Shown piece after piece: positions 1-64,000 of a stretch of 64,000 nt of DNA. Source of the DNA: Myxococcales bacterium. Lineage in GTDB: Bacteria; Myxococcota_A; UBA9042. The notes under the pieces are model-generated. The model ran no database searches. It saw only the letters and a program-made list of their open reading frames with translations, and was not told the DNA's origin. The first letter of the stretch is position 1. Each line of letters starts with the position of its first letter. The DNA lies in NCBI GenBank assembly GCA_009692425.1, contig SHZF01000001.1, forward strand, positions 1-64,000. Reading direction: 5' to 3'. Position numbers and translations under genes: made by a program.

Positions 1-38
1 GGTCGTGCGCTGTCAAACAGGTCGTGCGCTGTCAAACA
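1..38. repeat. 19-bp perfect tandem duplication
   Basis: Two identical 19-bp units (GGTCGTGCGCTGTCAAACA) lie head to tail at 1-19 and 20-38, just beyond the 3' end of the tRNA-Ser gene. The window edge may hide more copies. It could be replication slippage or part of a duplicated sequence at a tRNA 3' end. No gene is seen in it. Confidence 0.85.
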
Positions 39-65
39 GTTCCTGAGGTGCCACAACCGGTACGG

Positions 66-150
66 CGGGAGAGGAGGGATTCGAACCCCCGGAGGCTTTC
101 ACCTCGGCGGTTTTCAAGACCGCTGCCTTCAGCCGCTCGGCCACTCTCCC
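66..150 (-). tRNA. tRNA-Ser (anticodon TGA)
   Basis: On the minus strand the sequence folds as a class II tRNA. The 7-bp acceptor stem is GGGAGAG (144-150) with CTCTCCC (67-73), and the D arm starts GCCGAGC. The anticodon loop CTTGAAA gives anticodon TGA, reading UCA and UCG codons. A long variable arm follows (CGAGG, loop, CCTCC), then the T loop GGTTCGAATCC. The long variable arm, anticodon and discriminator G all fit serine. After the discriminator the DNA reads CCG, so the terminal CCA is not fully encoded and must be added by the CCA-adding enzyme. Confidence 0.97.
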
Positions 151-232
151 CGCAGCTTGCGCTAGGCAGAAAGTCCCCTTGGGGCGCCGCGACCCCTTGC
201 CCCCTGCGGCGGTCTGCAACCGCGGAACGCAC

Positions 233-296
233 GAGATGCCCATGCGGACCAGGGTCTTTCGTTCGATGCGTGTGCGGGAATCCGCACGGGCATCTC
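233..296 (+). promoter_or_regulatory. Two mutually exclusive hairpins in the tRNA-Ser/luxC spacer
   Basis: The 250-bp gap between the tRNA and the acyl-CoA reductase holds no gene. A 15-base arm at 233-247 (GAGATGCCCATGCGG) pairs with 282-296 at 14 of 15 positions. The 3' arm can instead pair locally: GTGCGG (272-277) and CCGCAC (282-287) form a perfect 6-bp stem with a GAAT loop. The two folds share bases 282-287 and cannot coexist. In a plus-strand transcript this would lie in the reductase leader, 104 bases before its start. No run of U follows, so it does not look like an intrinsic terminator. A role as a leader switch or a protein-binding palindrome is inference. Confidence 0.4.
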
Positions 297-400
297 TTGA
301 GAATCCGGGGAGTGGCGCTTTGAACGCGGGACCGGGCGCGCCGGGTGCGAACGGGCCGGCAGTGTAGCGGGGCGCATCCTCCTCCGCAAGGGCCTGTGCG

Positions 401-1669
401 ATGCGACGGGAGCCCGCTACCCTGTGCCCCGCGGCGCTTGCCGCATTCGGAGTTCGTGTGTCGTCGGCCTGCGCCCACGTCGATGTCGAGGCCTTGGACG
501 CCTTTGCCGAACATGCGCTTGTGCCGGGCGATCCGGTGCGGAACGCCTTGCTCGGTGGCGTGGCGGAGACGTCGGGGCTGCATCCGAGCAGCGTGGCACG
601 ACTGGCCAACCTGTTCCTGCAGGCTTGGCGGCGCCCGGGGCTCGACCGTCTCGTTGCGCCCGTGCGGGAGCGAGTGGGGGAAGCGCGGCCCGTGGGTACG
701 ATCGCCCTCGCGGCGCCCGGCAACCTCTGTGTCGCGACCTGGGCTGCACTCGCCGAAGCGCTGCTCGCCGGCAATCGGGTCCGCGTGCGGCCCGGTGCTG
801 GAGACCTCCGCGCGGCGTCGGCGTACCACGCGGCCCTGGCGCTCGTTGCTCCGGCACTGGCCGAGCGCATGACGGTGGTCCACTGCGAGCGCGACGACGA
901 CCTGGGCTGGCGCCACTGGCTTCGAGGGGCGCGCACACTGATCGCGTACGGTTCGGACGCGGGCGTCGCGGCGACCTCCCGGCGCGCCATGGAACTCGGG
1001 TTTTCGGGTCATGTGCGTCTGCACGGGACACGGGCGTCGGTGGCCGTCGTTCGCGCCGCAGCACTTGGGGCCGCGGGCGGCGCGACCGTGGCGGAGCGAC
1101 TGCTTCACGATGCAGTGCTGGCCGATGGGCGCGGTTGCCTGTCATTGCGCGCGGTCTGGGTCGTTGGCGACCTGGCTCCCCGTGCCGTGGCCGAGTTGAT
1201 CGCTGTGCGGTTGGCCGACGTGTGCCGGGAATTCCCGGCGGGGCACATCGCCGCCGACATCGCGGCGCATGCGGCGCTGCACGCGGCCGACCACGAACTC
1301 AGGGCGGCCATCGACCCGGACACGGCCGCGTTCGTTGGCGGCACCGACGCCTGGGTCGCCGTACACCGTTGCCCCCCAACGGGCTGTCGACCTCTGGGCC
1401 CCGCAGCCCGCGGCCTGGTCGTTCACGTGGTCGATCACCTCGATGCGGTGGACCGCGCGATGGCCCTGGCAACCGTGACCCTGTCGACCGTGGCGCTGGC
1501 CCCCTTCGACGATGCGGCCCTGCTTGCGTGGGCGCGCCAGTGCGGTGCCACCCGCAGTTGTGCGCCGGGTCGGATGCAGGCCCCGCCGTGTTGGGTGGCG
1601 CACGACGGAGTCTTGCCGTTTGCCGCGCTCATCGAGCGTCACGACAGCGACGAAGAAGTACACGCCTAG
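401..1669 (+). CDS. LuxC-family acyl-CoA reductase
   Basis: Predicted 422-residue enzyme of the LuxC family (PF05893), which reduces acyl-CoA or acyl-protein thioesters to aldehydes with NADPH. The catalytic cysteine is seen as C246 in DGRGCLSLR, matching the GQxCLS-like motif of the family. The C-terminal signature (GRMQAPPCWVAHDG) matches the G-x-MQ-x-P-x-x-W-x-HDG block of LuxC proteins. The middle region around residues 94-130 (VGEARPVGT, APGNLC, GNRVRVRP) is the aldehyde-dehydrogenase-like cofactor fold. The ATG at 401 has an AAGGG a short way upstream. No LuxE ligase or LuxD transferase is nearby, so the acyl donor is unknown; it may serve fatty aldehyde, wax or outer-surface lipid chemistry. 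It converges on the protease gene with only 15 bp between stops. Family assignment is firm, substrate is not. Confidence 0.87.
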   Translation: MRREPATLCPAALAAFGVRVSSACAHVDVEALDAFAEHALVPGDPVRNALLGGVAETSGLHPSSVARLANLFLQAWRRPGLDRLVAPVRERVGEARPVGTIALAAPGNLCVATWAALAEALLAGNRVRVRPGAGDLRAASAYHAALALVAPALAERMTVVHCERDDDLGWRHWLRGARTLIAYGSDAGVAATSRRAMELGFSGHVRLHGTRASVAVVRAAALGAAGGATVAERLLHDAVLADGRGCLSLRAVWVVGDLAPRAVAELIAVRLADVCREFPAGHIAADIAAHAALHAADHELRAAIDPDTAAFVGGTDAWVAVHRCPPTGCRPLGPAARGLVVHVVDHLDAVDRAMALATVTLSTVALAPFDDAALLAWARQCGATRSCAPGRMQAPPCWVAHDGVLPFAALIERHDSDEEVHA

Positions 1670-1684
1670 GCTGAGCCGTGCCGC

Positions 1685-3181
1685 CTACCTGGTCTTGCGC
1701 GGCGTTGCGTAGAACTGGCCCCGCCCGCGCTGGACGAGCAGCGGCACGATGTCGCCCGCACGGTAGTCGTGGTCCAGTTGGTCAAGGGCCTGCACGTCGC
1801 TGATCGCGTGCGTTCCGCTGCGCACGATGACGTCGCCGACGCGCAGCCCCACCTGATCTGCCGGCCCGCCGCGATCGATGCTGATCACGAGCGCTCCGGC
1901 TTCGGCCGCCAACTGGAACCGCTGCCGCAGTGCTGCAGTGAGATCGACCGCCGACAGCCCGAGACCCGGCAGCGACAACATGCCGCGCACGGTGCTCGGA
2001 GCCGTGGGCACCGGTGTCGGCGCTTCGGCGGCCCCTGCGGGTTCCGGCTCTTCGTCGCCGCCGAACTGGCGCGGCAGCGCGCGCAACTCCACGGCCAGGC
2101 GCAGCGACTTGCCTTCGCGGTAGACCTCAACGGGCACCTTTGCGCGCACTCCCGCCGACGCGGCGAGCCACGGCAGGTCCGACGACGTGCGCAGCGGTGT
2201 GCCATCGAAGGCGAGGATCACGTCACCCGCCCGCATCCCGCCCAGTTCGGCCGGGCTGCCCGGCAGCACCTCGACGACCTCGGCGCCGACTACCTTGTCC
2301 AGCTTCAGGCCACGCGCTCGCTCCGGCGAGACATCGCGCACACCGACCCCAAGAAACGAACGCTCGATGCGGCCCCGCGCCAACTGCGGGATCAGTTTCT
2401 TCGCCATGTTCGAGGGGATTGCGAATCCGATGCCCTGTCCGTCGCCGCGGATCGCCGTGTTGATGCCGATGACCTCGCCGCGCGTGTTGACCAGCGGCCC
2501 GCCGGAGTTGCCCGGGTTGATGCTCGCATCCGTCTGGATGAAGCTCGCGTACATTGGCCGCCCCTGCGGGTGCACGTCCGAGCGACCCACGGCGCTGACG
2601 ATGCCGGCCGTCACCGTGTGCGACAGCCCGAACGGATTGCCGATCGCGACGACCCACTCGCCGATCTGCACCTTGGCCGAATCGCCCAGCGGCGCGATCG
2701 CGACCGGCCCATCGACATCGACCTTCAGCAGCGCGAGGTCGGTGCGCGGGTCGCGGCCGATGACGCGGGCACGAAAAATGCGGTCGCCAGCCGTGCGCAC
2801 CGTGATGTCGACCGCGCTCTCGACGACGTGGTGGTTCGTGAGCGCGAGGCCGTCGGGATGGATGAAGAAGCCCGTTCCTTCGCCGCGCACGACGGGGCGA
2901 CCGAACACGTCACCGGATTCCCGGCCACCGGGGATTGCGGTCACGGAGATGTTGACGACGGCCGGCGACAAGAGCTTGGCGAGCTTGGAGAACGCGCCCA
3001 TCGTGACCGGCGTGTCCGCAGTGATGCCCGCAGTCGCGGGCTGCGATTCGCTCCACAGCTTGTCGGGCAGGGTCTGGGCGGGAGCCGGGGGCGCGACGGG
3101 AACGGCGGCCGCCTGCGCCGCAACCGGTCGAGCACCCAGCGCGCACAGGCAGAACACTATCGGGAGAGTGCGTGCGGTCAT
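1685..3181 (-). CDS. HtrA/DegP-type periplasmic serine protease, two PDZ domains
   Basis: 498 residues. An N-terminal signal peptide (to about residue 24, ending PVAAQA) sends it to the periplasm. The trypsin-like domain (about 55-265) carries the full triad: H118 in LTNHHVV, D148 in DPRTDLALL and S226 in GNSGGPL. A first PDZ domain follows at about 275-365 and a second, more divergent one at about 400-490; the acidic Pro-rich linker between them is near 375-395. Length and layout match DegP/DegQ quality-control proteases that degrade or refold misfolded envelope proteins. The start at 3181 was chosen over a longer frame to 3313 because GGAGG sits 4 bases before it and the signal peptide begins there. 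It is last in a long minus-strand run of exported proteins, which suits a quality-control role; that link is inference. Confidence 0.95.
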   Translation of the reverse strand: MTARTLPIVFCLCALGARPVAAQAAAVPVAPPAPAQTLPDKLWSESQPATAGITADTPVTMGAFSKLAKLLSPAVVNISVTAIPGGRESGDVFGRPVVRGEGTGFFIHPDGLALTNHHVVESAVDITVRTAGDRIFRARVIGRDPRTDLALLKVDVDGPVAIAPLGDSAKVQIGEWVVAIGNPFGLSHTVTAGIVSAVGRSDVHPQGRPMYASFIQTDASINPGNSGGPLVNTRGEVIGINTAIRGDGQGIGFAIPSNMAKKLIPQLARGRIERSFLGVGVRDVSPERARGLKLDKVVGAEVVEVLPGSPAELGGMRAGDVILAFDGTPLRTSSDLPWLAASAGVRAKVPVEVYREGKSLRLAVELRALPRQFGGDEEPEPAGAAEAPTPVPTAPSTVRGMLSLPGLGLSAVDLTAALRQRFQLAAEAGALVISIDRGGPADQVGLRVGDVIVRSGTHAISDVQALDQLDHDYRAGDIVPLLVQRGRGQFYATPRKTR

Positions 3182-3251
3182 GGGGCCTCCGGCCGCTGCA
3201 ACGCATGAGCAGTTCCGGGTATTCCGTGGGCACGGATGCCGACTTCTTTCG

Positions 3252-4208
3252 TCAATCCACGGGCTTCTTGCGCTTGAGCGGGCGCAGGTAGCGGGCCTGG
3301 ACGTAGCCGGCAAGACCCGTCTGGTCGCCGGTCATTGCCTCGGCACGCACCCAGCCGCCGCCTGCGTCGAGGTGCACTCGCACCAAGGTGCCGTCGTCCA
3401 AGCGCCCCAGTTCCTTCGACGTCGCCTTCGTGTCCTTGTGCATGTCGAGCCCGACCGGGTCGCGCTTGGCGGTGCCGGTCACACGATGGGTGGCACGGCC
3501 AGACAGGCGCGCCAGATCCAGCGATTTCCGCCCGGCGAGCGCCAGTTCATTGCGGAACTCCGTCGCCGCCACCTTCAGTGCGGCGCTGTCGGCAGCCACG
3601 ACGGCCGTTCGCAGTGCCTCGACCGCCTTGTCCGCTTCGTGGTAGCGCTCTTGATCGGTGGGATCCTCTTCATACGCTCGGACCGTCTCGACAGCGTGCG
3701 CCGACAGGGCGCGCACGGGTGCCATCGCGCGCTCCGCTTCGGCCTGCTCGTCCGTCTGCGCCACAGGTGCCGCGGCGCCGGCGCGACCAACTGCGGGCTC
3801 GGTCGCTGCCTCGGCGACGGCTTCGGCGCTGCCGGCACCCGCCTCGCCAATCCCCTCTGCGGCAGCGCCGCCTTTGCCAATCCCCTCTGCGGCAGCGCCG
3901 GCCTTGTCCGCAGGCTCTACGGCCGCCTCGTCCGCCCAACGGTCGGCCTTGGCCGCTGCCCCCTGCCGCTCCCACGGTCGCTCACCGGACGCCTGCTGCG
4001 GCATGACCGTTTCGCCAAAGGGTTTTTCGCCACCCAGCACGGTCATCACGCCCGGCGGCAGCACCCGGTACAGCGTGCGGACCCCGCCGAACAGGAACAG
4101 CCAAGCCGCGCCCCCACCAACCGCGCCGAGTCCGAGCACCCACAGCGCGGCGACGGCGGCAGGGGGGAGCGCGCCTGCTTCCTTGGCCGGGGGGCGCGCC
4201 GGACTCAC
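3252..4208 (-). CDS. Membrane-anchored protein with C-terminal bacterial SH3-like domain
   Basis: 318 residues starting at GTG (4208), whose G-T-G-A overlaps the stop of the upstream mini-lipoprotein, so the two are translationally coupled. One transmembrane helix lies near residues 15-42 (VAALWVLGLG through WLFLFGG). An Ala/Glu/Gly-rich low-complexity stretch follows (about 75-150), partly built by a 30-bp DNA duplication, then a helical region. The last 70 residues (TKATSKELGRLDDGTLVRVH through GLAGYVQARYLRPL) look like an SH3b domain, a fold that often binds peptidoglycan. This suggests an inner-membrane protein reaching the cell wall. No specific function is recognised. Confidence 0.75.
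   Translation of the reverse strand: MSPARPPAKEAGALPPAAVAALWVLGLGAVGGGAAWLFLFGGVRTLYRVLPPGVMTVLGGEKPFGETVMPQQASGERPWERQGAAAKADRWADEAAVEPADKAGAAAEGIGKGGAAAEGIGEAGAGSAEAVAEAATEPAVGRAGAAAPVAQTDEQAEAERAMAPVRALSAHAVETVRAYEEDPTDQERYHEADKAVEALRTAVVAADSAALKVAATEFRNELALAGRKSLDLARLSGRATHRVTGTAKRDPVGLDMHKDTKATSKELGRLDDGTLVRVHLDAGGGWVRAEAMTGDQTGLAGYVQARYLRPLKRKKPVD
3846..3900. repeat. 30-bp direct repeat inside a coding region
   Basis: Twenty-five bases are repeated exactly at 3846-3870 and 3876-3900, a 30-bp period. In the encoded minus-strand protein this gives two copies of the AAAEGIG segment. The period is a multiple of three, so gain or loss of a copy keeps the frame. Confidence 0.85.
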
Positions 4209-4600
4209 TGGCAGGTCCGGGTGCCGAGCTTGTCGGACGGGACGCAGTATTTCTGGGTCGTGGGCTCATCCTTGAACGTCCAGCAGCATGTATTCGGACC
4301 ACATTCGGTGTTGTTCACGCACATCTTCGTGCAGAACGCCGTCTGGCTGTAGTAACTCAGGCAGATGCTCTGATCGCAGTGCGGGTGCTGCGTCACGACA
4401 CAACTCGTGTCGCCCGCCTTCGAGGTGCCGTTGCAGATGTTCTTGCCCACGACCTTGTCCGTCACTTCCTTGTCGAGTTCACACGGCGCGTACTGGGCTT
4501 GCGTGTCGCAGCCAACGTGGGCGGCGGCGGCAGCCAGCCACACGATTGCGAGCCGGCAGCGACGACGGGCGGCGTTGCAGTGGGGGCGACCAGCGGGCAT
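4205..4600 (-). CDS. Small cysteine-rich secreted lipoprotein
   Basis: 131 residues. An Arg-rich n-region and a hydrophobic stretch (LAIVWLAAAAAHVGC) end at a Cys that may be lipidated, although the -3 residue is not typical of a lipobox. The mature part of about 100 residues holds 13 cysteines, including a CC pair (NTCCWTF), so it must be disulfide-bonded; spacing suggests a compact toxin-like or Dickkopf-like fold, but no family is recognised. The start at 4600 has GGGAGA 7 bases upstream. Its stop overlaps the start of the SH3-domain protein as GTGA. It follows the giant surface protein by 107 bp. Confidence 0.75.
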   Translation of the reverse strand: MPAGRPHCNAARRRCRLAIVWLAAAAAHVGCDTQAQYAPCELDKEVTDKVVGKNICNGTSKAGDTSCVVTQHPHCDQSICLSYYSQTAFCTKMCVNNTECGPNTCCWTFKDEPTTQKYCVPSDKLGTRTCQ

Positions 4601-4707
4601 CGAATTCTCCCGGCAAGGGTAGCGTCGCGGCCGACGCGAGGGCTTGATGTAGGCCCGGACGAGCAATGGTGCCGCCGGGGTTGGCCGTGCGCAAGGCCCG
4701 CGCAAGC

Positions 4708-7700
4708 TCAGTACGTCCCCGTCATGCGCAGGAAGAACCCGCCCGCATCGGTCATGCGGCGAATGTCGCCCGCTGCGGTCTCGACGAAACGCGTGAAGTT
4801 CCACCCCAAGCCGAGGCGCAAGTGCTTGGCCACGCGGGCGGCCGCTTCGATGAGCACACCGTGTTCCGTGTCTTGCGGCAACAGCGCAGCGAGCAGGCGG
4901 TATTCGGCGAGCAGGTCGACCTTGTCCGTCGTGTGCCAGCCGAGCCGCGTGATCCACAACAGCAGGTTGCTCGCGACCGGCAAGAGGTCGCCTTCCCCTT
5001 CGAACGCGCGCCGCCACGCCACCTTCTCCGACAACTGCAGGCGCCCGGGCAGTTCGAACACCGGCTCCACCGAGAAGATGTCGCGCACGCTGCGCTCGCC
5101 CGCGGCGCCTGGCACGGTGGTTGGCCGCAAGTCTGCGAGATGGCTGAATTTACCGATCAGCTGAAGCCAACGCGCCGACGTGGGCCGGTAGGCGGCGCCG
5201 ACCGTCGTCTCGATCGCTTCGGTTCGCGTGGCATCCGCTACCTGGTCCCACGTCTGCATCCAGCCGACGCGCCCGAACAACACGAGTTCGCGGCTCACGC
5301 CCCACAGGCCGTTCGTCAGGCTCACCACCTGCAGCGCGCGGGCCTCGGCGCCCGGCGCTCCGCCCTCATCCTGGCGCAGCTCCTGCCGCGTCGACAGCTT
5401 GTACTTCTCGGCCCGCAGCCATTCGCCGCCGATGGACAGCACGTCGCGCGCTTGCTCGCCCGCACTGCCGCCGAAGGTCTGCTGGCGCTCGTAGCCCGCA
5501 TCGAGCTGCAGGCCCGGCGCCACCTCGAATCTCTTGCCGACGCCGAGCAACGCGCGATTCATGCGGCCCGGATTCAACGCATCGACCTGATACTCGCCGA
5601 ACGCCCGCGTCGACTGGTTCTCTCCGTAACGGCCCTCCGCACCGACGACGGTGGCCGACCCGAACGCGCCGGACCCGCTCGCGTCTTCGAAGCGCTGCTG
5701 CACGTAGACCGTCGAAGCCTTGTCCAGTTCCGCGCGCAGCCCCGCCGAAGTCGCGTTCTGGCCGCCCCAGCCGAGGCGCTCCACCACGGCCAACGACAGG
5801 CCGCGCATCAGGCGCCATTCGACGCCGGCAGAGGTCGTGAAGTGGTCGAGCTGCGATGGGAACTGCGACGACCCGACCGAGGCGTCGCCCAGCGTGATCA
5901 CCTGCTGCTCGCCGCGCAACGTCAGCGAGTCGCTGGCCTTCCACGCCGCGCCGGCGGCCAGCGTCTGGGTGTGGTGCGCGGTGCCGGCCGCATCGTCGCC
6001 GTAGCCGTACGCGGCGCCACCGTCGAGTGTCCAGCGGCCGTCGAGGCGGAACGTGTCGCGCACGCTGACGAGGTGGCGGCGCTGCGCACCGAAAGAGCCC
6101 GACGCGGCCAACGGACCTTGCCCCCACAGCGAGCCCGTGCCCGGGCCGGCGTAGGGTGGGGTCGGCGTGCGAGTGAGCAGGCCGTCGTAGCGCACGTTCA
6201 GCGTGTGGCGTCTGGCGATCGGCACGAGCGCGTCGAGCAGCACCTTCTGTTGGCCCTGCTGGAGCAGCGCGCCGGCAGACTGGAAGCCCGGTTCGACCCA
6301 CTGCCACGCTGCCCGCACGCGGCCGCTCTCTTGCAGGCTGGCCTGAGTCCCGCCCTCGGGCAACGCCACGGCCGGGCGCCCGAGCACGTCGCCGAGATCG
6401 AGATCGAGGCGCACCGCGGCCGCGTGGCCGGAGACGGGAACGCCTGTCGTCCCCACCTCGCGCGCCTGAGTGGGTGTGCCCCACGTCAGGCCGCCATCGT
6501 CCGAAACCGCCACCAAGGCGTCGCGCGCCTGCGACCAGCCCCATTCGGCCGTCGCGCGCGAGCCGGGCGCCAGTTGCAGCGCCGCGTGGGCGCCGACCGT
6601 GCGGTGAGTCGGTCCGTCGCCATGCCCTTCCTGCACATAGCGCGCGCCCACTTCGACTTTTCCGTCCAACAGGCGCTCCGTGATCTGGGCGCCAAGCGTG
6701 GCATCGTCGGTGCCCGTAAACGTGCGCGCCTCGTAGGTCGCCTCGACGAACACCGGGTGGCCGTTCCAGACCAGGTGCTGGCCCGCGAGCCCGGTGCCGC
6801 GCAGGGCAAAACCGGCATCGACGGAACCCGAGACCGGGGACTTGAACAGGAGCCGACCCTCGCGAGCGTCGAGCGTGTAGTCGCCGTTGCGCGCCTGGGG
6901 CAGGCGGGCGAGTTCCGTGCTGTTCAGCCGATCGCGCACCACAAGTTCGACGCGCTCCGAGCCTTCGACGACGTCGCGGCCGGCAAGGTAGTACAGCGAG
7001 CCGCCCGTGCCCCGCAGCACGTCGATGCGGCGCACGGCACTGCGGTCTTGCATCGCGGCGACGAATTCGACTTCGGTGTCGAGTTTGCCGGCCAAGTTGC
7101 GCCGCACCATCACATCGAGGCCCTGCAGCGAGCGGTCGAAGCGCACGAGGTCGGGGCCGCCCAGCTTGACCCGGACCGAACCGAGCACGAGCCGGGCCCG
7201 GTCGGCATCGACCCGCACATAGAGCCGGGTGGTGCCGGGTGCGCCTTCCGTCAGTTCCGCCGCGTCGGCATACACCGGATAGAACCGTTTGGGATCGAAC
7301 AGGTTCGTCGCAAAGGCGGCCAGCCCCGGGTCGCGCGCCGTGTCGAGGTGGGCCGTAATGTCGAGGTCCTTGAAGCCGAGGAATTCCCCGGCGATGCGTC
7401 CGCGCAGGTGGGCCGCCGCGCGGCCATGCACGGTCACGGGGCCCAGGGTCGTCGTGAAGGGCTGGTCCCACTCGCGCAGGTGCGCCGTCACCTGCCCGGC
7501 GGACGCGTCGGCGATCGCGAGCAGGAAGAACTGGCGCTCGGCCACGTTCACGGGCCGCTCGAGGAACGCCCGGTTGCCGGCCTTGTCCGTTGCGACCACC
7601 ACCAGCTTGCTGGCGCCGGCAGGCAGACGCACCGGCAGGGCGAAATTACCGTCCGCATCGGGCGTGACGGAGCGGCCCTGGATCGTCACCGTGTTCGTGG

Positions 7701-10700
7701 CGAGCGTGCGGCCGCGTACCACGAGATCGACGGATTGCAGGTTGCCCAGGTTCCTGGGAAGCCAGACAGCGAAGTCCGCAGCGTCGGCCGGGGCGTCGGG
7801 TTCCGCCGTCGTCGCGGTGGCCTGCGGCGCGAGCAGCGCGTCCAGAACGTCGGCCCCGAAAGCCGTGTCGGCTCCGTCTGCCTGGGGTGCGGACTCCTCC
7901 GCAGGGCCGCCGCCGGGGCGCGCCGCGAAGGTGCGCTTCCACAGCTCGGCAAGGCCATCGGAGCGAACGCGTGCGACCAGGCTGGGCTCGCCGGCACGCA
8001 TCGGAACGGTCGCCGGCAGGGGACCGGTGACCCCACCGACACGCTCGTCATCCACAAATACGCCGGTCGCGACTGCGAACGGACGCGGCTCGCCTCCGTC
8101 GCTCGTTCCGCTTGCCAGGCCACGGGCGCGCACCTCGACGCGGTGCGGGCCCAGCTTTTCACCGCCCGGTTTGCTGTCGGGCATCTGCGCGCCGAGGCCG
8201 AACACGACCATGCGTTCGCCGCGCACGCCTGCCGCCTGCAGCGACTTGGCCACGATGGCCGCCGCCTTGGCGCTGCGCAACTGGCCGTCGCCGGGGCCAT
8301 GATCGTGCACGGTCACGACCCAGAGCTTGCTGTCGTCGGCCTTGAGGCCGGTGGCCAGCTTGGCGAGCCACTCCTTCATGCTGTCGGTCGGCACGCCGCC
8401 GCCATCGAAGAGGTCGGCGCGCACGGACTTGTCGGGATCGCCTGGCGGCACGAGCCCGAGGCCTCCGGTGGCGAGTTCTACCGCTACGGGTGCGGAACGC
8501 CAGCCGGTCATGCCGGACCCGCTGGCATCGGCCACGAGCACCTCCAGCGCCAGACCGTATGTGCCTGGCAGCAGGCCGCCGCCCGAGGGTTCCCAATAGA
8601 ATGTTCGCGGCACCGGCACCGGGATCGGCACCCGCAGCTTGACGCGCGCCGCGGCATCGACGAGGACGACCGCAACCGACGCCGCACTCTCCGGCACGCC
8701 GGTCGCCTCGATGACGACACGCCCCAGAATGCGCCCGCTGCTCAAGGGCAGGGCGGCACCGGGCGCCGCGACGACGGTGCGCACGACGCGCGGGTCCAGC
8801 TTGACGCCGCCGATCCACAGGCGGTCAGCAGCCTGTTCGAGCGCCACGGGCACACGCGGCCCGACGCTTGCAGGCAGGCTCGGTACATCGATCGGGCGCA
8901 CGGCCACCGACGGCTTCGGTTCGGGTGGCTTGGGCTCTGCGGGTTTCGCAATCACGGGCACCGCGGCAGCCGGGCGCGCCGGGGCGGGCACCACCGGCGC
9001 ATCGACCGCGACAACAGGGGCCGGCCTCGCCGACGCAGGCGCGGGCGGCGGCGCGGGCGGCGGCGCGGGTGGAGCCGTCATGCTGGGCGGTGCGGCGGCG
9101 TCGGCGGGCAACTGAGCAGGGAGCGTCATGTACTCGTCGCGGCCACTGCCATCCGCGGCCCGCAGGCTGACCAGCAGGCGGCCGTCGTCAGGTCGCGCGA
9201 TCGCCACGTCGGCACGCACGCCGTCAACCAGGGCGATCGCATGGCCGTTGACCAGCAATCGCGCCCGCCGGAATACGCTGGGCGAGGGCAGCCGCGGACC
9301 CGGCGGCCCACCGGGCATGACCTCGAATGCGAGCGGTGCCGACCATGCCCGCGCGCCGAACGGCGTCTCGCCGCGCACCCGCGCCAGGTACAGCCGGCCG
9401 GCACGCAGCGGGTGCAGTGGCCGCCCGCGATCGAATGCCCGCAGGACCAGCCGCCGCGGCAGATCGCCGTTGTCGGCCTGATCGACGATGACGGTACCCA
9501 AGCGCCCCGCGGGCGCGACCTCGCGCACTTCGAGTGCATGCCGCGTGAAGCCGACGGTGGCCTCGACCCACAGCGCGAGGTCGCCGTCGCGCTCCAGCAC
9601 GACCGTGGTGGGGTCCGCCTGCAGTGTGGCGGGTCGATCGGCACCGAGCGCGATGCGGGCGCGCACCAGGCGTGGCGGCAAGGCCTTCCCATCGACGGCG
9701 AGTGCGAGCGTGCCGCTGTCCGCCTCAAGCCGAACGACGCCGGGTCCCGCCGCTTCGGCCGGTGGCGCGCCCACGCGCGGCACGCGTTCGATGCGGCTCG
9801 GTCCCACCTTGTCTACTGCGCAGCGCAGGCCGAATGCGATCGCCAGCGGGGTGCCCGGCGTCGCATAGACGGTTCGCCCCACGGGTGTCGTTGGCTCGGA
9901 GCCGGGCGGCACGGAATCGAGATCGAGCTTGAACAGGTGCGTGCCCGGTGCGATGTCGAGGAAGTGTGCGCGCCCTGCCGTGTCGGCGCTGGCCCGGAAG
10001 CCGGTGTCGGCGTAGACCAGGGCGCCCGGCAGGCCAGACTCGCCTTCGTCGAAGGTGCCGTCGCCGTCGTCGTCGCAGAATACGCTCGTGTAGACCAGGC
10101 TCCGGTCGAACAACGGATCCGCAAGCACGCGCAGTCGCGCCACCTCGCGCCGGCTCAGTGCGCCGCCGCCCACCTCGAAGACTTGGGCCGTGGCCTGCAG
10201 ATCCTGCCCGGAGCGCGCAAGCGGGCGCACCACGGTCTGGAAGCGAATGACGATGCGGCCGCCCGCCGGCAAATCGAGACCCACCGGCTTTCCAGCCGTC
10301 GGCGACACGCGCAGGAACGCCAGCAGCGCGCCCTCGACCGGGGCCAGCGGCAGCCGCACCTCGGGACTGGCCGTGCCCGCGCGGTAGGTGCCTTGCGGCG
10401 AGCCTGGTACGACGAGAAGTTCGCGCGGCAGGGCGGCGCGCAGTTCCGTGCCCCCGCGGGCCGTCAGGGGATCGACGACGAGGCTGGTCGTGGACGTGTT
10501 GCGCACTTCCAAGGTCGCGTGGACGATCTCGCCGACCATCGCTTCGGCCTTTGACAGGCGCAGCGACAGTTGGATGGCGGTCGCGATCGGATCGACGGGC
10601 AAGTTGTTGTGGCGCGGCGCGGCACCAGGCGTTGCGGGCGGCGGCGGCGGACCCGCTCCCGGCGGCGGCGGCGGGGGCGGCGGACCACCCTGGCGCGAGA

Positions 10701-13700
10701 ACCGCACGACGTAGGGCTGGCCGGCGCCGGCCTTGGGCAGCACGTCGGGGCCGACGAAACCGGAACCGTCCAGCAGCGCGACTCCCGGCTCCGGCGCGCG
10801 CAGGCTCGACGGGAAAAGCCACCCCGCGCCCGCCGGCAACACCTCGATTCGGTACGACCGGCCCGACTTGGGCGCGAACGCATAGGCTCCGGTCGCATCG
10901 ACCTGCTGGCCCTGCTGGCCGGAGAGCAGATCGTCCACGGTCACGATCGCGCCCGGTTCGATCGGGTCCTGTTCGTCGTAGCGCAGCACCAGGCGCACGC
11001 CCGCCACAAGGGCTCCGGAGCGGCCATCGTAGAGCCGACCCGTAGGTTGCACCGCGACATCGAGCGTGCCTGCGCCGCCAGCCATGGTCACCGTGCGCTC
11101 CGTGAAGACCACACCATTGGCGTTGCGCACACGCAGGCGGTGCGGCCCCGGCGCCACGTGCGAGATGCGGAACACGCCCTGGGCGTCGGCGGTGCCGGTG
11201 CGCGTGGGCCCCTCCTGCCCCGCCGGCGCCGCGAGATCGACCGTGAATCCAGGCAACACGACGTCGCGCTCCGGTTGGAACACGCCGTCGTCCGCCCCGA
11301 CGTCTTCGAACACGGAACCAGCCACCACGCCGTCGCCCGCGGCTGCCCCAACCGCAAAGCACGCCGCCTGCGACACGGCACCGACGGGCGCTGCATCTGG
11401 CGTCGCCGCCAATTCGGCTCGCGCGACGTTGCACACGCTGCCCAAGGTCGCGGCCGCCTTGGCCACCTGGACCCGCAGCGACACCGTGACATGGATGCCA
11501 GGTGCGATGTCGGCCAGTTCGACCCGCAAACGGCCGGCCGAGGCCGTGTCGGGCTTGGCCAGCGTTGCCTTGGCGCCCGGCGGCAGCAGCACGTCGCCGC
11601 CCGGGCCCGCTCCCACCAGCGCGGGAGCCGTGATGCCCGTCGGCAGGTCATCGACGAGCGCGAGCCCGATGAGCGGCGCCCCGCCCGGGTTGCCGACGGT
11701 CACCGTGTAGCGCAAGAAGTCGCCCACTTCGACGTCGCCGCCGTTGTCGTCCTGCACCGATTTTGTGACGGTCGCGACGGGACCCTTGCCGCCGATCGAC
11801 GTCACCGTCGGCTGGTTGCCGTTCTGGTCGTTGCCGTCGGCGTCGCTCGGCTCTGGCGGCAGCCCCTTGGCCGTCGCGATCGCCTGGTTGCTCGCCACCT
11901 CGCCGCCGTTGATCGCGACACGGAAGCGCACCTCGACCTGCGCGCTTGGCGCGATGCTGCCCAACTCGACGTGGACGCTGCGCAGCGCCAGATCGAAGGC
12001 CCCCGCATCGCCATCCTTGGCGTCGGTCAGCGCTACGCCGTCGCGTTGCAGCGTACCGGGCACCCACGCGAGGTTGCCGGGCAGCGCGTCGTCGAGCGCG
12101 GCCCCATCTGCCGGCGCGGCGCCCTGGTTGCGCACCTGGATCGTGTACAGCAACTGCTCGCCGAGGTCTGCGATGCCGTTGCCGTTGGCGTCGTCGAGCG
12201 CCGCAACCTTCGTCGTGTGCCGGATCGACGGCCCCGCTCCCACGACGAGTTCGACGGGGCCGATCGCGGTCGGGGCGTCGCCCTTGGCCATCGCCGTCGC
12301 GGTGTTGGCGATGAGTGCGCCATCGGGGACACCCTTGCGCACGCGCGTGCGGAACGTGACCACCGCCGCATTCGCCAGGCCCGGCAGGACCACGCCCGCA
12401 GCGGCGCCGAGGCTCTGCACCGCCAGGCCGGCCGACAACGGCAGCTTGCCGCCCGCCGCGTCGGGCACGGCTGCTCCGTTCAGCGTGGTCGTGCCGGCGA
12501 CGTAGTCGGTTCCGGCAGGCACCCCGTCGAACACCAGCGCGCCATCGGTTGCAGCGCCGCCCGTTGCGACGACCGCGATGCGCCACGTGATCGTGTCGCC
12601 GGCCAGCAGGGGCGTGCCGTCGTCATCGGTGGCTGTCTTGACCGAGGCTGCCAGGCCACTGGACACCTGGACCTTGACGACCGTCGCGTCGGCGGGCGTC
12701 GGAGTGACTGGATCGTCGCTGGCGATCGGCGTGGCAAGATCAACCGCACCAGCGTTGGCCTGGTTGGCGATCACGGTGCCGTGCGCCACACCTGCCACGA
12801 CGCGAGCGTCAAACGAGAACTCCACCACGCTGCCGGGCTGCAACAGCGCCAGTGCCGGCGTCGTGGTCGGCGTCCACAGCACACTCAAGGTGTTGCCGGG
12901 TCCGGTCTGGGTCGTACCGCCCTGGCTGATTGCGACGACTTCGAGGTTGGCGTCGAGCGGATCGGTCACCGTCACGGCCTCGGCCACGGCGCCGCCGGCG
13001 ACCGTCAGCGTCAACGTGTAGCGCAGCAGGTCGAGCGGTTGCACGGCGCCGCCGTTGAGATCGACGACCTTCTTGGCGAGCTTCAACTGGGGCGCCGCCA
13101 GCACTGGCAGTTCTGCAAGATTCGACGTCCACGGCAGGCCCGTCTCGGCGTCGCGCGCGACCGCCTGGGCCGTCGCCTTGACGCCATTCTTCGCGGTCGC
13201 CTTGACCCGCAGCATCGCGGTGAGCACAACAGGCTGGCCGGGCGCGACCGTGGCTAGACCTGGTGTCGTCGCGGGCTTCCAGCGCACGGCCGACGTCTTC
13301 GGGTCCCAGCCCGCGCCGCCGAGGTCGACGGGCTCCAATACACTCGACGGCACAGCGGCCTCGACCGTCACCTGGGCTGCAGCCTCGCCCGGCGCGGTCA
13401 CGGTGACCTGCAACTGCACGACGTCGCTCGGGTGCAGCGGGCTGCCGGCGGGCGCCACCGGCTGCAGCGTCGCTGCGACCACAAGAGTGGGATACGAAAC
13501 AGGTACCTGCACCGGATTTGACGCGACGGCCGCCCCCGTGGCTGCCTGCGCCGACGCGATGTTCACAATGGTTGCGCCGCTCGGCACGCCGGCAGCGACC
13601 TTGGCGGCCACGGCGACCGTGACGGCCTGCCCTGCCGCAATGTCGCCCAGCGGCCACGATGCGAGACCACCTTGCAGCGTTCCCCCGTTCTCGACCGTCG

Positions 13701-16700
13701 CCGCCACAAGCGCCGCCGCCAGCGGGTCGGTCAGCACGACGGCGCCTGCCTTGGCATTGCCGGTATTGGCCACCGACAGCGTGAAGCGCACGTCGTCGCC
13801 GGGAAACAGGTGGCCGCCCGTCAGGTCCTGCCACGACTTCGTCACCTTCAGTTGGGCCTTGACCGTCACGGTCAGCGCCGGACCCTGCAGCACGAGCGCG
13901 TCGGCAAACTCGGTCGCCTTGACGCTCGCAAGCAGTGCGAGCACGTCGCCGTTGCCTGCGCTGGCATCGACCTCGAACTTCGCCACGAACGTCGCCGTGC
14001 CACCAGGTGCCAGCGTGGCCAGCGTCCACGTCACCGCTCCCGACGACACCGCGCCGGGCGTAATCGCCTGGGGCTTGGTGACCTTGGGCGGCAAGGGCAG
14101 CGAGACTTCCAGGTTCGTCGCCGCCGCCTTGCCGGTGTTCACCAATTTGATGTCGATGCGGATGACGTGGCCCGGGGCGACGTTGCCAACCTGGCCGACC
14201 CAGCCCGTCTCGTCGTCGGCAGCAACTGTCGATGTCTCCAGCCGCGGCGCCGCCACTACGGTCACCGTCACGCTCGGTGGCTTGAGCACGCCGGGCAATT
14301 CGGCAGACACGACCAGTGCGGTGTTGTTCGGTACACTGCCGCCGACCTTTGCGGTGAACGCAAGCGCCAGGTCGCCGTCGGGTGACAGTTGCAGCGCCGG
14401 CACGTTCCACTGCACGCCCGCCGGCGACACGCCGCCGTTGGCCAGTGCGACCACGTCTTCAAGGCCGGCCGGCACCAGCGCATTGGCGACCACCTGCAGC
14501 GCCAGTGCGTCGCCGGTGTTGCGCAGGGTCAGCGTGTACGCCAGCGTGTCGCCGGGCTCGATGGAGCCGCCGTTCAGGTCCTGCACCGTCCAAGAGGACG
14601 TCGAAAGATCGGCCAGCGCGACGACCGTGAGTATGGTCGGGTCCTTGACTGCCGTGGCCAGGTCCGCGTCCGACAGCGCGGGCGCCTGCAGGCCCTTGGC
14701 CGCGATGCTGGCTTGGGCCGCAACGACCGCGCCATTGGCGAGCGGCTTCTTGAGCTTCGCCTGCCACGTCAGCGCGACCTGCTGGCCCGAGTCGATCGCG
14801 CCGGGCTGCCACACGACTGCGCCGTTCTGCACGACCGCGCCGGCGCCAGGCACCACGGACTCCAGCTTGCTGTCGATGGGGACGGTGACGGCGACGTCCT
14901 TCGCCGTGCCCTCGCCGTCGTTCGGCACCACCAGCGTGTAGGTTAGCGCATCGCCCGGCCGCGCATCGCCGCCATTGTCGTCGACCACGCTCAACTTCGC
15001 CTTGCTGAAGTCGATGCTCGAGGCGACGAGGACCAACGTCGGGTCGAGCGCAGCCGCCGTCGTCGGATCGTCGGAGACCACACCAGGCACGCCCGCCGCC
15101 ACCGTGCTGCCCTGGTTCGCAATCGCCGCACCCGGGTCGAGATCGACGGCCACCACCGCTTCGAAGCGCAGCGTCACGGCATCGCCCGCCGCGACGCCCA
15201 GGGTCGCCAGCTTCGGCCAGGTCACCGTCTTGGTCGTGGCGTCGAAGTTGCCGCCATCGAGCGGCACGATGCTCGTCAGGCCCGCCGGTACAATGTCCGT
15301 CACGGCCACGTTTTTCGCGACCGACGTGCCCGTATTGCGCACGGTGAGCGCCCAGCGCAGCGGCGTCTTCGGCTTGATCGTCTGCTGGTTGAGCGTGGCG
15401 CCGCTGGTCGCGTGGAACACGTTCTTCTCGAGCACGAGCAGCGCCTTGGACTCCACGCTGACGCAGGTTGGCTCGCCGCCGGGCTTGGGCGCGCTTCCCG
15501 GGGGGCGCGTGAACGCAGCAGGCAGCCCCTGCGCCTCTACCTGAGCGAGGTTGCAGACCTGGGTGCCCGCGTCGAGCGGCTTTTTGAGCACGCCGGTCAC
15601 GGTGAGCGTCTGCTTGGCTCCCGCAGCCAGCGCACCGACCGACCACGTCGCCGTCTGTGTGCCGATGTCGAACGTGCCGCCGGGCACCACCACCTGCTCG
15701 ACCTCGGGCGGAATCTTGTCGGCGACGACCACGCCGAGCGCGCCGGCGTTCCCGCTGTTTTCGAGCGTCAACGTCCACGTCACCGGGTCGCCGGGCTTGA
15801 GGACGGTCGCGTTGACCGCCTTCGTCGAAAGCGCAAAATCCGCCACGTTCTGGATCGTGAACGTCACGGTGTTGCTCTGTGCCGAACCGGGCGTCTCCGG
15901 GAACGCCGCGTTGCCCACGTTGGCCACGACCTTGCCGGTGGCCGCCGCCTTGTCGACGGTGCCCGTCACCTGGAGCACGACCGCAGCCGCGCCCGGGGCC
16001 AGCGAAGCGACCGTCCACTGGGCGGTCCGCGAGGCTGCGTCAAAGCTGCCGCCCTGCACCGCAACCAGTGCAAACGCGGCGTCGAGCACGTCCTTGACCA
16101 CCACGTTCGTCGCCGGCGCGTTGCCCGTGTTTGTCAGGCTCAACGTGTACAGGACCGCGTCGCCGCCCTGGACGCTGCCGCCGTTGAGGTCCTGCAGCGT
16201 CTTGGCGATCGCAACCACGGGAGCGGACTGCACGCTGAACACCGTCGGATCTGCGCTGCCCGGCTTGGCAGGGTCGTCACTGAGCGCCGGCGCGCCCAGC
16301 CCGCCGCCGTCGAGCTTGGCCTGGTTGCTGACGACGGCACCCTGGGCAATCACGGCGGCGAGGGTGGCCTGGATCGTCAAGGTCAGCGGCGGCCCACCGG
16401 CCGGCAGGCTCGCGATCGGCCAGGTCACGGTCTGCCCCACCGCCCCGCCGCCGCCGCTGACGGCCCCGATGGCAAGCAACCCATCGACGACCGACGTCAA
16501 GGTCGCGTTGAGCAGCGGGCCCTTGCCGGTGTTCTGCAAGGTCAAGGTGTAGGTGATGGTGGCCCCCGGCGCGAAAGTCCCCGACGCGGACGTCACCACG
16601 TTCGTAAACAAGGACACCTTTGGCGTCGCCGCCACCTTCTGCGTCACGCTCACGCTGGCCGGCTGCGGCAGGGCGGGCGCCGTCACCGTCGCCGTGTTGG

Positions 16701-19356
16701 CGATCGCTGTCCCGTTGGCCACTCCGGCCTTGATCTGGGCGGTGAACTGCAGCGTGACGGTCTGGCCCGCCGCCAGGGACGCAAGACTCCACTGCACGGC
16801 GTTGGCGCCCGCATCGAACGCGCCGCCCTGGTTGATGCCCGTCACCGTCTGGAGGTTCGCGTCCAGCGGATCGGTCACCTGGAGCGCGCCAGTCGGCAGC
16901 TTGCCGGAGTTGACCAGCGTGATCGTGTACTGGATCGCGTCGCCGGGCTCGAGGTCGCCGCCGTTGACGTCGAGCGCCGTCTTGCTCGAGGTCGTCAGGT
17001 CCGGGCCGCCTTCGACCTTCAATTGCGGGGTTTGCACGACAGTCGGCGGGTTGCCGTCGGTCGGGCTCACGGTCGCCACGTTGGCGAAGCTGACGCCGGG
17101 TGCCGTATCGTCTTTAATTTTCGCAGTGAATTTTAGCTGGACGCTGCCGCCCGCCGGGACCACGACGGTGGCGCTGACGGTCTGGCCCGTCACCTTGATC
17201 TCGGGACTCTGCGCCGCCACGAACACGAGTTGCGACGGCAACGGATCGGTGACGGTGACGATCCCCGCCGCCTGGCCGGTGTTGACGAGCGCGATCGTGA
17301 ACTGGATTTCGTCGCCCGGGCTCAGCGGCGTCCCCGGCGTCAGGTCAGCGGCGGTCTTCGTCGACGTCGTAAAGTCACTTTTCACCTCAAGCGTGAGCAC
17401 GGTCGGATCGCTGCCGCCTGGCTTGGCGGGGTCGTCGCTGGGCAGCGTCTTGCCCGACACGCTCACCTGGGCCTGCACGCCGATCGCGTGGCCCTGGATC
17501 GGCGCCACACCGAGCCCTTGTAGCGCAGCGACGTCCTTGACTTTGAGTGTCGCCGTGATCGTGACCAATTGACCGACCGCGAGCGCGATGTCGTCGAAGC
17601 GCACCTGTCCGGTCCCGTTCGCCCCGCCGTTCGGCCCCGACTTGTTCGTCCCCGGACCCGTTGCGCCGACCAGGCCGGCCTCCTTCGGTACGTCAAACAC
17701 CGCGCTGCCGACCGTGACGGCCTGCGCCGACGCGTTTTGCAGCTTGAGCGTGTAGATCACCTCGCTGCCCGGGCTCGCTGGATTCGGCGCGACCGCCAGC
17801 GTCGGCATCGCGATCAGCGGCTGGACCATCTTGACCGTCGTCGTGTTCGTTTTGAATTGATCTGTATATTTACCAAGATAGCTGTAATCGAGCGTCGCAA
17901 ACGACGTGATCGACGCGACGCCCGGGTCAGGCAGCACCTTGACCTTGAACGTCACCTTGTGCGTCGAGCCCGGCCCGGCGAGCTTCGTCGCGGTGCCGAC
18001 CGCCAGCCCTCCTTGCAGCGCACTCTTGCCGCCCGCATCGGCGACCGCCTTGCCGTCGAGCAGGGTCGAGCCGGCGACGTACTGGGTGCCCGGTGGTGGG
18101 AAGGCGTCGAGTTTGACGACCGTGCCGTCGGCGTCGAGCGGGCCGTTGTTCTGCAGGTCGATCGTGTAGGTCAGCTCCTTGCCGGCGAACGCCTCGGATT
18201 CATTGACCGTGTATTGCGTGACAGCGTTCTTGAAGTTGGGTGCCTTGCGGTTCACGACGAGCAGCGTGTAGCCGTAGAAGATCAGCTCGCCATAGCCCGA
18301 ACCCGCCTGGTTCGCGGCGTTGTTGAGGAGGTTGCCGTCGCCCGAACTCACGACATACGTCGCTTCGGTCTGATCCGTCTTCAGGTACGGGGAGATGTCG
18401 AATTGGTCAAGGTCAACGCCAGCTTCCGGCGACGAGTTGAAGACATTGTCGGCCTGTTTGTTGAGCGGAAACGACGTGAGCTTCGCCTTCGTCCCGTCCG
18501 CGGCCTGGAACTCCACATAGTCGAGACACGTCGGGCAGAATGTCGGCCCCGGCGCGTCCTGGGGCGGCACGCCGAGGTGCTCGTCGCCCTCCATCGCGTG
18601 GTACGCCAGCATCGCCTCGGGCGGATCTCCCACCAGGAAGTCCGTGATCTTGATGGTGATCTGCCCGGCACTGGCCTGGCGCTCGTCGATCATCACGAAA
18701 GCGTCGTACAGGAAAACGTCGCGCTGCGTGGTGTCGCTGAACTTCGTGTCATAGACGATGACGATTGACCACGACGCATGGCCGGCCTGGCACGCCGTGT
18801 CGCCGGGGCAGGTCGCGTTGTTCGGGCTGACTGGCTTCGACACCTTGGCCTGCACGCCGCCGACCGTGTACAGCCCGTTCCACACCGCTGGGCCCGCCGC
18901 GCCGAGCAGGGTCGTGATGTCTTTGCGGCAGTAGAAGTGCTTGCCGACGTTCTGGGTCTGGATCGGTTCGGGGTCTTGCAGGATGTGGCAGGGGCCGTCC
19001 GCGCTCAGGCCCTGTTTGCCCACGCCGGCCAGCGTCAGGTCGACCGTGGTGTCACCGTTCGTGCCATCGAGCGCGCGGCCCGCCCAATACAGGTACGCCT
19101 TGACGACGACGGCGTCATCCGGCATCGACTCGCCAACTTGGAACATGTCCGCGCTTTGCGGCAGCAGCGTGTCGTTGACGAGCTTGTTCGTGATGTTCGT
19201 GACGAGAGAGGCGCCCAGTTGCACGGCCTTGCCGTACACCTTGAACTTTTCGGGCGCGTTTGGCGGTGTCCCGACCACCACGGCGTGGGCCGCCAGCGGT
19301 GCCAGCAACGTGGCAGCCGCGACGACTGGTCCCAGCACGCGTGCCAGCCCGGGCAT
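4708..19356 (-). CDS. Giant DUF11-repeat surface protein with OmpA-like domain and C-terminal outer-membrane barrel
   Basis: 4,882 residues, near 530 kDa. A signal peptide (about 1-25, ending LAAHA) precedes an N-terminal beta domain to about 365, with the YLYWAG block. About 17 tandem DUF11/TIGR01451 repeats (roughly 365-2550) follow, each about 125-130 residues and marked by DLNGG-x-x-x-PGD-x-x-x-YT and TNTG/NTG. Next come SdrD-B/carboxypeptidase-regulatory-like modules (about 2680-2800), a polyproline hinge near 2895 (runs of 8 and 5 prolines) and a further Ca-site-like module (CDDDGDGTFDEGESGLPG). An OmpA-like domain lies at about 3665-3755 (LRSAKAAAIVAKSLQAAGV). The last 900 or so residues begin with an FYPVYADAAE module and continue as alternating amphipathic strands rich in Tyr, Trp and Arg, ending in GTY, as expected of an outer-membrane barrel. 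The start at 19356 is picked for the signal peptide; its ribosome site is weak, and it lies 23 bp after the Kelch gene. Likely a self-anchored adhesin or surface fibre; that role is inference. Confidence 0.9.
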   Translation of the reverse strand: MPGLARVLGPVVAAATLLAPLAAHAVVVGTPPNAPEKFKVYGKAVQLGASLVTNITNKLVNDTLLPQSADMFQVGESMPDDAVVVKAYLYWAGRALDGTNGDTTVDLTLAGVGKQGLSADGPCHILQDPEPIQTQNVGKHFYCRKDITTLLGAAGPAVWNGLYTVGGVQAKVSKPVSPNNATCPGDTACQAGHASWSIVIVYDTKFSDTTQRDVFLYDAFVMIDERQASAGQITIKITDFLVGDPPEAMLAYHAMEGDEHLGVPPQDAPGPTFCPTCLDYVEFQAADGTKAKLTSFPLNKQADNVFNSSPEAGVDLDQFDISPYLKTDQTEATYVVSSGDGNLLNNAANQAGSGYGELIFYGYTLLVVNRKAPNFKNAVTQYTVNESEAFAGKELTYTIDLQNNGPLDADGTVVKLDAFPPPGTQYVAGSTLLDGKAVADAGGKSALQGGLAVGTATKLAGPGSTHKVTFKVKVLPDPGVASITSFATLDYSYLGKYTDQFKTNTTTVKMVQPLIAMPTLAVAPNPASPGSEVIYTLKLQNASAQAVTVGSAVFDVPKEAGLVGATGPGTNKSGPNGGANGTGQVRFDDIALAVGQLVTITATLKVKDVAALQGLGVAPIQGHAIGVQAQVSVSGKTLPSDDPAKPGGSDPTVLTLEVKSDFTTSTKTAADLTPGTPLSPGDEIQFTIALVNTGQAAGIVTVTDPLPSQLVFVAAQSPEIKVTGQTVSATVVVPAGGSVQLKFTAKIKDDTAPGVSFANVATVSPTDGNPPTVVQTPQLKVEGGPDLTTSSKTALDVNGGDLEPGDAIQYTITLVNSGKLPTGALQVTDPLDANLQTVTGINQGGAFDAGANAVQWSLASLAAGQTVTLQFTAQIKAGVANGTAIANTATVTAPALPQPASVSVTQKVAATPKVSLFTNVVTSASGTFAPGATITYTLTLQNTGKGPLLNATLTSVVDGLLAIGAVSGGGGAVGQTVTWPIASLPAGGPPLTLTIQATLAAVIAQGAVVSNQAKLDGGGLGAPALSDDPAKPGSADPTVFSVQSAPVVAIAKTLQDLNGGSVQGGDAVLYTLSLTNTGNAPATNVVVKDVLDAAFALVAVQGGSFDAASRTAQWTVASLAPGAAAVVLQVTGTVDKAAATGKVVANVGNAAFPETPGSAQSNTVTFTIQNVADFALSTKAVNATVLKPGDPVTWTLTLENSGNAGALGVVVADKIPPEVEQVVVPGGTFDIGTQTATWSVGALAAGAKQTLTVTGVLKKPLDAGTQVCNLAQVEAQGLPAAFTRPPGSAPKPGGEPTCVSVESKALLVLEKNVFHATSGATLNQQTIKPKTPLRWALTVRNTGTSVAKNVAVTDIVPAGLTSIVPLDGGNFDATTKTVTWPKLATLGVAAGDAVTLRFEAVVAVDLDPGAAIANQGSTVAAGVPGVVSDDPTTAAALDPTLVLVASSIDFSKAKLSVVDDNGGDARPGDALTYTLVVPNDGEGTAKDVAVTVPIDSKLESVVPGAGAVVQNGAVVWQPGAIDSGQQVALTWQAKLKKPLANGAVVAAQASIAAKGLQAPALSDADLATAVKDPTILTVVALADLSTSSWTVQDLNGGSIEPGDTLAYTLTLRNTGDALALQVVANALVPAGLEDVVALANGGVSPAGVQWNVPALQLSPDGDLALAFTAKVGGSVPNNTALVVSAELPGVLKPPSVTVTVVAAPRLETSTVAADDETGWVGQVGNVAPGHVIRIDIKLVNTGKAAATNLEVSLPLPPKVTKPQAITPGAVSSGAVTWTLATLAPGGTATFVAKFEVDASAGNGDVLALLASVKATEFADALVLQGPALTVTVKAQLKVTKSWQDLTGGHLFPGDDVRFTLSVANTGNAKAGAVVLTDPLAAALVAATVENGGTLQGGLASWPLGDIAAGQAVTVAVAAKVAAGVPSGATIVNIASAQAATGAAVASNPVQVPVSYPTLVVAATLQPVAPAGSPLHPSDVVQLQVTVTAPGEAAAQVTVEAAVPSSVLEPVDLGGAGWDPKTSAVRWKPATTPGLATVAPGQPVVLTAMLRVKATAKNGVKATAQAVARDAETGLPWTSNLAELPVLAAPQLKLAKKVVDLNGGAVQPLDLLRYTLTLTVAGGAVAEAVTVTDPLDANLEVVAISQGGTTQTGPGNTLSVLWTPTTTPALALLQPGSVVEFSFDARVVAGVAHGTVIANQANAGAVDLATPIASDDPVTPTPADATVVKVQVSSGLAASVKTATDDDGTPLLAGDTITWRIAVVATGGAATDGALVFDGVPAGTDYVAGTTTLNGAAVPDAAGGKLPLSAGLAVQSLGAAAGVVLPGLANAAVVTFRTRVRKGVPDGALIANTATAMAKGDAPTAIGPVELVVGAGPSIRHTTKVAALDDANGNGIADLGEQLLYTIQVRNQGAAPADGAALDDALPGNLAWVPGTLQRDGVALTDAKDGDAGAFDLALRSVHVELGSIAPSAQVEVRFRVAINGGEVASNQAIATAKGLPPEPSDADGNDQNGNQPTVTSIGGKGPVATVTKSVQDDNGGDVEVGDFLRYTVTVGNPGGAPLIGLALVDDLPTGITAPALVGAGPGGDVLLPPGAKATLAKPDTASAGRLRVELADIAPGIHVTVSLRVQVAKAAATLGSVCNVARAELAATPDAAPVGAVSQAACFAVGAAAGDGVVAGSVFEDVGADDGVFQPERDVVLPGFTVDLAAPAGQEGPTRTGTADAQGVFRISHVAPGPHRLRVRNANGVVFTERTVTMAGGAGTLDVAVQPTGRLYDGRSGALVAGVRLVLRYDEQDPIEPGAIVTVDDLLSGQQGQQVDATGAYAFAPKSGRSYRIEVLPAGAGWLFPSSLRAPEPGVALLDGSGFVGPDVLPKAGAGQPYVVRFSRQGGPPPPPPPPGAGPPPPPATPGAAPRHNNLPVDPIATAIQLSLRLSKAEAMVGEIVHATLEVRNTSTTSLVVDPLTARGGTELRAALPRELLVVPGSPQGTYRAGTASPEVRLPLAPVEGALLAFLRVSPTAGKPVGLDLPAGGRIVIRFQTVVRPLARSGQDLQATAQVFEVGGGALSRREVARLRVLADPLFDRSLVYTSVFCDDDGDGTFDEGESGLPGALVYADTGFRASADTAGRAHFLDIAPGTHLFKLDLDSVPPGSEPTTPVGRTVYATPGTPLAIAFGLRCAVDKVGPSRIERVPRVGAPPAEAAGPGVVRLEADSGTLALAVDGKALPPRLVRARIALGADRPATLQADPTTVVLERDGDLALWVEATVGFTRHALEVREVAPAGRLGTVIVDQADNGDLPRRLVLRAFDRGRPLHPLRAGRLYLARVRGETPFGARAWSAPLAFEVMPGGPPGPRLPSPSVFRRARLLVNGHAIALVDGVRADVAIARPDDGRLLVSLRAADGSGRDEYMTLPAQLPADAAAPPSMTAPPAPPPAPPPAPASARPAPVVAVDAPVVPAPARPAAAVPVIAKPAEPKPPEPKPSVAVRPIDVPSLPASVGPRVPVALEQAADRLWIGGVKLDPRVVRTVVAAPGAALPLSSGRILGRVVIEATGVPESAASVAVVLVDAAARVKLRVPIPVPVPRTFYWEPSGGGLLPGTYGLALEVLVADASGSGMTGWRSAPVAVELATGGLGLVPPGDPDKSVRADLFDGGGVPTDSMKEWLAKLATGLKADDSKLWVVTVHDHGPGDGQLRSAKAAAIVAKSLQAAGVRGERMVVFGLGAQMPDSKPGGEKLGPHRVEVRARGLASGTSDGGEPRPFAVATGVFVDDERVGGVTGPLPATVPMRAGEPSLVARVRSDGLAELWKRTFAARPGGGPAEESAPQADGADTAFGADVLDALLAPQATATTAEPDAPADAADFAVWLPRNLGNLQSVDLVVRGRTLATNTVTIQGRSVTPDADGNFALPVRLPAGASKLVVVATDKAGNRAFLERPVNVAERQFFLLAIADASAGQVTAHLREWDQPFTTTLGPVTVHGRAAAHLRGRIAGEFLGFKDLDITAHLDTARDPGLAAFATNLFDPKRFYPVYADAAELTEGAPGTTRLYVRVDADRARLVLGSVRVKLGGPDLVRFDRSLQGLDVMVRRNLAGKLDTEVEFVAAMQDRSAVRRIDVLRGTGGSLYYLAGRDVVEGSERVELVVRDRLNSTELARLPQARNGDYTLDAREGRLLFKSPVSGSVDAGFALRGTGLAGQHLVWNGHPVFVEATYEARTFTGTDDATLGAQITERLLDGKVEVGARYVQEGHGDGPTHRTVGAHAALQLAPGSRATAEWGWSQARDALVAVSDDGGLTWGTPTQAREVGTTGVPVSGHAAAVRLDLDLGDVLGRPAVALPEGGTQASLQESGRVRAAWQWVEPGFQSAGALLQQGQQKVLLDALVPIARRHTLNVRYDGLLTRTPTPPYAGPGTGSLWGQGPLAASGSFGAQRRHLVSVRDTFRLDGRWTLDGGAAYGYGDDAAGTAHHTQTLAAGAAWKASDSLTLRGEQQVITLGDASVGSSQFPSQLDHFTTSAGVEWRLMRGLSLAVVERLGWGGQNATSAGLRAELDKASTVYVQQRFEDASGSGAFGSATVVGAEGRYGENQSTRAFGEYQVDALNPGRMNRALLGVGKRFEVAPGLQLDAGYERQQTFGGSAGEQARDVLSIGGEWLRAEKYKLSTRQELRQDEGGAPGAEARALQVVSLTNGLWGVSRELVLFGRVGWMQTWDQVADATRTEAIETTVGAAYRPTSARWLQLIGKFSHLADLRPTTVPGAAGERSVRDIFSVEPVFELPGRLQLSEKVAWRRAFEGEGDLLPVASNLLLWITRLGWHTTDKVDLLAEYRLLAALLPQDTEHGVLIEAAARVAKHLRLGLGWNFTRFVETAAGDIRRMTDAGGFFLRMTGTY

Positions 19357-19379
19357 GTGTGCGCGAGTCCGCGGGGCGG

Positions 19380-21191
19380 CTAGAACGGATTCCACAGCAT
19401 CACGTCGGTCTGGGGCTTGAGGCCGTCGGCTGTGGTGCCCACGCCGCCGACCACGAGGACATGACCCGTTGGCAATGCCAGCGCCACACCGAGCGCCCGG
19501 TTGCCGCCCAGCAGCGTGTTCTCCACATCGGCCACGACGACGATCGAGGCCTCGGGCGCGGCACCTGGCGCCGCCGCCTTGTATGGCTTCGCGAAGAGGA
19601 ATTCCGCCGAGTTCACATGGGCGCCCGTGCTCGTGCTGCCCCCGGCGACGAGAACCTGCCCAGGAAACGCGCCGGACGACACCGCCACCATCGGCGCCGC
19701 CCGGCCGACCTTGAGCTTGCCGACGCTGCCTTCGGTGAGGTACTGGCCCTTGGAGATGTCGAACACGTCGATGCGGTCGTGCGCCTTCGTTCGGGTCTGG
19801 TCGGTGAAGCCGCCGAGGATGTAGATGTAGCTGTAGAGCGGTTGGTTCGCCGGCGCCTGCACGTAGGCAGCCGACGGCAGGATGCGATCGACGGGCATGG
19901 GCGCGGTGAACGGCTTCCAGTGCTCGAGCGCGCCGGGTGGGCACACCGTAGCGCCCGCATCGGGGCAGCCGCTGTTGCGCGCCGACACCTTGCCGCCGCC
20001 CTTGTCGCTGAACTGCACGACCTCGAAATTGCGCAAGGGCCCGCTGTCATTTTCACCGCCGATCAGCACCGCGTAGCCTCCCCCCGGGCCCGGCAGCCGC
20101 ACCGAAGCATGGTTCCAGCGCGCGTCGTTGAGCAGCCCCTTGGCGACGGCGCCTTGGCTGGGATGCCAAATTTCCCAGGTGTTGCCAGCACATTCGGCCT
20201 CGCTGCCGTCCGTCGGACACTTTACGTCGCCTTCACCGCCGAGCACGAGAAAATAGTCCTGCTTGTCGAACATCGGCACGACCGTGGGCCGCGCTCGGGC
20301 GAACAGCATGTCGGGGTTCTGGCCCGTCGAGCTTTTGATTTCGAACGTCGACGTGATGTATTCGACCGACTTTGTCGGCTTCGGCACCCCATCGACCATC
20401 GCATAGCCGCCCGCGACCACGATTGCGCCGCTGCCCACGGCCACCCCGGCGAACGCGCGGGCCACCTTCAGCTTGGCGCCCGTCAGGTCCGTCAGCGAAC
20501 GCAGGGCGCGCGCATCCGTGTCGTAGACGAGCAGGGTGTCGTGGAGCTTCTCGAAGCTCGCGATGTCGTAGGGGTTCTTGGACGAGGCCTTGACGACTCC
20601 GCCGCCGATGATGAGCGCGCCACCGTGGTTCGGGATCACGACTGCCACTGCGCCGGCCCGTGCATCGGACAGCGCACGCGCGTTGTCGTCGCCGAGCGCG
20701 GGAGCGAAGCTGTTGATCTTTGTAACGTATGGCTTGAATTTTGAGGGCTTTCCGCCCAATTTCACGTCCGCCGGCAGCGACCGGCCGCGTCCGAGCAGCG
20801 GATCGCGCGGCTGGCCATTTTCCTGGGACCACAGCTCGACGCGGATCTGGCGTTGCTGGCCAAACGGCACGACCGGCAGCGTGACCTTGGCACCGGTTCC
20901 CTTCTTGTCCTTGTCGTATCTCTGCAGGGTAAAGACCTTGTTCTCCGGCACGCCTGGACCTTCGGCGGTGAGTGCGACGAAGGCGACGCCGTCGAGATCG
21001 AACGGGTCGTCGGGCGCCGCCGGTGCGTGCACTTCGAGTGCGATGCCGTCTGGTGGCGGTGTCGTGGCCTGCGCGCAAGCGGCGAGGGCCACGCTGCCCA
21101 GCGCGACAGCGGCAAAGTACCGCAACCTCGGTCGCAACCCCGCAGTGCACGGAGCAATTGGGTGGATTTCTGATTGACGCTCTCGGGGCAT
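19380..21191 (-). CDS. Kelch-repeat lipoprotein
   Basis: 603 residues. The signal sequence ends in a lipobox (VALAACAQ), so it is predicted to be a lipoprotein. Several Kelch-type blades are visible by their glycine pairs and following beta strands (GAIVVAGGYAMVDG, GGYAVLIGGEND, YIYILGGFTD, GQVLVAGGSTST, GHVLVVGGVGTT), which implies a beta-propeller filling residues 150-600, preceded by a small beta domain. Kelch propellers bind proteins or sugars; the ligand is unknown. The start at 21191 (GAGG upstream) is preferred to one 10 codons earlier that has no ribosome site. It sits between the PEGA gene (33 bp) and the giant protein (23 bp), most likely in one transcript. Confidence 0.83.
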   Translation of the reverse strand: MPRERQSEIHPIAPCTAGLRPRLRYFAAVALGSVALAACAQATTPPPDGIALEVHAPAAPDDPFDLDGVAFVALTAEGPGVPENKVFTLQRYDKDKKGTGAKVTLPVVPFGQQRQIRVELWSQENGQPRDPLLGRGRSLPADVKLGGKPSKFKPYVTKINSFAPALGDDNARALSDARAGAVAVVIPNHGGALIIGGGVVKASSKNPYDIASFEKLHDTLLVYDTDARALRSLTDLTGAKLKVARAFAGVAVGSGAIVVAGGYAMVDGVPKPTKSVEYITSTFEIKSSTGQNPDMLFARARPTVVPMFDKQDYFLVLGGEGDVKCPTDGSEAECAGNTWEIWHPSQGAVAKGLLNDARWNHASVRLPGPGGGYAVLIGGENDSGPLRNFEVVQFSDKGGGKVSARNSGCPDAGATVCPPGALEHWKPFTAPMPVDRILPSAAYVQAPANQPLYSYIYILGGFTDQTRTKAHDRIDVFDISKGQYLTEGSVGKLKVGRAAPMVAVSSGAFPGQVLVAGGSTSTGAHVNSAEFLFAKPYKAAAPGAAPEASIVVVADVENTLLGGNRALGVALALPTGHVLVVGGVGTTADGLKPQTDVMLWNPF

Positions 21192-21224
21192 GGGTCTCGA
21201 TCCTCGCGGCGGCGGGCGCATCGG

Positions 21225-22817
21225 TCAGGGCAATTGGGCGGTGGCGCGAAAGCCGGCGGCGGGCGGGGGGGTCCGTGTAGCGAACCACACGCGCGTACCG
21301 GCGGCCGCGACGGCTACGACGCCGACGCTCACCCAGAACCACGCGGTTTTGTAGAAGGACCTGCGCGCAGCCGGGTCTTCTGTCGTCAACAGGCCCGCGT
21401 AGGGGTCGTCCACCGTCGCAGGGTCCGGCTTCGGCTCCGGTCGGGGCCGCACCACGCGCGGCTCGGGGCGGGGCTCTGGCTTGGGCTCAGGTTTCGGCTC
21501 CGCGCGCGGCTCGTGGCGCGGTTCCGGGGCGACTTCGGGCTCGGGCTCGGTCGGAGGCGTTGGCACGATCGAGGGCGCAGCGACCGCACTGACTGCGGGC
21601 CGCGCGTAGACCTCCGGTACGTCCCGCACCTCGCTGCCCGCCGGACAGCCGCCCAACGCTGTGCGAACACGCCCTTCGGCGTCGAGCGTTTTCATCTGCA
21701 GATCAGAGAGGTTCGAGTTGTACTCGACTTTTTCCAGCGCGCACACCTTCCGCAATGCGCCATTGACCAGGAACAGGTGCAGTTCGAGCCCCCGCGTGGA
21801 GCGCGCCACCACTCCGTAGAGCAAGTGCGAGGCTCGAATCTGCCGCGTGAACAACGCTATGGAATTCTTGAAGACTTTTTCACTGAACTTGCCCGAATCG
21901 GCAAACGCCTTCATGTCGGCGGGGTCGACCTGCAGGCCGATCTGGTTCGCCGGGTCTTCCTCGAGTTCGAGCTTGGCCGTGACGGCAATCGGCTTGCCTT
22001 TCGCATTGACCGTCATGCCCCACGGCTTGGCGCCGGATTTGCGCGCCTGGATGTAGTGGATGCCTGGGAAGAGGTCTTTGACCGTCGCTGGCGTCGCGCC
22101 AATCTTGACCCCATCGACGTAGGCGTCGCAGTCTGGCTGGTTGCACTCGACGCTGACCTCGGTCGGGTCGCGCCCCGCCAGTTGCTGCCGCGAGGCCGTG
22201 ACCATTGTCTGCAACTGCTTGTTGCTCTTGCGGGCATCGACCACGAATGTCGGCTGCAGCGTCAACGCCTTGGCCACCCAGTCGCGCGCCGCGCCCTCGT
22301 TGCGCTGCAGCAAGGCCGCCGTCGCCGCCTGGGCATAGACATCGACGAGCTTCGTAAAATCGACGAGTTCGACGTAGTTCTGTTCGTAGCGAGCCGCTGC
22401 CGCCAGCAGAAGTTTCAAGATGTCGGCAGGTTCCTCACCCTCCTCCATCATCGAACGCGCCGTCACGGCCAGCGTGTCCGCCTTGTCGAGGGCGCGGCTC
22501 GCGGCCGTAACAGCTCGGTCTTTGGGTGCGTTTGTCGCCGCTGCTGGATTCAGCGGTCGCCCCGTTTCGACGACCTTGGCCGGCAGCAGGCGCACGGTAC
22601 CGCCCGCGTCGAGCATCTGGCGCAGGTACTCCTCGATGCGGGCCACGAGCAGCACGCCGACTTCGCCACGCCGGGCAAACCCGACGATGCCGAGCGCCGA
22701 CTTGTCCTCCTGGGCGTGCGCGATGCCCATTCGCAGCCGCGGCAGATCGACCGGCAACGTAAGAAGCCCCGTCACGATCGGCACAAAAAGAGCGCGCGCA
22801 AGAAACTGGATGCGCAC
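21225..22817 (-). CDS. PEGA-domain protein with Pro/Glu-rich linker and C-terminal membrane helix
   Basis: 530 residues from a GTG at 22817, chosen because GAGGAGG stands 6 bases upstream; no ATG nearby has such a site. An N-terminal signal segment ends near IAHAQ. The middle third is helical and includes ELVDFTKL and LTLQPTFVVD. A PEGA-like beta domain follows (DAYVDGVKIGATPATVKDLFPGIHYIQ as its core, about 220-270). After a further domain comes a long linker of repeated PEPKPEP/EPR units (about 430-480), then a single transmembrane helix (AWFWVSVGVVAVAAAGTRVW) near the C terminus. PEGA domains are linked to surface-layer or wall contact. The protein is a clear paralogue of the product of 48318-49571, sharing the ELVDFTKL region and the PEGA fold. 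Confidence 0.82.
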   Translation of the reverse strand: MRIQFLARALFVPIVTGLLTLPVDLPRLRMGIAHAQEDKSALGIVGFARRGEVGVLLVARIEEYLRQMLDAGGTVRLLPAKVVETGRPLNPAAATNAPKDRAVTAASRALDKADTLAVTARSMMEEGEEPADILKLLLAAAARYEQNYVELVDFTKLVDVYAQAATAALLQRNEGAARDWVAKALTLQPTFVVDARKSNKQLQTMVTASRQQLAGRDPTEVSVECNQPDCDAYVDGVKIGATPATVKDLFPGIHYIQARKSGAKPWGMTVNAKGKPIAVTAKLELEEDPANQIGLQVDPADMKAFADSGKFSEKVFKNSIALFTRQIRASHLLYGVVARSTRGLELHLFLVNGALRKVCALEKVEYNSNLSDLQMKTLDAEGRVRTALGGCPAGSEVRDVPEVYARPAVSAVAAPSIVPTPPTEPEPEVAPEPRHEPRAEPKPEPKPEPRPEPRVVRPRPEPKPDPATVDDPYAGLLTTEDPAARRSFYKTAWFWVSVGVVAVAAAGTRVWFATRTPPPAAGFRATAQLP

Positions 22818-22836
22818 TGGAAACCTCCTCGCCGGC

Positions 22837-22856
22837 CCGGGCTGGGGCGAGCCCGG
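22837..22856 (-). other. Leader hairpin before the PEGA gene
   Basis: In the minus-strand transcript a perfect 7-bp stem (CCGGGCT with AGCCCGG, six-base loop) ends 6 bases before the strong GAGGAGG ribosome site of the PEGA gene. It could modulate translation. The rest of the 207-bp spacer (22818-23024) shows no gene and no other clear element. Confidence 0.35.
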
Positions 22857-23024
22857 ATGGGGCCGACGCAGCATGACAGTGTGCCGCACGGACCTGGAAC
22901 TGCCAAACTTCTCGCGGGCTCCGGTGCAAGCGCACCTGCCGTTGTGCGCCAGCGAGCCAGCGCACGCGACCGGCAATGATAGACGTCACGGCCGCGCTGG
23001 CAACTGGCAGTCCCCGCCGTTGGC

Positions 23025-23882
23025 CTAATCGCGCGCCACGACGGCGACGCCAACCGGCACGCCGAGGGCTGCCTTGAGTGCAACGGCTCGGGTGCCTGCG
23101 TGCAGGTCGAGCATCGTCGACGAGCCGCCGTCGAGGTTGAGGGCGTCGACCAGGCCCGGGCCTCCGTTTCGAGCCGTGTGGGCCAGCGCGGCGGCGAACT
23201 CTGCCAACGACAGCGCGCCGTCCGTGGCGGCGATGACCACCTGGCCGTGCGCGTCGGTTCCCAACGCCGTGCGGCGGGCGCGTGCGGTGTCCCGAAATGC
23301 TGGCGTGCTGCCGGCGACGAGCAGTCGGGGCCCGCACTGCAGAGCGAACTCGAGCGCGGCCGGTGCGACCCATTCCTTGGCGTGTTGAAGCCCCGCGCGA
23401 CCCGCCCCAACAGTGAACACCCCCTGGTCAACCCGGCGCAGCGGCCCCAACTGGCGGCCACGGCTCACGCGCAGGCCCAGCGGCTGGAACTGGGGGTCGA
23501 AGTAGCCCGCGTTGACGGCCAGTACGCCGCCGACCGCTTCGCGAAAAGTCCGCGCATCCGCCAGGGGTTGCTTGGTCGCTGTGCTGTCGACGAGGACGAG
23601 TTCCCAGCGGTTGAGCACGATGCGCACGAGGTGGATGGCGAGATCGCCACCTGCCCCGGTGTGCGTTTCGGCCCTCGCGTACTCCAAGCCCGGCTGCAGC
23701 GATTGCCAGCGCAGCGGCTCCGGTGCCGGCGCACGACCGCACGCCGCGAGGACACCGGACAGCGCGAGCAACCGGACGCCTGCTCTCCACCTGGACTGCT
23801 CGCGGGCAAGGCGCGCCGACCTCGTGCCCACGGCGAAGAACGGGGAGCGCCCGTGTGGGCTAGAGTTGCGAGGTGATCGCAT
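23025..23882 (-). CDS. Phosphodiester glycosidase-like (NAGPA/DUF2233) lipoprotein
   Basis: 285 residues. A hydrophobic stretch ending in a lipobox (LSGVLAACGRA) predicts lipidation. The body matches the NAGPA family (PF09992): AVNAGYFDPQFQPLG (the family's N-G-x-F block), then GTDAHGQVVIAATDG and the glycine-rich ALNLDGGSSTMLD signature. Members hydrolyse sugar phosphodiesters (uncovering enzyme) or are tied to exopolysaccharide processing in bacteria. The ATG at 23882 overlaps the stop of the upstream fusion gene by 23 bp; a GTG at 23831 is an alternative that would shorten the signal region by 17 residues. Neither has a strong ribosome site. Role in surface glycan trimming is inferred from family and neighbours. 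Confidence 0.83.
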   Translation of the reverse strand: MRSPRNSSPHGRSPFFAVGTRSARLAREQSRWRAGVRLLALSGVLAACGRAPAPEPLRWQSLQPGLEYARAETHTGAGGDLAIHLVRIVLNRWELVLVDSTATKQPLADARTFREAVGGVLAVNAGYFDPQFQPLGLRVSRGRQLGPLRRVDQGVFTVGAGRAGLQHAKEWVAPAALEFALQCGPRLLVAGSTPAFRDTARARRTALGTDAHGQVVIAATDGALSLAEFAAALAHTARNGGPGLVDALNLDGGSSTMLDLHAGTRAVALKAALGVPVGVAVVARD

Positions 23883-26373
23883 TGCGCAGCGGCTCGAGTT
23901 GCTCCTCAGGCTTGAAACCTGTCGCGTAGTAGCGCACGACGCCCTGGCGATCGATGATGAACGTCGCTGGCATCGAGTAGACGTTGAACTGCCCCATCAG
24001 TTCGGACTCCGGGTCGCCGATGATCGGGAACGGGACCTCGAAGCCCTTGGCGAACTCGACCGCGCGCGCCGTCTCCCGGTCCACGCCTATCGAAAACACC
24101 TGGAAGCCTTTGCCTTTGTGCTGCTTGTACAGCGCGACGAGTTCGGGCATCTCCTTCTTGCAGGGTCCGCACCAGCTCGCGAAGAAGTTCAGGAGCGTGA
24201 CCTTGCCCTTGAATTGCGCCGTATCGACCTCGGTTCCGTCGTCTGCCTTGACCTTGAAGGCGGGCACGGGCTTGCCGACAAGGTCCGCGTCCGTGACCTG
24301 AACGTCGCCCGCGCCGGCGCCCTGCTGCACGACGTCCTGATCCGCGCAGCAGCGGAAGCCCGTCGTCATGTTGCGGTTGCCGATGCCGAAACTGGCGGAG
24401 CGTTGGTTGCACGCCGCACGCTCGCCCGAAGAAACATGGCCGCCCATCTGTCCTGCCGTCTCCTTCGTTGTCCCGGTCCACTCGCCGATGTTGCCGCCCA
24501 GGTCGAACAACCCGGAAGCGGTGCGGCAGCCCTCCTTGATCCCGGTCTTCAACGGTTTTCCCTTGTACTTGTCTTCTTGATCCACGCACTTGCCTGCCTC
24601 GTAGAAGGAACCGTACGGATACATGTTCCCTTCGACGTTGTCGTCGGCGAACTGCTGGTTCGTGTTCTCGTCGATCGCGGGCGTGGCCGTACACGCGCTG
24701 ACCCACTCCTCTTCCGTGCACAGGCGCTTGCCCGCTTTTTTGCACGCCGCTTCGGACTCCATCCACGACGCCATGGCGGGCTCGACGTTTGGCAGGCTCA
24801 GCGCGCGCCCGTCCTTGCTCAGCGACGCCTCGTACGGGTCGATCCAGAACGAACCCCTTGCGGTCTTCGCCTCGAGCATGTGCGAGCCGTCGGGCTTGGG
24901 TGCCAGCGCCTGGGCTGCCGCATTCGTCCCATACCCGCCTTCAGGGCAGTGATCCGTGCTCGCGAGAGCCTTCTGGATGTAGTAGTCGAGGATTGACGTC
25001 GACGCCGAACCCGTGACGAGGCGGTTGTTGATGTACGTGCGCGGAGCCCCGTAAGCGCCGGACTTGATGGTCAGCTCGATGTCGCTCGTGAGGCGCTGCA
25101 ACACCTTGGGATCCTTGACGCACTCGTCATACTTTGCCAGGTCGAGTCCGAGCTCCTGTGCGTACTGGCGGTTGGCGACCGGGTCGAGCTTTGGTTGGTT
25201 GGCGTAGAGCTTGTCGTGCATGTCCCAGAACTTACCCTGGTGGTTGGCGCACACGGCCGTGATGTGGGCGTTGCACGCGTTGGGGTGCTTGTCGTAGCCC
25301 TGCATGTAGCGATTGCAGGTCGGGTTCATGGGGAAGTGCTTCATCACGAAGCGGACCTTGTCCTTGTACTTCTCCTTCAGCGGTTCCATCGTGAGCGCGA
25401 GGTAGCGGCAGTAGGGGCACTCGAAGTCGGAGTACTTCACGACCGTGACCTTGGCGTCCTGCGGGCCGAAGAACGAGTCCTGTTCATCGAGCGGCGTGTT
25501 GAAAAGTGTCCAACCATCGTCGGTTTTCTGGCCACCATGCTCGCCGGGCTGCAGGCAGCCTTGCTTGGCGCCTGCCGGGCCCGCGGCCGCCACTGGAGCC
25601 GTCTGCGCCCCGGCGCCGCCCGTGATCGATCCCGACCCTTGCGCGGCGGCCACGGTCGTCTGTGCCGCCGGCGCTCCCCCGCCGAACTGGGCGTCGATCT
25701 TGGCCTTGTACTCCGTTTCCATGCGCGCCTTGACGCTGTCGTACGCCAACCACGCGCCGCCGCCGGCGATGACGACCACGCCCAGCGCGAGCGGAACCGG
25801 CTCGGCGAACTTGACGAGCGCAGCGAAGGCCGTCTCGATCGCCTTGCCGACCGTCTTGGGCCCCGCCGCGATCGCAAGCCCGGTCGCAGTCAGGTTCACG
25901 GCGTAGAGCGAGATGCAGTACAGGCAATACGCCTCGACCACCGACGTCGAGTAGTATGCGAGAAACATAGAGAAAAGCACCGTCAGGATGCCGATCCCCG
26001 CCGCCGCACTTAGGGCCGTGGCGCCGATCGCGCGCTGGCCCGCGTCCGTGGCCTTGAGAGCGCCCAGGGCGACGTACCCGAGGTAGCCCTGCACGGCATA
26101 GGTCGGCACGGCAAGCAGGCTGACGGGTAGGCCGAACACCTCGGACCACCCGGAAACGTTGACCTTGTCGCAGTTGATCGCGCCGCCCAGGTTGCAACTC
26201 GACACGTAGGTCGGGTCGAGCGTGATGTGGAGCTTGTGGCGCACGAGCCAGATGGAGACGCCGAGGCCGGCGGCGAGCACGGCGAACAGGGCGTAGATCA
26301 GGCCAGGGCCGCTGGGCAGGCCGTTCGACGCTGCGGCAGGCGCGGGTGCGGGCGGGGCTGTCTCGGTCGACAT
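23860..26373 (-). CDS. Four-module redox fusion: VKOR - DsbA-like - FGE-like - TlpA-like thioredoxin
   Basis: 837 residues. (1) A membrane VKOR domain at about 25-170: helices near 25-45, 82-105, 115-142 and 152-170, the loop pair C60/C68 and the active CXXC at C150-L-Y-C153. (2) A fifth helix at about 195-212 and an Ala/Gly linker lead to a DsbA-like thioredoxin fold, about 285-470, with C319-P-Y-C322 and the cis-Pro block GAPRTYINN. (3) An FGE/SUMF1-like domain, about 500-676 (FWIDPYEAS, RLCTEEEWVSAC, DLGGNIGEWTG, GFRCCAD). (4) A TlpA/AhpC-type thioredoxin, about 697-837, with WC735-G-P-C738 and MPATFIIDRQG. VKOR enzymes pass electrons from DsbA-like partners to quinones, so modules 1 and 2 should form a self-contained disulfide generator; module 4 looks like a reductase or isomerase. 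GGAG lies 7 bases before the ATG. It heads the run of exported Cys-rich proteins, which are plausible substrates. Confidence 0.93.
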   Translation of the reverse strand: MSTETAPPAPAPAAASNGLPSGPGLIYALFAVLAAGLGVSIWLVRHKLHITLDPTYVSSCNLGGAINCDKVNVSGWSEVFGLPVSLLAVPTYAVQGYLGYVALGALKATDAGQRAIGATALSAAAGIGILTVLFSMFLAYYSTSVVEAYCLYCISLYAVNLTATGLAIAAGPKTVGKAIETAFAALVKFAEPVPLALGVVVIAGGGAWLAYDSVKARMETEYKAKIDAQFGGGAPAAQTTVAAAQGSGSITGGAGAQTAPVAAAGPAGAKQGCLQPGEHGGQKTDDGWTLFNTPLDEQDSFFGPQDAKVTVVKYSDFECPYCRYLALTMEPLKEKYKDKVRFVMKHFPMNPTCNRYMQGYDKHPNACNAHITAVCANHQGKFWDMHDKLYANQPKLDPVANRQYAQELGLDLAKYDECVKDPKVLQRLTSDIELTIKSGAYGAPRTYINNRLVTGSASTSILDYYIQKALASTDHCPEGGYGTNAAAQALAPKPDGSHMLEAKTARGSFWIDPYEASLSKDGRALSLPNVEPAMASWMESEAACKKAGKRLCTEEEWVSACTATPAIDENTNQQFADDNVEGNMYPYGSFYEAGKCVDQEDKYKGKPLKTGIKEGCRTASGLFDLGGNIGEWTGTTKETAGQMGGHVSSGERAACNQRSASFGIGNRNMTTGFRCCADQDVVQQGAGAGDVQVTDADLVGKPVPAFKVKADDGTEVDTAQFKGKVTLLNFFASWCGPCKKEMPELVALYKQHKGKGFQVFSIGVDRETARAVEFAKGFEVPFPIIGDPESELMGQFNVYSMPATFIIDRQGVVRYYATGFKPEEQLEPLRNAITSQL

Positions 26374-26456
26374 GAGAATACTCCATCAATGTCTTTGTGT
26401 TGCTGCGATTTAGGCCGGCGACCGGCAGGGAGCGCGGCGGGCAATTTAGCCTGCCG

Positions 26457-26485
26457 CTGTCCGCACGCAAGGTCGCCGCTACAAT
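26457..26485 (+). promoter_or_regulatory. Putative sigma-70 promoter for trmFO
   Basis: TACAAT at 26480-26485 matches 5 of 6 bases of the -10 consensus, and CTGTCC 17 bases before it is a poor -35 (3 of 6). It lies about 43 bases before the trmFO start in the divergent 154-bp spacer shared with the redox fusion gene. Confidence 0.4.
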
Positions 26486-26527
26486 CGCACCGGCCCGGTG
26501 GACTATTCCGCTTGCGCCCAGGAACGC

Positions 26528-27874
26528 ATGATGCCCCAGGTGATCGTGATCGGTGGCGGCCTCGCTGGCTGCGAATGCGCGTGGCAGTTGGCCCGCCATG
26601 GCATTGCCGTAAGGCTGATGGAAATGAAGCCGCACCGGCGCAGCGCCGCCCACGTGACCGACGGCCTCGCCGAACTCGTGTGCTCGAACAGCTTTCGCAG
26701 CGACAATCCGCACAACGCGATCGGGCTCCTGCACGAAGAATTGCGTGTGCTTGGCTCCCTGATCCTGACGGCTGCCGACGCGGCGCGCGTGCCCGCCGGC
26801 GACGCCCTCGCGGTCGATCGCGCGCTGTTTGCCGCAGCTGTGGAAGGCGCCCTGCAAGAGCACCCGCTCATCGAACTCACCCGCACCGAGGCGTGCGAAT
26901 TGCCGGTCGACGCAGGTGTCCCGATCGTCGTCGCGACGGGTCCGCTGACGTCAGACGCCCTGGCCGCTCAACTCGTGGCGCTCACGGGCCGCGATCGGCT
27001 TGCGTTCTACGATGCGATCGCCCCGGTCCTCGACGCGGACAGCCTGGACCACGACGAGATGTTTGCCGCCTCGCGCTGGGGCAAGGGCGACGGCGCCGAC
27101 TACCTGAACTGCCCGCTCGACAAGCCGGGGTATGAGGCGTTCGTCGCGGCCCTGCTCGCCGCCGAGACCATGCCATTGCAGGATTTTGAGAAAGATGTCC
27201 ACTACTTCAGTGGATGCCAACCGATCGAGGTGATCGCCGCATCGGGGCCGCAAAGCTTGCGCTTCGGGCCGATGAAGCCAGTCGGCCTCACCGACCCGCG
27301 CACGGGACGCTGGCCGTGGGCCGTCGTGCAGCTGCGCGCAGAAAACCGCCACGGCACCGCGTGGAACCTCGTCGGCTTCCAGACAAAGATGCGCCAGGCA
27401 GACCAACGGCGCGTGTTCGGGATGCTCCCCGGGCTGCGCTCCGCCGAGTTCCTGCGCTACGGCACAGTGCACCGCAACACGTTTCTCGACAGCCCGCGCC
27501 TGCTCGACGAGGCGATGGCGCTGCGCTCGCTGCCGCAGGTGCGCTTTGCCGGCCAGATCACGGGCGTCGAGGGCTACGTAGAATCGACCGCATCGGGGTA
27601 TTGGGTCGGTGCGCGGTTGGCGGCGGACTTGGGTGGCATCGAATTGCACCTGCCGCCGGCAACCACGGCGTTGGGGGCCCTGCTGCAGCATGTGCTCGAC
27701 GCCGGGAACCCCAATTTCCAGCCATCTAACGTACACTTTGGCCTATTCGAGCCGCTCGACGCCGGGCCCCGCCGCAACAAGATCGACCGCAAACTGGCCC
27801 ACTGCGAGCGGGCCCGGCGTGATCTGGCCGGCTGGATGGGCGCACTCGGATGGCCGCTTCCCGTGGCGGCTTGA
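26528..27874 (+). CDS. trmFO: Methylenetetrahydrofolate-tRNA-(uracil-54-C5)-methyltransferase
   Basis: 448 residues. TrmFO makes ribothymidine at position 54 of the tRNA T loop, using methylenetetrahydrofolate and FADH2. The N-terminal FAD motif reads VIVIGGGLAGCECAW. The catalytic cysteine in the conserved LVCSNSFRSD block is C52, and the second conserved Cys lies in YFSGCQPIE. Further family blocks are WGKGDGADYLNCPL, RFGPMKPVGL, NLVGFQTKM and EFLRYGTVHRNTF. Length fits the family (435-450). The ATG at 26528 has AGGA about 5 bases upstream; the next codon is also ATG and could be used. Folate-type TrmFO rather than TrmA is usual in Firmicutes, alpha- and delta-proteobacteria. Confidence 0.96.
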   Translation: MMPQVIVIGGGLAGCECAWQLARHGIAVRLMEMKPHRRSAAHVTDGLAELVCSNSFRSDNPHNAIGLLHEELRVLGSLILTAADAARVPAGDALAVDRALFAAAVEGALQEHPLIELTRTEACELPVDAGVPIVVATGPLTSDALAAQLVALTGRDRLAFYDAIAPVLDADSLDHDEMFAASRWGKGDGADYLNCPLDKPGYEAFVAALLAAETMPLQDFEKDVHYFSGCQPIEVIAASGPQSLRFGPMKPVGLTDPRTGRWPWAVVQLRAENRHGTAWNLVGFQTKMRQADQRRVFGMLPGLRSAEFLRYGTVHRNTFLDSPRLLDEAMALRSLPQVRFAGQITGVEGYVESTASGYWVGARLAADLGGIELHLPPATTALGALLQHVLDAGNPNFQPSNVHFGLFEPLDAGPRRNKIDRKLAHCERARRDLAGWMGALGWPLPVAA

Positions 27875-28188
27875 CGCGTTGCGTTGCCGGAGTCACGCGG
27901 CAAGCGCGTCGAGCGGAGTGTGATCGCGACACGCGGGTGGCTCCGCGCGTCCAGCCAGCCTGTGGACAAGTGGTGTGGACAACGTGGTTTTGCTCGCATT
28001 TTCGATCCGTTCCGATCGTGCCCGTGCGATGTGGTCAACGGCGTCGCGCTGAAAGCTTGTAGTTTTCGTCAGATACGCAGCACGCATTGACGCTGCCGGG
28101 TGGCATTCCCGACACACGCGACCAGCGCTGCCCGCAAGGTCGATTTCGACCTCCGTCAGGTCGTTCGCCTCGGCAGCGCGAGGTACCC
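27875..28188. other. Intergenic spacer with paired TGTGGACAA motifs
   Basis: No gene is seen in these 314 bases. TGTGGACAA occurs twice in the same orientation, at 27961-27969 and 27974-27982, starting 13 bp apart. Each differs by one base from the reverse of a DnaA box (TGTGGATAA). No AT-rich unwinding region, dnaA or dnaN lies nearby, so an origin is not supported; an operator for a dimer is as likely. Confidence 0.3.
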
Positions 28189-29118
28189 GTGACGGCACCC
28201 CGGCTCGGCCCCGATCGCTCGTCGTTGCTGCGCAGCGCGCGCCGCACCGGTGGGGTCGTCGTGCCGTACTGGTTGCTGTGGGTCGCCGTCGCGGCCGGAG
28301 TCGCGTGGTTGTGGGTGCGCGTCATCGGCAGCGATCTTGGCGCGGGACCCCACATCGAAGCGCGCCATGGGCCCCACGACTTGCCCGCAACGGCAGAGGC
28401 CTCCGTCGCCGGGGCGTCCGCCGCAGAGTCGAGCGCCGCGGGCACCCCGAAAGTCTCCATTCGGCGCCCGGCAACGGCTCCAGCGGGGGCGATGGGAGTT
28501 GGACGGGCCGTCGCTGCGGCACCCGATCTGATCGCCAACGCGCTGCTGGCCACTGCCCGCGATCACCTCGCCCGCAGAGTGCTGGCTGTGACCGCGCGCG
28601 TCCAGGACCCGCGCGCCGACCGCGCCAGTTCGTTCGACCTCATCGAGCGCGGGCTCGCCGGCCATGTCGCGCTGGCCGTGGCTGTGCAGCGCCATCGCGC
28701 CCGCGACCCGCACGCATACGGCCTCGACGCGCGACCCCTGCCGGGAGGCGAGGAAAGGCGGCGGGGGACGACGACCGACAGCCTCGTCACGTTCCTGACC
28801 ACCTTCGCCGAGCGCGTGCCCGGCACCGACCCGCGCGGCCTTGAGCCGGGCGACCTCGTCGTACTCGAACGCAAGCGCAACCCGGGCCGCATCGTCGTCG
28901 GCATCGTGGGTGACCTTGTCGACGAGAGCGGCACGCCACTGGCTACTCTGCTCGACCCGGCGGAGCGCTGGGTCCGCGAGGTGGCGCCGCAAACCGGCTA
29001 TCGCGTGCTTCACCGTTTGCGGCTGCGTGGCCCGCACGTCGACCGCCTGCGCGCCAGCCTCGACCTGGATGCCGCGGCGCCGACCAGCCCCTTGCCTCCA
29101 GGGGCTGCTGCGCTGTAG
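28189..29118 (+). CDS. Membrane-anchored DUF1287-like protein, degenerate
   Basis: 309 residues from a GTG at 28189 with GAGG about 7 bases before it; an in-frame ATG at 28087 lacks such a site. One transmembrane helix lies near residues 24-43 (YWLLWVAVAAGVAWLWVRV), then an Ala/Pro-rich linker and a C-terminal domain at about 135-290. That domain can be lined up with DUF1287 (RRGTTTDSLVTFL with the RRVPNL-x-x-FF block, then LEPGDLVVL and IVVGIVGD). The usual catalytic Cys position reads Ser (ASSFDLIERG) and the conserved His before the GIV strand is missing, so an enzymatic role is doubtful. DUF1287 proteins are NlpC/P60-like and tied to the envelope. The alignment is by eye. Confidence 0.55.
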   Translation: MTAPRLGPDRSSLLRSARRTGGVVVPYWLLWVAVAAGVAWLWVRVIGSDLGAGPHIEARHGPHDLPATAEASVAGASAAESSAAGTPKVSIRRPATAPAGAMGVGRAVAAAPDLIANALLATARDHLARRVLAVTARVQDPRADRASSFDLIERGLAGHVALAVAVQRHRARDPHAYGLDARPLPGGEERRRGTTTDSLVTFLTTFAERVPGTDPRGLEPGDLVVLERKRNPGRIVVGIVGDLVDESGTPLATLLDPAERWVREVAPQTGYRVLHRLRLRGPHVDRLRASLDLDAAAPTSPLPPGAAAL

Positions 29119-29212
29119 ACCGACACGGGTCGAGATCCACGGGGTAGAGATCCCTGAGTGCGGGCCAGCCGAAGGCCCCCCAATTCGCCCGACCTTTCCG
29201 CGAGGCAACGCC

Positions 29213-30586
29213 GTGGCAGTCTCCCCGCTCACGGTCTCGGCGCTGAACGAACGAGTGCGGACGCAGTTGCTGCCGCTGCGCGATCTGCGTGTCGTCGGCG
29301 AGGTTTCCGGCGCGCGGCTGTCCGGCGGCCACCTGTATTTCGACCTCAAGGATGCCGGCGCCAAAGTGGCCGTGCGCGTGTGGCGGCCGACCTTGCAGCG
29401 GCTGACGCTGCAAGTGCGCGACGGCATGTTGGTCGTGTGCGCCGGCCGCATCGATGTGTGGGTCCAGGGTGGGCTCTACAGTTTCATCGCTGACACCATC
29501 GACCTCGCCGGCCAAGGTGCTCACCTGGAAGCGTTGCAGCGGCTCAAGGGCACCCTGGAGGCTGAGGGGCTGTTCGCCGCCGAGCGCAAGGTGCCCCTGC
29601 CGCACCTGCCGCGCGCCGTCGGGCTCGCCACCGCCCCAGGTGGTGCAGCGCTGCGCGACATGGTGCGCGTGCTGCATGACCGCTACCCGATCCTGATCGT
29701 GCTCGCGCCGTGCAAGGTGCAGGGCGAAGGTGCAGCCGAGAGTGTCGCGCGCGCGATCGAGCGACTCGATGCGTCCCGCCTCGTCGATGTCATCATCGTC
29801 GGCCGGGGCGGCGGGTCTGCCGAAGACTTGTGGGCGTTCAACGAGGAGCGACTCGTGCGCGCAGTGGCCGCGTGCGCCACGCCCATCGTCAGCGCGGTGG
29901 GGCACGAAACGGATGTGCTGTTGACTGATTTTGCCGCCGACTGGAGGGCTCCCACTCCGACGGCGGCCGCGGAGCGCGTTGTTCCGCGTTGGGCCGACCT
30001 CGACGCGAGCCTGGAATCTCGCACGCAGCGGTTGGGCATCGCCGTGCGCCGGTTCAGCCAGCAAGAACGGCGCGTGCTGCTGCAACTGGGGGCCCGGCTC
30101 GGCGACGGCGGCGACGTGACCGGCAACCGGCGGCTCGCGCTCGACAGCGTCAGTGGTCGCCTGCGCCACGCGATGGGGATGGGCGTGCGCGGGGAGCGGC
30201 GCCACCTCGACGCTGTGCGCCAGCGGATGCAGACGGCCCACCCGATGGCCCGACTGGCGCGCCAGCAACGCGCGCTCGACGCCTTGCGGGCGCGTCTCGT
30301 CGCCTGCGTGGCGCGGTGTGTCGAGCCGCGTCGGCTGGGGCTGGACCGCCGCGAGCGGGTGCTGGGAGCCCTCGACCCGCGCGCGGCGCTGCGGCGTGGC
30401 TTCGGTATCGTGCGGCGGCGCGTCGATGGCGCTGCGTTGTCCTCGGTGGCGGCGGTGCGGGCCGGCGACACCATCGACGTCATCGTGCAGGACGGCACCA
30501 TCGCGGCCGTAGTGGAAGCTGTCGAGGGTGCCCTTGCGGCCAGCCGCGCTGCGGTCCCGCCCCACGGGGTGGCCGGCAGTGGGTAG
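29213..30586 (+). CDS. xseA: Exodeoxyribonuclease VII large subunit
   Basis: 457 residues. With XseB it forms exonuclease VII, which degrades single-stranded DNA from both ends. An N-terminal OB fold is seen at about 17-105 (LRVVGEVSGARLSGGHLYFD). The catalytic domain (about 120-330) has APGGAALRDM, VDVIIVGRGGGSAEDLWAFN, TPIVSAVGHETDVLLTDFAA and RAPTPTAAAE, all hallmarks. Coiled-coil helices and the C-terminal beta segment (LDPRAALRRGFGIV, VRAGDTIDVIVQDG) follow. The GTG at 29213 has GAGG 8 bases upstream and gives the normal length. No xseB follows; the gene converges with the propeller lipoprotein with 2 bp between stops. Confidence 0.96.
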   Translation: MAVSPLTVSALNERVRTQLLPLRDLRVVGEVSGARLSGGHLYFDLKDAGAKVAVRVWRPTLQRLTLQVRDGMLVVCAGRIDVWVQGGLYSFIADTIDLAGQGAHLEALQRLKGTLEAEGLFAAERKVPLPHLPRAVGLATAPGGAALRDMVRVLHDRYPILIVLAPCKVQGEGAAESVARAIERLDASRLVDVIIVGRGGGSAEDLWAFNEERLVRAVAACATPIVSAVGHETDVLLTDFAADWRAPTPTAAAERVVPRWADLDASLESRTQRLGIAVRRFSQQERRVLLQLGARLGDGGDVTGNRRLALDSVSGRLRHAMGMGVRGERRHLDAVRQRMQTAHPMARLARQQRALDALRARLVACVARCVEPRRLGLDRRERVLGALDPRAALRRGFGIVRRRVDGAALSSVAAVRAGDTIDVIVQDGTIAAVVEAVEGALAASRAAVPPHGVAGSG

Positions 30587-30588
30587 GG

Positions 30589-33417
30589 CTACGGCAAGGC
30601 CGGGTCGACCGTGGCGGCATCCAAGTGCACGCGGTACAGCGCGCTCGTGCCGGCATCGATGACATAGGCGCGTGGCAACGAAGGCACCGTGACCGTGGCG
30701 ACCGGCAGCGCGAAACTGCCGACCACGCGCGCGTCGAGTCCCGCCGATACTGCGAAGAGCCACGTCGCGTCGCGGATCGCGGGGAGCCATTTCGTTTCCG
30801 ACGTGCCGCCCTTGCCCGCTACCTTCGCACAACCGGGCACGATGCGTGCCGAGAAGACCGGGTGGGCAAAGGACGGCACGGCGAGCGTCGCGAGATCGGT
30901 CGCCTTGGGCGGGCAACTGGCCGTCCAGTTCGCAGGCACGGCGGGGTTGGCCAGACGACCGCCGCTGCCTTCAATCCACGTCAGCCCGCGGCACTGGCCA
31001 TCGACTGCCGCGCGACTCGACAGCAGGCCCGTGCGCGTGCCCGTGACGAGCCACCCCGGTGCGCGAATGGCGTATGCAACGGCATTCGCCAGGCAGCCGG
31101 GCCCCGGCAACGGCACGCGCTCCACCGTCGTGACCAAGGCCTTCTGGTTCGCGAGCGTCACGGCCACGTCGCGCACGCCGTCGTCGAGCAATCGCAGCGA
31201 GTCTGCCTCGACCGCGCCGACCGTGTAGCGTGCGGGCCCGGCCTTGGCGACCCCGCACGGTTCGCGCGCGGGCAGATCGAGGGTTACCGTGTCGCCCGGC
31301 AGCACACCCAGGCGGCAGAAATCGGCACCCGCATCGTGCAGCCGATCTTTTGTGACCATGCGGCCTGTCGCCCGCACGCCACCGGGCAGCGTGCCCTCGA
31401 AGGCGAGGCGCCACGTCTCGGAGCGGTGTTCCATCTGATCCGACCCCAGCGTCATGCCATACCAACTCGTGGCGCCACCCGCAGTCGTCGTCTTTTCGAG
31501 TCGGCCCAGCGCTGCATAGCGTTCGGGAATGACGAAGCCAAGGTCGACCGTCGCCCCGCCGAGTTGCAGGCCAGGCAGGCTGACTTCGCTCGCCCGACCA
31601 TCGACCAGCCACTCGACTGCTGGGATGCGCTCCAGGTTGGCCACGGCACCGCCCGCCGTCGTCGCGCTCGCCAACACGGGCAGGTCGAGCGCCAGGGTCT
31701 GCACACCGCCGCCCGCCATCGCAACTTCGATCGCCTGCCGGCCGTGCACGATTGCCGCGGCCATCGACTCGGGCGCGCCGGGGAGTGCCACGCCGCCCAC
31801 GCCGTCGCGCGCATCAAGCGCCGAGGTCCGCACGAATGCAGACGCGCCGCCGGCCAGGGGCTGCACTCGCGTGAGCGTCGTGACATCAAAGACCTGCACG
31901 ACGCGCCGCGCGCGGTCGGCTGCGACCAGCCAACGGCCGTTGAAACTCGCCGCGATGAGCGTGCCTGGCGCTGCGGAAGCGGGGGCTTCCGACGGCGAGT
32001 CGCGCCCGTAGCAGTCTGGGTCGTCCAGGTCCACACGACCGTCGCCATCGTCGTCCAACCTGTTGTCGCAGGGAACGGCGATGGCTGCGGCGCCCGGAGG
32101 CGCGGCACATTCGGCGTCGGCACCATCCTTGGCACCGTCGCCGTCATTGTCTACGCCGTCCTGGCAGGCATGCGCTGCAGTCGGGGAGTCGGGCAGCCAT
32201 TCCACGCCCGGGTTCAAGCACTCCTGGTCCGAAGTGTCCGTGTGGCCGTCGCCATCGTTGTCCAGGCCATCCTGGCACGTCGACGCATCGCTCCACTCCG
32301 AGGTGTCGCCGAAGCCAGAACACCCCGCGTCGGCAGGGAAGTCGGCGTGCCCGTCGCCGTCGTCATCGACTCCGTTCCGGCAGGCATCGGCTGGCGAGGC
32401 CGCGTCACAGCCGAGGTCTGCCGCGTCCACTCGGCCGTCGCCGTCGTCGTCCAGACCGTTGCTGCAGTCCACGACGCCGCGCTCGGGTGCTGCCTCGCTG
32501 GGGTCGTCGGGTCCGTCGCAGCCTGGGTCGTCGCGGTCGGCGAGGCCGTCGCCGTCGCCGTCGAAGCCGTCGCTGCAGGCAGGCCGGAGCGGCAGTCGGC
32601 GCACGTGGACGGGCACTGCCGCCGTGACATCGTATACATCGAGCCATGGGTGGGCCGCGTGGCCGACGAAAAGCCATGACTGGCCGGCTGCAGGCGACGC
32701 AAACGCCAGCGCGGCTGGCGTGCCGCCGACAGCAACTGTGGTCGCCGGCGCCGAACTGTCGAACGCGCCCAGCGGGACCGCGATGACCGTCCCGTGCGCA
32801 GCATCGGCGACCCACACCCTGCCACCCCACACCGCGACGGCCTGGGCAAAACCGGGTGTCGCATCGGCGGGCAGGGCGACGACCAAGCCGCTGCGGGCGA
32901 AAGAGCCGTGCTTGTCGGGCGCAAGGCGCACGAGTTCCCTGCGATCCAGCAAGCTCACATAGACCATGCCTGTCGCAGGGTCCGCCGCCATCGGCCCGAC
33001 GACCCCTGCGACCGCGATCGGCGTGATGCCCGGCACATCGGCACGGTGGTCGATCCATGTCGCCGCGGACGGTCGGGCCACCGCAACAGTGCCCGACAGG
33101 CCGCCGCCGACCAGCACGCGGATGCGGCTCTCCTGGCAGTCGGCGCCCGCCGCCCCCGCGAGATCGGCCCGCAGGCACACTACGGCGCCCGACCGAGCAC
33201 TGCGCATGCCGTCGAGGACGGGCGCCGTCGCGTCAGCGCAACTCGCGGTCACGCCGCCCACCCAGCACACGAGCAGGTAGGCGCAGAACTGCACACGCAC
33301 ATTCGCGATCCGGACCTGCCGGTTCATGGAGCCGCGCATGTTCATGGAGCCGCGGATGTTCATGGAGCCGCGGATGTTCATGGAGCCGCGGATGTTCATG
33401 GAGCCGCGGATGTTCAT
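30589..33417 (-). CDS. Propeller lipoprotein interrupted by six calcium-binding-type repeats
   Basis: Up to 942 residues. The frame opens with five copies of MNIRGS/MNMRGS from an 18-bp DNA array, each with an in-frame ATG; the ATG at 33417 overlaps the upstream stop as ATGA. The last ATG (33327) begins a normal export signal (MNRQVRIANV, then CAYLLVCWVGGVTASC), so it may be the main start. A YVTN/NHL-like propeller half (MVYVSLLDRRELVRL, GGRVWVADAAHG) is followed, at about residues 280-470, by six repeats of the form C-x-(N/D)-G-x-D-x-DGDG-x-x-D-x-x-D-x-x-C, as in MopE-type putative metal-binding motifs. Propeller-like sequence then resumes (GTLIAASFNGRWLVAADRA) to the end. Probably surface-exposed. 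Function not known. Confidence 0.82.
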   Translation of the reverse strand: MNIRGSMNIRGSMNIRGSMNIRGSMNMRGSMNRQVRIANVRVQFCAYLLVCWVGGVTASCADATAPVLDGMRSARSGAVVCLRADLAGAAGADCQESRIRVLVGGGLSGTVAVARPSAATWIDHRADVPGITPIAVAGVVGPMAADPATGMVYVSLLDRRELVRLAPDKHGSFARSGLVVALPADATPGFAQAVAVWGGRVWVADAAHGTVIAVPLGAFDSSAPATTVAVGGTPAALAFASPAAGQSWLFVGHAAHPWLDVYDVTAAVPVHVRRLPLRPACSDGFDGDGDGLADRDDPGCDGPDDPSEAAPERGVVDCSNGLDDDGDGRVDAADLGCDAASPADACRNGVDDDGDGHADFPADAGCSGFGDTSEWSDASTCQDGLDNDGDGHTDTSDQECLNPGVEWLPDSPTAAHACQDGVDNDGDGAKDGADAECAAPPGAAAIAVPCDNRLDDDGDGRVDLDDPDCYGRDSPSEAPASAAPGTLIAASFNGRWLVAADRARRVVQVFDVTTLTRVQPLAGGASAFVRTSALDARDGVGGVALPGAPESMAAAIVHGRQAIEVAMAGGGVQTLALDLPVLASATTAGGAVANLERIPAVEWLVDGRASEVSLPGLQLGGATVDLGFVIPERYAALGRLEKTTTAGGATSWYGMTLGSDQMEHRSETWRLAFEGTLPGGVRATGRMVTKDRLHDAGADFCRLGVLPGDTVTLDLPAREPCGVAKAGPARYTVGAVEADSLRLLDDGVRDVAVTLANQKALVTTVERVPLPGPGCLANAVAYAIRAPGWLVTGTRTGLLSSRAAVDGQCRGLTWIEGSGGRLANPAVPANWTASCPPKATDLATLAVPSFAHPVFSARIVPGCAKVAGKGGTSETKWLPAIRDATWLFAVSAGLDARVVGSFALPVATVTVPSLPRAYVIDAGTSALYRVHLDAATVDPALP

Positions 33418-33425
33418 GGAGCCGC
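33325..33425 (-). repeat. 18-bp tandem array carrying successive in-frame ATG codons
   Basis: Read on the minus strand, the unit ATGAACATCCGCGGCTCC occurs four times exactly (33343-33414), with a fifth copy differing by one base (33325-33342) and a partial copy at 33415-33425. Each unit begins with ATG in the frame of the downstream propeller lipoprotein and encodes MNIRGS. The first ATG overlaps the TGA of the preceding gene. The period is a multiple of three, so copy-number change alters the number of potential starts and the leader length without breaking the frame. Confidence 0.95.
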
Positions 33426-34688
33426 CACGGTCGCGAGCGGCGCCGTCGCATCGCGCAAGCCATTGGTCAAGGGAACCGCGATGATTTCATGGCGGTTGAA
33501 CAAGGCAGCGTACAAGGTCCAGCGGCCGTCGGGCTGCGCCGGCGTGGGAACCCGTACGACGACGACGGCATACGGTGCGTGCGACAACCGCACGACGCCG
33601 ACCACCTGGCGCAACATGGGATCGACGATCCAGATGCTGTCGTCACCGAAACTCGAGGCGTACACGAGGTCGCGGCCACCTGGACCGGTCGGCGCGACGG
33701 CAATGTCCGCGGGCTGTCCACCGATCGGAATCATGGCTGCGACGGAATGCCGCGGCACGCCGTTGCGACCCGGGGCGATGTCGACCACCGCGACCGCCGC
33801 GGGGCTGCGCCAGGCGACGTAGAGTTGGCCCCCATTGCCCGCCATGCGGATGCCCCGGCCATAGTCGCGCACGGCGCCGCCGGGCACGTCGATGCCTGTC
33901 TCGCGAACGACGCGCCACGGCGCGGCGGCCAATCCCGTCGGCTCGACTCGGTAGGCGTGGATGCGCGGCGCACGCGCGTCCGACACATAGGCGCGGCCAC
34001 CCCCGGGCACGGTCGCGATGCCAGTCAAGCCGGAACCGTACCCGATCGAGTCGATTCGCTTGATCCCCACGGGCTTTCCGGCCGGCGCCGGCGTCACGGC
34101 AAAGACGGTCACTTTGCCATCGGTCGTCGCCGCGACGTGGGCGAACCACTTGCCGGCGAGGCCGCGGCCGACCGCGAGCCCCAACGGGTCGGAGCCGAGC
34201 ACGTCGGTGCCCGCGAGGCGCCAGGCGGCATTGCAGCGACCATCGGCTTCCAGAGGACCGCAGGTGAGCGCCGGCGCAGCCGGATCGATCTCGAGCACAG
34301 TCAGCGAATCGTCGTCGCGCGCCGTCACCAGCGCCCGCCAGCGCGCCGTCGCGGCCGTGGGATCTTCGGGCGGCAGCAGCGCGGCGACCCCGGCAAAACT
34401 CGGCACGGCAACGCTGGCACCGCGCACGTAGCGGTTGGTCGCAGTGTCGATTAGGCGCGCCGAACCGGCGGCAAACTGCCGGTCGAAGTTGGCACCAACG
34501 GCCACCAGCCAGCGCCCACCCAGGTCGGCCGCCAGGGTGATCGGATAGCATACGCGCTGGTTCGGGTCGCAAGGTTCCTTCGGAGCCGTCGCACACGCAG
34601 CAAGGGTCGTGCAAACCAGGGTGACGCTCCGCGCCCACGACGACGACAGCGGACGAACCGAAGTCTGGGGGAGCGCGCGGTCCATCAT
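33414..34688 (-). CDS. Beta-propeller lipoprotein (YncE/NHL-like)
   Basis: 424 residues. The signal sequence ends in a lipobox-like CTTLAACATA. The body is a series of four-stranded blades (GRWLVAVGANFDRQF, GKWFAHVAATTDGKVTVF, GRAYVSDARAPRIHAY, GQLYVAWRSPAAVAVVDI, DLVYASSFGDDSIWIVDP, WTLYAALFNRHEIIAVPL), as in YVTN/YncE-type seven-bladed propellers. Its ATG at 34688 overlaps the stop of glyS as ATGA, and its own stop overlaps the first ATG of the next propeller gene, so all three should be co-translated. Ligand unknown. Neighbouring propeller genes are likely distant duplicates, judged from similar blade phrases. Confidence 0.82.
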   Translation of the reverse strand: MMDRALPQTSVRPLSSSWARSVTLVCTTLAACATAPKEPCDPNQRVCYPITLAADLGGRWLVAVGANFDRQFAAGSARLIDTATNRYVRGASVAVPSFAGVAALLPPEDPTAATARWRALVTARDDDSLTVLEIDPAAPALTCGPLEADGRCNAAWRLAGTDVLGSDPLGLAVGRGLAGKWFAHVAATTDGKVTVFAVTPAPAGKPVGIKRIDSIGYGSGLTGIATVPGGGRAYVSDARAPRIHAYRVEPTGLAAAPWRVVRETGIDVPGGAVRDYGRGIRMAGNGGQLYVAWRSPAAVAVVDIAPGRNGVPRHSVAAMIPIGGQPADIAVAPTGPGGRDLVYASSFGDDSIWIVDPMLRQVVGVVRLSHAPYAVVVVRVPTPAQPDGRWTLYAALFNRHEIIAVPLTNGLRDATAPLATVAAP

Positions 34689-36847
34689 CCCTGCAACCGG
34701 CCGAAATCGGCGATGGGCTCAAACAAATGGGCGCACTCGCGCAACAGTGCCAAGCGGTTGCGGCGCACGGCGAGGTCATCGGCCATCACGAGCACGCCGT
34801 CGAAAAAAGCATCGACCGCCGGCTTGACGCGTGCCATCTCGTCGAGCGCGCCCGTCCACGCCTCAGCCTGCACGCACGCCGCCACCCGCGCGCTGGCCGT
34901 GGCCACCGCATCGAGCAGGTCGCGCTCGACATCTGCCTGCAGGCCATCGGGATCGACTGCGTCGGCTGTGGCATCTGGCCCGGCCTTGCGCACGAGATTG
35001 GCCACACGGCGGAAGGCGATCGACAACGGTAGGTATTCCGGCTCCGACCTTCGCGCGTCGAGGGCGCGCAACCGAGGCAGCACCGCATCGACGCGATCGA
35101 AGTCGGCGGCGAGGACGGCATCGACGAGATCGGTGGGAAACGTCGCGGCATGCAGCGCTTCGAGCCGACCGCGCAAGAATTCGATGACGCGCCCTGCCGT
35201 ATCCGTTCGCGCCCCCACGCTGGGATCGAATCCCGTCTGATCGTCGACAGGCGCGTCCGCGCCCGGGCGAGCGCACCCGACCACATCGCGCCGTACCTCG
35301 TCCCACGCCAGATCGACCGCCGCTCGCAAGCTGGGCCGCGCAGTCGATGGCCACCGCGTTTCGCCGAGCAGGCGCAGGGTGCCCAGGGCCGTCCGCCGCA
35401 AGGCATAGGGGTCTTGGGAGCCGGTCGGCTGCAGGCCGAGCGCGAAACCTGCCGCCAGCGTGTCGAGCTTGTCGGCGAGCGCCAGCACGGACCCCACGCC
35501 CGAACGCGGCAGTTCGTCGCCAGCGAACCGCGGGCGGTAGTGGTCATCGATGGCGTCGGCAACGGCCGTCGCTTCGCCCTGGCGCCGTGCGTAGTCCGCG
35601 CCGATCGTCCCCTGCAGTTCGGGGAACTCGAACACCATCCGAGTCGCAAGGTCGCACTTGGCGAGCTGGGCCGCGCGATCGATATCCACCGCCGCCGCCG
35701 GATGCAACTGGGCGGCCAGACGCGCGGCCAGGCGCCGCACCCTCTCCGCCTTTGCGCCGACACTCCCCATGCCTTGGAGCCACGTGCGTCGCCCGAGAAT
35801 CGCAGCCCGCTCCGCCAGCGGCATCCGCAGGTCTTCCTTGACAAAGAACGCCGCATCCGCGAGCCGCGCCGACACGACCCGGGCATTGCCCGCCGCGATG
35901 GTGGGCCGACTGGACGGAGTCAGGGTGTTGGCCACCGCGACGAAAACCGGCAGCAGCGCGCCATCGGGCCCGCGCATCGTGAAGAGCTTCTGGTTCTCGC
36001 GGAGCGTGGCCTGGATCGCTGCGGCCGGAATGGCGAGAAACGCCGGATCGAAATGTCCCAGCAACGGCCCGGGTTGCTCGACCAACCACGTCACCACGCC
36101 GAGCGTCGTTTCGTCGGTCGCCCAAGTGCCGCCCACCTCGCGCGCGATGGATTCGATTCCTTGTAGGATCAATGCCTTGCGGATGGACGGGTCCGGCTCG
36201 ACCCCGGCACCACGCAGCGCCGCCAGATGCGTCGCGAGATCGGCCGACGCCTCGACTGCGCCCGCGTGCAGGAAGCGATGGCCGTGCACCTGGCGTCCAC
36301 TGCGCACGTCGGCGAAATCGAAGCCGATGACCTCGTCGCCCAGCAGCGCCGCCATCCAGTGGATTGGCCGCACGAACGGTTCGCGCTCGCGCCCCCAGCG
36401 CATCCGCTTGGGCAGCGGCAATCCGCGCAGCAGCGCCGGCAGCGCCTCAGCCAGGACCGCCGCGGTCTGGCGCCCGACGATCGCCTTGTCGAGCCCGACA
36501 TACGGACCCTTGGGCGTCTCGATCAGGCGCAAGGCCGCCACGTCGGCACCCTGGCCGCGGGCAAAACCGAGGGCGGCCGGCGTCCAGTCTCCGCTCGCGT
36601 CGCGCGCCGCCCTGGCCGGCGGGCCGAGCACGGTGTCCGTGCGGTCGGGTTGCTGGAGCGCCACCGCAGCGACATGAACAATCAGCCGCCGTGGCGTGCC
36701 GAGAGCCGTCGCCGTCTGGGCGTGCGCGATGCCGTGATCGGCCAGGGTCCGCACGATCGCGTCGCGCAACGCGTCCAATGCGACCGGTGCCACGCCCGCC
36801 GGGATTTCCTCGCAGCCGATCTCGATCAGGAGGGGCGCCGTCGTCAT
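34685..36847 (-). CDS. glyS: Glycine-tRNA ligase, beta subunit
   Basis: 720 residues, within the usual 680-720. It is the tRNA-binding subunit of the alpha2beta2 bacterial glycyl-tRNA synthetase. Family blocks seen are [13 protein letters not shown] at the start, [66 protein letters not shown] and the C-terminal domain ending [10 protein letters not shown]. Start ATG at 36847 overlaps the glyQ stop (ATGA). The frame ends inside the start codon of a propeller lipoprotein, an unusual partner for a synthetase gene. Confidence 0.97.
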
Positions 36848-37905
36848 GGCGCGCTCCCCGGCCCGGTCGCCAGCCCGCCGTCGCTACCTTTGGCTTTGTC
36901 CGATCGGGCTCGCTCACGGCCCGCAGCCTCGGCCCGCTTTTGCTCGCGCGCCGCCAGCAGGGGGCCGCGCTCGTCGGGGGCGCACAGCGGCAGCCCGATA
37001 TCGTAGCGCAGCTGTTCGTAGGCGTGCGCGACCTGCCGGGCGAGCGTGCGCACCCGCAAGATGTACTTCTGGCGTTCCTGCTGCGCGATCGCCCCACGCG
37101 CATCGAGCACGTTGAAGGCGTGGCTGGCCTTCATGACGTAGTCGTACGCAGGCAACACGAGCTTGCGGCGGGCATAGCCGGCGCGATCGAGTTCCGTGCG
37201 GCACAATTCCTGCGCGATCGCCTCGCAGCGGTCGAACAGGTGGGCGTGGAAGGCGACGTCTGCGACTTCAAAGTTGTGCGCCGAGAACTGCACTTCGTCT
37301 TCGTGATGCACTTCGCCGTACGTCACCGGCCGTCCGTCGGGACCCACGCTCCACACCAGATCGTACACAGAATCAACACCTTGCAAGTACATGCACAGGC
37401 GCTCCAGCCCGTACGTGATCTCTGCGCTGACCGGCGCACAGTCCAGCCCGCCAACCTGCTGGAAGTACGTGAACTGCGTCACCTCCATGCCGTCGAGCCA
37501 CACCTCCCAGCCGAGCCCCCACGCGCCGAGCGTCGGCGACTCCCAGTCGTCCTCGACAAAGCGCAGATCGTGGGCGAGCGGATCGACACCGATCGCGCGC
37601 AGCGAGTCCAAGTACTGGTCCAGCACGTCTTTCGGCGACGGCTTGAGCAGTACCTGGAATTGGTAGTAGTGCTGCAAGCGGTTCGGGTTCTCGCCATAGC
37701 GTCCGTCGGTCGGGCGCCGACTTGGCTCCACGTAGGCACAGCGCCAGGGTTCCGGGCCGAGAGAACGCAAGAATGTAGCCGGATTGAACGTGCCCGCACC
37801 CTTCTCGACGTCGTGCGGCTGCGTCAACGTGCAGCCGCGCGTCGCCCAGAACTGCTGCAGCCGCAGGATCACATCCTGGAATGTCGGGGAAGTCAGGTCG
37901 GGCAT
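36844..37905 (-). CDS. glyQ: Glycine-tRNA ligase, alpha subunit
   Basis: 353 residues. Catalytic class II subunit of the alpha2beta2 glycyl-tRNA synthetase. The start at 37905 gives the canonical opening ([15 protein letters not shown]); upstream codons in frame lack similarity. Seen blocks: [60 protein letters not shown] and [14 protein letters not shown]. The last 45 residues (Arg/Glu/Lys then Gly/Ala/Pro) extend beyond the roughly 300-residue family core. It heads a four-gene overlap-coupled unit and is divergent from groES with a 234-bp spacer. Confidence 0.97.
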
Positions 37906-37983
37906 GGCGGGGGAGCCGGGCGGGACTGGGGCCGGGCGAAAGGGGCAGCAACGTAGCACGGGCCACCGTAAGGGCGCCACCCC

Positions 37984-38011
37984 TTGACGGCCGACCGTGC
38001 CATCCTACCTT
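37984..38011 (+). promoter_or_regulatory. Putative groESL promoter
   Basis: TTGACG (37984-37989) and TACCTT (38006-38011) are 16 bp apart, a fair sigma-70 pair. CTTGAC with CCATCC shortly after also resembles a weak heat-shock sigma-32 site. The leader to groES would be about 120 bases. The inverted CIRCE operator bound by HrcA (TTAGCACTC/GAGTGCTAA) is not present in the 234-bp spacer. Confidence 0.4.
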
Positions 38012-38139
38012 GCAGCCCGCTGCGGGTCGGTCCTCGTCCACGGCCGGTGCGCACTTCCCTCGCCCTGCAGCTAGCCCGGCGGCCCAAGTCCCGCGGCGGT
38101 CACCCGCACAGTCAAACTGTCCACCTGGAGAATCGCAAG

Positions 38140-40156
<2,017 letters not shown>

Positions 40157-40186
40157 AGTCTCTGCGATTTCCCCGAGGAGGAACGA

Positions 40187-40858
40187 GTGGTTGGGACGCC
40201 TCCGGATGGAAACGAGTCGGGTTCCGCGACGACCCCGACCGGCGCTGCGCCCGGGCCCAATGGCCACGCGGCTCCGGTCGGGGCGGAGACGGACGACCGC
40301 GACACCGACACCGACACCGACAGCCCCCTGCTAGTCGCCGAAAACATCGAACTGCGCCGGCGCATCGCCGAACTCGACGCCAAGGTCGAAGCGGCCGACA
40401 CTCAGGTGCGACATTATGCCGCATCCTTTGACCGGGCTCGCGTGGAGTTCGGGGCAGCACGCGACCGCATCGCACGCGAACAGGAGCGCACACTGCGGCG
40501 CGAGAAGGCCACCGCCGTGTCGGGCCTGCTCAGTGTACTCGACTCGTTCGACCGCTCGCTCGACGCCGTGCGCGATGGCGGTGCCAGCATGGGGTTCGTC
40601 GAGGGTGTCCGGATGATCAGGCAGCAGTTCGAAAAAGCCCTGCAAGACCTGGGTCTGGCCCGCTTCGATGGCGCCGGCGAGCGCTTCGATCCGGCGCGCC
40701 ACCAAGCTGTTGCGAGCTTGCCGGTTACGGACCCGGCCCAGGACGGCATCGTGTTGCAGAGCCTCGGCGCGGGCGCCACGGTTGGCGACGAGGTCGTGCG
40801 GCCTGCGACGGTGATTGTCGGCAAATTCGCGGCGGACGCAGCCGCTGCCGTCAACTGA
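40187..40858 (+). CDS. grpE: Nucleotide exchange factor GrpE
   Basis: 223 residues from a GTG with a near-perfect AGGAGG 5 bases before it. GrpE releases ADP from DnaK. An acidic, disordered N terminus (repeats of Asp-Thr) leads to the long helix (about 48-110, NIELRRRIAELDAKV) and the beta-rich head with the family block GFVEGVRMIRQQFEKALQDLG, RFDPARHQAVASLP and GDEVVRPATVIVGK. Placing grpE directly after groEL rather than with dnaK is less usual; co-expression in heat shock is expected. Confidence 0.94.
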   Translation: MVGTPPDGNESGSATTPTGAAPGPNGHAAPVGAETDDRDTDTDTDSPLLVAENIELRRRIAELDAKVEAADTQVRHYAASFDRARVEFGAARDRIAREQERTLRREKATAVSGLLSVLDSFDRSLDAVRDGGASMGFVEGVRMIRQQFEKALQDLGLARFDGAGERFDPARHQAVASLPVTDPAQDGIVLQSLGAGATVGDEVVRPATVIVGKFAADAAAAVN

Positions 40859-41104
40859 TACCAGAGCCGGCAGAATCGGATCGAGGGCTCGCGACGAGCG
40901 CGGCGAGCGAGGCAAGGCGAGAAGGCGAAGGAATAGCACCACTATTTCGAGCCTGAGCAACGCAGTCGCAGTCGCAGCCGCAGCCGTCGCGGGCGAGCGA
41001 GCACCGAGCCGAATTCAACGGATTTGGCATGACGTGGCTGGCAGCGGCCGGCGCGGCCTCCCCCTGCTGGGGCGGATTCGACGTCCGCGGGTCCACTCAG
41101 GCGG
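40859..41104. other. Intergenic region with imperfect dyad and GTCGCA/GCCGCA short repeats
   Basis: No gene is supported in these 246 bases. The region contains purine-rich GCGAGC/GGCGA words, then an AATAG-CACCA-CTATT hairpin near 40930-40950. Beyond it are short tandem GCAGTC/GCAGCC units (about 40960-40990). Composition differs from neighbouring genes, and it lies after grpE and the convergent lipoprotein stop. It may be a copy of a dispersed intergenic element or a read-through barrier. No classical terminator T run is seen. Confidence 0.35.
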
Positions 41105-42118
41105 CTACTCCACGCAAAACCCGACATCGCCGGCCCGCGGCTGGCCGTCGGGCGAGAGGAGCGGCGAGCATTTTCCCACGCAGGATTGCGGACCTCCGAG
41201 CGTCGAACATTTCTTGCGGCACACCGCCGCGCCACCGGCGTCGAGGCAGAGGTGGCCCGGCAGGCAGTCCGCCGCCGAGGTGCACGTGGCACCCGCCACC
41301 GCCTTGCCCGTACCGATGCACGCCTTGATCCAACCCGCCGGCGCGCACGTCTGTCCACTCGCACAACCCTGATCCGTCAAGACATCGCAGGCGTCGCCCG
41401 ACTTGCACGCGCCGAGGTTCTTGCCCGCCGCACCTGCGCCGGAGAACACGATCTTTTCGCAGGGTACGCCCGGCTTGCAGGCCCATTGCGAAGTCGCCGT
41501 CGTCGCGCAGATCGTGCGGCACACGCCAGCGATGCAGAGGTGCCCCCACGCGCAGTCGTTCCAGCCAGCGCAGGCGGCGCCGTGGGGCTTTTTACCCGGA
41601 TTGAGGCACACGTTGCCGCCGGGATCCGGAAAGCACTGCAGGCCGTCGCCACATCCCGCGGATCCGACCGGCTCGCATCCGGCCGTCGGGCTCGCTTCGG
41701 CCGGCAGACCGCCGTCGCTCGCGGTGGCGTCGCCCGGCAGCAGCAAGTCTCCCCCAACGGCGGCATCCGCGAGCACCTGGGAGGCCGCGTCGGACCCTGG
41801 AGCCGCACCTGTGTCGAAGCCGTCCGAGGCCGGCGCGCCCGCGTCCAGCGTCACGCCGGCGGCCGGCGGCCCGCGGAACACCGGTCCGCTGTCCTTGGTC
41901 GCATCCAGCGCCGACGTGGCCGCGGAGTCTTCTTCCGGCGGCAGTGCGCACGCCGGCAGGTGCGCCACCGCCAGCAGGGCCGCGGCCACCAGCGCCGCAC
42001 GCCCCGTCCCGGCCACCCGCGAACTGGTTGCGATCCCGCGGGCCCGGCGAGCCGGCAGGGGCTGGCAAACCGCAACCGACCGCAAGCGGTGCGAGAATTC
42101 GTGCAAGGCGCGGGTCAC
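41105..42118 (-). CDS. Cysteine-rich lipoprotein with acidic linker
   Basis: 337 residues from a GTG at 42118 that overlaps the stop of the upstream gene (GTGA). The export signal is unusually deep: the hydrophobic stretch (ALVAAALLAVAHLPAC) ends near residue 58, so a downstream GTG at 42017 is an alternative start. A low-complexity Ala/Asp/Gly linker covers about 60-125. The rest is a Cys-rich module array (CGDGLQCFPDPGGNVC, CAWGHLCIAGVC, CASGQTCAPAGWIKAC, CLPGHLCLDAGGAAVC), a pattern common in myxobacterial secreted proteins. No function recognised. Confidence 0.75.
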   Translation of the reverse strand: MTRALHEFSHRLRSVAVCQPLPARRARGIATSSRVAGTGRAALVAAALLAVAHLPACALPPEEDSAATSALDATKDSGPVFRGPPAAGVTLDAGAPASDGFDTGAAPGSDAASQVLADAAVGGDLLLPGDATASDGGLPAEASPTAGCEPVGSAGCGDGLQCFPDPGGNVCLNPGKKPHGAACAGWNDCAWGHLCIAGVCRTICATTATSQWACKPGVPCEKIVFSGAGAAGKNLGACKSGDACDVLTDQGCASGQTCAPAGWIKACIGTGKAVAGATCTSAADCLPGHLCLDAGGAAVCRKKCSTLGGPQSCVGKCSPLLSPDGQPRAGDVGFCVE

Positions 42119-44292
42119 TTTGGCGGGGCGTTGATGAACGATAGCGTGTACGACTCGCACGTAGGCTTGAAGCCCGGTTTGCGGAACACGAACACAAAGA
42201 ATTTCGCGCTGTTGTCGACGCAGATGTTCATGCCCGGCAGGCCTGGCGCTTTTGTACACTTGCACTCGCCGCCAACCTCGGGGTTGGGCGACTTGACGAC
42301 GGCGCCGGCAGGCTGGCCGGTCTTGGCCTGTGGACCCGACGGCGCGGCGCCAGAAAAACTGACGTTCCACTCGGCCGACGTCTGCTCCTTGCAAAGTTGG
42401 TCGGCGCCGGCGCACGAGCCGCGGAACAAGTCGAATGCGAACTGCTCGCCTGGGTTGTCGCTGAACTTGACGCGCACGTCGAACTGGTCGCACGCGCCGC
42501 CGTCGTCCGGACTGTCCGTCGCGAGGAACTGGTACCAGTCGCCCGCCTCGCCCGGCATCACGTTGCCCGACTTGAACACCGAGTTGCCGCCGTCGCCTAA
42601 CTGCCCCAGCGCGATCCCCGCCTCGCACTTCGCGCCGACCACGCCGTAGTTGTTGTCGGCGCTGCACTCGCACCCGTTCGTCACGTTGGCATCGACATCG
42701 AAAAGACCTTTGGCGCACGTGCCGATGCCGCACTTGCCGACCAGGCAACCGCCCTTGCCGCCTGCGACGTCGGGGCACGACTTGCCCGCCGGGTCCTCGT
42801 CGGTCTTGCCGTTGCAGTCGTCGTCAAGCCCATTGCACAACTCGGTGACGTTGGGCTTGATCTTCGGGTCGTTGTCGTCGCAGTCACCGCCCTTGGCCGT
42901 CGTGTGGATCTTCGTCGGCCCGCACAGGCACTTGAGCGATTCGTTGGGCCCGAAGCCGTCCTTGTCGACGTCGAGGTAGTGCGGCTTGCACCCGTCGGCG
43001 CCCTCTTCGTCGGTCTTGCCGTTGCAGTTGTCGTCCTTGGCGTTGCACGACTCCTTCGTGGTGGGATTGACCTTGCCGTTGCCGTCGTCGCAGTCGCCGC
43101 CCTGTTCGATCCAGTCCGCAGTCTTCTTCGACGGGCACAGGCACGCCGAATCGTCGATGTCGCCGAACTTATCGCCGTCCTTGTCCTTGTAGAACACCTT
43201 GCAGCCCTTTGAGCCCGATTCGTCGGTGTCGCCGTTGCAGTTGTCGTCGAGGTTGTTGCAGATTTCGTCGGCGCCGGGCTTCACGCTCGCCACCAGGTCG
43301 TTGCAGTCGCCGCCGATCTTCGCATAGCCGACGCCTGGGTTGGCGCACAGGCACTCGCCCTCGCCGATGCCGGTGCCGTCGCCGTCGTTGTCGGGCCAAT
43401 ACGCAACGCAGCCGATGGCCGCGCGCGGCTTGCCCGTCTTGTCGTCCTTCTCAGATTCGTCGGTCTTGCCGTCGCAGTCATTGTCCTCGTTGTCGCACTG
43501 CTCGGTTTCGGGGAACGACTTGTTGCACAGCGTCAGCCCGTTCTCGCCGCACGTCCGCGTGCCGGTACACGTGCCGAACACGTTCGATTTCGTGCAAGGT
43601 GTCGAGAACTTGAGCGCGCTCCATTCCGGCGTGCAGCCGCATTCGGCACCGTCGACCGGCACGCACTGCTTGGCGACGATCGGCTCTTCGGCCCCCGGCA
43701 CCGGCGCCGAGACTTCGACGCACTGGAAACCCGCGCGGCAGTCCGTGTCCTCGGTGCAGCCCGTGCCACAGAACGAGCCATTGGCCTCCAGCAATTCCGG
43801 GTTGTCGTGGGTGACGACGCGCGGGACGCACAGGCTCGAGTCCTTCGCCGCGCCAGTCTGTTTGCAGTCGTCGTGCAGCTTGCACGGGCGGCACAAGTTC
43901 GTGAACAACGAGACGCACACGTAGGTCAGGTCGCCGGTGCCCGCCGCCTGCACGCACTTCCAGTCCTTGGGGCACTTCGACTGGCACACTTTCGTGCACA
44001 CCTTGCCGAGTTCGGACTCCACGCAATAGCCCGAGGTGCACGCGTCGTTGTTCTCGCATGGGCAACCCCAGCCGCCCTCGATTTCGCAGGGCACGGCGGG
44101 CTTGTCTGGGACGTCGGGGGCGACCGCGCTGTTGTCTTCGGCGATGGCGGAGTCGCCCGCGCCGAAACTGGTCTCCGGCAGCAGGCTTTTCGCCGACGTG
44201 GTGGGGGCGGGTTCCGAGCAGGCCGACGCAACAAGCACGAGCAGCGCCACGCCAATGCCCAGGCTGCGCCCGCCTCTGCACACCTCGCTCAT
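42115..44292 (-). CDS. MopE-type metal-binding-repeat lipoprotein
   Basis: 725 residues. A lipobox (LVASACSE) lies near residue 25. An N-terminal Cys-rich part resembles disulfide-knotted secreted modules (GCPCENNDACTSGYC, CRPCKLHDDC). At about residues 265-500, four repeats of the form C-(D/N)-x-x-D-(N/D)-(D/N)-C-(D/N)-G-x-TDE are spaced by GGDC(N/D)D units, as in the PF11617 putative metal-binding motif first noted in MopE. The C-terminal part (about 530-725) is a beta domain with GDWYQFLATDSPDDGG. It is followed, with GTGA overlap, by a smaller Cys-rich lipoprotein. Likely a surface protein stabilised by calcium and disulfides; ligand unknown. Confidence 0.83.
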   Translation of the reverse strand: MSEVCRGGRSLGIGVALLVLVASACSEPAPTTSAKSLLPETSFGAGDSAIAEDNSAVAPDVPDKPAVPCEIEGGWGCPCENNDACTSGYCVESELGKVCTKVCQSKCPKDWKCVQAAGTGDLTYVCVSLFTNLCRPCKLHDDCKQTGAAKDSSLCVPRVVTHDNPELLEANGSFCGTGCTEDTDCRAGFQCVEVSAPVPGAEEPIVAKQCVPVDGAECGCTPEWSALKFSTPCTKSNVFGTCTGTRTCGENGLTLCNKSFPETEQCDNEDNDCDGKTDESEKDDKTGKPRAAIGCVAYWPDNDGDGTGIGEGECLCANPGVGYAKIGGDCNDLVASVKPGADEICNNLDDNCNGDTDESGSKGCKVFYKDKDGDKFGDIDDSACLCPSKKTADWIEQGGDCDDGNGKVNPTTKESCNAKDDNCNGKTDEEGADGCKPHYLDVDKDGFGPNESLKCLCGPTKIHTTAKGGDCDDNDPKIKPNVTELCNGLDDDCNGKTDEDPAGKSCPDVAGGKGGCLVGKCGIGTCAKGLFDVDANVTNGCECSADNNYGVVGAKCEAGIALGQLGDGGNSVFKSGNVMPGEAGDWYQFLATDSPDDGGACDQFDVRVKFSDNPGEQFAFDLFRGSCAGADQLCKEQTSAEWNVSFSGAAPSGPQAKTGQPAGAVVKSPNPEVGGECKCTKAPGLPGMNICVDNSAKFFVFVFRKPGFKPTCESYTLSFINAPPK

Positions 44293-44355
44293 CCGGCACT
44301 CGCTCCCGCTGCCGACCGCGCGGCCAGTGCATCCTAGCAGACCCCGGGCCGTGTG

Positions 44356-47300
44356 CTACTGGAACGCAGCCGTGAGCACGGTGTAGCCGCCCGCACGCTG
44401 CAACGCCACGATGTGCACGGACATTTTTGCGCCCGCCGGCATACCCGGCAGCAGAGCGGCGATGTCGGTCGCGGGCAGGTCGAGTTTGAGTTCGTCGAGG
44501 CCTGGCAGCCCCTTTTTCAGCGTCTTGTCGAGTTCGGCCAGCACGAGCTTCTCCAGGCTCGGCTTCATGTTCTCGAACTCCTTGGTGATCGACACCATTT
44601 CCAGGAGAGCCTTGGGACCGCCGGTCGGGGTGATGGTCAGTGCTGCGCCGAGCTTGCCGACGCCGAGGCCGAGTTTCGCGGTCACCTCTGCCTGTGCCAG
44701 CAGCCCGATCGTGAGGCCGTCGCCCAGCGGAAGCGTCGCTTCGCTGTAGGCGTCGCCGATCTGGACCTTGACGACGTCGCCGGTCGGCGCGCTGCACGAC
44801 TCGAGCACCGGTGGCAGGAACAGGTCGAGCGCGAACACCGCGTCGTTGAGCGGCGCTGCGGTCACGTCCTTGGGGTCGACCTTGAGCCCGAGGTCCTTCG
44901 CTTTGAGGCCCTTGGCCTTCATGCCTCCGGCCAGCCAGGCGGCGTGCAGCGCCTGGTTCAGCACGTCGTCGTGCATCGCGAGTTGGATGCGCTGCTTGGG
45001 GTCCACCGCAAGTTCGGCGGGTGGCTGGCCCGGGCACTCGCCGCGGCCCATCGCGCCGAGTGTGACGTGGGGCGTCGCCTTGGGAGCCACGAACGAGGCA
45101 TCGAGTTGCAGAGCCATGCCGGCCGGGCTGAAGTGCAGGGCATCGACGACCGTGACCAGTTGCACGGCGACCTTCGGCAGCCCCGGCAGCACGGGCGGAA
45201 CGTCGATCGTCTGCTGGATCGCGAGTTGCTTCGTGAGCCCCGCCAGCAGAGCCGGCAGCGTCTTTTCGACCGCCAGGATGACCTCAGACTGCAGCTTGCC
45301 CTTGTAGCCGTCGACGATTGCATTGACGACGGAATCGAACAGCCCCGCCAGGCCATCGAGATTGACCTGCAGGCCGTCGACCGTGGCCGTCGTGTCGCCG
45401 ACGCCCGTCTGCGCCTTGCCGCCCTCGATGTCGATGCCGACCGTCGTCTTGACCGTCAACTTTGCAATCTTGACGGTACCGGTGACGTGCACCTTGACCT
45501 TGATCGGCCCGAGCTTCTGTGTGGCGTGGACATCGACGTCGGATTGGATGTCCGGTATCGAGATCGTCGTCACCAGCCCGGCTGCCGTCGGGACCAACGT
45601 CACCTTGGGCGGCCCGAACTTCACGTTCGACACCTTGATGTCGGCGCCGTTCGCCTGCTGTGCGCCGGGCAACAGTGTGGCGGGGTCCATGCCGGCGAGC
45701 ACGAGTTCCATCATCGTGGCGAGGTCGTCAGGCTTGGCCGGGTCGTGCACGCCGTCGTCGAAGAAGTCCTTGCCGAGCAGCACCTGGATGCCGTGCGGGA
45801 CCATCGCAGCGTGCGGCGTCTCCAGCTTCGTCGCGTACCACTGGGTCGACCAGTAGAAGCCGCGGGTCGCACGCGCCATTTCACCGCCGAGATCCTCGGC
45901 GACCGCCTCGAACATCGTCAGACCGTGCGCGGCCGGTTGCTGGCTCGACCAGGCCCCTTCGAGGTCCGAGTAGGCGGCCTTGCCATTGACCTTGAGGCTC
46001 TTGAGACCCGCGACCGCGTCGCCGACGGTACCTTGCACCAAGACTGACGGCTTGCCGGTACGCGTGGAGCCCCATCCCGGCACGTCGAGCGTCAGCAAGG
46101 GCGGCGCGCCATCGACGACCAGCGTCACGCTCGCCGCCACTGCCGGAGCTTGGGAGACGTGGGCCGCAACGAGGTATTTGCCGTCGGCGTTGAACTGGAA
46201 CTGCTGCGCCGCGACGGCCACCCAGCCCACCTTGGGTTCCTTGACGCCGAACTCGACGACATCGTCGGGGCGCACGTTGCCGAATGCGTCGTGTATCGTC
46301 GCGAGAAACTGGACCTTCTCCTCGCGCTTGTAGACCGACTTCGCCGGCAGCGGCTGCACGGCGAGGGTCGCGGCGGGGGCCGGCACGACGTGCAGGGTCG
46401 CCGGGTGCAGCACATAGAGGTCCCACGCATCGGCCTCCGGCACGCACTGCACCTTCCACAAGCCGGCCTGCGTCGTGCTGACGAAGATACCGGTCACCTG
46501 CAGCGGCTTGGCGTGGTCGAGCGTGAACGGAAAGTCGGGCACCGGATTGCCGAACGCGTCCGTCGCCTGGCACTGCAAGGTCGCTGCGTGGCCGGCCTGC
46601 ACTTGCGGCGGATCGAACAGTGTCGTCAGGTGCCTGGGCGGGCCGACGACGACGGTCAACGACGGCGGCGATGCATCGGTGGCGATGTCGAGGTGATGCT
46701 GCAGGGCCTGCGGATCGATGTGGTCCGCCTTGGCCCACGCCGCGTGCAGGCCCGCGGGCTGGAACACGCGGCACGTCGGCTTCCATGTGCCGACCTTTTC
46801 GAGGTGAAGGGTGAAATGGCCGCCATTGCCCGCATCGAGCCCGCCCGCGCCCGCCACCCCGACGAGTTCGAGGCCCAGCGCGACCGGATTGCCCCACGGG
46901 TCCAGCGCACCGCACGCCACTTCGACGGCGGTCCCTGCGGCGACGTGGTGCGGATCATCGATTGCGGCCGCGGGCCCAATCAGCACCGTATCGACGACGG
47001 CGGCCGGCGCGGGCGCGACTTCGATCAGGTTGCCGATTTCGTCCGCCAGGCCCTTGGCGCCGCCGCCACCTCCAGGCGGCACCACGCAGCGCACGCGATG
47101 CGTGCCGGCCTGTGCGAAGGCGATTCGCGTCCCCGCAATCTGGAGCACCGCGCCCATCGACGCACCGGCATCGACCGTGAGCGTCGCACCCGCCGGCAGG
47201 GGCACTTCAGAACCCAACGTGTCGGCTGGCGCTCCCACAGGCGGCTTGCGAAACGTCCGGCACGCGACGGCGGTCCAGACTCCGGCCCACGCAGAGCCCG

Positions 47301-47445
47301 TGCCGACGTCCGTGCGCAACACCAGTTGGGCCGGATCGACGGCGGCGGCCGTCTTGTCTGCGTCCGCAGGCGGCTCCGAACAGGAGCCGACGAACAGCAC
47401 GGCCGCGCACCACCAACCTGAGCTGACACTGCGGCGGCGCGCCAC
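44356..47445 (-). CDS. Lipoprotein with Ig-like modules and TULIP (BPI/LBP)-like C-terminal domain
   Basis: 1,029 residues from a GTG at 47445, chosen because GGAGG stands 7 bases before it and the protein then begins with a compact signal and lipobox (WWCAAVLFVGSCSE). An ATG at 47484 is possible but has no ribosome site. Residues 150-450 hold at least three Ig-like modules, each with a D-x-(W/F)-GN-x-(V/R) strand turn (ALDPWGNPV, ATDAFGNPV, IHDAFGNVR). From about 590 to the end, long amphipathic strands and helices alternate (VHVTGTVKIAKLTVKTTVGI, LFDSVVNAIVDGYKGKLQS, LSITKEF-like helices), a pattern like BPI/LBP/CETP lipid-binding TULIP domains. This resemblance is by eye. It could carry a lipid across the periplasm. 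Confidence 0.7.
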   Translation of the reverse strand: MARRRSVSSGWWCAAVLFVGSCSEPPADADKTAAAVDPAQLVLRTDVGTGSAWAGVWTAVACRTFRKPPVGAPADTLGSEVPLPAGATLTVDAGASMGAVLQIAGTRIAFAQAGTHRVRCVVPPGGGGGAKGLADEIGNLIEVAPAPAAVVDTVLIGPAAAIDDPHHVAAGTAVEVACGALDPWGNPVALGLELVGVAGAGGLDAGNGGHFTLHLEKVGTWKPTCRVFQPAGLHAAWAKADHIDPQALQHHLDIATDASPPSLTVVVGPPRHLTTLFDPPQVQAGHAATLQCQATDAFGNPVPDFPFTLDHAKPLQVTGIFVSTTQAGLWKVQCVPEADAWDLYVLHPATLHVVPAPAATLAVQPLPAKSVYKREEKVQFLATIHDAFGNVRPDDVVEFGVKEPKVGWVAVAAQQFQFNADGKYLVAAHVSQAPAVAASVTLVVDGAPPLLTLDVPGWGSTRTGKPSVLVQGTVGDAVAGLKSLKVNGKAAYSDLEGAWSSQQPAAHGLTMFEAVAEDLGGEMARATRGFYWSTQWYATKLETPHAAMVPHGIQVLLGKDFFDDGVHDPAKPDDLATMMELVLAGMDPATLLPGAQQANGADIKVSNVKFGPPKVTLVPTAAGLVTTISIPDIQSDVDVHATQKLGPIKVKVHVTGTVKIAKLTVKTTVGIDIEGGKAQTGVGDTTATVDGLQVNLDGLAGLFDSVVNAIVDGYKGKLQSEVILAVEKTLPALLAGLTKQLAIQQTIDVPPVLPGLPKVAVQLVTVVDALHFSPAGMALQLDASFVAPKATPHVTLGAMGRGECPGQPPAELAVDPKQRIQLAMHDDVLNQALHAAWLAGGMKAKGLKAKDLGLKVDPKDVTAAPLNDAVFALDLFLPPVLESCSAPTGDVVKVQIGDAYSEATLPLGDGLTIGLLAQAEVTAKLGLGVGKLGAALTITPTGGPKALLEMVSITKEFENMKPSLEKLVLAELDKTLKKGLPGLDELKLDLPATDIAALLPGMPAGAKMSVHIVALQRAGGYTVLTAAFQ

Positions 47446-47498
47446 CACGACGCCTCCGAGGGTGCAGGCGGCAATGTTCGACATGGAGGCGCCGGGTT

Positions 47499-48179
47499 TC
47501 AGGTCGCGGGGCCTGCGACAGGACTCGCTGTGCCCATTGGCTTGCTGCGTGGGTCCGGCCCCTCGCGCGATCGGCCAGGGACGTCGCCTGCGGGGCCCAC
47601 CGTGCGCTCGTCGAACGTGCACGCGCTGGCAGCGAGCGCCACGAGCGCCCCAGACTCCTCGTGGTGGCCCACCCGCTCCTCGTTCTCACCCACGCGCAGC
47701 GCGACGAGATCGACCGCCGAGCGCACGTGGTCCGGTGTCTGCCGGTCGCCGCGCCCGCCGTCGTACGAGTACAGTTCCCAGTGCTGCGTGCGCGCGAGCG
47801 GCCGGTTGGCAGTCGGGCCCCGGAACAGTTCGATCTCAAGACGGCCGAAGTGCACGGCGTCGCGCAAGTGGACGCGCAGGTGGCGGTCGGGGCAACGGGT
47901 CACCTTCTCGAACACCCACTGGTCGTCCAGCGCTCCACCGGGCAGCGTCGGGGCCAACAGTGCTTCGCCGGCCGGGGCGACAGGTGGCGCCAGTGGGACG
48001 GGAGTCGATCCGTTCGTGTTCGCCGACTCGGCTCCCTCGCCCGCGACGCATCCGGCTGCGAGGGCCGCGCTGCCCAGTCCTACCTGCCCGGCCCGCCGCA
48101 ACCACTCGCGACGGCTGCTTTGTGCGGGACGCGCCATCCCCTCGAAGGTCCCGTCGGGGTTTGGGTCATGGCGGGTCAT
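47499..48179 (-). CDS. Tat-signal lipoprotein of unknown function
   Basis: 226 residues. The twin-arginine motif SRREWLRRAG is followed by a hydrophobic stretch and the lipobox LAAGC, so the protein is likely exported folded and lipidated. The start at 48179 has GAGG 7 bases upstream. The C-terminal domain (about 85-210) is a beta-rich segment (WVFEKVTRC, LEIELFRGP, HWELYSYDGG, VDLVALRVG) with no family recognised. The gene ends 53 bp before the TULIP-like lipoprotein and may share its transcript. Export in a folded state often implies a cofactor, but no binding motif is seen. Confidence 0.7.
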   Translation of the reverse strand: MTRHDPNPDGTFEGMARPAQSSRREWLRRAGQVGLGSAALAAGCVAGEGAESANTNGSTPVPLAPPVAPAGEALLAPTLPGGALDDQWVFEKVTRCPDRHLRVHLRDAVHFGRLEIELFRGPTANRPLARTQHWELYSYDGGRGDRQTPDHVRSAVDLVALRVGENEERVGHHEESGALVALAASACTFDERTVGPAGDVPGRSREGPDPRSKPMGTASPVAGPAT

Positions 48180-48317
48180 CGCGGCACCTCGCTCGTTCCG
48201 TTGAACGGAGACAGCTTAGCGCCGGGTGCCAAGCACAGGCAACGTCGATCCGAAGTCATCAATAAAACCGAACAGATGCGGTCCAGCGCGGCGAACGCTG
48301 TCCGCTGCAGCCACGCA

Positions 48318-49571
48318 TTACTTTGGCGGCGCCTTGTACGCCGTCGGCGCCTGCGTCAGCGCGCGCGCCTTGGCAAACGGATGCAAGGCCTCGTCGAGTG
48401 CGACCTCCAGTTCGGCGGCGCGGGCGTTGAGATCGGACAGGTCCTGGGCCAGTCCGATCGGCTTGAGCGCCAGCGTGGCACCGGTCGCATCGGCGGCAAA
48501 CGGATGGTAGGTCAGGCGGCCGTAGCGGTCGGCCCTGATCGCGCCCAGCACGAAGAACTCGGTGCCGGTCTGCCTTGCCAGATTCTGCATCGGCGCACGG
48601 CACACATCGGTGTGGAAAGCGCCCTGACGCGCGCACGGTTCAAGCGTCGCGACGCTGAGTTCGTCGGGCTCGGCGGCCTGGGCCGCGACGACCTTCAGGG
48701 CGACCGGTTTGCACGCGACGCGCACGTCCTTGGTGTGCGCCCGCACGACAGCACCCCACGGCTGCCAGGCGCCGCCGCGGATCTGCACGTAGTGGGTGCC
48801 GGGCCGGAAGTCTTCGCCGATCGCCGGCAGCGGACCCACGCGCACGCCGTCGATGAAGGCTTCGGCCCCCACTGCCAGGCACTCCACGGAGATGTTGATC
48901 TTTGCGTGGTTGCCGACCCTTTCGTGAATGCCGTCGAAAAGCGCCAGCAGAGCCGGCGACTGCTTGCGGCGGTCGATCACGAGCGTCGGCTGCAGTACGA
49001 TGCCCTGCTCGAACAAGCGCGTCGCTTCGGCACCGCCCGCCCCCGAGCGATAGGCCGTGATGCCGGCCCGCGCGAACCCGTCGGCCAGTTTCGTGAAGTC
49101 GACCAACTCCATGTACGCCTTTTCGTACAAGACGATGGCTTCGCGAAACTTGTCGTAGGCTTCTGCGTGCTTGTCCTCGGCCGCGAGGTCCGTGGCTTCC
49201 TGCCGCACGACATCGGCCTCGTCGATGCGCCGCGATGCGAGCGAACCCTTGACCAAGATGGCCTTCTTGCCGTCGCCAGGTCCCTTGGCCGGACGGTCCC
49301 TGTCGGTCACGACCTGCACCTTGGTCGAGAACTGCACGGCGTCGGCCATCGCCTTCGCCACCCGCTTCTCGAACAAGGGGCGCACGTCGCCGAGCGCCAC
49401 GGCAGGCACGATCAGGACCCGCGGCGCACCCTTGCCGGTCGGATCGCCGCGGGCATTCGCTGCCGTCGTCGCGGCATCGGCTTGGGCCGACGCCACCCGG
49501 GGCACGACCAACAGGAGGGCAAGGGTGGCGGTCAGGAAGAGGGGACGCGGGCGACGGCTGACTTCGTGCAT
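48318..49571 (-). CDS. PEGA-domain secreted protein, paralogue of the 21225-22817 product
   Basis: 417 residues with a signal peptide (LFLTATLALLLVVPRVASAQA). The middle section shares ELVDFTKLAD, a LQPTLVIDRRK block and a following PEGA-like beta domain (AEAFIDGVRVG, FRPGTHYVQIRGG) with the other PEGA protein, in the same order. It lacks that protein's Pro/Glu linker and C-terminal helix, so it should be periplasmic and soluble. N-terminal residues 40-110 (RVLIVPAVALGDVRPLFEKRV) resemble the nucleotide-independent lipoprotein folds of such families, not enzyme motifs. The start at 49571 is chosen for the signal peptide. Confidence 0.78.
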   Translation of the reverse strand: MHEVSRRPRPLFLTATLALLLVVPRVASAQADAATTAANARGDPTGKGAPRVLIVPAVALGDVRPLFEKRVAKAMADAVQFSTKVQVVTDRDRPAKGPGDGKKAILVKGSLASRRIDEADVVRQEATDLAAEDKHAEAYDKFREAIVLYEKAYMELVDFTKLADGFARAGITAYRSGAGGAEATRLFEQGIVLQPTLVIDRRKQSPALLALFDGIHERVGNHAKINISVECLAVGAEAFIDGVRVGPLPAIGEDFRPGTHYVQIRGGAWQPWGAVVRAHTKDVRVACKPVALKVVAAQAAEPDELSVATLEPCARQGAFHTDVCRAPMQNLARQTGTEFFVLGAIRADRYGRLTYHPFAADATGATLALKPIGLAQDLSDLNARAAELEVALDEALHPFAKARALTQAPTAYKAPPK

Positions 49572-49708
49572 GGCGGGCCTGAAACCGCGGCCGCGGGGGC
49601 CGGAATCTGGGGCGCGCAAGGTAACGAATTCGCCGCTGCACGCAAGGCGTCGTGCGCCCATCCAGCCACGACCTCGAATCCTCGCCATAGAACGCGGGCG
49701 GTCGGGTG

Positions 49709-50470
49709 TCACCAGCGGGCCGTGCGTCCGCCATCGACGCGCAGGAGTTGGCCGGCGACGTAGCGTGGACACGTCAGCAGGTACGCCACGGCCGCCACGA
49801 CGGCCGCAACAGGAACGGCGGGGTCGGCCAGCGCTTCAACGCCGAGCGGCACCCGGCGTTGCAGCCCAAGCCAGTCCGCCGCGCTGTGCGCCTCGGGCCG
49901 CAGCACCGCACCCGGCACAATGCCGTTGACGACGACGCCCGGCGCCAATTCTGCCGCCAATCCCGCGACCGCAGCGTGGAGCGCCGCCTTCGCCATCGAG
50001 TGCGCGAGGTAGCCTGAATACGGCACGAGCCCGCCGAGGTCGCCGAACAGGACGGCGCGGCCGTCGGCACTCGCCTGGAGCCAGGGCCGGGCGCGCAGGA
50101 TGAGATCGACCGGCGCGCGCGCATTGGTGGCCCACGCCCGGTCGAGTTGCCCGGCATCGAGTTGGTCGATGGGCGTCGGTTCCCAACTCGCGGCGCAGGC
50201 GACCACCGCATCGAGTCCACGCCAGGGCGCCGCTGCTTGTTCGACCAGACGTGCGACGGCTGCGCTGTCGGTCAATTCCGCCTGGACCGCCACGGCGTCA
50301 CCGCCGGCCGCGCGCACTTGTGCGACGACAGTTTCGGCTTCGGCAGCGCCGCTGCGCCATTGGACGATCACGCGCGCGCCTTGCTCGCCCAGACTGCACG
50401 CAAGCGCGCGGCCGATGCGCCGATGGCCGCCCGTTACGAGCACGCGCCGCCCGGCCAATGCCGACGTCAT
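49709..50470 (-). CDS. Short-chain dehydrogenase, pteridine-reductase-like, with altered active site
   Basis: 253 residues. The NADP-binding motif TGGHRRIGRALA carries the arginine pair typical of pteridine reductases (PTR1/FolM). N116 lies in the conserved N-A-x-A-P block. At the catalytic centre the sequence FGD144 matches the Asp used by PTR1, and K161 is present, but the essential Tyr of YxxxK is replaced by H157 (AHSMAK where PTR1 has IYTMAK). ELAPGVVVNGIVPGAVL follows as usual. Loss of Tyr suggests low or altered activity, or a sequencing change. Its ATG overlaps the stop of the hydrolase gene (ATGA). Confidence 0.83.
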   Translation of the reverse strand: MTSALAGRRVLVTGGHRRIGRALACSLGEQGARVIVQWRSGAAEAETVVAQVRAAGGDAVAVQAELTDSAAVARLVEQAAAPWRGLDAVVACAASWEPTPIDQLDAGQLDRAWATNARAPVDLILRARPWLQASADGRAVLFGDLGGLVPYSGYLAHSMAKAALHAAVAGLAAELAPGVVVNGIVPGAVLRPEAHSAADWLGLQRRVPLGVEALADPAVPVAAVVAAVAYLLTCPRYVAGQLLRVDGGRTARW

Positions 50471-51447
50471 GGCTGCACCCGCGCACGACCCGTCGCGTGC
50501 AGGAAGGCGACCGTTTCCCGATTGAAACGGTCGGGTTCCTCCTCCATCGGGCAATGGCCGCTGCAGTCGAACGGTTCAAGGCGGGCGTCGGGGAGGCGCG
50601 CCACGACCCGCTCGATGACCGCCCGTGGCACGATGCGGTCGCCCTGGCCCCACGCCACGAACGCGGGGTTGGGGATGTCGGGCAGGCGCCGGTCCAGCGC
50701 GGCCAGGTCCGCATGGAACGCGCGCGCCGACTTCAACGCGGTCCGCACGCCACCCGGGCTGTAGAGCGGACTCAGGAACGCCCGCAGGAACGCGGCATCG
50801 ACGTCGAGTCGGGCGTACGCCCCGTGGCGCAGACCCAGCGCGAGGATGCGCGGCACGCCTGGCAACCGGAGGACCGGCTCCAACGCTTCATGTTGCAGGC
50901 GCGCCACCAGGGCGATCGGGTAGATGCCCGCGCCCGCGGGGTTCACCAGGACGAGGCGTCCGACGCGGTGGGGAGCCAGCAGAGCGACTTCGAGCGCCAG
51001 CGCCGCGCCCAGGGAGTTGCCCACCAGTTGTACGGTGTCGGCGCCCAGCACATCGAGCAATTCGAGCACCCGCTCGGCTTGGTGGAGCAGGCGGTACGAG
51101 GCTCGCCCCGGCTTGTCCGACCAACCGAACCCGGGCAGGCATATCGCGTGCACGGTGAAGTGGCGCGCCAGGGCGTCGACATTGTGGCGCCACGCCCACG
51201 ACGACTGGATGAAGCCGTGCAGCAGCGCGACGTGCGGCCCCTCGCCCACGCTCACGACGTGCACGCGCTGCCCAGCAAACGAGCGCAGTGCGTGGTAGCG
51301 GCCAGCCGGGTGCCACGACCGCCCCGCTTCGACTGCCGGCATCGGCGCCACCGGCCACGGCGGAACGTGGCGTCCGCCGGTGAGGGCGCGCCGCAACGAG
51401 CCGAACGCGCGGGCGACGAACGGGGGAGGTCGAGGCGCGGCGCTCAC
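50467..51447 (-). CDS. Alpha/beta-fold hydrolase
   Basis: 326 residues starting at GTG (51447) overlapping the upstream stop as GTGA. The triad is complete: nucleophile S145 in VGNSLGAA, D270 in WGQGDRIV and H298 in SGHCPMEEEP. The oxyanion block HGFIQSSWAWR is at about 77-87. Similar enzymes hydrolyse esters, epoxides or C-C bonds; the lid region (about 170-245) gives no substrate clue. Coupled with the SDR downstream and a lipoprotein upstream. No signal peptide, so it is probably cytoplasmic. Confidence 0.88.
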   Translation of the reverse strand: MSAAPRPPPFVARAFGSLRRALTGGRHVPPWPVAPMPAVEAGRSWHPAGRYHALRSFAGQRVHVVSVGEGPHVALLHGFIQSSWAWRHNVDALARHFTVHAICLPGFGWSDKPGRASYRLLHQAERVLELLDVLGADTVQLVGNSLGAALALEVALLAPHRVGRLVLVNPAGAGIYPIALVARLQHEALEPVLRLPGVPRILALGLRHGAYARLDVDAAFLRAFLSPLYSPGGVRTALKSARAFHADLAALDRRLPDIPNPAFVAWGQGDRIVPRAVIERVVARLPDARLEPFDCSGHCPMEEEPDRFNRETVAFLHATGRARVQP

Positions 51448-52226
51448 TTCGGCTTGCAGTCGGGCGCCGGCAATTCGAAGCCGAAGATTCCGTCGATGTC
51501 GAGGGTCCACTCCGATTTCGCGCACGCCGGCACGCCGCTCGGGCCGCAGTCGTCCGCCGCGCCGGGCTGCTTGATGTAGGCCTGCATCCGGCCGTGGAAG
51601 CGCCCGGCAAAGCGGCCTTTTTCCGACGTGGCGAAGTCGGTGATCTCCACGAACCCGTCGAGTCCCTTGCACGTCGACCGGTAGGTGACCCCCTTGAAGG
51701 TGACCTCGAGGTACGGTGCCCCACACGAAAACGGGTACTTGCCGGCCATCGGCGTCTGCACGGGGTTCCTGGCCGAGCCGACCACGAGACCGAACTGCAT
51801 CTGGAGGAAAAGCGGCGCCACCACCTTGTCGCCCGTCTTGGGATTGGGCACCTCGACCTCGACCTGATCCTGGACGCCAAACGACAGCGCCGGCGGCGTC
51901 AGGTGGCTGGAGCCGAACGAAAACTCCGGTTGGCACGAGATCGTGTCGCTGAAGAAGTCGCGCTTGAACGGCACCACGTACCCGTCGGCCGGTCCGCCCG
52001 TGAACGTCAGCTTCGCTTCGTAGCCGTGGGCCCAGTTGTTCACGAATCCGTCCGACGCCTTGGCGCCCGCGTCCCCCGCCATCGTGTCCGGCACCGCGCC
52101 GGTTGCTGCCGCGTCGGCGGTGGCCGTGTCGCCCGGAGCGCCGCTTCCGGCCGCATCGGCGCCGGCAGCGGTGTTGCCACACCCCGCACCCACGACAACA
52201 AGCAACAAAGTGGCAAGACGGACCAT
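51444..52226 (-). CDS. Secreted lipoprotein of unknown function
   Basis: 260 residues. Short signal and lipobox (LLLVVVGAGCGN), then an Ala/Asp/Gly/Thr linker (to about residue 60) and a compact beta domain with five Cys (YEAKLTFTGGPADGYVVPF, RFAGRFHGRMQAYIKQPG). GAGG stands 6 bases before the ATG. Family not recognised. First in the overlap-coupled set with the hydrolase and SDR, and divergent from the EGF-repeat gene across a 168-bp spacer with no clear promoter motif. Confidence 0.75.
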   Translation of the reverse strand: MVRLATLLLVVVGAGCGNTAAGADAAGSGAPGDTATADAAATGAVPDTMAGDAGAKASDGFVNNWAHGYEAKLTFTGGPADGYVVPFKRDFFSDTISCQPEFSFGSSHLTPPALSFGVQDQVEVEVPNPKTGDKVVAPLFLQMQFGLVVGSARNPVQTPMAGKYPFSCGAPYLEVTFKGVTYRSTCKGLDGFVEITDFATSEKGRFAGRFHGRMQAYIKQPGAADDCGPSGVPACAKSEWTLDIDGIFGFELPAPDCKPK

Positions 52227-52394
52227 GAGCGGCCTCGACAAACGGCGGGGGTCGGCCCGGGCTGGACCACCCGCCAAGCATCGACATCGCGGCCCGTCTG
52301 TGCAACCCCACGCGGCGCCCGCGCCGTCAAGGCTGTGACTTGCGTCGAACCGGCGGAACCCGGAAACTGCAGCGCGCGACAGGAGACACAAGGG

Positions 52395-55300
52395 ATGATC
52401 GTGCATTTTTCTCTCGACACCCGCCCAGCGATCTGCTGGTTGCTGGCCGCTTGTGCGGCGGTCGCGTGCGGCGAGATCAAGATTGTCGAGGAAACAGACG
52501 GGGCGGCAGATGGAGTTGCCGACGCAGCGGGCCTGACTGCACCAGACGTGGGCGCCGACCTGCCCACGGCGCCGAAGGTGGCGGCCGACGAGGCACCCAA
52601 GGTCAAGATCCAGACGCCGGAGAAGGGCGGGATCATTGGCAAGGCCAAGGTGATCCACTTTCGCGCGACGGCTTCCGACGACCGCGATCCGCCGTCGAAG
52701 CTCGCCGTCAAATGGACGACCACGGCCCTGAAGACGCCGCTGCAGGAAGGTACGATCGAAGCCGCCGGCGTCAGCGAATTCGACTTTGGCGACCTGCCGG
52801 CCGGCGGCCAGAAGATTCGCGTGGAAGTGACCGATTTGACAGGTAACATTGGCTTTGACGAGGTGGGCATCCTGATCAATACCGCGCCGGGTGCCCCCAG
52901 CATCGAAGTGACCCCCGCCAAGCCGAAGACGGGCGATACGCTGGAAGCCAAGATCACGGCGGAGGCGACCGACATCGACCGCACGGCCGCAGAGTTGATC
53001 TATATGTACGCGTGGTTCCGCAACGGAGAGGCAACGGAATTCAAAGCGAAACAGGTCCCGGCTGGCTCGCACAAGAAGGGCGAGACGTGGTCTGTCAAGG
53101 TCAAGGCGGTCGATCCGGGCAAGGCGGAGTCCGTTGAAGGCTCGGCGCAGGTCGTGATCGGGAACTCTGTGCCCGTCGCGCCTGCGGTCGACATCACGCC
53201 GACGAGCATCGACCTGTTAGGCGAGGCGACGTGTACGGTCACGCAGCCAGCCACTGACCCCGACGGCGATGGCATCGGCTACACCTACGTTTGGTATCTC
53301 AACGGTTACGAGAACAAGACCGAAAAAACCTCAAAAATCAAAATCCAGAGCCTCGTCTCCGACAAAGAAAACACGCCTCCGAAAACGGGCGACAAAGTGC
53401 AATGCGGGGTGGTCGCTGCGGAGACGCTGGTGGGAGGCATCGCAGCCGAAGAAGTGCTCAGCGCCCACATCGTGCTCAAGCCGTTCGACGTGTGCAATTC
53501 GCCGCTGACTCCCTGCGATCTCGCTGCCGCGTGCTCGAACACCGACACGCTGGACGTGATCTGCACCTGCCCCAAGGGCTACACCGGCGACGGCAAGGTG
53601 TGCTTCGACATCGACGAGTGCGCGGGCGGGCTGTGCAGCCTCGCCGCAGACTGCACGAACACCCAAGGCGGCTACGAGTGCGGCTGCAAGGCCGGCTACA
53701 ACGGCGACGGGCTCGACTGCTCCGATGTCGATGAGTGCGGCGACAGCAATGGCGGCTGTGCGCTCGCAGCGGAGTGCATGAACACCAGCGGCAGCTACAC
53801 GTGCACGTGCAAGGGCGGTTACGCGGGCGACGGCAAGACATGCGGCGACGTCGACGAGTGCAAGACCGGCACGCACAAGTGCCCGGCGACGGCGGACTGT
53901 GTCAACACCGTGGGCGGCAACGACTGCGCATGTAAGGTGGGGTACGAGGTCAGCGGCAGCCAGTGTGCGGACATCGACGAATGCAAGACCGACAACGGCG
54001 GGTGCGACAAGAATGGCGTGTGCACGAACATTGCCGGCTCGATGCAGTGCGCGTGCGGGCCGGGATGGACGGGCACCGGCAAGGTCTGCGCCGACGTGGA
54101 CGAGTGCAAGATCGGCAACGGCGGGTGCGGCGCCGAAGCGACGTGTGCGAACACGCCGGGCGGTCGCGAGTGCGCGTGCAAGGCGGGCTACACCGGCGAC
54201 GGCGTGAACTGCACGGACGTCAACGAATGCCTGAAGGACAACGGCGGCTGCGATGCGAACGCCGTGTGCGCGAACAAGGTCGGGACGAGCGCGTGCGCTT
54301 GCAAGCCGGGGTTTGCGGGCGACGGCAAGAAGTGTGCCGACATCGACGAGTGCAAGGAGGGCGTGTACCCGTGCGCCGTGGCCAGCAAGGCGACGTGCGC
54401 GAACACCACCGGCAGCTACAAGTGCACGTGCACGCCGCCCAACGTCGGCGACGGCAAGTCTTGCTCGCTCAAGGACCTGTGCTTGAACAACCCGGTCGGC
54501 TGCAGCCCCGACGCGACCTGCAAGATGGTCGATGACAATCCGATCTGCACGTGCAAGTCGGGCTACCAAGGCGACGGCAAACTGTGCAGCGACCTCGACG
54601 AGTGCAAGCTGGGGACGGCGACCTGCGCGAAAGAAGCCACGTGCACGAACAAGCCAGGCGGCGCGGACTGCAAGTGCCCGGCCGGCTACGAGGGCGACGG
54701 CAAGATGTGCATCAATACAAACGAGTGCGCGACGAACAACGGCGGTTGTGCGAAGCAAGCGACGTGCACCGACCTGCCGGGCAGCTTCCAGTGCACGTGC
54801 AAGGTCGGCTATTCGGGTGACGGCAAGACTTGCACGGACGTCAACGAATGCGCGAGCGCCAACGGCGGCTGCCACGTGTTCGCGACCTGTTCGAACATAC
54901 CGGGCGGCGCGACCTGCGCTTGCAAGCCCGGCTTCACGGGCGATGGCAAGACGTGCGCCGACATCGACGAATGCAAAGCGACGCTGCCGGCGTGCAACCC
55001 GTACGCAACGTGCACGAATACGTCGGGGAGCTTCCAGTGCGCCTGCAAGGCCGGCTTTGCGGGCGACGGCAAGACGTGCACCGACGTCGACGAGTGCAAG
55101 GTCAACAACGGCGGCTGCAACGCCAACGCCAACTGCTTGAACACCCCGGGCTCGAGCAAGTGCGAGTGCAAGGCAGGCTTCACGGGCGATGGCAAGACGT
55201 GCGCCGACATCGACGAGTGCCCGCCCCTCAACTGGAAGTGGAACTTCGCCTCCCTGGGCTATGGCGGCTGGGCGATGGACGGACCGTCGGTGGTGAACAC

Positions 55301-56387
55301 GAACGTCAAGTGGCATGGCATCAACGGCGTGCTGTACTACGGCGACCCCGTCAAGGGGAACTTCGACACGCCGGGCGCCGCGAACAAGGGCAGCGTGACG
55401 GGGCCGCCGATCACGCTGTCGGCGCACCCAGCCCACCGGCTGACGTTCGATCTCGACCACCAGGCCGAGTGCAGCGGTAGCTTCGACAAGCTGTTCGTGC
55501 AACTGGTCGTCGCGGGCACCGTCGTGAACGTGTGGGACAAGTCCAAGTTCTCCCAGTGCTCCGCAGGGTTCAAGAAGCAGACGGTGGACTTGGTCGGTTA
55601 CGGTGGCAAGACGGTGCAGATCCGGTTCTCGTTCGACACCGGCGACTCCCAAGTCAACGGGACCAAGGGCGTCCACATCAACAACCTGATCCTTTCCGCT
55701 GCTGGCGGTCCGTGCGACGTCAATGCGGCCTGCCAGAACACGGCCGGCAGTTTCACCTGCACGTGTCAGGGCGCGTACGTCGGCGATGGCAAGAAGTGCT
55801 ACGTCTTTGGCTCGGTCAAGGAGTGGCCGGCGCCGACCTGCGCGGCAATCCTGGCCAAGTTTGGCAGCCCAACGCTGCCCTACGGCACGTACTGGTTGAA
55901 TTTCTCCGGGCAGCCCCTGCAATACACCTGTGACAACGACGCCTTCATGCAGGTCGCGGTGCACAACTTCGAGGGCGGGGTCAACGGCGGCTGGAGCCCC
56001 GCCACCATCACGACCTGCGGCGGCTTCGGGGCGGTGCTCGGCGGCTCTGGCGTCGCGGGCGGCGGATATGTGGTGATCAACACGTTCAAGGGCCTGCCGC
56101 CGCACAGTTCGGTCCGCGTCAGCGGCACCTACCTGCGTATCGACACATGGGAAAACGAGGTGAGTTGGGTGCGCCTTGACGGCGCGCAGGTCTGGTCGGT
56201 ACCGTTCACAGCCGTGGCCGGAGCCAGCCAGTGCGGCGATGCCGGATTCCAGGACAGCGGCGTGTCGTTCAGCGTCACGCCGCCCCACGTCGCGCCGCAG
56301 GTGACGGTGCAGATCGGATCGACGCTCAACGAGGCGCCGACGAACGAGGCGTTCGGTCTCGACAATTTCCAGATCTGGGTAAAGTAG
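52395..56387 (+). CDS. EGF-repeat lipoprotein with interrupted EGF module and fibrinogen-like C terminus
   Basis: 1,330 residues. Lipobox WLLAACAAVACGE. Three Ig/PKD-like domains occupy about 60-360 (GAPSIEVTPAKPKTGDTLE; YTYVWYLNGYENKTEKTSK). From about 364 to 938 come fourteen EGF-like modules of roughly 40 residues, most opening D(I/V)(D/N)EC, the calcium-binding EGF signature, with six Cys each and a YxGDGxxC end. A fifteenth begins with DIDEC, is broken by about 160 residues of a jelly-roll-like domain (TGPPITLSAHPAHRLTF), and then finishes normally (GGPCDVNAACQNTAGSFTCTC). The tail (about 1135-1330) has PYGTYWLNFSGQPLQYTCDN, like fibrinogen or collagen C-terminal starts. Start chosen for the signal peptide; AGGAG upstream. 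A calcium- and disulfide-stiffened surface adhesin is the likeliest role. Confidence 0.88.
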   Translation: MIVHFSLDTRPAICWLLAACAAVACGEIKIVEETDGAADGVADAAGLTAPDVGADLPTAPKVAADEAPKVKIQTPEKGGIIGKAKVIHFRATASDDRDPPSKLAVKWTTTALKTPLQEGTIEAAGVSEFDFGDLPAGGQKIRVEVTDLTGNIGFDEVGILINTAPGAPSIEVTPAKPKTGDTLEAKITAEATDIDRTAAELIYMYAWFRNGEATEFKAKQVPAGSHKKGETWSVKVKAVDPGKAESVEGSAQVVIGNSVPVAPAVDITPTSIDLLGEATCTVTQPATDPDGDGIGYTYVWYLNGYENKTEKTSKIKIQSLVSDKENTPPKTGDKVQCGVVAAETLVGGIAAEEVLSAHIVLKPFDVCNSPLTPCDLAAACSNTDTLDVICTCPKGYTGDGKVCFDIDECAGGLCSLAADCTNTQGGYECGCKAGYNGDGLDCSDVDECGDSNGGCALAAECMNTSGSYTCTCKGGYAGDGKTCGDVDECKTGTHKCPATADCVNTVGGNDCACKVGYEVSGSQCADIDECKTDNGGCDKNGVCTNIAGSMQCACGPGWTGTGKVCADVDECKIGNGGCGAEATCANTPGGRECACKAGYTGDGVNCTDVNECLKDNGGCDANAVCANKVGTSACACKPGFAGDGKKCADIDECKEGVYPCAVASKATCANTTGSYKCTCTPPNVGDGKSCSLKDLCLNNPVGCSPDATCKMVDDNPICTCKSGYQGDGKLCSDLDECKLGTATCAKEATCTNKPGGADCKCPAGYEGDGKMCINTNECATNNGGCAKQATCTDLPGSFQCTCKVGYSGDGKTCTDVNECASANGGCHVFATCSNIPGGATCACKPGFTGDGKTCADIDECKATLPACNPYATCTNTSGSFQCACKAGFAGDGKTCTDVDECKVNNGGCNANANCLNTPGSSKCECKAGFTGDGKTCADIDECPPLNWKWNFASLGYGGWAMDGPSVVNTNVKWHGINGVLYYGDPVKGNFDTPGAANKGSVTGPPITLSAHPAHRLTFDLDHQAECSGSFDKLFVQLVVAGTVVNVWDKSKFSQCSAGFKKQTVDLVGYGGKTVQIRFSFDTGDSQVNGTKGVHINNLILSAAGGPCDVNAACQNTAGSFTCTCQGAYVGDGKKCYVFGSVKEWPAPTCAAILAKFGSPTLPYGTYWLNFSGQPLQYTCDNDAFMQVAVHNFEGGVNGGWSPATITTCGGFGAVLGGSGVAGGGYVVINTFKGLPPHSSVRVSGTYLRIDTWENEVSWVRLDGAQVWSVPFTAVAGASQCGDAGFQDSGVSFSVTPPHVAPQVTVQIGSTLNEAPTNEAFGLDNFQIWVK
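53579..55203 (+). repeat. About 120-bp direct repeat array encoding EGF-like modules
   Basis: Thirteen consecutive units of about 117-123 bases follow one another inside the EGF-repeat gene. Words such as GGCGACGGCAAG and GACGAGTGCAAG recur near the same place in each. The units differ at many third positions, so the array is old rather than a recent expansion, but short exact matches between neighbours could still allow recombination. Confidence 0.85.
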
Positions 56388-56408
56388 CGGGTCTCGTAGG
56401 CGCGACCC

Positions 56409-57983
56409 TCACGTGCCTTCCGTGCCCGTCGGGTCGATGGGCGTGTGCGGGTACGAGGGATGCGACCGCACCCCGTCCTCGATGGCGCACATCGCCGCGA
56501 GCACGAGGTCTTCGCGCCAAGGTCGGGCGACGACCTGGACCCCGACCGGCAAGCCAGCACTCTCCGCTTCGACCTCCGCACAGCGCTTGCTGGCGTGGTC
56601 CTTGGCTGTCGGGCGCTGCGTTTCGTCGACGGCGACGCGCGTGACGGGCTGCACGCCCGCGGGAAAATTCAGCATCACGTAGCGGAACGGGTACGACAAC
56701 GTCAGCGTGAGATCGCCCGAGGTGCCAAGCGGCATGGCCGGCAGCGTGTGCGGTGGGCACAGCACGAGGTCGAGCCCGGCTTCGTTCCAGGCGTCGAATT
56801 CTGCCCGTCGCAGCCGCGTGCGCTCGGCGGTCAGCTTCCACAGGTCCGCAACCGGTTTTTCGCCCAGCGCGCCCAGGAGTCGCGCCATCTTCTTGTCGCC
56901 GCGCACGTTGAACACCGTCGTGAGCAGCGCGCGCACGGGGCCGGGCAGCCGCACGATGCGCATCGAAGGGGCAATCTGGCGGCACGGCGCCTCGCCTTCC
57001 AGGGCGGCTTGCAGCGTGCGGCCGCCGTCTGAACTGATGCCGGCCAGCCACACGAAAAGCAGGTCGTCGGCACCGGGCGGCACGTACGGCACGATCGTGG
57101 CTCCTGCGGCGCGCAACGCGTCGGCGGCACTGCGCACGGCACGCACGATCGAGGCGGCGGGCGGCAGGAACCCGTCGCTTTCCATGACGCCTACGCGCAG
57201 CCCGGCGAGATCGATCGACTGGGGGTCGCCAATCGGCAACGGGGCGACGGCCGGGTCGAGCCGCGCCATGGCGAGCGGGTCCAGCGTTCCAAAAAGCAAG
57301 GCGAGGTCGCGCGAGGTGCGCGCCAGAGGGCCGATCTGGGCGCGCACGAGTTCCTGGCCGGGGATGGCGCCCTGGGACCCGCGGTTCGACCAACGGTCTA
57401 GCGTCGGCTTGAGGCCCGCCACGCCGCAGAAATGGGCGGGAATGCGGATCGAGCCGCCGATGTCGGTGCCCACGCCGAGCGGCGTCTGGCCGGACGCCAG
57501 CGCCGCCGCCTCCCCGCCCGACGACCCGCCCGGGCTGCGGCCAACGTGCCACGGGTTGCGCGTGATCGGATGAAACGAGTTCTCAGTCTCCTGCGCCAGC
57601 AGCAACTGTGGCACGTTGGTTTTGCCGAGCACGATGGCGCCCGCCTGGCGCAGCCCCGCGACGACAACGGCATCGCTCGCTGCCGGGCGCCCACGCCGCG
57701 CTGCGATGCCCATCGTGCTGTCGGTGCCGGCGACGTCGATGTTGTCCTTGATCGTCAGCGGCACACCGTGCAGCGGGCCTTGCCACTGGCCCACGGCGGC
57801 CGCGGCATCGAGGCGGTCGGCGTCCGCAAGAGCGAGATCGTCCAACGGCGTGAGCAGGGCGTGGATGCGGCCATCGACGGCCTCGCGGCGTGCGATCAGG
57901 GCCTCGACGACCTCGCGCGCCGACACTTCCTTGCGGCGGAGGCGATCGCGCAAGGTGACCGCATCCCACTGCCAGATCGCCAT
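56409..57983 (-). CDS. Amidase-signature hydrolase, FAAH-like
   Basis: 524 residues, full length. Serine-amidase signature: K79 (TIKDN), cis-Ser S154 (GGSSGGEAAALASG) and nucleophile S178 (GTDIGGSIRIPAHFCGVAGLKPT). The spacings (99 and 24) equal those in fatty-acid amide hydrolases. Blocks downstream (RYVMLNFPAGVQPVTRV, GLPVGVQVVARPWRED) also favour the FAAH branch over GatA, which makes Gln-tRNA. It probably hydrolyses fatty or aryl amides. It follows the PstS-like gene by 54 bp and converges with the EGF gene (21 bp apart). Confidence 0.88.
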   Translation of the reverse strand: MAIWQWDAVTLRDRLRRKEVSAREVVEALIARREAVDGRIHALLTPLDDLALADADRLDAAAAVGQWQGPLHGVPLTIKDNIDVAGTDSTMGIAARRGRPAASDAVVVAGLRQAGAIVLGKTNVPQLLLAQETENSFHPITRNPWHVGRSPGGSSGGEAAALASGQTPLGVGTDIGGSIRIPAHFCGVAGLKPTLDRWSNRGSQGAIPGQELVRAQIGPLARTSRDLALLFGTLDPLAMARLDPAVAPLPIGDPQSIDLAGLRVGVMESDGFLPPAASIVRAVRSAADALRAAGATIVPYVPPGADDLLFVWLAGISSDGGRTLQAALEGEAPCRQIAPSMRIVRLPGPVRALLTTVFNVRGDKKMARLLGALGEKPVADLWKLTAERTRLRRAEFDAWNEAGLDLVLCPPHTLPAMPLGTSGDLTLTLSYPFRYVMLNFPAGVQPVTRVAVDETQRPTAKDHASKRCAEVEAESAGLPVGVQVVARPWREDLVLAAMCAIEDGVRSHPSYPHTPIDPTGTEGT

Positions 57984-58037
57984 CGTCTCCCCCTTGCCAC
58001 CCTCAGGGGCCGAAACTGCCTGAGGCTCCGTCCGGCG

Positions 58038-59144
58038 TCACTTCGGCTTTGCGTCCTGCCACACCGGGACGCCGTTGGAGCGCAACACACTCCACGAATC
58101 CTGGGCCAGGCGCAGCAACGGTTCGGGCAGCGGTGTGGCATGGGCACTGCGCGTACGTTCCGGCTCCTGCGATGCCGAAGCAAAGAACCGCAGCACGGTG
58201 AGGGCACGCGCCGCATCGGGCACTTTGCGCGGCACCAGGGCGAAAATCGCAGCCGACAGGGGCCACGCGGCTGGGTCGGAAGCATCCGTGAGCGCAACGC
58301 CGAAACCCGCGACTGCGCGCCAGTCCGTCGCCAGCGCGGCCGCAGCCACGGTGGCCTCGGTTGCAGCCAGTTCGTCGCCGGCTACACCCACCAGGACCAC
58401 ACGCTTGAGCCTGCGGCGGTCGGCAAGCGCCTGCGGCACCACGCCGACGGCCCAGGGAACGCGCGCGACGAGGTCAGCCACGCCAGCGTCCTCCTTGACG
58501 CCGACGCCGGTCGTCCAGGCGACGCTGCGGTCCCGGCCGAGTCGCGCCCGCCAAACAGGCGACACCTTCGACAACCAGTCGGTCAGCACCCACGTCGTGC
58601 CGGCCTCGTCGGCCCGGTGCACGGCGATCACGGGCGTCGCGGGCAACGGCAGGTCGGGATTCAGTGCGGCGATGCGGGCATCGTCCCACGACGTGATCTC
58701 GCCCAAGTAGATCGCCGTCAAGGTCGGCGCGTCGAGGTGCAGGGCAGCGGTCGGCGCTCCCGGCAGGTGGACGACGGGCACCAGTGCGTGCAACGCGACG
58801 GGAAACTGGTGAAGATCATATCGATCCAGCTCAATCAAGCTGAGGGGCGCGTCGACGATGGCAAAATCGGCCTCGCGCGTCTGCACCTGCCGCACCGCCG
58901 CTGCATTCCCGACCGCTCGAAACGACAACCGATGCCCCGTCGTCGCGGTCCACGCCGGCGCCCAAGTCGCAACGAGATCTTCCGCGAGGCCGGGGCCGGC
59001 GCCTGCAATCTCCAGTTGCACCGGCACTTCGGTTGCGGACTCCGCGGCATCGACCGGCTCCGGTTGCGGGTTCCTGCAACCAACTCCGGCCACACCGGCC
59101 GCCACGACGAGGCCAGCAACGTACAGTCGTTGAAGCGGAAGCAT
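58038..59144 (-). CDS. PstS-like phosphate-binding lipoprotein
   Basis: 368 residues. Lipobox VAGVGCRN near residue 23. The body follows the periplasmic phosphate-binding protein fold: VQLEIAGAGPGLAEDL opening, FAIVDAPLSLIELDRYDLHQFP (SDAPL block), LTAIYLGEITSWDDARIAALNPDLPLP (typical of PstS) and RADEAGTTWVLTDWLSK (the R-x-D-x-SGTT-like ligand loop, with A in place of S). No pstCAB-phoU is present, so it may be a stand-alone scavenger or sensor. Start chosen for the signal; 7 bp after speE. Confidence 0.85.
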   Translation of the reverse strand: MLPLQRLYVAGLVVAAGVAGVGCRNPQPEPVDAAESATEVPVQLEIAGAGPGLAEDLVATWAPAWTATTGHRLSFRAVGNAAAVRQVQTREADFAIVDAPLSLIELDRYDLHQFPVALHALVPVVHLPGAPTAALHLDAPTLTAIYLGEITSWDDARIAALNPDLPLPATPVIAVHRADEAGTTWVLTDWLSKVSPVWRARLGRDRSVAWTTGVGVKEDAGVADLVARVPWAVGVVPQALADRRRLKRVVLVGVAGDELAATEATVAAAALATDWRAVAGFGVALTDASDPAAWPLSAAIFALVPRKVPDAARALTVLRFFASASQEPERTRSAHATPLPEPLLRLAQDSWSVLRSNGVPVWQDAKPK

Positions 59145-59151
59145 CTTGCGC

Positions 59152-60066
59152 CTACTGCCCCAGTTTGTGCGGATCGTCGGCCACGCCCGGTAGGGCTCCG
59201 GCGGGCGTGCGGGCCAGCGCGCGCTGCACGTACGTCGGCAGCGCGAACGCCGCCGCCATGTGCGCACCGTTCGTGTAGCGCAGGGTGGGTTCAAGCCGTA
59301 GCATCCGCGCACCGCCAGCCGCCGCCGCGCACGCCGCCCGGACGTCGACGCCCTGGCTCGCGGCCGTGTAGGCCCAATAGCCGCCCGGGTATGCGACGAC
59401 CTGCCCGCAGTACAGCGCCACATGGCCAAAGATCGCGGCGAGCTTGGCGTACACGTCGGCGACGCGGCCGGCATAGAACACGGGCGAATCGCTCTGCGGA
59501 ACGAGGATGCCGTCCGGGCCCAGGCACGCCGCGCAGTGGCGGTAGAACGCGTCGGTGAACAGTTCGACGGCGGCATCGACCGGGTCCGTCGAGTCGATGA
59601 GGATCACGTCGAACGCTGCGCCGGCGCGTGCGGCCTGCTCCACATAGGCGAGCCCGTCACCGACCACGACCTCGGCGCGCGGGTCGTCGAGCGCTGCCGC
59701 ACATTGCGGAAAGTACTGGCGCGCCACCCGGATCACCTCGCCGTCGATGTCGCACAGCACCGCGCGCTCGACCTCGGGGTGGCGCAGCACCTCGCGCAGC
59801 GTGCCGCCGTCGCCCCCGCCGATGATCAAGACGCGCCGTGGGTGCGGGTGCGCCAGCAGGGGCACGTGGGCGAGCATCTCGTGGTAGGCGGACTCGTCGC
59901 GATCGGTCACGTTCGTCACGCCGCCCAGCGCCAGCACAGTGCCCCAGTCGTCTGCCTCGAAGACCTCGATCTTCTGGAACGGCGACTCGAAAGACTCGTA
60001 CATCTGCCGCACGCTGTACGTGAGGTGCGTCGCCGCGGTCCAAGGGTCGAAGTAGCGATCCGTCAT
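59152..60066 (-). CDS. speE: Spermidine synthase-family aminopropyltransferase
   Basis: 304 residues. Blocks: QKIEVFEADDWGTVLALGGVTNVTDRDE (substrate gate), LIIGGGDGGTLREV (dcSAM site), DIDGEVIRVARQYFP and ILIDSTDPVDAA with D158 and D161 equal to the catalytic pair of E. coli SpeE. The following GPG/GPA turn reads DAA, a possible change at the putrescine side. The last 60 residues are less conserved. It moves aminopropyl from decarboxylated SAM to a diamine. Divergent from the E1-beta gene over 168 bp. Product acceptor could differ. Confidence 0.92.
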   Translation of the reverse strand: MTDRYFDPWTAATHLTYSVRQMYESFESPFQKIEVFEADDWGTVLALGGVTNVTDRDESAYHEMLAHVPLLAHPHPRRVLIIGGGDGGTLREVLRHPEVERAVLCDIDGEVIRVARQYFPQCAAALDDPRAEVVVGDGLAYVEQAARAGAAFDVILIDSTDPVDAAVELFTDAFYRHCAACLGPDGILVPQSDSPVFYAGRVADVYAKLAAIFGHVALYCGQVVAYPGGYWAYTAASQGVDVRAACAAAAGGARMLRLEPTLRYTNGAHMAAAFALPTYVQRALARTPAGALPGVADDPHKLGQ

Positions 60067-60234
60067 GAGCGGGCCTGGGGTTGGAGTCGGATCCCATCGC
60101 GTTGCGTGCCGGGCGACGCTACTGCGCGGACGGGTTCGCCGGCGTCGATGTAGCGGAACACTCGGTCCCCGGCAAGCGCGTGCCCTTCAAATCCCGCCAG
60201 CCGCCGTGCTACCGTCGCCGCTGCGCCCTGGGGT

Positions 60235-61275
60235 ATGCCCGAGGCACGGGACCCGATGCCGCCGTTCAACATCATCCAGGCCGTGCAAGACGCGTTGCAG
60301 ATCGCGATGCGCGCCGATCCCAAGGTCGTCGTGCTCGGCGAGGACGTCGGCAAGTTCGGCGGCGTGTTTCGCGCGACGGTCGGCCTGCAAGAGGAGTTCG
60401 GCGACGACCGGGTTATCGACACGCCGCTCAACGAGTGCGGCATCGTCGGCACGGCGATCGGCATGGCGCTCTACGGGTTGCGGCCCGTCGTCGAAATCCA
60501 GTTTTCGGACTTCATCTACCCGGCATACGATCAGATCGTCAACGAACTCGCCAAGTACCGCTACCGCTCCGGGGGCCAGTTCCCGTGCCCGCTCGTGATC
60601 CGCACGCCTTTTGGCGGAGGCATTCGCGGTGGCCACTACCACAGCCAGTCGCCGGAAGCGGTGTTCGCGCACCACGCTGGTCTCGTCGTCGTCGCGCCGT
60701 CGAACCCGTATGATGCCAAGGGCCTGCTGCTCGAGGCCGTGCACGCCCAGGACCCCGTGATGGTCTTCGAGCCCAAGCGCGTGTACCGCGGGCCGGATCA
60801 CGGCACGAACTGGACCGGCCATCCGCTCGGCGAAGTGCCGGCAGGCGCCTACCGTGTGCCGTTTGGCGTGGCGCGTCAGTGGCGACCGCGCCGTGGCGTG
60901 GGCACCGCCGTCACGGTCGTCAGCTACGCGGCCATGGTCCATGTGTGCGAGCGCGCGGCCGTGCTCGCAGAAGCGGACGGGCTCGACGTCGAAGTGATCG
61001 ATCTGCGCAGCCTCGTGCCGTGGGACGTCGACGCGGTCTGTTCCGCCGTGCGTCGCACCGGCCGCTGCGTCGTCGTGAACGAGGCGCCGCGTACCTGTGG
61101 GTTCGCTGCCGAAGTCGCCGCAACGGTGGGCGAGCAGTGCTTCGATTGGTTGCTTGCTCCGGTTGGGCGTGTGACGGGCTTCGACACGCCGTTCCCCTAC
61201 ACGCTCGAACACCTCTACCTGCCCGACCCGGCACGCGTGCTCGACGCCGTGCGGTCCGCGGCACACTACGCCTGA
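60235..61275 (+). CDS. 2-oxoacid dehydrogenase E1 component, beta subunit
   Basis: 346 residues. Typical transketolase-like beta chain: VLGEDVGKFGGVFRATVGL, PLNECGIVGTAIGMA, EIQFSDFIYPAYDQIVNE and PFGGGIRGGHYHSQSPEA, with the fit best for branched-chain 2-oxoacid dehydrogenase (BkdA2-like). Catalytic partner E1-alpha, with the TPP motif, is not encoded upstream (speE is divergent there) nor further on in the window. The ATG at 60235 could be replaced by one at 60256. E2 starts 30 bp later, so the two are co-transcribed. Confidence 0.93.
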   Translation: MPEARDPMPPFNIIQAVQDALQIAMRADPKVVVLGEDVGKFGGVFRATVGLQEEFGDDRVIDTPLNECGIVGTAIGMALYGLRPVVEIQFSDFIYPAYDQIVNELAKYRYRSGGQFPCPLVIRTPFGGGIRGGHYHSQSPEAVFAHHAGLVVVAPSNPYDAKGLLLEAVHAQDPVMVFEPKRVYRGPDHGTNWTGHPLGEVPAGAYRVPFGVARQWRPRRGVGTAVTVVSYAAMVHVCERAAVLAEADGLDVEVIDLRSLVPWDVDAVCSAVRRTGRCVVVNEAPRTCGFAAEVAATVGEQCFDWLLAPVGRVTGFDTPFPYTLEHLYLPDPARVLDAVRSAAHYA

Positions 61276-61305
61276 CAGCGCGTCGCTCTGCACCCGGGGG
61301 TCCTC

Positions 61306-62595
61306 ATGGTGTTCTCGTTCAAGCTTCCGGACATCGGCGAAGGCGTCGTGGAAGGCGAACTCGTCAAGTGGCTCGTGCAGCCCGGCCAGGCGGTGCGCGA
61401 AGACACGCCGCTTTTCGAGGTGCTGACCGACAAGACCACAGCGGTGATCCCATCGCCGCGTGCGGGCAGCGTGCGCGAACTGCACTTTGCCGAGGGTGCG
61501 ATGGTTCCCGTTGGCGCCGTCGTCGTCACGCTCGACACCGCGGAAACCGCCGCTGCCTCCGCTGTGCCCGCTGCAGTGGCCGTCGCCCCAGCAGCATTGG
61601 CAAAGGCACCCGCCGCAGCAGCGCCCGGCCCAGTGCCCCCAACCGCGCCGGTCTCGCCGACTGCTGCGGAATCCGCTGCGGCACCGGCCGAACTGCCCGA
61701 GCATGTGCGTGCCGCGCCGGCCACCCGCAAGCTTGCGCGCGAACTGGGTGTCGACATCCGTGCGGTTTCCGGCACGGGCGATCACGGCCGCATTACGCGC
61801 CAGGACGTCGAACAGTGGGCCGCGCGCCTGACTGCGGCTCCGGCCCCGCCAGTTCCCGGTCTGCGGTCCCTGGCACCGACGCGACTCGAAGCAGGTCCTG
61901 ACGAGGAACGCCTGAAGCTCAAGGGCTTGCGCCGCCGAATCGCCCAGAAGATGCGCGAGTCGAAGGACCACGCGGCGCACTTCACCTACGTCGAGGAGAT
62001 CGATTTCACGGCGATCGTGGCGCTCAAGGACGCCCTCGCCCGCCACGGCCTGCTGTTGACCTACCTGCCGTTCGTGATGAAGGCCGTCGTTCTCTCCCTG
62101 CGCAAGCCAGAGTTCTCCTATCTTAACGCGCAGTTGGATGATGCGGCCGGCGAAATCGTGGTCAAGAAGCGCTACCACATCGGAGTCGCTGCAGCGACCG
62201 ACCCCGGCCTCCTCGTGCCCGTGGTGCGCGACGTCGACCGACTCAATCTGCGCGAACTCGCGGCCGAGGTGAAGCGGCTTGCCGAAGGTGCCCGTGCCGG
62301 CACCCTGCCGAGCGAGGACCTGCAGGGTTCGACGTTCACGATCACGTCGCTGGGCAAGCTCGGCGGCATGTTCGCCACGCCGATCATCAACCACCCGGAG
62401 TCCGCCATCTTGGGCCTGCACAAAGTCGAAAAGCGGCCCGTCGTCGTGGACGGCGCCATCGTCATCCGCGACCGCATGTACATGTCGTGTTCCTTCGACC
62501 ATCGGTTGATCGATGGTCACGTGGGCGCCGCGTTCGTCCAGGACGTGAAGGCCTTTCTCGAAGAGCCCGCCTTGCTCATGGCGGCGCTGGCATGA
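61306..62595 (+). CDS. Dihydrolipoamide acyltransferase (E2) of a 2-oxoacid dehydrogenase
   Basis: 429 residues. N-terminal lipoyl domain (about 1-80) with K43 in TDKTT for lipoylation; an Ala/Pro linker (about 83-135); peripheral subunit-binding domain (about 138-172, APATRKLARELGVDIRAVSG); and the acyltransferase core with catalytic H399 and D403 in SFDHRLIDG. The ordering and single lipoyl domain match BkdB. Linked with E1-beta upstream; no E3 follows. Confidence 0.95.
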   Translation: MVFSFKLPDIGEGVVEGELVKWLVQPGQAVREDTPLFEVLTDKTTAVIPSPRAGSVRELHFAEGAMVPVGAVVVTLDTAETAAASAVPAAVAVAPAALAKAPAAAAPGPVPPTAPVSPTAAESAAAPAELPEHVRAAPATRKLARELGVDIRAVSGTGDHGRITRQDVEQWAARLTAAPAPPVPGLRSLAPTRLEAGPDEERLKLKGLRRRIAQKMRESKDHAAHFTYVEEIDFTAIVALKDALARHGLLLTYLPFVMKAVVLSLRKPEFSYLNAQLDDAAGEIVVKKRYHIGVAAATDPGLLVPVVRDVDRLNLRELAAEVKRLAEGARAGTLPSEDLQGSTFTITSLGKLGGMFATPIINHPESAILGLHKVEKRPVVVDGAIVIRDRMYMSCSFDHRLIDGHVGAAFVQDVKAFLEEPALLMAALA

Positions 62596-62699
62596 GACCG
62601 CGGCCGTCTTCCATTCCTGAGCGCTCGGCAGACACGGCTGTGGCCACTGAATCTTCGCGGGCGGTCGCGCGTTGACCGCCGAGACCGGGGTGTTCCGTC

Positions 62700-63299
62700 A
62701 TGGCTGATGACCGCGAACAGCAACTGGTCTCTGCCGCCTTGCGCGGCGACAAGTCGGCGTTCGGGGACTTGGTGGACCTGCTCAAGCGGCCGGTCTTCAC
62801 CCTGTGCATGTCCCACGTGCGCGACGAGGCGGACGCGATGGACCTCGTGCAAGACACCTTCTTCAAGGCTTGGACGCACCGGGAGGGCTTCAAGGACGGC
62901 ACGAACTTTCGCGCCTGGGTCTACCGCATTGCGGCCAACGCCTGCATCGACCGTCTGCGCCGCCGCAAGACGCGGCGAGCCTCTGAACTCGACGACACGA
63001 TGTCTACGGAGCAACTCGACGAGGGGGATTTGCCGGCGGTCGGCACCTTCGGGCGCGCCTCGCCGTTCACGGAGCAGGCCCGCAGCCAACTCGGCGTCCG
63101 CCTGCACGCAGCACTCGACACGTTGCCGGATTCCATGCGCCAGTGCGTGCTGTTGTGCGACGTGCACGGCTACTCGTACCAGGAGATTGCGGACGAACTG
63201 AAGATTCCGAAAGGCACGGTGATGAGCCGCCTTTTCTATGCCCGCCGCCGCCTGCAAGAACAACTGCAGGACTACCGCGAGGAGGCCCGTCATGGGTGA
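62700..63299 (+). CDS. ECF-type RNA polymerase sigma factor
   Basis: 199 residues. Region 2 (about 20-88) has DAMDLVQDTFFKAW and NFRAWVYRIAANACIDRLRRRK; region 4 (about 140-190) has LPDSMRQCVLLCDVHGYSYQEIADEL then GTVMSRLFYARRRL. RpoE-like overall, with no extra domain. Its stop overlaps the next gene's start by 8 bases (63292-63299), the usual layout for a sigma/anti-sigma pair. The 104-bp spacer upstream shows no clear promoter. Confidence 0.94.
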   Translation: MADDREQQLVSAALRGDKSAFGDLVDLLKRPVFTLCMSHVRDEADAMDLVQDTFFKAWTHREGFKDGTNFRAWVYRIAANACIDRLRRRKTRRASELDDTMSTEQLDEGDLPAVGTFGRASPFTEQARSQLGVRLHAALDTLPDSMRQCVLLCDVHGYSYQEIADELKIPKGTVMSRLFYARRRLQEQLQDYREEARHG

Positions 63300-63924
63300 T
63301 CCGATGACCTTGCTTGAGCCAACCGACAGCGCTCCTGTGCCGCACGAAGCGGACCCGGCGCCGAGCCCCAACGGTCTCACCGACCCTGAGTTCGAACTCG
63401 TCATGCTGCATGTCGATGGCGAACTCAGCGACGACTCGGTCCGTGCGGCGGCGGCGGTGGCCCTGCTGGAACAGAGTGCGGTCGCCCGCGCCGTGGCCGC
63501 CGATTGGGTGTCTGCCAAGGTCGCGCTGCGCGAAGCCGTGCTCGACCCGGCGCACGAGGTCGATCTGTCGCGGGTGCGCGGGCGTGTGATGACGAAACTG
63601 CCGGCCGACGTGCGGTCGGCCGCGGTCGATCCGCAGCCTGCGGCGGGATTCGGTGCCTGGCTGCGCAGCCTCGGCCTGGGCAAGGTCACGCTGGCGGTCG
63701 GTGCGGCGGTGGCGGTGGCCGCATGGCTGGTTGCGACGGCGGCAGGCCCCGGGACAGGTCCGGGTGGCGCCGCTCCACCTGCCGTGGCGGAGGTGCCTGG
63801 GGAAGCACCGGCTGTCATCATCGAAGAGATCGAGATCGAGGGCGGCAGCGTCGTAGTCGACCCCGGCAAGGGCCCGGGCACGTCGACCATCATCTGGCAC
63901 TTTGAGGCGCAGGGGGCAGGATGA
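63292..63924 (+). CDS. Probable anti-sigma factor with one transmembrane helix
   Basis: 210 residues; the start at 63292 has GGAGG 6-7 bases upstream. The N-terminal part (about 28-100, DPEFELVMLHVDGELSDDSV) resembles the helical sigma-binding domain of transmembrane anti-sigma factors. A single helix lies near 137-157 (VTLAVGAAVAVAAWLVATAA), and the acidic periplasmic tail ends GTSTIIWHFE, a motif seen in some myxobacterial anti-sigma proteins. Assigned from position and topology; no zinc-binding HxxxCxxC is present. Confidence 0.72.
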   Translation: MGDPMTLLEPTDSAPVPHEADPAPSPNGLTDPEFELVMLHVDGELSDDSVRAAAAVALLEQSAVARAVAADWVSAKVALREAVLDPAHEVDLSRVRGRVMTKLPADVRSAAVDPQPAAGFGAWLRSLGLGKVTLAVGAAVAVAAWLVATAAGPGTGPGGAAPPAVAEVPGEAPAVIIEEIEIEGGSVVVDPGKGPGTSTIIWHFEAQGAG

Positions 63925-64000
63925 AGTGCGACACGTTCCTCGTCGGTGCAGCCGCCCTGCTTGCGACCCTCGCCGTCGGCTGGGCGCCCATGGCCGTGTG
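63921..64000 (+). CDS. Start of an exported protein, cut by the window edge
   Basis: The ATG at 63921 overlaps the anti-sigma stop (ATGA). The first 26 codons read like a signal peptide (MKCDTFLVGAAALLATLAVG) and the frame remains open to the edge. It may belong to the sigma factor's own regulon. Partial; product unknown. Confidence 0.6.
   Translation, partial: MKCDTFLVGAAALLATLAVGWAPMAV

Follow-up and report, generated by a model that had tools for sequence, protein, structure and literature searches.

Within the analysed window, a 64,000-nucleotide stretch of a Myxococcales genome (GCA_009692425.1, SHZF01000001.1:1-64000), one minus-strand gene was found to encode a chain of four domains, VKOR, DsbA-like, FGE-like and TlpA-like, and its product is probably a membrane-anchored, self-contained disulfide-forming enzyme. 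The preliminary description had proposed a one-chain device containing an oxidase and an electron exit, and this part of it is well supported by the domains, the VKOR Cys4-Ser set, the conservation of the protein, and the lack of DsbB or any other VKOR in the source genome.

The gene runs from ATG to stop through 837 codons with zero internal stops, and its GC content by codon position (0.61/0.47/0.87) indicates that it is coding. Pfam matches were obtained in the order VKOR (2e-20), Thioredoxin_4/DSBA (1e-18), FGE-sulfatase (residues 528 to 638, 5e-11, a partial match) and Redoxin/AhpC-TSA (3e-30), which is the order first proposed, and the CXXC sites C150/C153 (CLYC), C319/C322 (CPYC) and C735/C738 (WCGPC) lie where they were originally placed (Table 1). 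AlphaFold2 modelling on the family alignment gave a mean pLDDT of 89 and a pTM of 0.65 for the full chain, with a second, short disordered tether at residues 478 to 486 in addition to the long one. The junction between the FGE-like and TlpA domains was modelled confidently, without a disordered linker.

Table 1. Coordinates of the four-domain gene, its parts and other genes of the window
Feature	Position	Strand	Basis or remark
Four-domain protein gene (P0001)	23860..26373	-	Single open frame and homologs; 837 aa
VKOR domain, residues 29-166	25876..26289	-	Pfam PF07884; followed by a fifth helix that reaches about residue 214-231
VKOR loop cysteines C60-x7-C68	26170..26196	-	Invariant where aligned; Ser74 at C68+6
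VKOR CLYC, C150/C153	25915..25926	-	Conserved except in two degenerate paralogs
Flexible Ala/Gly/Gln-rich tether, residues 233-270	25564..25677	-	pLDDT < 50
DsbA-like domain, residues 298-467	24973..25482	-	Pfam PF13462/PF01323; Foldseek 3gyk, BdbD
DsbA active site CPYC, C319/C322	25408..25419	-	Sequence and alignment of relatives
FGE/pFGE-like domain, residues 486-682	24328..24918	-	PF03781 core 24460-24792; SUMF2 1y4j profile; fold search
TlpA/ResA-like thioredoxin domain, residues 699-826	23896..24279	-	Pfam; PDB ResA; Foldseek 4nmu, 3gl3, 2f9s
TlpA active site CGPC, C735/C738	24160..24171	-	Kept in every relative with the domain
NAGPA (phosphodiester glycosidase) protein	23025..23882	-	Pfam PF09992; first of the syntenic downstream group
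PEGA-domain protein (start uncertain)	21225..22976	-	Syntenic, downstream
Kelch-repeat secreted protein	19380..21221	-	Syntenic, downstream
TrmFO/GidA	26498..27874	+	Divergent upstream neighbour
MopE-motif protein, 61 Cys	42115-44292	-	
Secreted-type protein, about 15 EGF-like domains, 107 Cys	51594-56387	+	

The VKOR domain scored 73.6 bits against PF07884 (cut-off 27.5), and its profile matched the human VKOR, VKOR-like and Synechococcus VKOR-Trx structures. The Cys4-Ser set is present and nearly invariant, with C150/C153 in helix 4; the loop pair C60/C68 and Ser74, which complete the VKOR signature, had been missed in the preliminary description. In the AlphaFold2 model the helices fit five membrane spans. 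The cysteine-bearing loops share one face of the membrane, and most of the short loops bearing Lys or Arg lie on the opposite face, consistent with periplasmic redox domains; the DsbA, pFGE-like and TlpA domains are all predicted on this same side. The domain that follows has a thioredoxin fold with a helical insert, the CPYC site and a cis-proline, P444, which is invariant within GAPRT or GTPRT in the aligned relatives. VKOR and DsbA stand in succession on one chain, as in VKOR-DsbA fusions, and the chain continues past the DsbA domain into the pFGE-like and TlpA domains.

Conservation was assessed on an alignment of 69 relatives. Wherever they aligned, the cysteines of VKOR and the CxxC of DsbA were conserved, with two paralogs as the exceptions (L148:2303-4792 and L149:2500-4848); these retain the multi-domain layout, but their DsbA CxxC is gone and their VKOR CxxC is partly or wholly lost. 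Four further DsbA-domain cysteines (353, 367, 375 and 418) were invariant in the 69 relatives, as were all eight that the FGE-like domain contains. Retention of these twelve in both paralogs, despite the lost pairs, suggests that they form structural disulfides rather than redox sites. The paralogs themselves appear to have no enzymatic function and might instead act as regulators or bind clients.

No match to DsbB was found in the source genome or in any of the 22 genomes of its family, some of which are incomplete. VKOR was present in 22/22 of these, and the four-domain protein was the only VKOR in 10/22 (again with some genomes incomplete), including the source genome, where it is the single VKOR. 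As the source genome contains neither DsbB nor another VKOR, the four-domain protein is, as read from the genome, its only recognisable quinone-linked source of disulfides. Other DsbA-like proteins are encoded there (L174-L176), so the DsbA domain of the chain need not be the main donor. Two of them (L174:1-2034 and L175:1697-3790) carry three tandem DsbA-like domains each, and the last site of the second is CPFS rather than CxxC.

In the proposed mechanism, the VKOR domain would pass electrons from thiols to the membrane quinone, thereby making disulfides; its loop cysteines C60/C68 would re-oxidise the CPYC site of the tethered DsbA domain, which would in turn donate its disulfide to exported proteins. 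A Clostridium VKOR-DsbA fusion is known to complement E. coli dsbA dsbB double mutants (PMC12453122). The TlpA domain would provide a second thiol-disulfide site acting on the same clients, most simply as a further oxidising or shuffling arm belonging to the same pathway.

The C-terminal domain is a WCxxC thioredoxin domain of the TlpA/AhpC-TSA class; its closest NCBIfam subfamily was ResA, and Foldseek placed it with ResA and CcmG. Proteins of the ResA, CcmG and TlpA types are classically reductants. The TlpA-like DsbE and DsbF of Mycobacterium are oxidants (PMC3853704), and since the class includes both, the domain may work as an oxidant, an isomerase or a reductase. The isomerase or reductase role first proposed is possible. 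About 31 kb past the window end, the source genome encodes a DsbD-type transmembrane protein whose C-terminus is a WCANC thioredoxin (L177:2060-4015); it is the likely reducing partner system and could feed electrons to TlpA, which would argue against a purely oxidative reading. It is conceivable, if rather unlikely, that the chain works in both directions, with VKOR-DsbA oxidising and a TlpA domain, kept reduced by the DsbD-type protein, reducing or reshuffling incorrect disulfides while the FGE-like domain holds the client. The resemblance of the TlpA domain to the reductase-type ResA/TlpA/CcmG proteins and the presence of the DsbD-type gene favour such a device, but a reductant and a quinone oxidase on one chain risk a futile cycle unless kinetically shielded, and the mycobacterial oxidants show that a TlpA-like domain need not reduce. 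The full version, in which one bacterial polypeptide would both make and correct disulfides by VKOR-DsbA oxidation and DsbD-fed TlpA proofreading, with the dead FGE fold as client receptor, is a doubtful proposal.

The association of TlpA with the rest of the chain was also found in a split form. Twelve relatives end just past GFRCC and are without the TlpA domain; they form one clade, consistent with one change (100/99), and a contig ends within a thirteenth three-domain gene (L137). Immediately upstream, and in the same direction, a separate TlpA gene was found at the 12/12 loci of this clade and at a partly matched locus (L138), and at least ten of the junctions between the two genes are 4-nt ATGA or GTGA overlaps. 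Fused and stand-alone TlpAs formed one group, separate from 46 other TlpA/ResA proteins (97/88), in a tree with poor internal resolution and two degenerate rows far out. By these gene arrangements, TlpA is independently tied to the VKOR-DsbA-FGE core through an upstream ortholog in a sister clade. Selenocysteine at an in-frame TGA or TAG, considered for some relatives, was rejected, as the three-domain gene naturally ends after GFRCC. At one locus (L135:3032-8293) TlpA, VKOR-DsbA-FGE, a second TlpA-like gene (WCGIC) and VKOR-DsbA-FGE-TlpA follow each other on one strand. This tandem array looks like a step between the split and fused forms and suggests that the C-terminal TlpA may have arisen by operon duplication followed by fusion, in a comparison where the order of fused and split forms is unrooted.

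The predicted NAGPA start overlaps the end of the four-domain gene by 23 nt. At about 21 loci of the family the four-domain gene is followed downstream by NAGPA, PEGA and Kelch genes on its own strand, with a divergent TrmFO on the other side in 13 of these; the NAGPA-PEGA-Kelch synteny was not seen at the loci of relatives outside the family. The closest TlpA relative, ResA, and this synteny would fit a maturation factor dedicated to one client class, for example cytochrome c or the NAGPA-PEGA-Kelch products, rather than to general oxidative folding. Such a restricted role is nonetheless improbable: the synteny is confined to the family, no cytochrome c maturation gene was found among the identified neighbours, and a general role is simpler for a protein that is the only VKOR in 10/22 family genomes, none of which has DsbB. 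The preliminary description of many Cys-rich secreted proteins among the neighbours, as plausible clients, is only partly correct. Two such proteins, the 15-EGF-repeat and the MopE-motif protein, do occur 16 to 25 kb away, but the adjoining NAGPA, PEGA and Kelch proteins are not Cys-rich. The protein with about 15 EGF-like domains is unusual for a bacterium and is a plausible client of the four-domain enzyme. Elsewhere in the window, the minus strand contains an open frame of great length, about 5,078 codons (4708-19944), and an ORF (30589-33417) with a repeated MNIRGS/MNMRGS unit at its N-terminus, where several in-frame ATG codons are candidate starts.

When modelled alone, the FGE-like domain reached a pLDDT of 95 and matched CalU17, pFGE/SUMF2, EgtB and FGE in Foldseek, with E values of about 1e-7 to 1e-6 for pFGE and FGE. 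The best PDB sequence match of the family profile was SUMF2 (1y4j), an inactive FGE paralog. In human FGE, Cys336 and Cys341 are catalytic, and structural disulfides join 235-346 and 218-365 (PMC4505483). C544, C561, C655 and the GFRC cysteine of the family align on human positions 218, 235, 346 and 365, and the copper-binding catalytic pair was absent in 69/69 relatives, the stretch around 341 being skipped and position 336 occupied by a residue other than Cys. The label "FGE-like" therefore holds for the fold, by Pfam and Foldseek, but not for the enzyme function. An active formylglycine-generating enzyme, acting on sulfatases handed over by the redox domains, would account for the Pfam match and the fold; it was rejected as very improbable because the catalytic cysteines are missing, C655 corresponds to structural Cys346 with Cys341 skipped, and SUMF2/pFGE is the nearest profile. 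The domain is better read, from its residues, as a disulfide-braced binding or structural domain. With about four disulfides, the dead domain would hold or position a client or partner of the disulfide-forming enzyme, a role we infer from its fold, its lost catalytic residues and its position. Many bacterial FGE domains lack catalytic residues and are extended by kinase, caspase, DinB, NACHT-type or PEGA domains (PMC5915273); a redox fusion is not among the partners given in that survey.

Homologs were detected in 22/22 genomes of the family, mostly at full length and with 49 to 67% identity, and 59/379 genomes sampled across the phylum hold a relative (E < 1e-60). The frames of these relatives are mostly intact. 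Contigs were scanned for relatives with exact peptide patterns from one protein, so that distant members were missed. The close relatives with named records belong to uncultured Myxococcales or Deltaproteobacteria and come for the most part from metagenome assemblies; one record titled as a Klebsiella pneumoniae MAG (L015) groups deep in the myxobacterial clade and is probably a mislabelled bin. In three other phyla, 291 sampled genomes from that of a Bacteriovoracaceae record (L030) gave one match, to DsbA only, and no match was found in 297 and 289 sampled genomes from those of Terriglobia (L048) and Verrucomicrobiota (L077) records, an empty answer that carries little weight. The source genome is a fragmented assembly of 137 contigs, but an assembly or gene-calling artefact fusing separate genes, such as a missed stop or frameshift, was ruled out with near certainty, as intact frames of the same order, with conserved synteny, recur in many separate assemblies.

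Fusions of VKOR with Trx or DsbA are already known (PMC4555120, PMC12453122). The Synechococcus VKOR (3kp9/4nv2) and the Clostridium sp. VKOR-DsbA share with the present protein the Cys4-Ser set, a fifth helix and a periplasmic thioredoxin-fold partner, whereas the pFGE-like and TlpA domains, the long flexible tether before DsbA and the four additional structural DsbA cysteines are peculiar to the latter. SUMF2/pFGE, the OCTIN superfamily, the EgtB C-domain and PvdO have in common with its third domain the FGE (C-type-lectin-like) fold without the catalytic Cys pair, and the cysteines equivalent to human FGE 218/365 and 235/346 are kept as in SUMF2/pFGE-type proteins; here, however, the domain stands between two thioredoxin-fold domains and has four extra invariant cysteines. 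ResA/TlpA/CcmG/StoA and mycobacterial DsbE/DsbF likewise contain a WCGPC thioredoxin domain of the TlpA/Redoxin class, but as lone anchored thioredoxins rather than at the C-terminus of a VKOR-DsbA chain or as an overlapping operon partner. The division of labour among quinone oxidase, disulfide donor and second thioredoxin is presumably shared with E. coli DsbA/DsbB and DsbC/DsbD, except that VKOR replaces the absent DsbB and several parts lie on one chain. The four-part order had been called unusual; it is not unique to the source genome, since it recurs across the phylum, and no description of the FGE-like/TlpA extension was found in a search of the open literature. The chain is a real, widespread extension of VKOR-DsbA fusions and apparently, if provisionally, an undescribed one.

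The protein could serve as a compact tool for the production of disulfide-rich proteins. Its architecture suggests that a dead FGE fold can have a redox-linked role, and the fused chain and its natural split form provide an experimental pair for the question of how an oxidising and a TlpA-type domain cooperate without short-circuit. Exported disulfides in the source genome, and by the same searches in nine other family genomes, have the four-domain protein as their only recognisable quinone-linked source, and the bacterium encodes secreted proteins for which dozens of disulfides are predicted, among them the 15-EGF protein of the window.

Follow-up and report, generated by a model that had tools for sequence, protein, structure and literature searches.

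The window analysed here comprises 64,000 nucleotides from a Myxococcales bacterium (positions 1 to 64,000 of contig SHZF01000001.1, assembly GCA_009692425.1). An initial annotation, made from the sequence, had placed a bacterial lipoprotein with a candidate TULIP-like lipid tunnel, reminiscent of BPI, LBP and CETP, at positions 44356–45650. The locus raises the question of whether a myxococcal lipoprotein carries the fold of these eukaryotic lipid carriers and, if so, what it would carry and from where. Bacterial TULIP proteins in print, according to two papers, include YceB, P47/OrfX2, DUF4403, DUF2140 and DUF2993 (PMC6791001, PMC5507252). The annotation had called such proteins rare, which disagrees with an earlier description of TULIP domains as widespread in bacteria (PMC6791001).

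Gene organisation and domain architecture

The annotated region corresponds to the C-terminal 431 residues plus the stop codon of one long minus-strand frame, which has orthologous frames in relatives and is summarised with its neighbours in Table 1. It holds the TULIP domain as proposed, except that the domain starts at 45801, roughly 150 bases upstream of the end given. The two phrases quoted as repeated text are present (GLAGLF at residue 711 and LGPI at residue 658 of 1042) and occur once each. Internal repeats were rejected on the result of a blastp comparison of the domain with itself, which gave the identity match only at E values up to 100.

Table 1. Coordinates of the lipoprotein gene, its predicted parts and its neighbours in the window.
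Feature	Position	Strand	Basis and remarks
Stalked TULIP lipoprotein gene, 1042 residues	44356..47484	-	Open frame; ATG at 47484, stop at 44356-44358; orthologous frames in relatives
Predicted signal peptide, residues 1-34, putative start codon	47383..47484	-	Hydrophobic run before lipobox, aligned in orthologues
Lipobox cysteine C35 (VGS/C SEPP), predicted lipid anchor site	47380..47382	-	Sequence alignment
Ig-like beta-sandwich stalk, about five domains	45850..47343	-	Full-length model; boundaries are a reading of the model
Last stalk domain, Glucodextran_B-like, abutting TULIP domain	45850..46101	-	PF09136 E 7.3e-5, 23 bits (cut-off 27, not reached)
Double TULIP domain, 481 residues	44359-45801	-	C-terminal part of the 1042-residue protein
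N-terminal TULIP domain	45127..45801	-	Family profile matches to LBP/BPI, PF01273, fold; boundary to C domain is a reading
C-terminal TULIP domain	44359..45126	-	Structure match spanning BPI residues 2-454
Invariant C817 (domain residue 281), probable disulfide partner	45034..45036	-	32/32 sequences; bond inferred
Invariant C897 (domain residue 361), probable disulfide partner	44794..44796	-	32/32 sequences; bond inferred
MopE-like partner gene, 725-residue predicted lipoprotein, 61 cysteines, MopE-type motifs	42115..44292	-	PF11617 E 1.9e-30; downstream of TULIP gene
Cysteine-rich protein further downstream, putative start	41105..41980	-	Relative in 12/19 loci
Upstream gene with signal peptide	48318..49571	-	Relative in 11/19 loci; no Pfam match

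The lipoprotein assignment was borne out by the N-terminus, where a signal peptide with a lipobox cysteine, as expected of a bacterial lipoprotein, is found in the sequence and lipidation is predicted. The cysteine of the VGSC lipobox is aligned with a cysteine in 18 of the 19 full-length sequences, the N-terminus of the 19th having been cut off by the choice of reference, while the signal peptide region itself is disordered and of low confidence in the full-length model. None of the 18 readable sequences has an aspartate at position +2 after this cysteine; in E. coli, lipoproteins that lack it are sorted to the outer membrane.

The full-length model, computed with 19 sequences (pLDDT 75.3, pTM 0.52), shows about five β-sandwich domains followed by the TULIP domain. 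The stalk was superposed on the adhesin FdeC with a VIA-align Z of 12.7 over 266 residues, at an rmsd of 8.2, and its match to Pfam Big_1 (E 0.03) lies under the cut-off. The Glucodextran_B family matched in its last domain was also found in seven of eight further TULIP-family proteins scanned. Within the 506 C-terminal residues, the only cysteines are the two listed in Table 1, both in the C half, and 17 positions of this region are identical across all 32 aligned sequences.

Predicted structure of the TULIP region

The 506-residue C-terminal part (44359–45876) was modelled with AlphaFold2 together with 31 relatives, with a mean pLDDT of 78.1 and a pTM of 0.73; since 130 of the 506 residues fall under a pLDDT of 70, loop details are unreliable. 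The five best matches of this model in the PDB, as found by Foldseek, were BPI, LBP, BPI, CETP and LBP, with E values from 1.1e-17 to 3.3e-16. Pairwise superposition with VIA-align gave a Z of 19.4 for human BPI (414 residues, 4.5 Å, 14% identity), followed by CETP (17.9) and LBP (17.5). The next family was dust-mite allergen 7 (Der p 7; Z 11.2), which matched over one domain only, and JHBP scored 10.3.

Model residues 27–506 align with BPI residues 2–454, which encompass both TULIP domains in the order of BPI, and the same match was recovered with the full-length model (Z 17.2). The long helix and long curved strands of a tubular TULIP fold are present in the predicted model, where long strands and helices alternate, as had been described from the sequence. 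Fold prediction, which the initial annotation had proposed as its check, thus returned TULIP; a plain adhesin or Ig-like fold is absent from the region, the Ig-like domains being located in the upstream stalk. As a rough check for a lined tunnel, the strands were examined for alternating hydrophobic residues; the alternation was significant (p<0.05) in only 3 of 14. On this model, the region is predicted to be a full BPI-type double-TULIP pseudo-dimer.

Sequence relationship to BPI and LBP

The likeness to BPI and LBP extends to profile searches. Taken alone, the window protein gives a weak match to PF01273 (LBP_BPI_CETP), with an E value of 0.018 and 15.2 bits, short of the 28.8-bit cut-off, which a paralogue in the same genome exceeds (29.8 bits). 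PF01273 matches 31 of the 32 aligned family members at E<=1, with a best value of 2.5e-9. Two other TULIP families, JHBP and Grp7_allergen, are matched by eight and six members, respectively, a bacterial Ig family by four (best 0.0065), LmeA by one (0.0081) and the other listed families by one member each.

Searched against PDB sequences, the family profile retrieved LBP (2.3e-10) and BPI (1.3e-6), with the next match at 0.65, and the aligned region in both is the N-terminal TULIP domain. A second profile, A5, was built from 15 domains of eight other Myxococcota loci, none of them in the first alignment, and retrieved BPI (2.4e-5 and 2.9e-5) and LBP (1.1e-4), with nothing else at E<=10; its members were originally found with the first profile, so that its content is independent but its discovery is not. 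A comparison of the two alignments gave a match over 469 columns, with a probability of 100% and an E value of 8.4e-44.

The C-terminal domain alone gave no significant sequence match in these searches. PF02886 matched none of the 32 C domains and one of the 15 A5 members (E 0.11). Residues 251–288 of LBP are co-linear with invariant D/N/G positions but score −0.6 bits, and a claim of C-domain homology was dropped. The sequence signal thus resides in the N-terminal TULIP domain, and the C-terminal one is assigned from the predicted structure. Because the PF01273 cut-off is missed and PF02886 does not match, the protein is filed as a BPI-type double TULIP within the TULIP superfamily and is not counted among the curated BPI family members.

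Comparison with known TULIP proteins

With BPI, LBP and CETP (PF01273, PF02886), the myxococcal protein shares the double-TULIP pseudo-dimer over its whole length and the profile match of the N domain. Those are free secreted proteins, whereas this one is a lipoprotein on an Ig stalk, with an invariant cysteine pair in the C domain and an acidic N domain. BPI has a disulfide in its N domain, a mark of the BPI family that is missing here, as the N domain contains no cysteines. By its model, then, the protein is a BPI fold with a new mount.

Likeness to bacterial TULIPs other than DUF4403 was assessed through PDB folds or Pfam scans only. DUF4403 (PF14356, Levine 2019) is likewise a bacterial double TULIP (PMC6791001). 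Membership of this family was rejected, as hhalign between the two families gave a probability of 0.1%. A local DUF4403 profile retrieved no BPI or LBP from the PDB, and PF14356 matched one of eight family proteins at E 0.048 (below the cut-off) and one of 15 at 0.013, with no match to the window protein. A DUF4403 double TULIP is encoded as a separate gene in the same genome (L124:1342-2772, minus strand), so that two double-TULIP families coexist; DUF4403 was present in 19 of the 52 genomes of the relatives search. YceB (DUF1439) of E. coli is also a TULIP-bearing lipoprotein of the outer membrane (PMC5507252), but it has a single domain and no stalk, and its superposition on the model is weak (Z 7.3 over 159 residues). 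P47/OrfX from clostridial clusters are bacterial TULIP folds that appear in the fold-search lists; P47 differs in its lower score (Z 9.3 at 7.8 Å), and P47/OrfX are absent from the PDB sequence matches of the family profiles. A literature search of open-licence papers found no description of a BPI-like, stalk-mounted family of myxococcal lipoproteins.

In 2019, the strongest reported bacterial–eukaryotic TULIP link was that of DUF4403 with BPI, at 63% HHsearch probability, and a common origin was left open (PMC6791001). A plain profile search that reaches LBP at 2.3e-10 is a firmer bridge for the origins of BPI/CETP lipid carriers. We tentatively suggest, as a possibility somewhat short of even odds, that no known bacterial proteins are nearer kin to eukaryotic BPI/LBP/CETP than this Myxococcota family, that the BPI-type double tube was either present in bacteria or passed between eukaryotes and myxococcal lineages, and that in LPS-free diderms it would handle surface lipids other than LPS. 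The family also provides a bacterial set in which double-TULIP lipid carriage can be tested in envelopes seemingly without LPS.

Distribution and paralogues

Four members of the TULIP family are encoded in the source genome, and the domain was matched in all 52 genomes of the relatives search, with 24–47% identity among the matches listed. Across 283 Myxococcota genomes of at least 80% completeness (46 of the same class and 237 others), the family profile matched 155, weak matches to 1e-3 included: every one of the 46 class genomes and 109 of the other 237. PF01273 matched 35 of the 283, 34 of them within the class, and exceeded its cut-off in 15. At E<=0.001 it was found in none of 14 control genomes and in one of the 237 genomes outside the class (G230), where the hit is itself a TULIP family protein.

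A tblastn search of a plasmid collection gave no match to the family. A scan of a genome collection, which used a single conserved peptide as the query and would miss distant relatives, e.g. in other phyla, returned 25 loci, titled Myxococcales/Myxococcota, 'Deltaproteobacteria', Proteobacteria (2), 'bacterium' (1), Oligoflexales (2, from one genome) and Anaeromyxobacter (1).

Two TULIP matches lying near each other were found in 6 of 10 genomes, and TULIP genes stand in tandem at seven of eight loci examined, several of which were chosen for their neighbouring matches and not at random. A paralogue in the source genome (L110) and three proteins from other families (L111–L113) have 62–64 cysteines, and Dicty_CTDC repeats were found in all three of these four that were scanned. 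In L110 (7272-10694), L111 and L112, about 63 cysteines are arranged in such Dictyostelium-type repeats ahead of the TULIP domain. Loci L115 and L171–L176, from other Myxococcota families, encode divergent tandem TULIP lipoproteins, a long cysteine-richer one and a shorter one, often in overlapping frames.

Genomic neighbourhood

Gene order was compared at 19 loci from the same family of genomes, several of which end too soon to show all neighbours. In 18 of them, the TULIP gene has the MopE-like gene next downstream, the exception being a locus cut by a contig end, and GrpE or GroEL is encoded nearby in seven of the 19. Beyond this family of genomes, a MopE-like neighbour was present in one of four class relatives examined (in L116, not in L117–L119). 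Directly upstream of the TULIP gene, a frame for a twin-arginine-type lipoprotein (47499-48179, minus strand) lacks a relative at any of the 19 loci and is either lineage-specific or spurious.

LPS pathway and candidate cargo

Neither LpxC nor LptD was found in the source genome, which is 96% complete. LpxC was detected in one of the 46 same-class genomes, compared with 145 of the 237 other genomes of the phylum; judged by gene content, the class seems to be without the ordinary LPS pathway and looks like LPS-free diderms. Sorangium is not known to have LPS. LpxC is also lacking in further families of the phylum, e.g. in all 17 TULIP-positive genomes of family f18. The idea that LPS loss is causally tied to TULIP genes was dropped, since no association was found outside the class: of the 109 genomes there with a TULIP match, 67 have LpxC, as do 78 of the 128 without one.

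The N domain of BPI is strongly cationic. A tip of this kind is not present in the window protein, the N domain of which is mildly acidic, with a net charge of −6 (family median −5.5). As LpxC is so scarce within the class, self-made LPS is an unlikely cargo, and the lineage without LpxC together with the acidic N domain favours a phospholipid, a sphingolipid or another non-LPS lipid as the candidate.

Proposed role and alternative readings

Domain order, fold prediction, N-domain kinship with BPI/LBP and conserved MopE-like company emerge from the computation. We propose, at a probability of about one half, that the protein is an outer-membrane lipoprotein whose Ig-like stalk ends in a lipid-binding pseudo-dimer of BPI type, and that it acts as a carrier of non-LPS lipids. 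The lipid anchor would fix it in the outer membrane, the stalk would serve as a tether, allowing the carrier to reach either across that membrane or away from it, and the two tubes would hold non-LPS lipids and exchange them with nearby membranes, possibly in concert with the MopE-like partner. Such a tethered shuttle would take up or deliver envelope lipids and would resemble CETP/PLTP in its working more than BPI, which grips LPS. Counting against this proposal are the small share of strands with hydrophobic alternation, the absence of a sequence match for the C-terminal domain, the sub-cut-off PF01273 score of the window protein and the missing association of TULIP presence with LpxC loss in the rest of the phylum.

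The adhesin-like stalk, with its match to FdeC (Z 12.7), and the cysteine-rich, extracellular-type partner would also suit a surface adhesin, in which the TULIP tip had lost lipid carriage and become a stiff head for attachment to another cell or to matrix. We consider this rather unlikely, given that lipid handling is the role of those TULIP domains whose function is known (PMC5507252) and that the whole domain is kept, in the BPI arrangement, in all 46 class genomes. The protein might instead face inwards and form a lipid bridge through the periplasm: held by its anchor in the outer membrane's inner leaflet, it would extend its stalk and tube towards the inner membrane. Its two TULIP domains in line agree with such a bridge, as does the lack of Asp at +2 in the 18 readable sequences under the E. 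coli sorting rule for the outer membrane; however, no inner-membrane partner (MCE, permease) was recognised among the conserved neighbours, and stalk plus tube, as estimated from domain sizes, probably exceed the width of the periplasm, which makes this reading unlikely.

A functional counterpart of BPI, displayed on an LPS-free cell and gripping the LPS of other Gram-negatives, be they prey or rivals, would accord with LBP and BPI, not CETP, being the nearest sequence kin in the PDB, and the cell itself would be safe, as LpxC and LptD were not found in its genome. We regard it as very unlikely: the acidic charge of the N domain, in the window protein and across the family, is at odds with the cationic one of BPI, and LpxC is present in 67 of the 109 TULIP-carrying genomes outside the class. 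The tethered carrier of non-LPS lipids is our preferred reading.

Further features of the window

Two other frames of the window were recorded. An 837-residue protein (23860-26373, minus strand) combines VKOR, DsbA-like, FGE-sulfatase and AhpC/Redoxin domains in one chain, and is perhaps an oxidative folding machine for cysteine-rich exported proteins. A frame of 5078 residues (4708-19944, minus strand) contains, in the 4900 residues scanned, 12 DUF11 stretches along with other Ig-like domains, in the manner of a giant surface-type protein.
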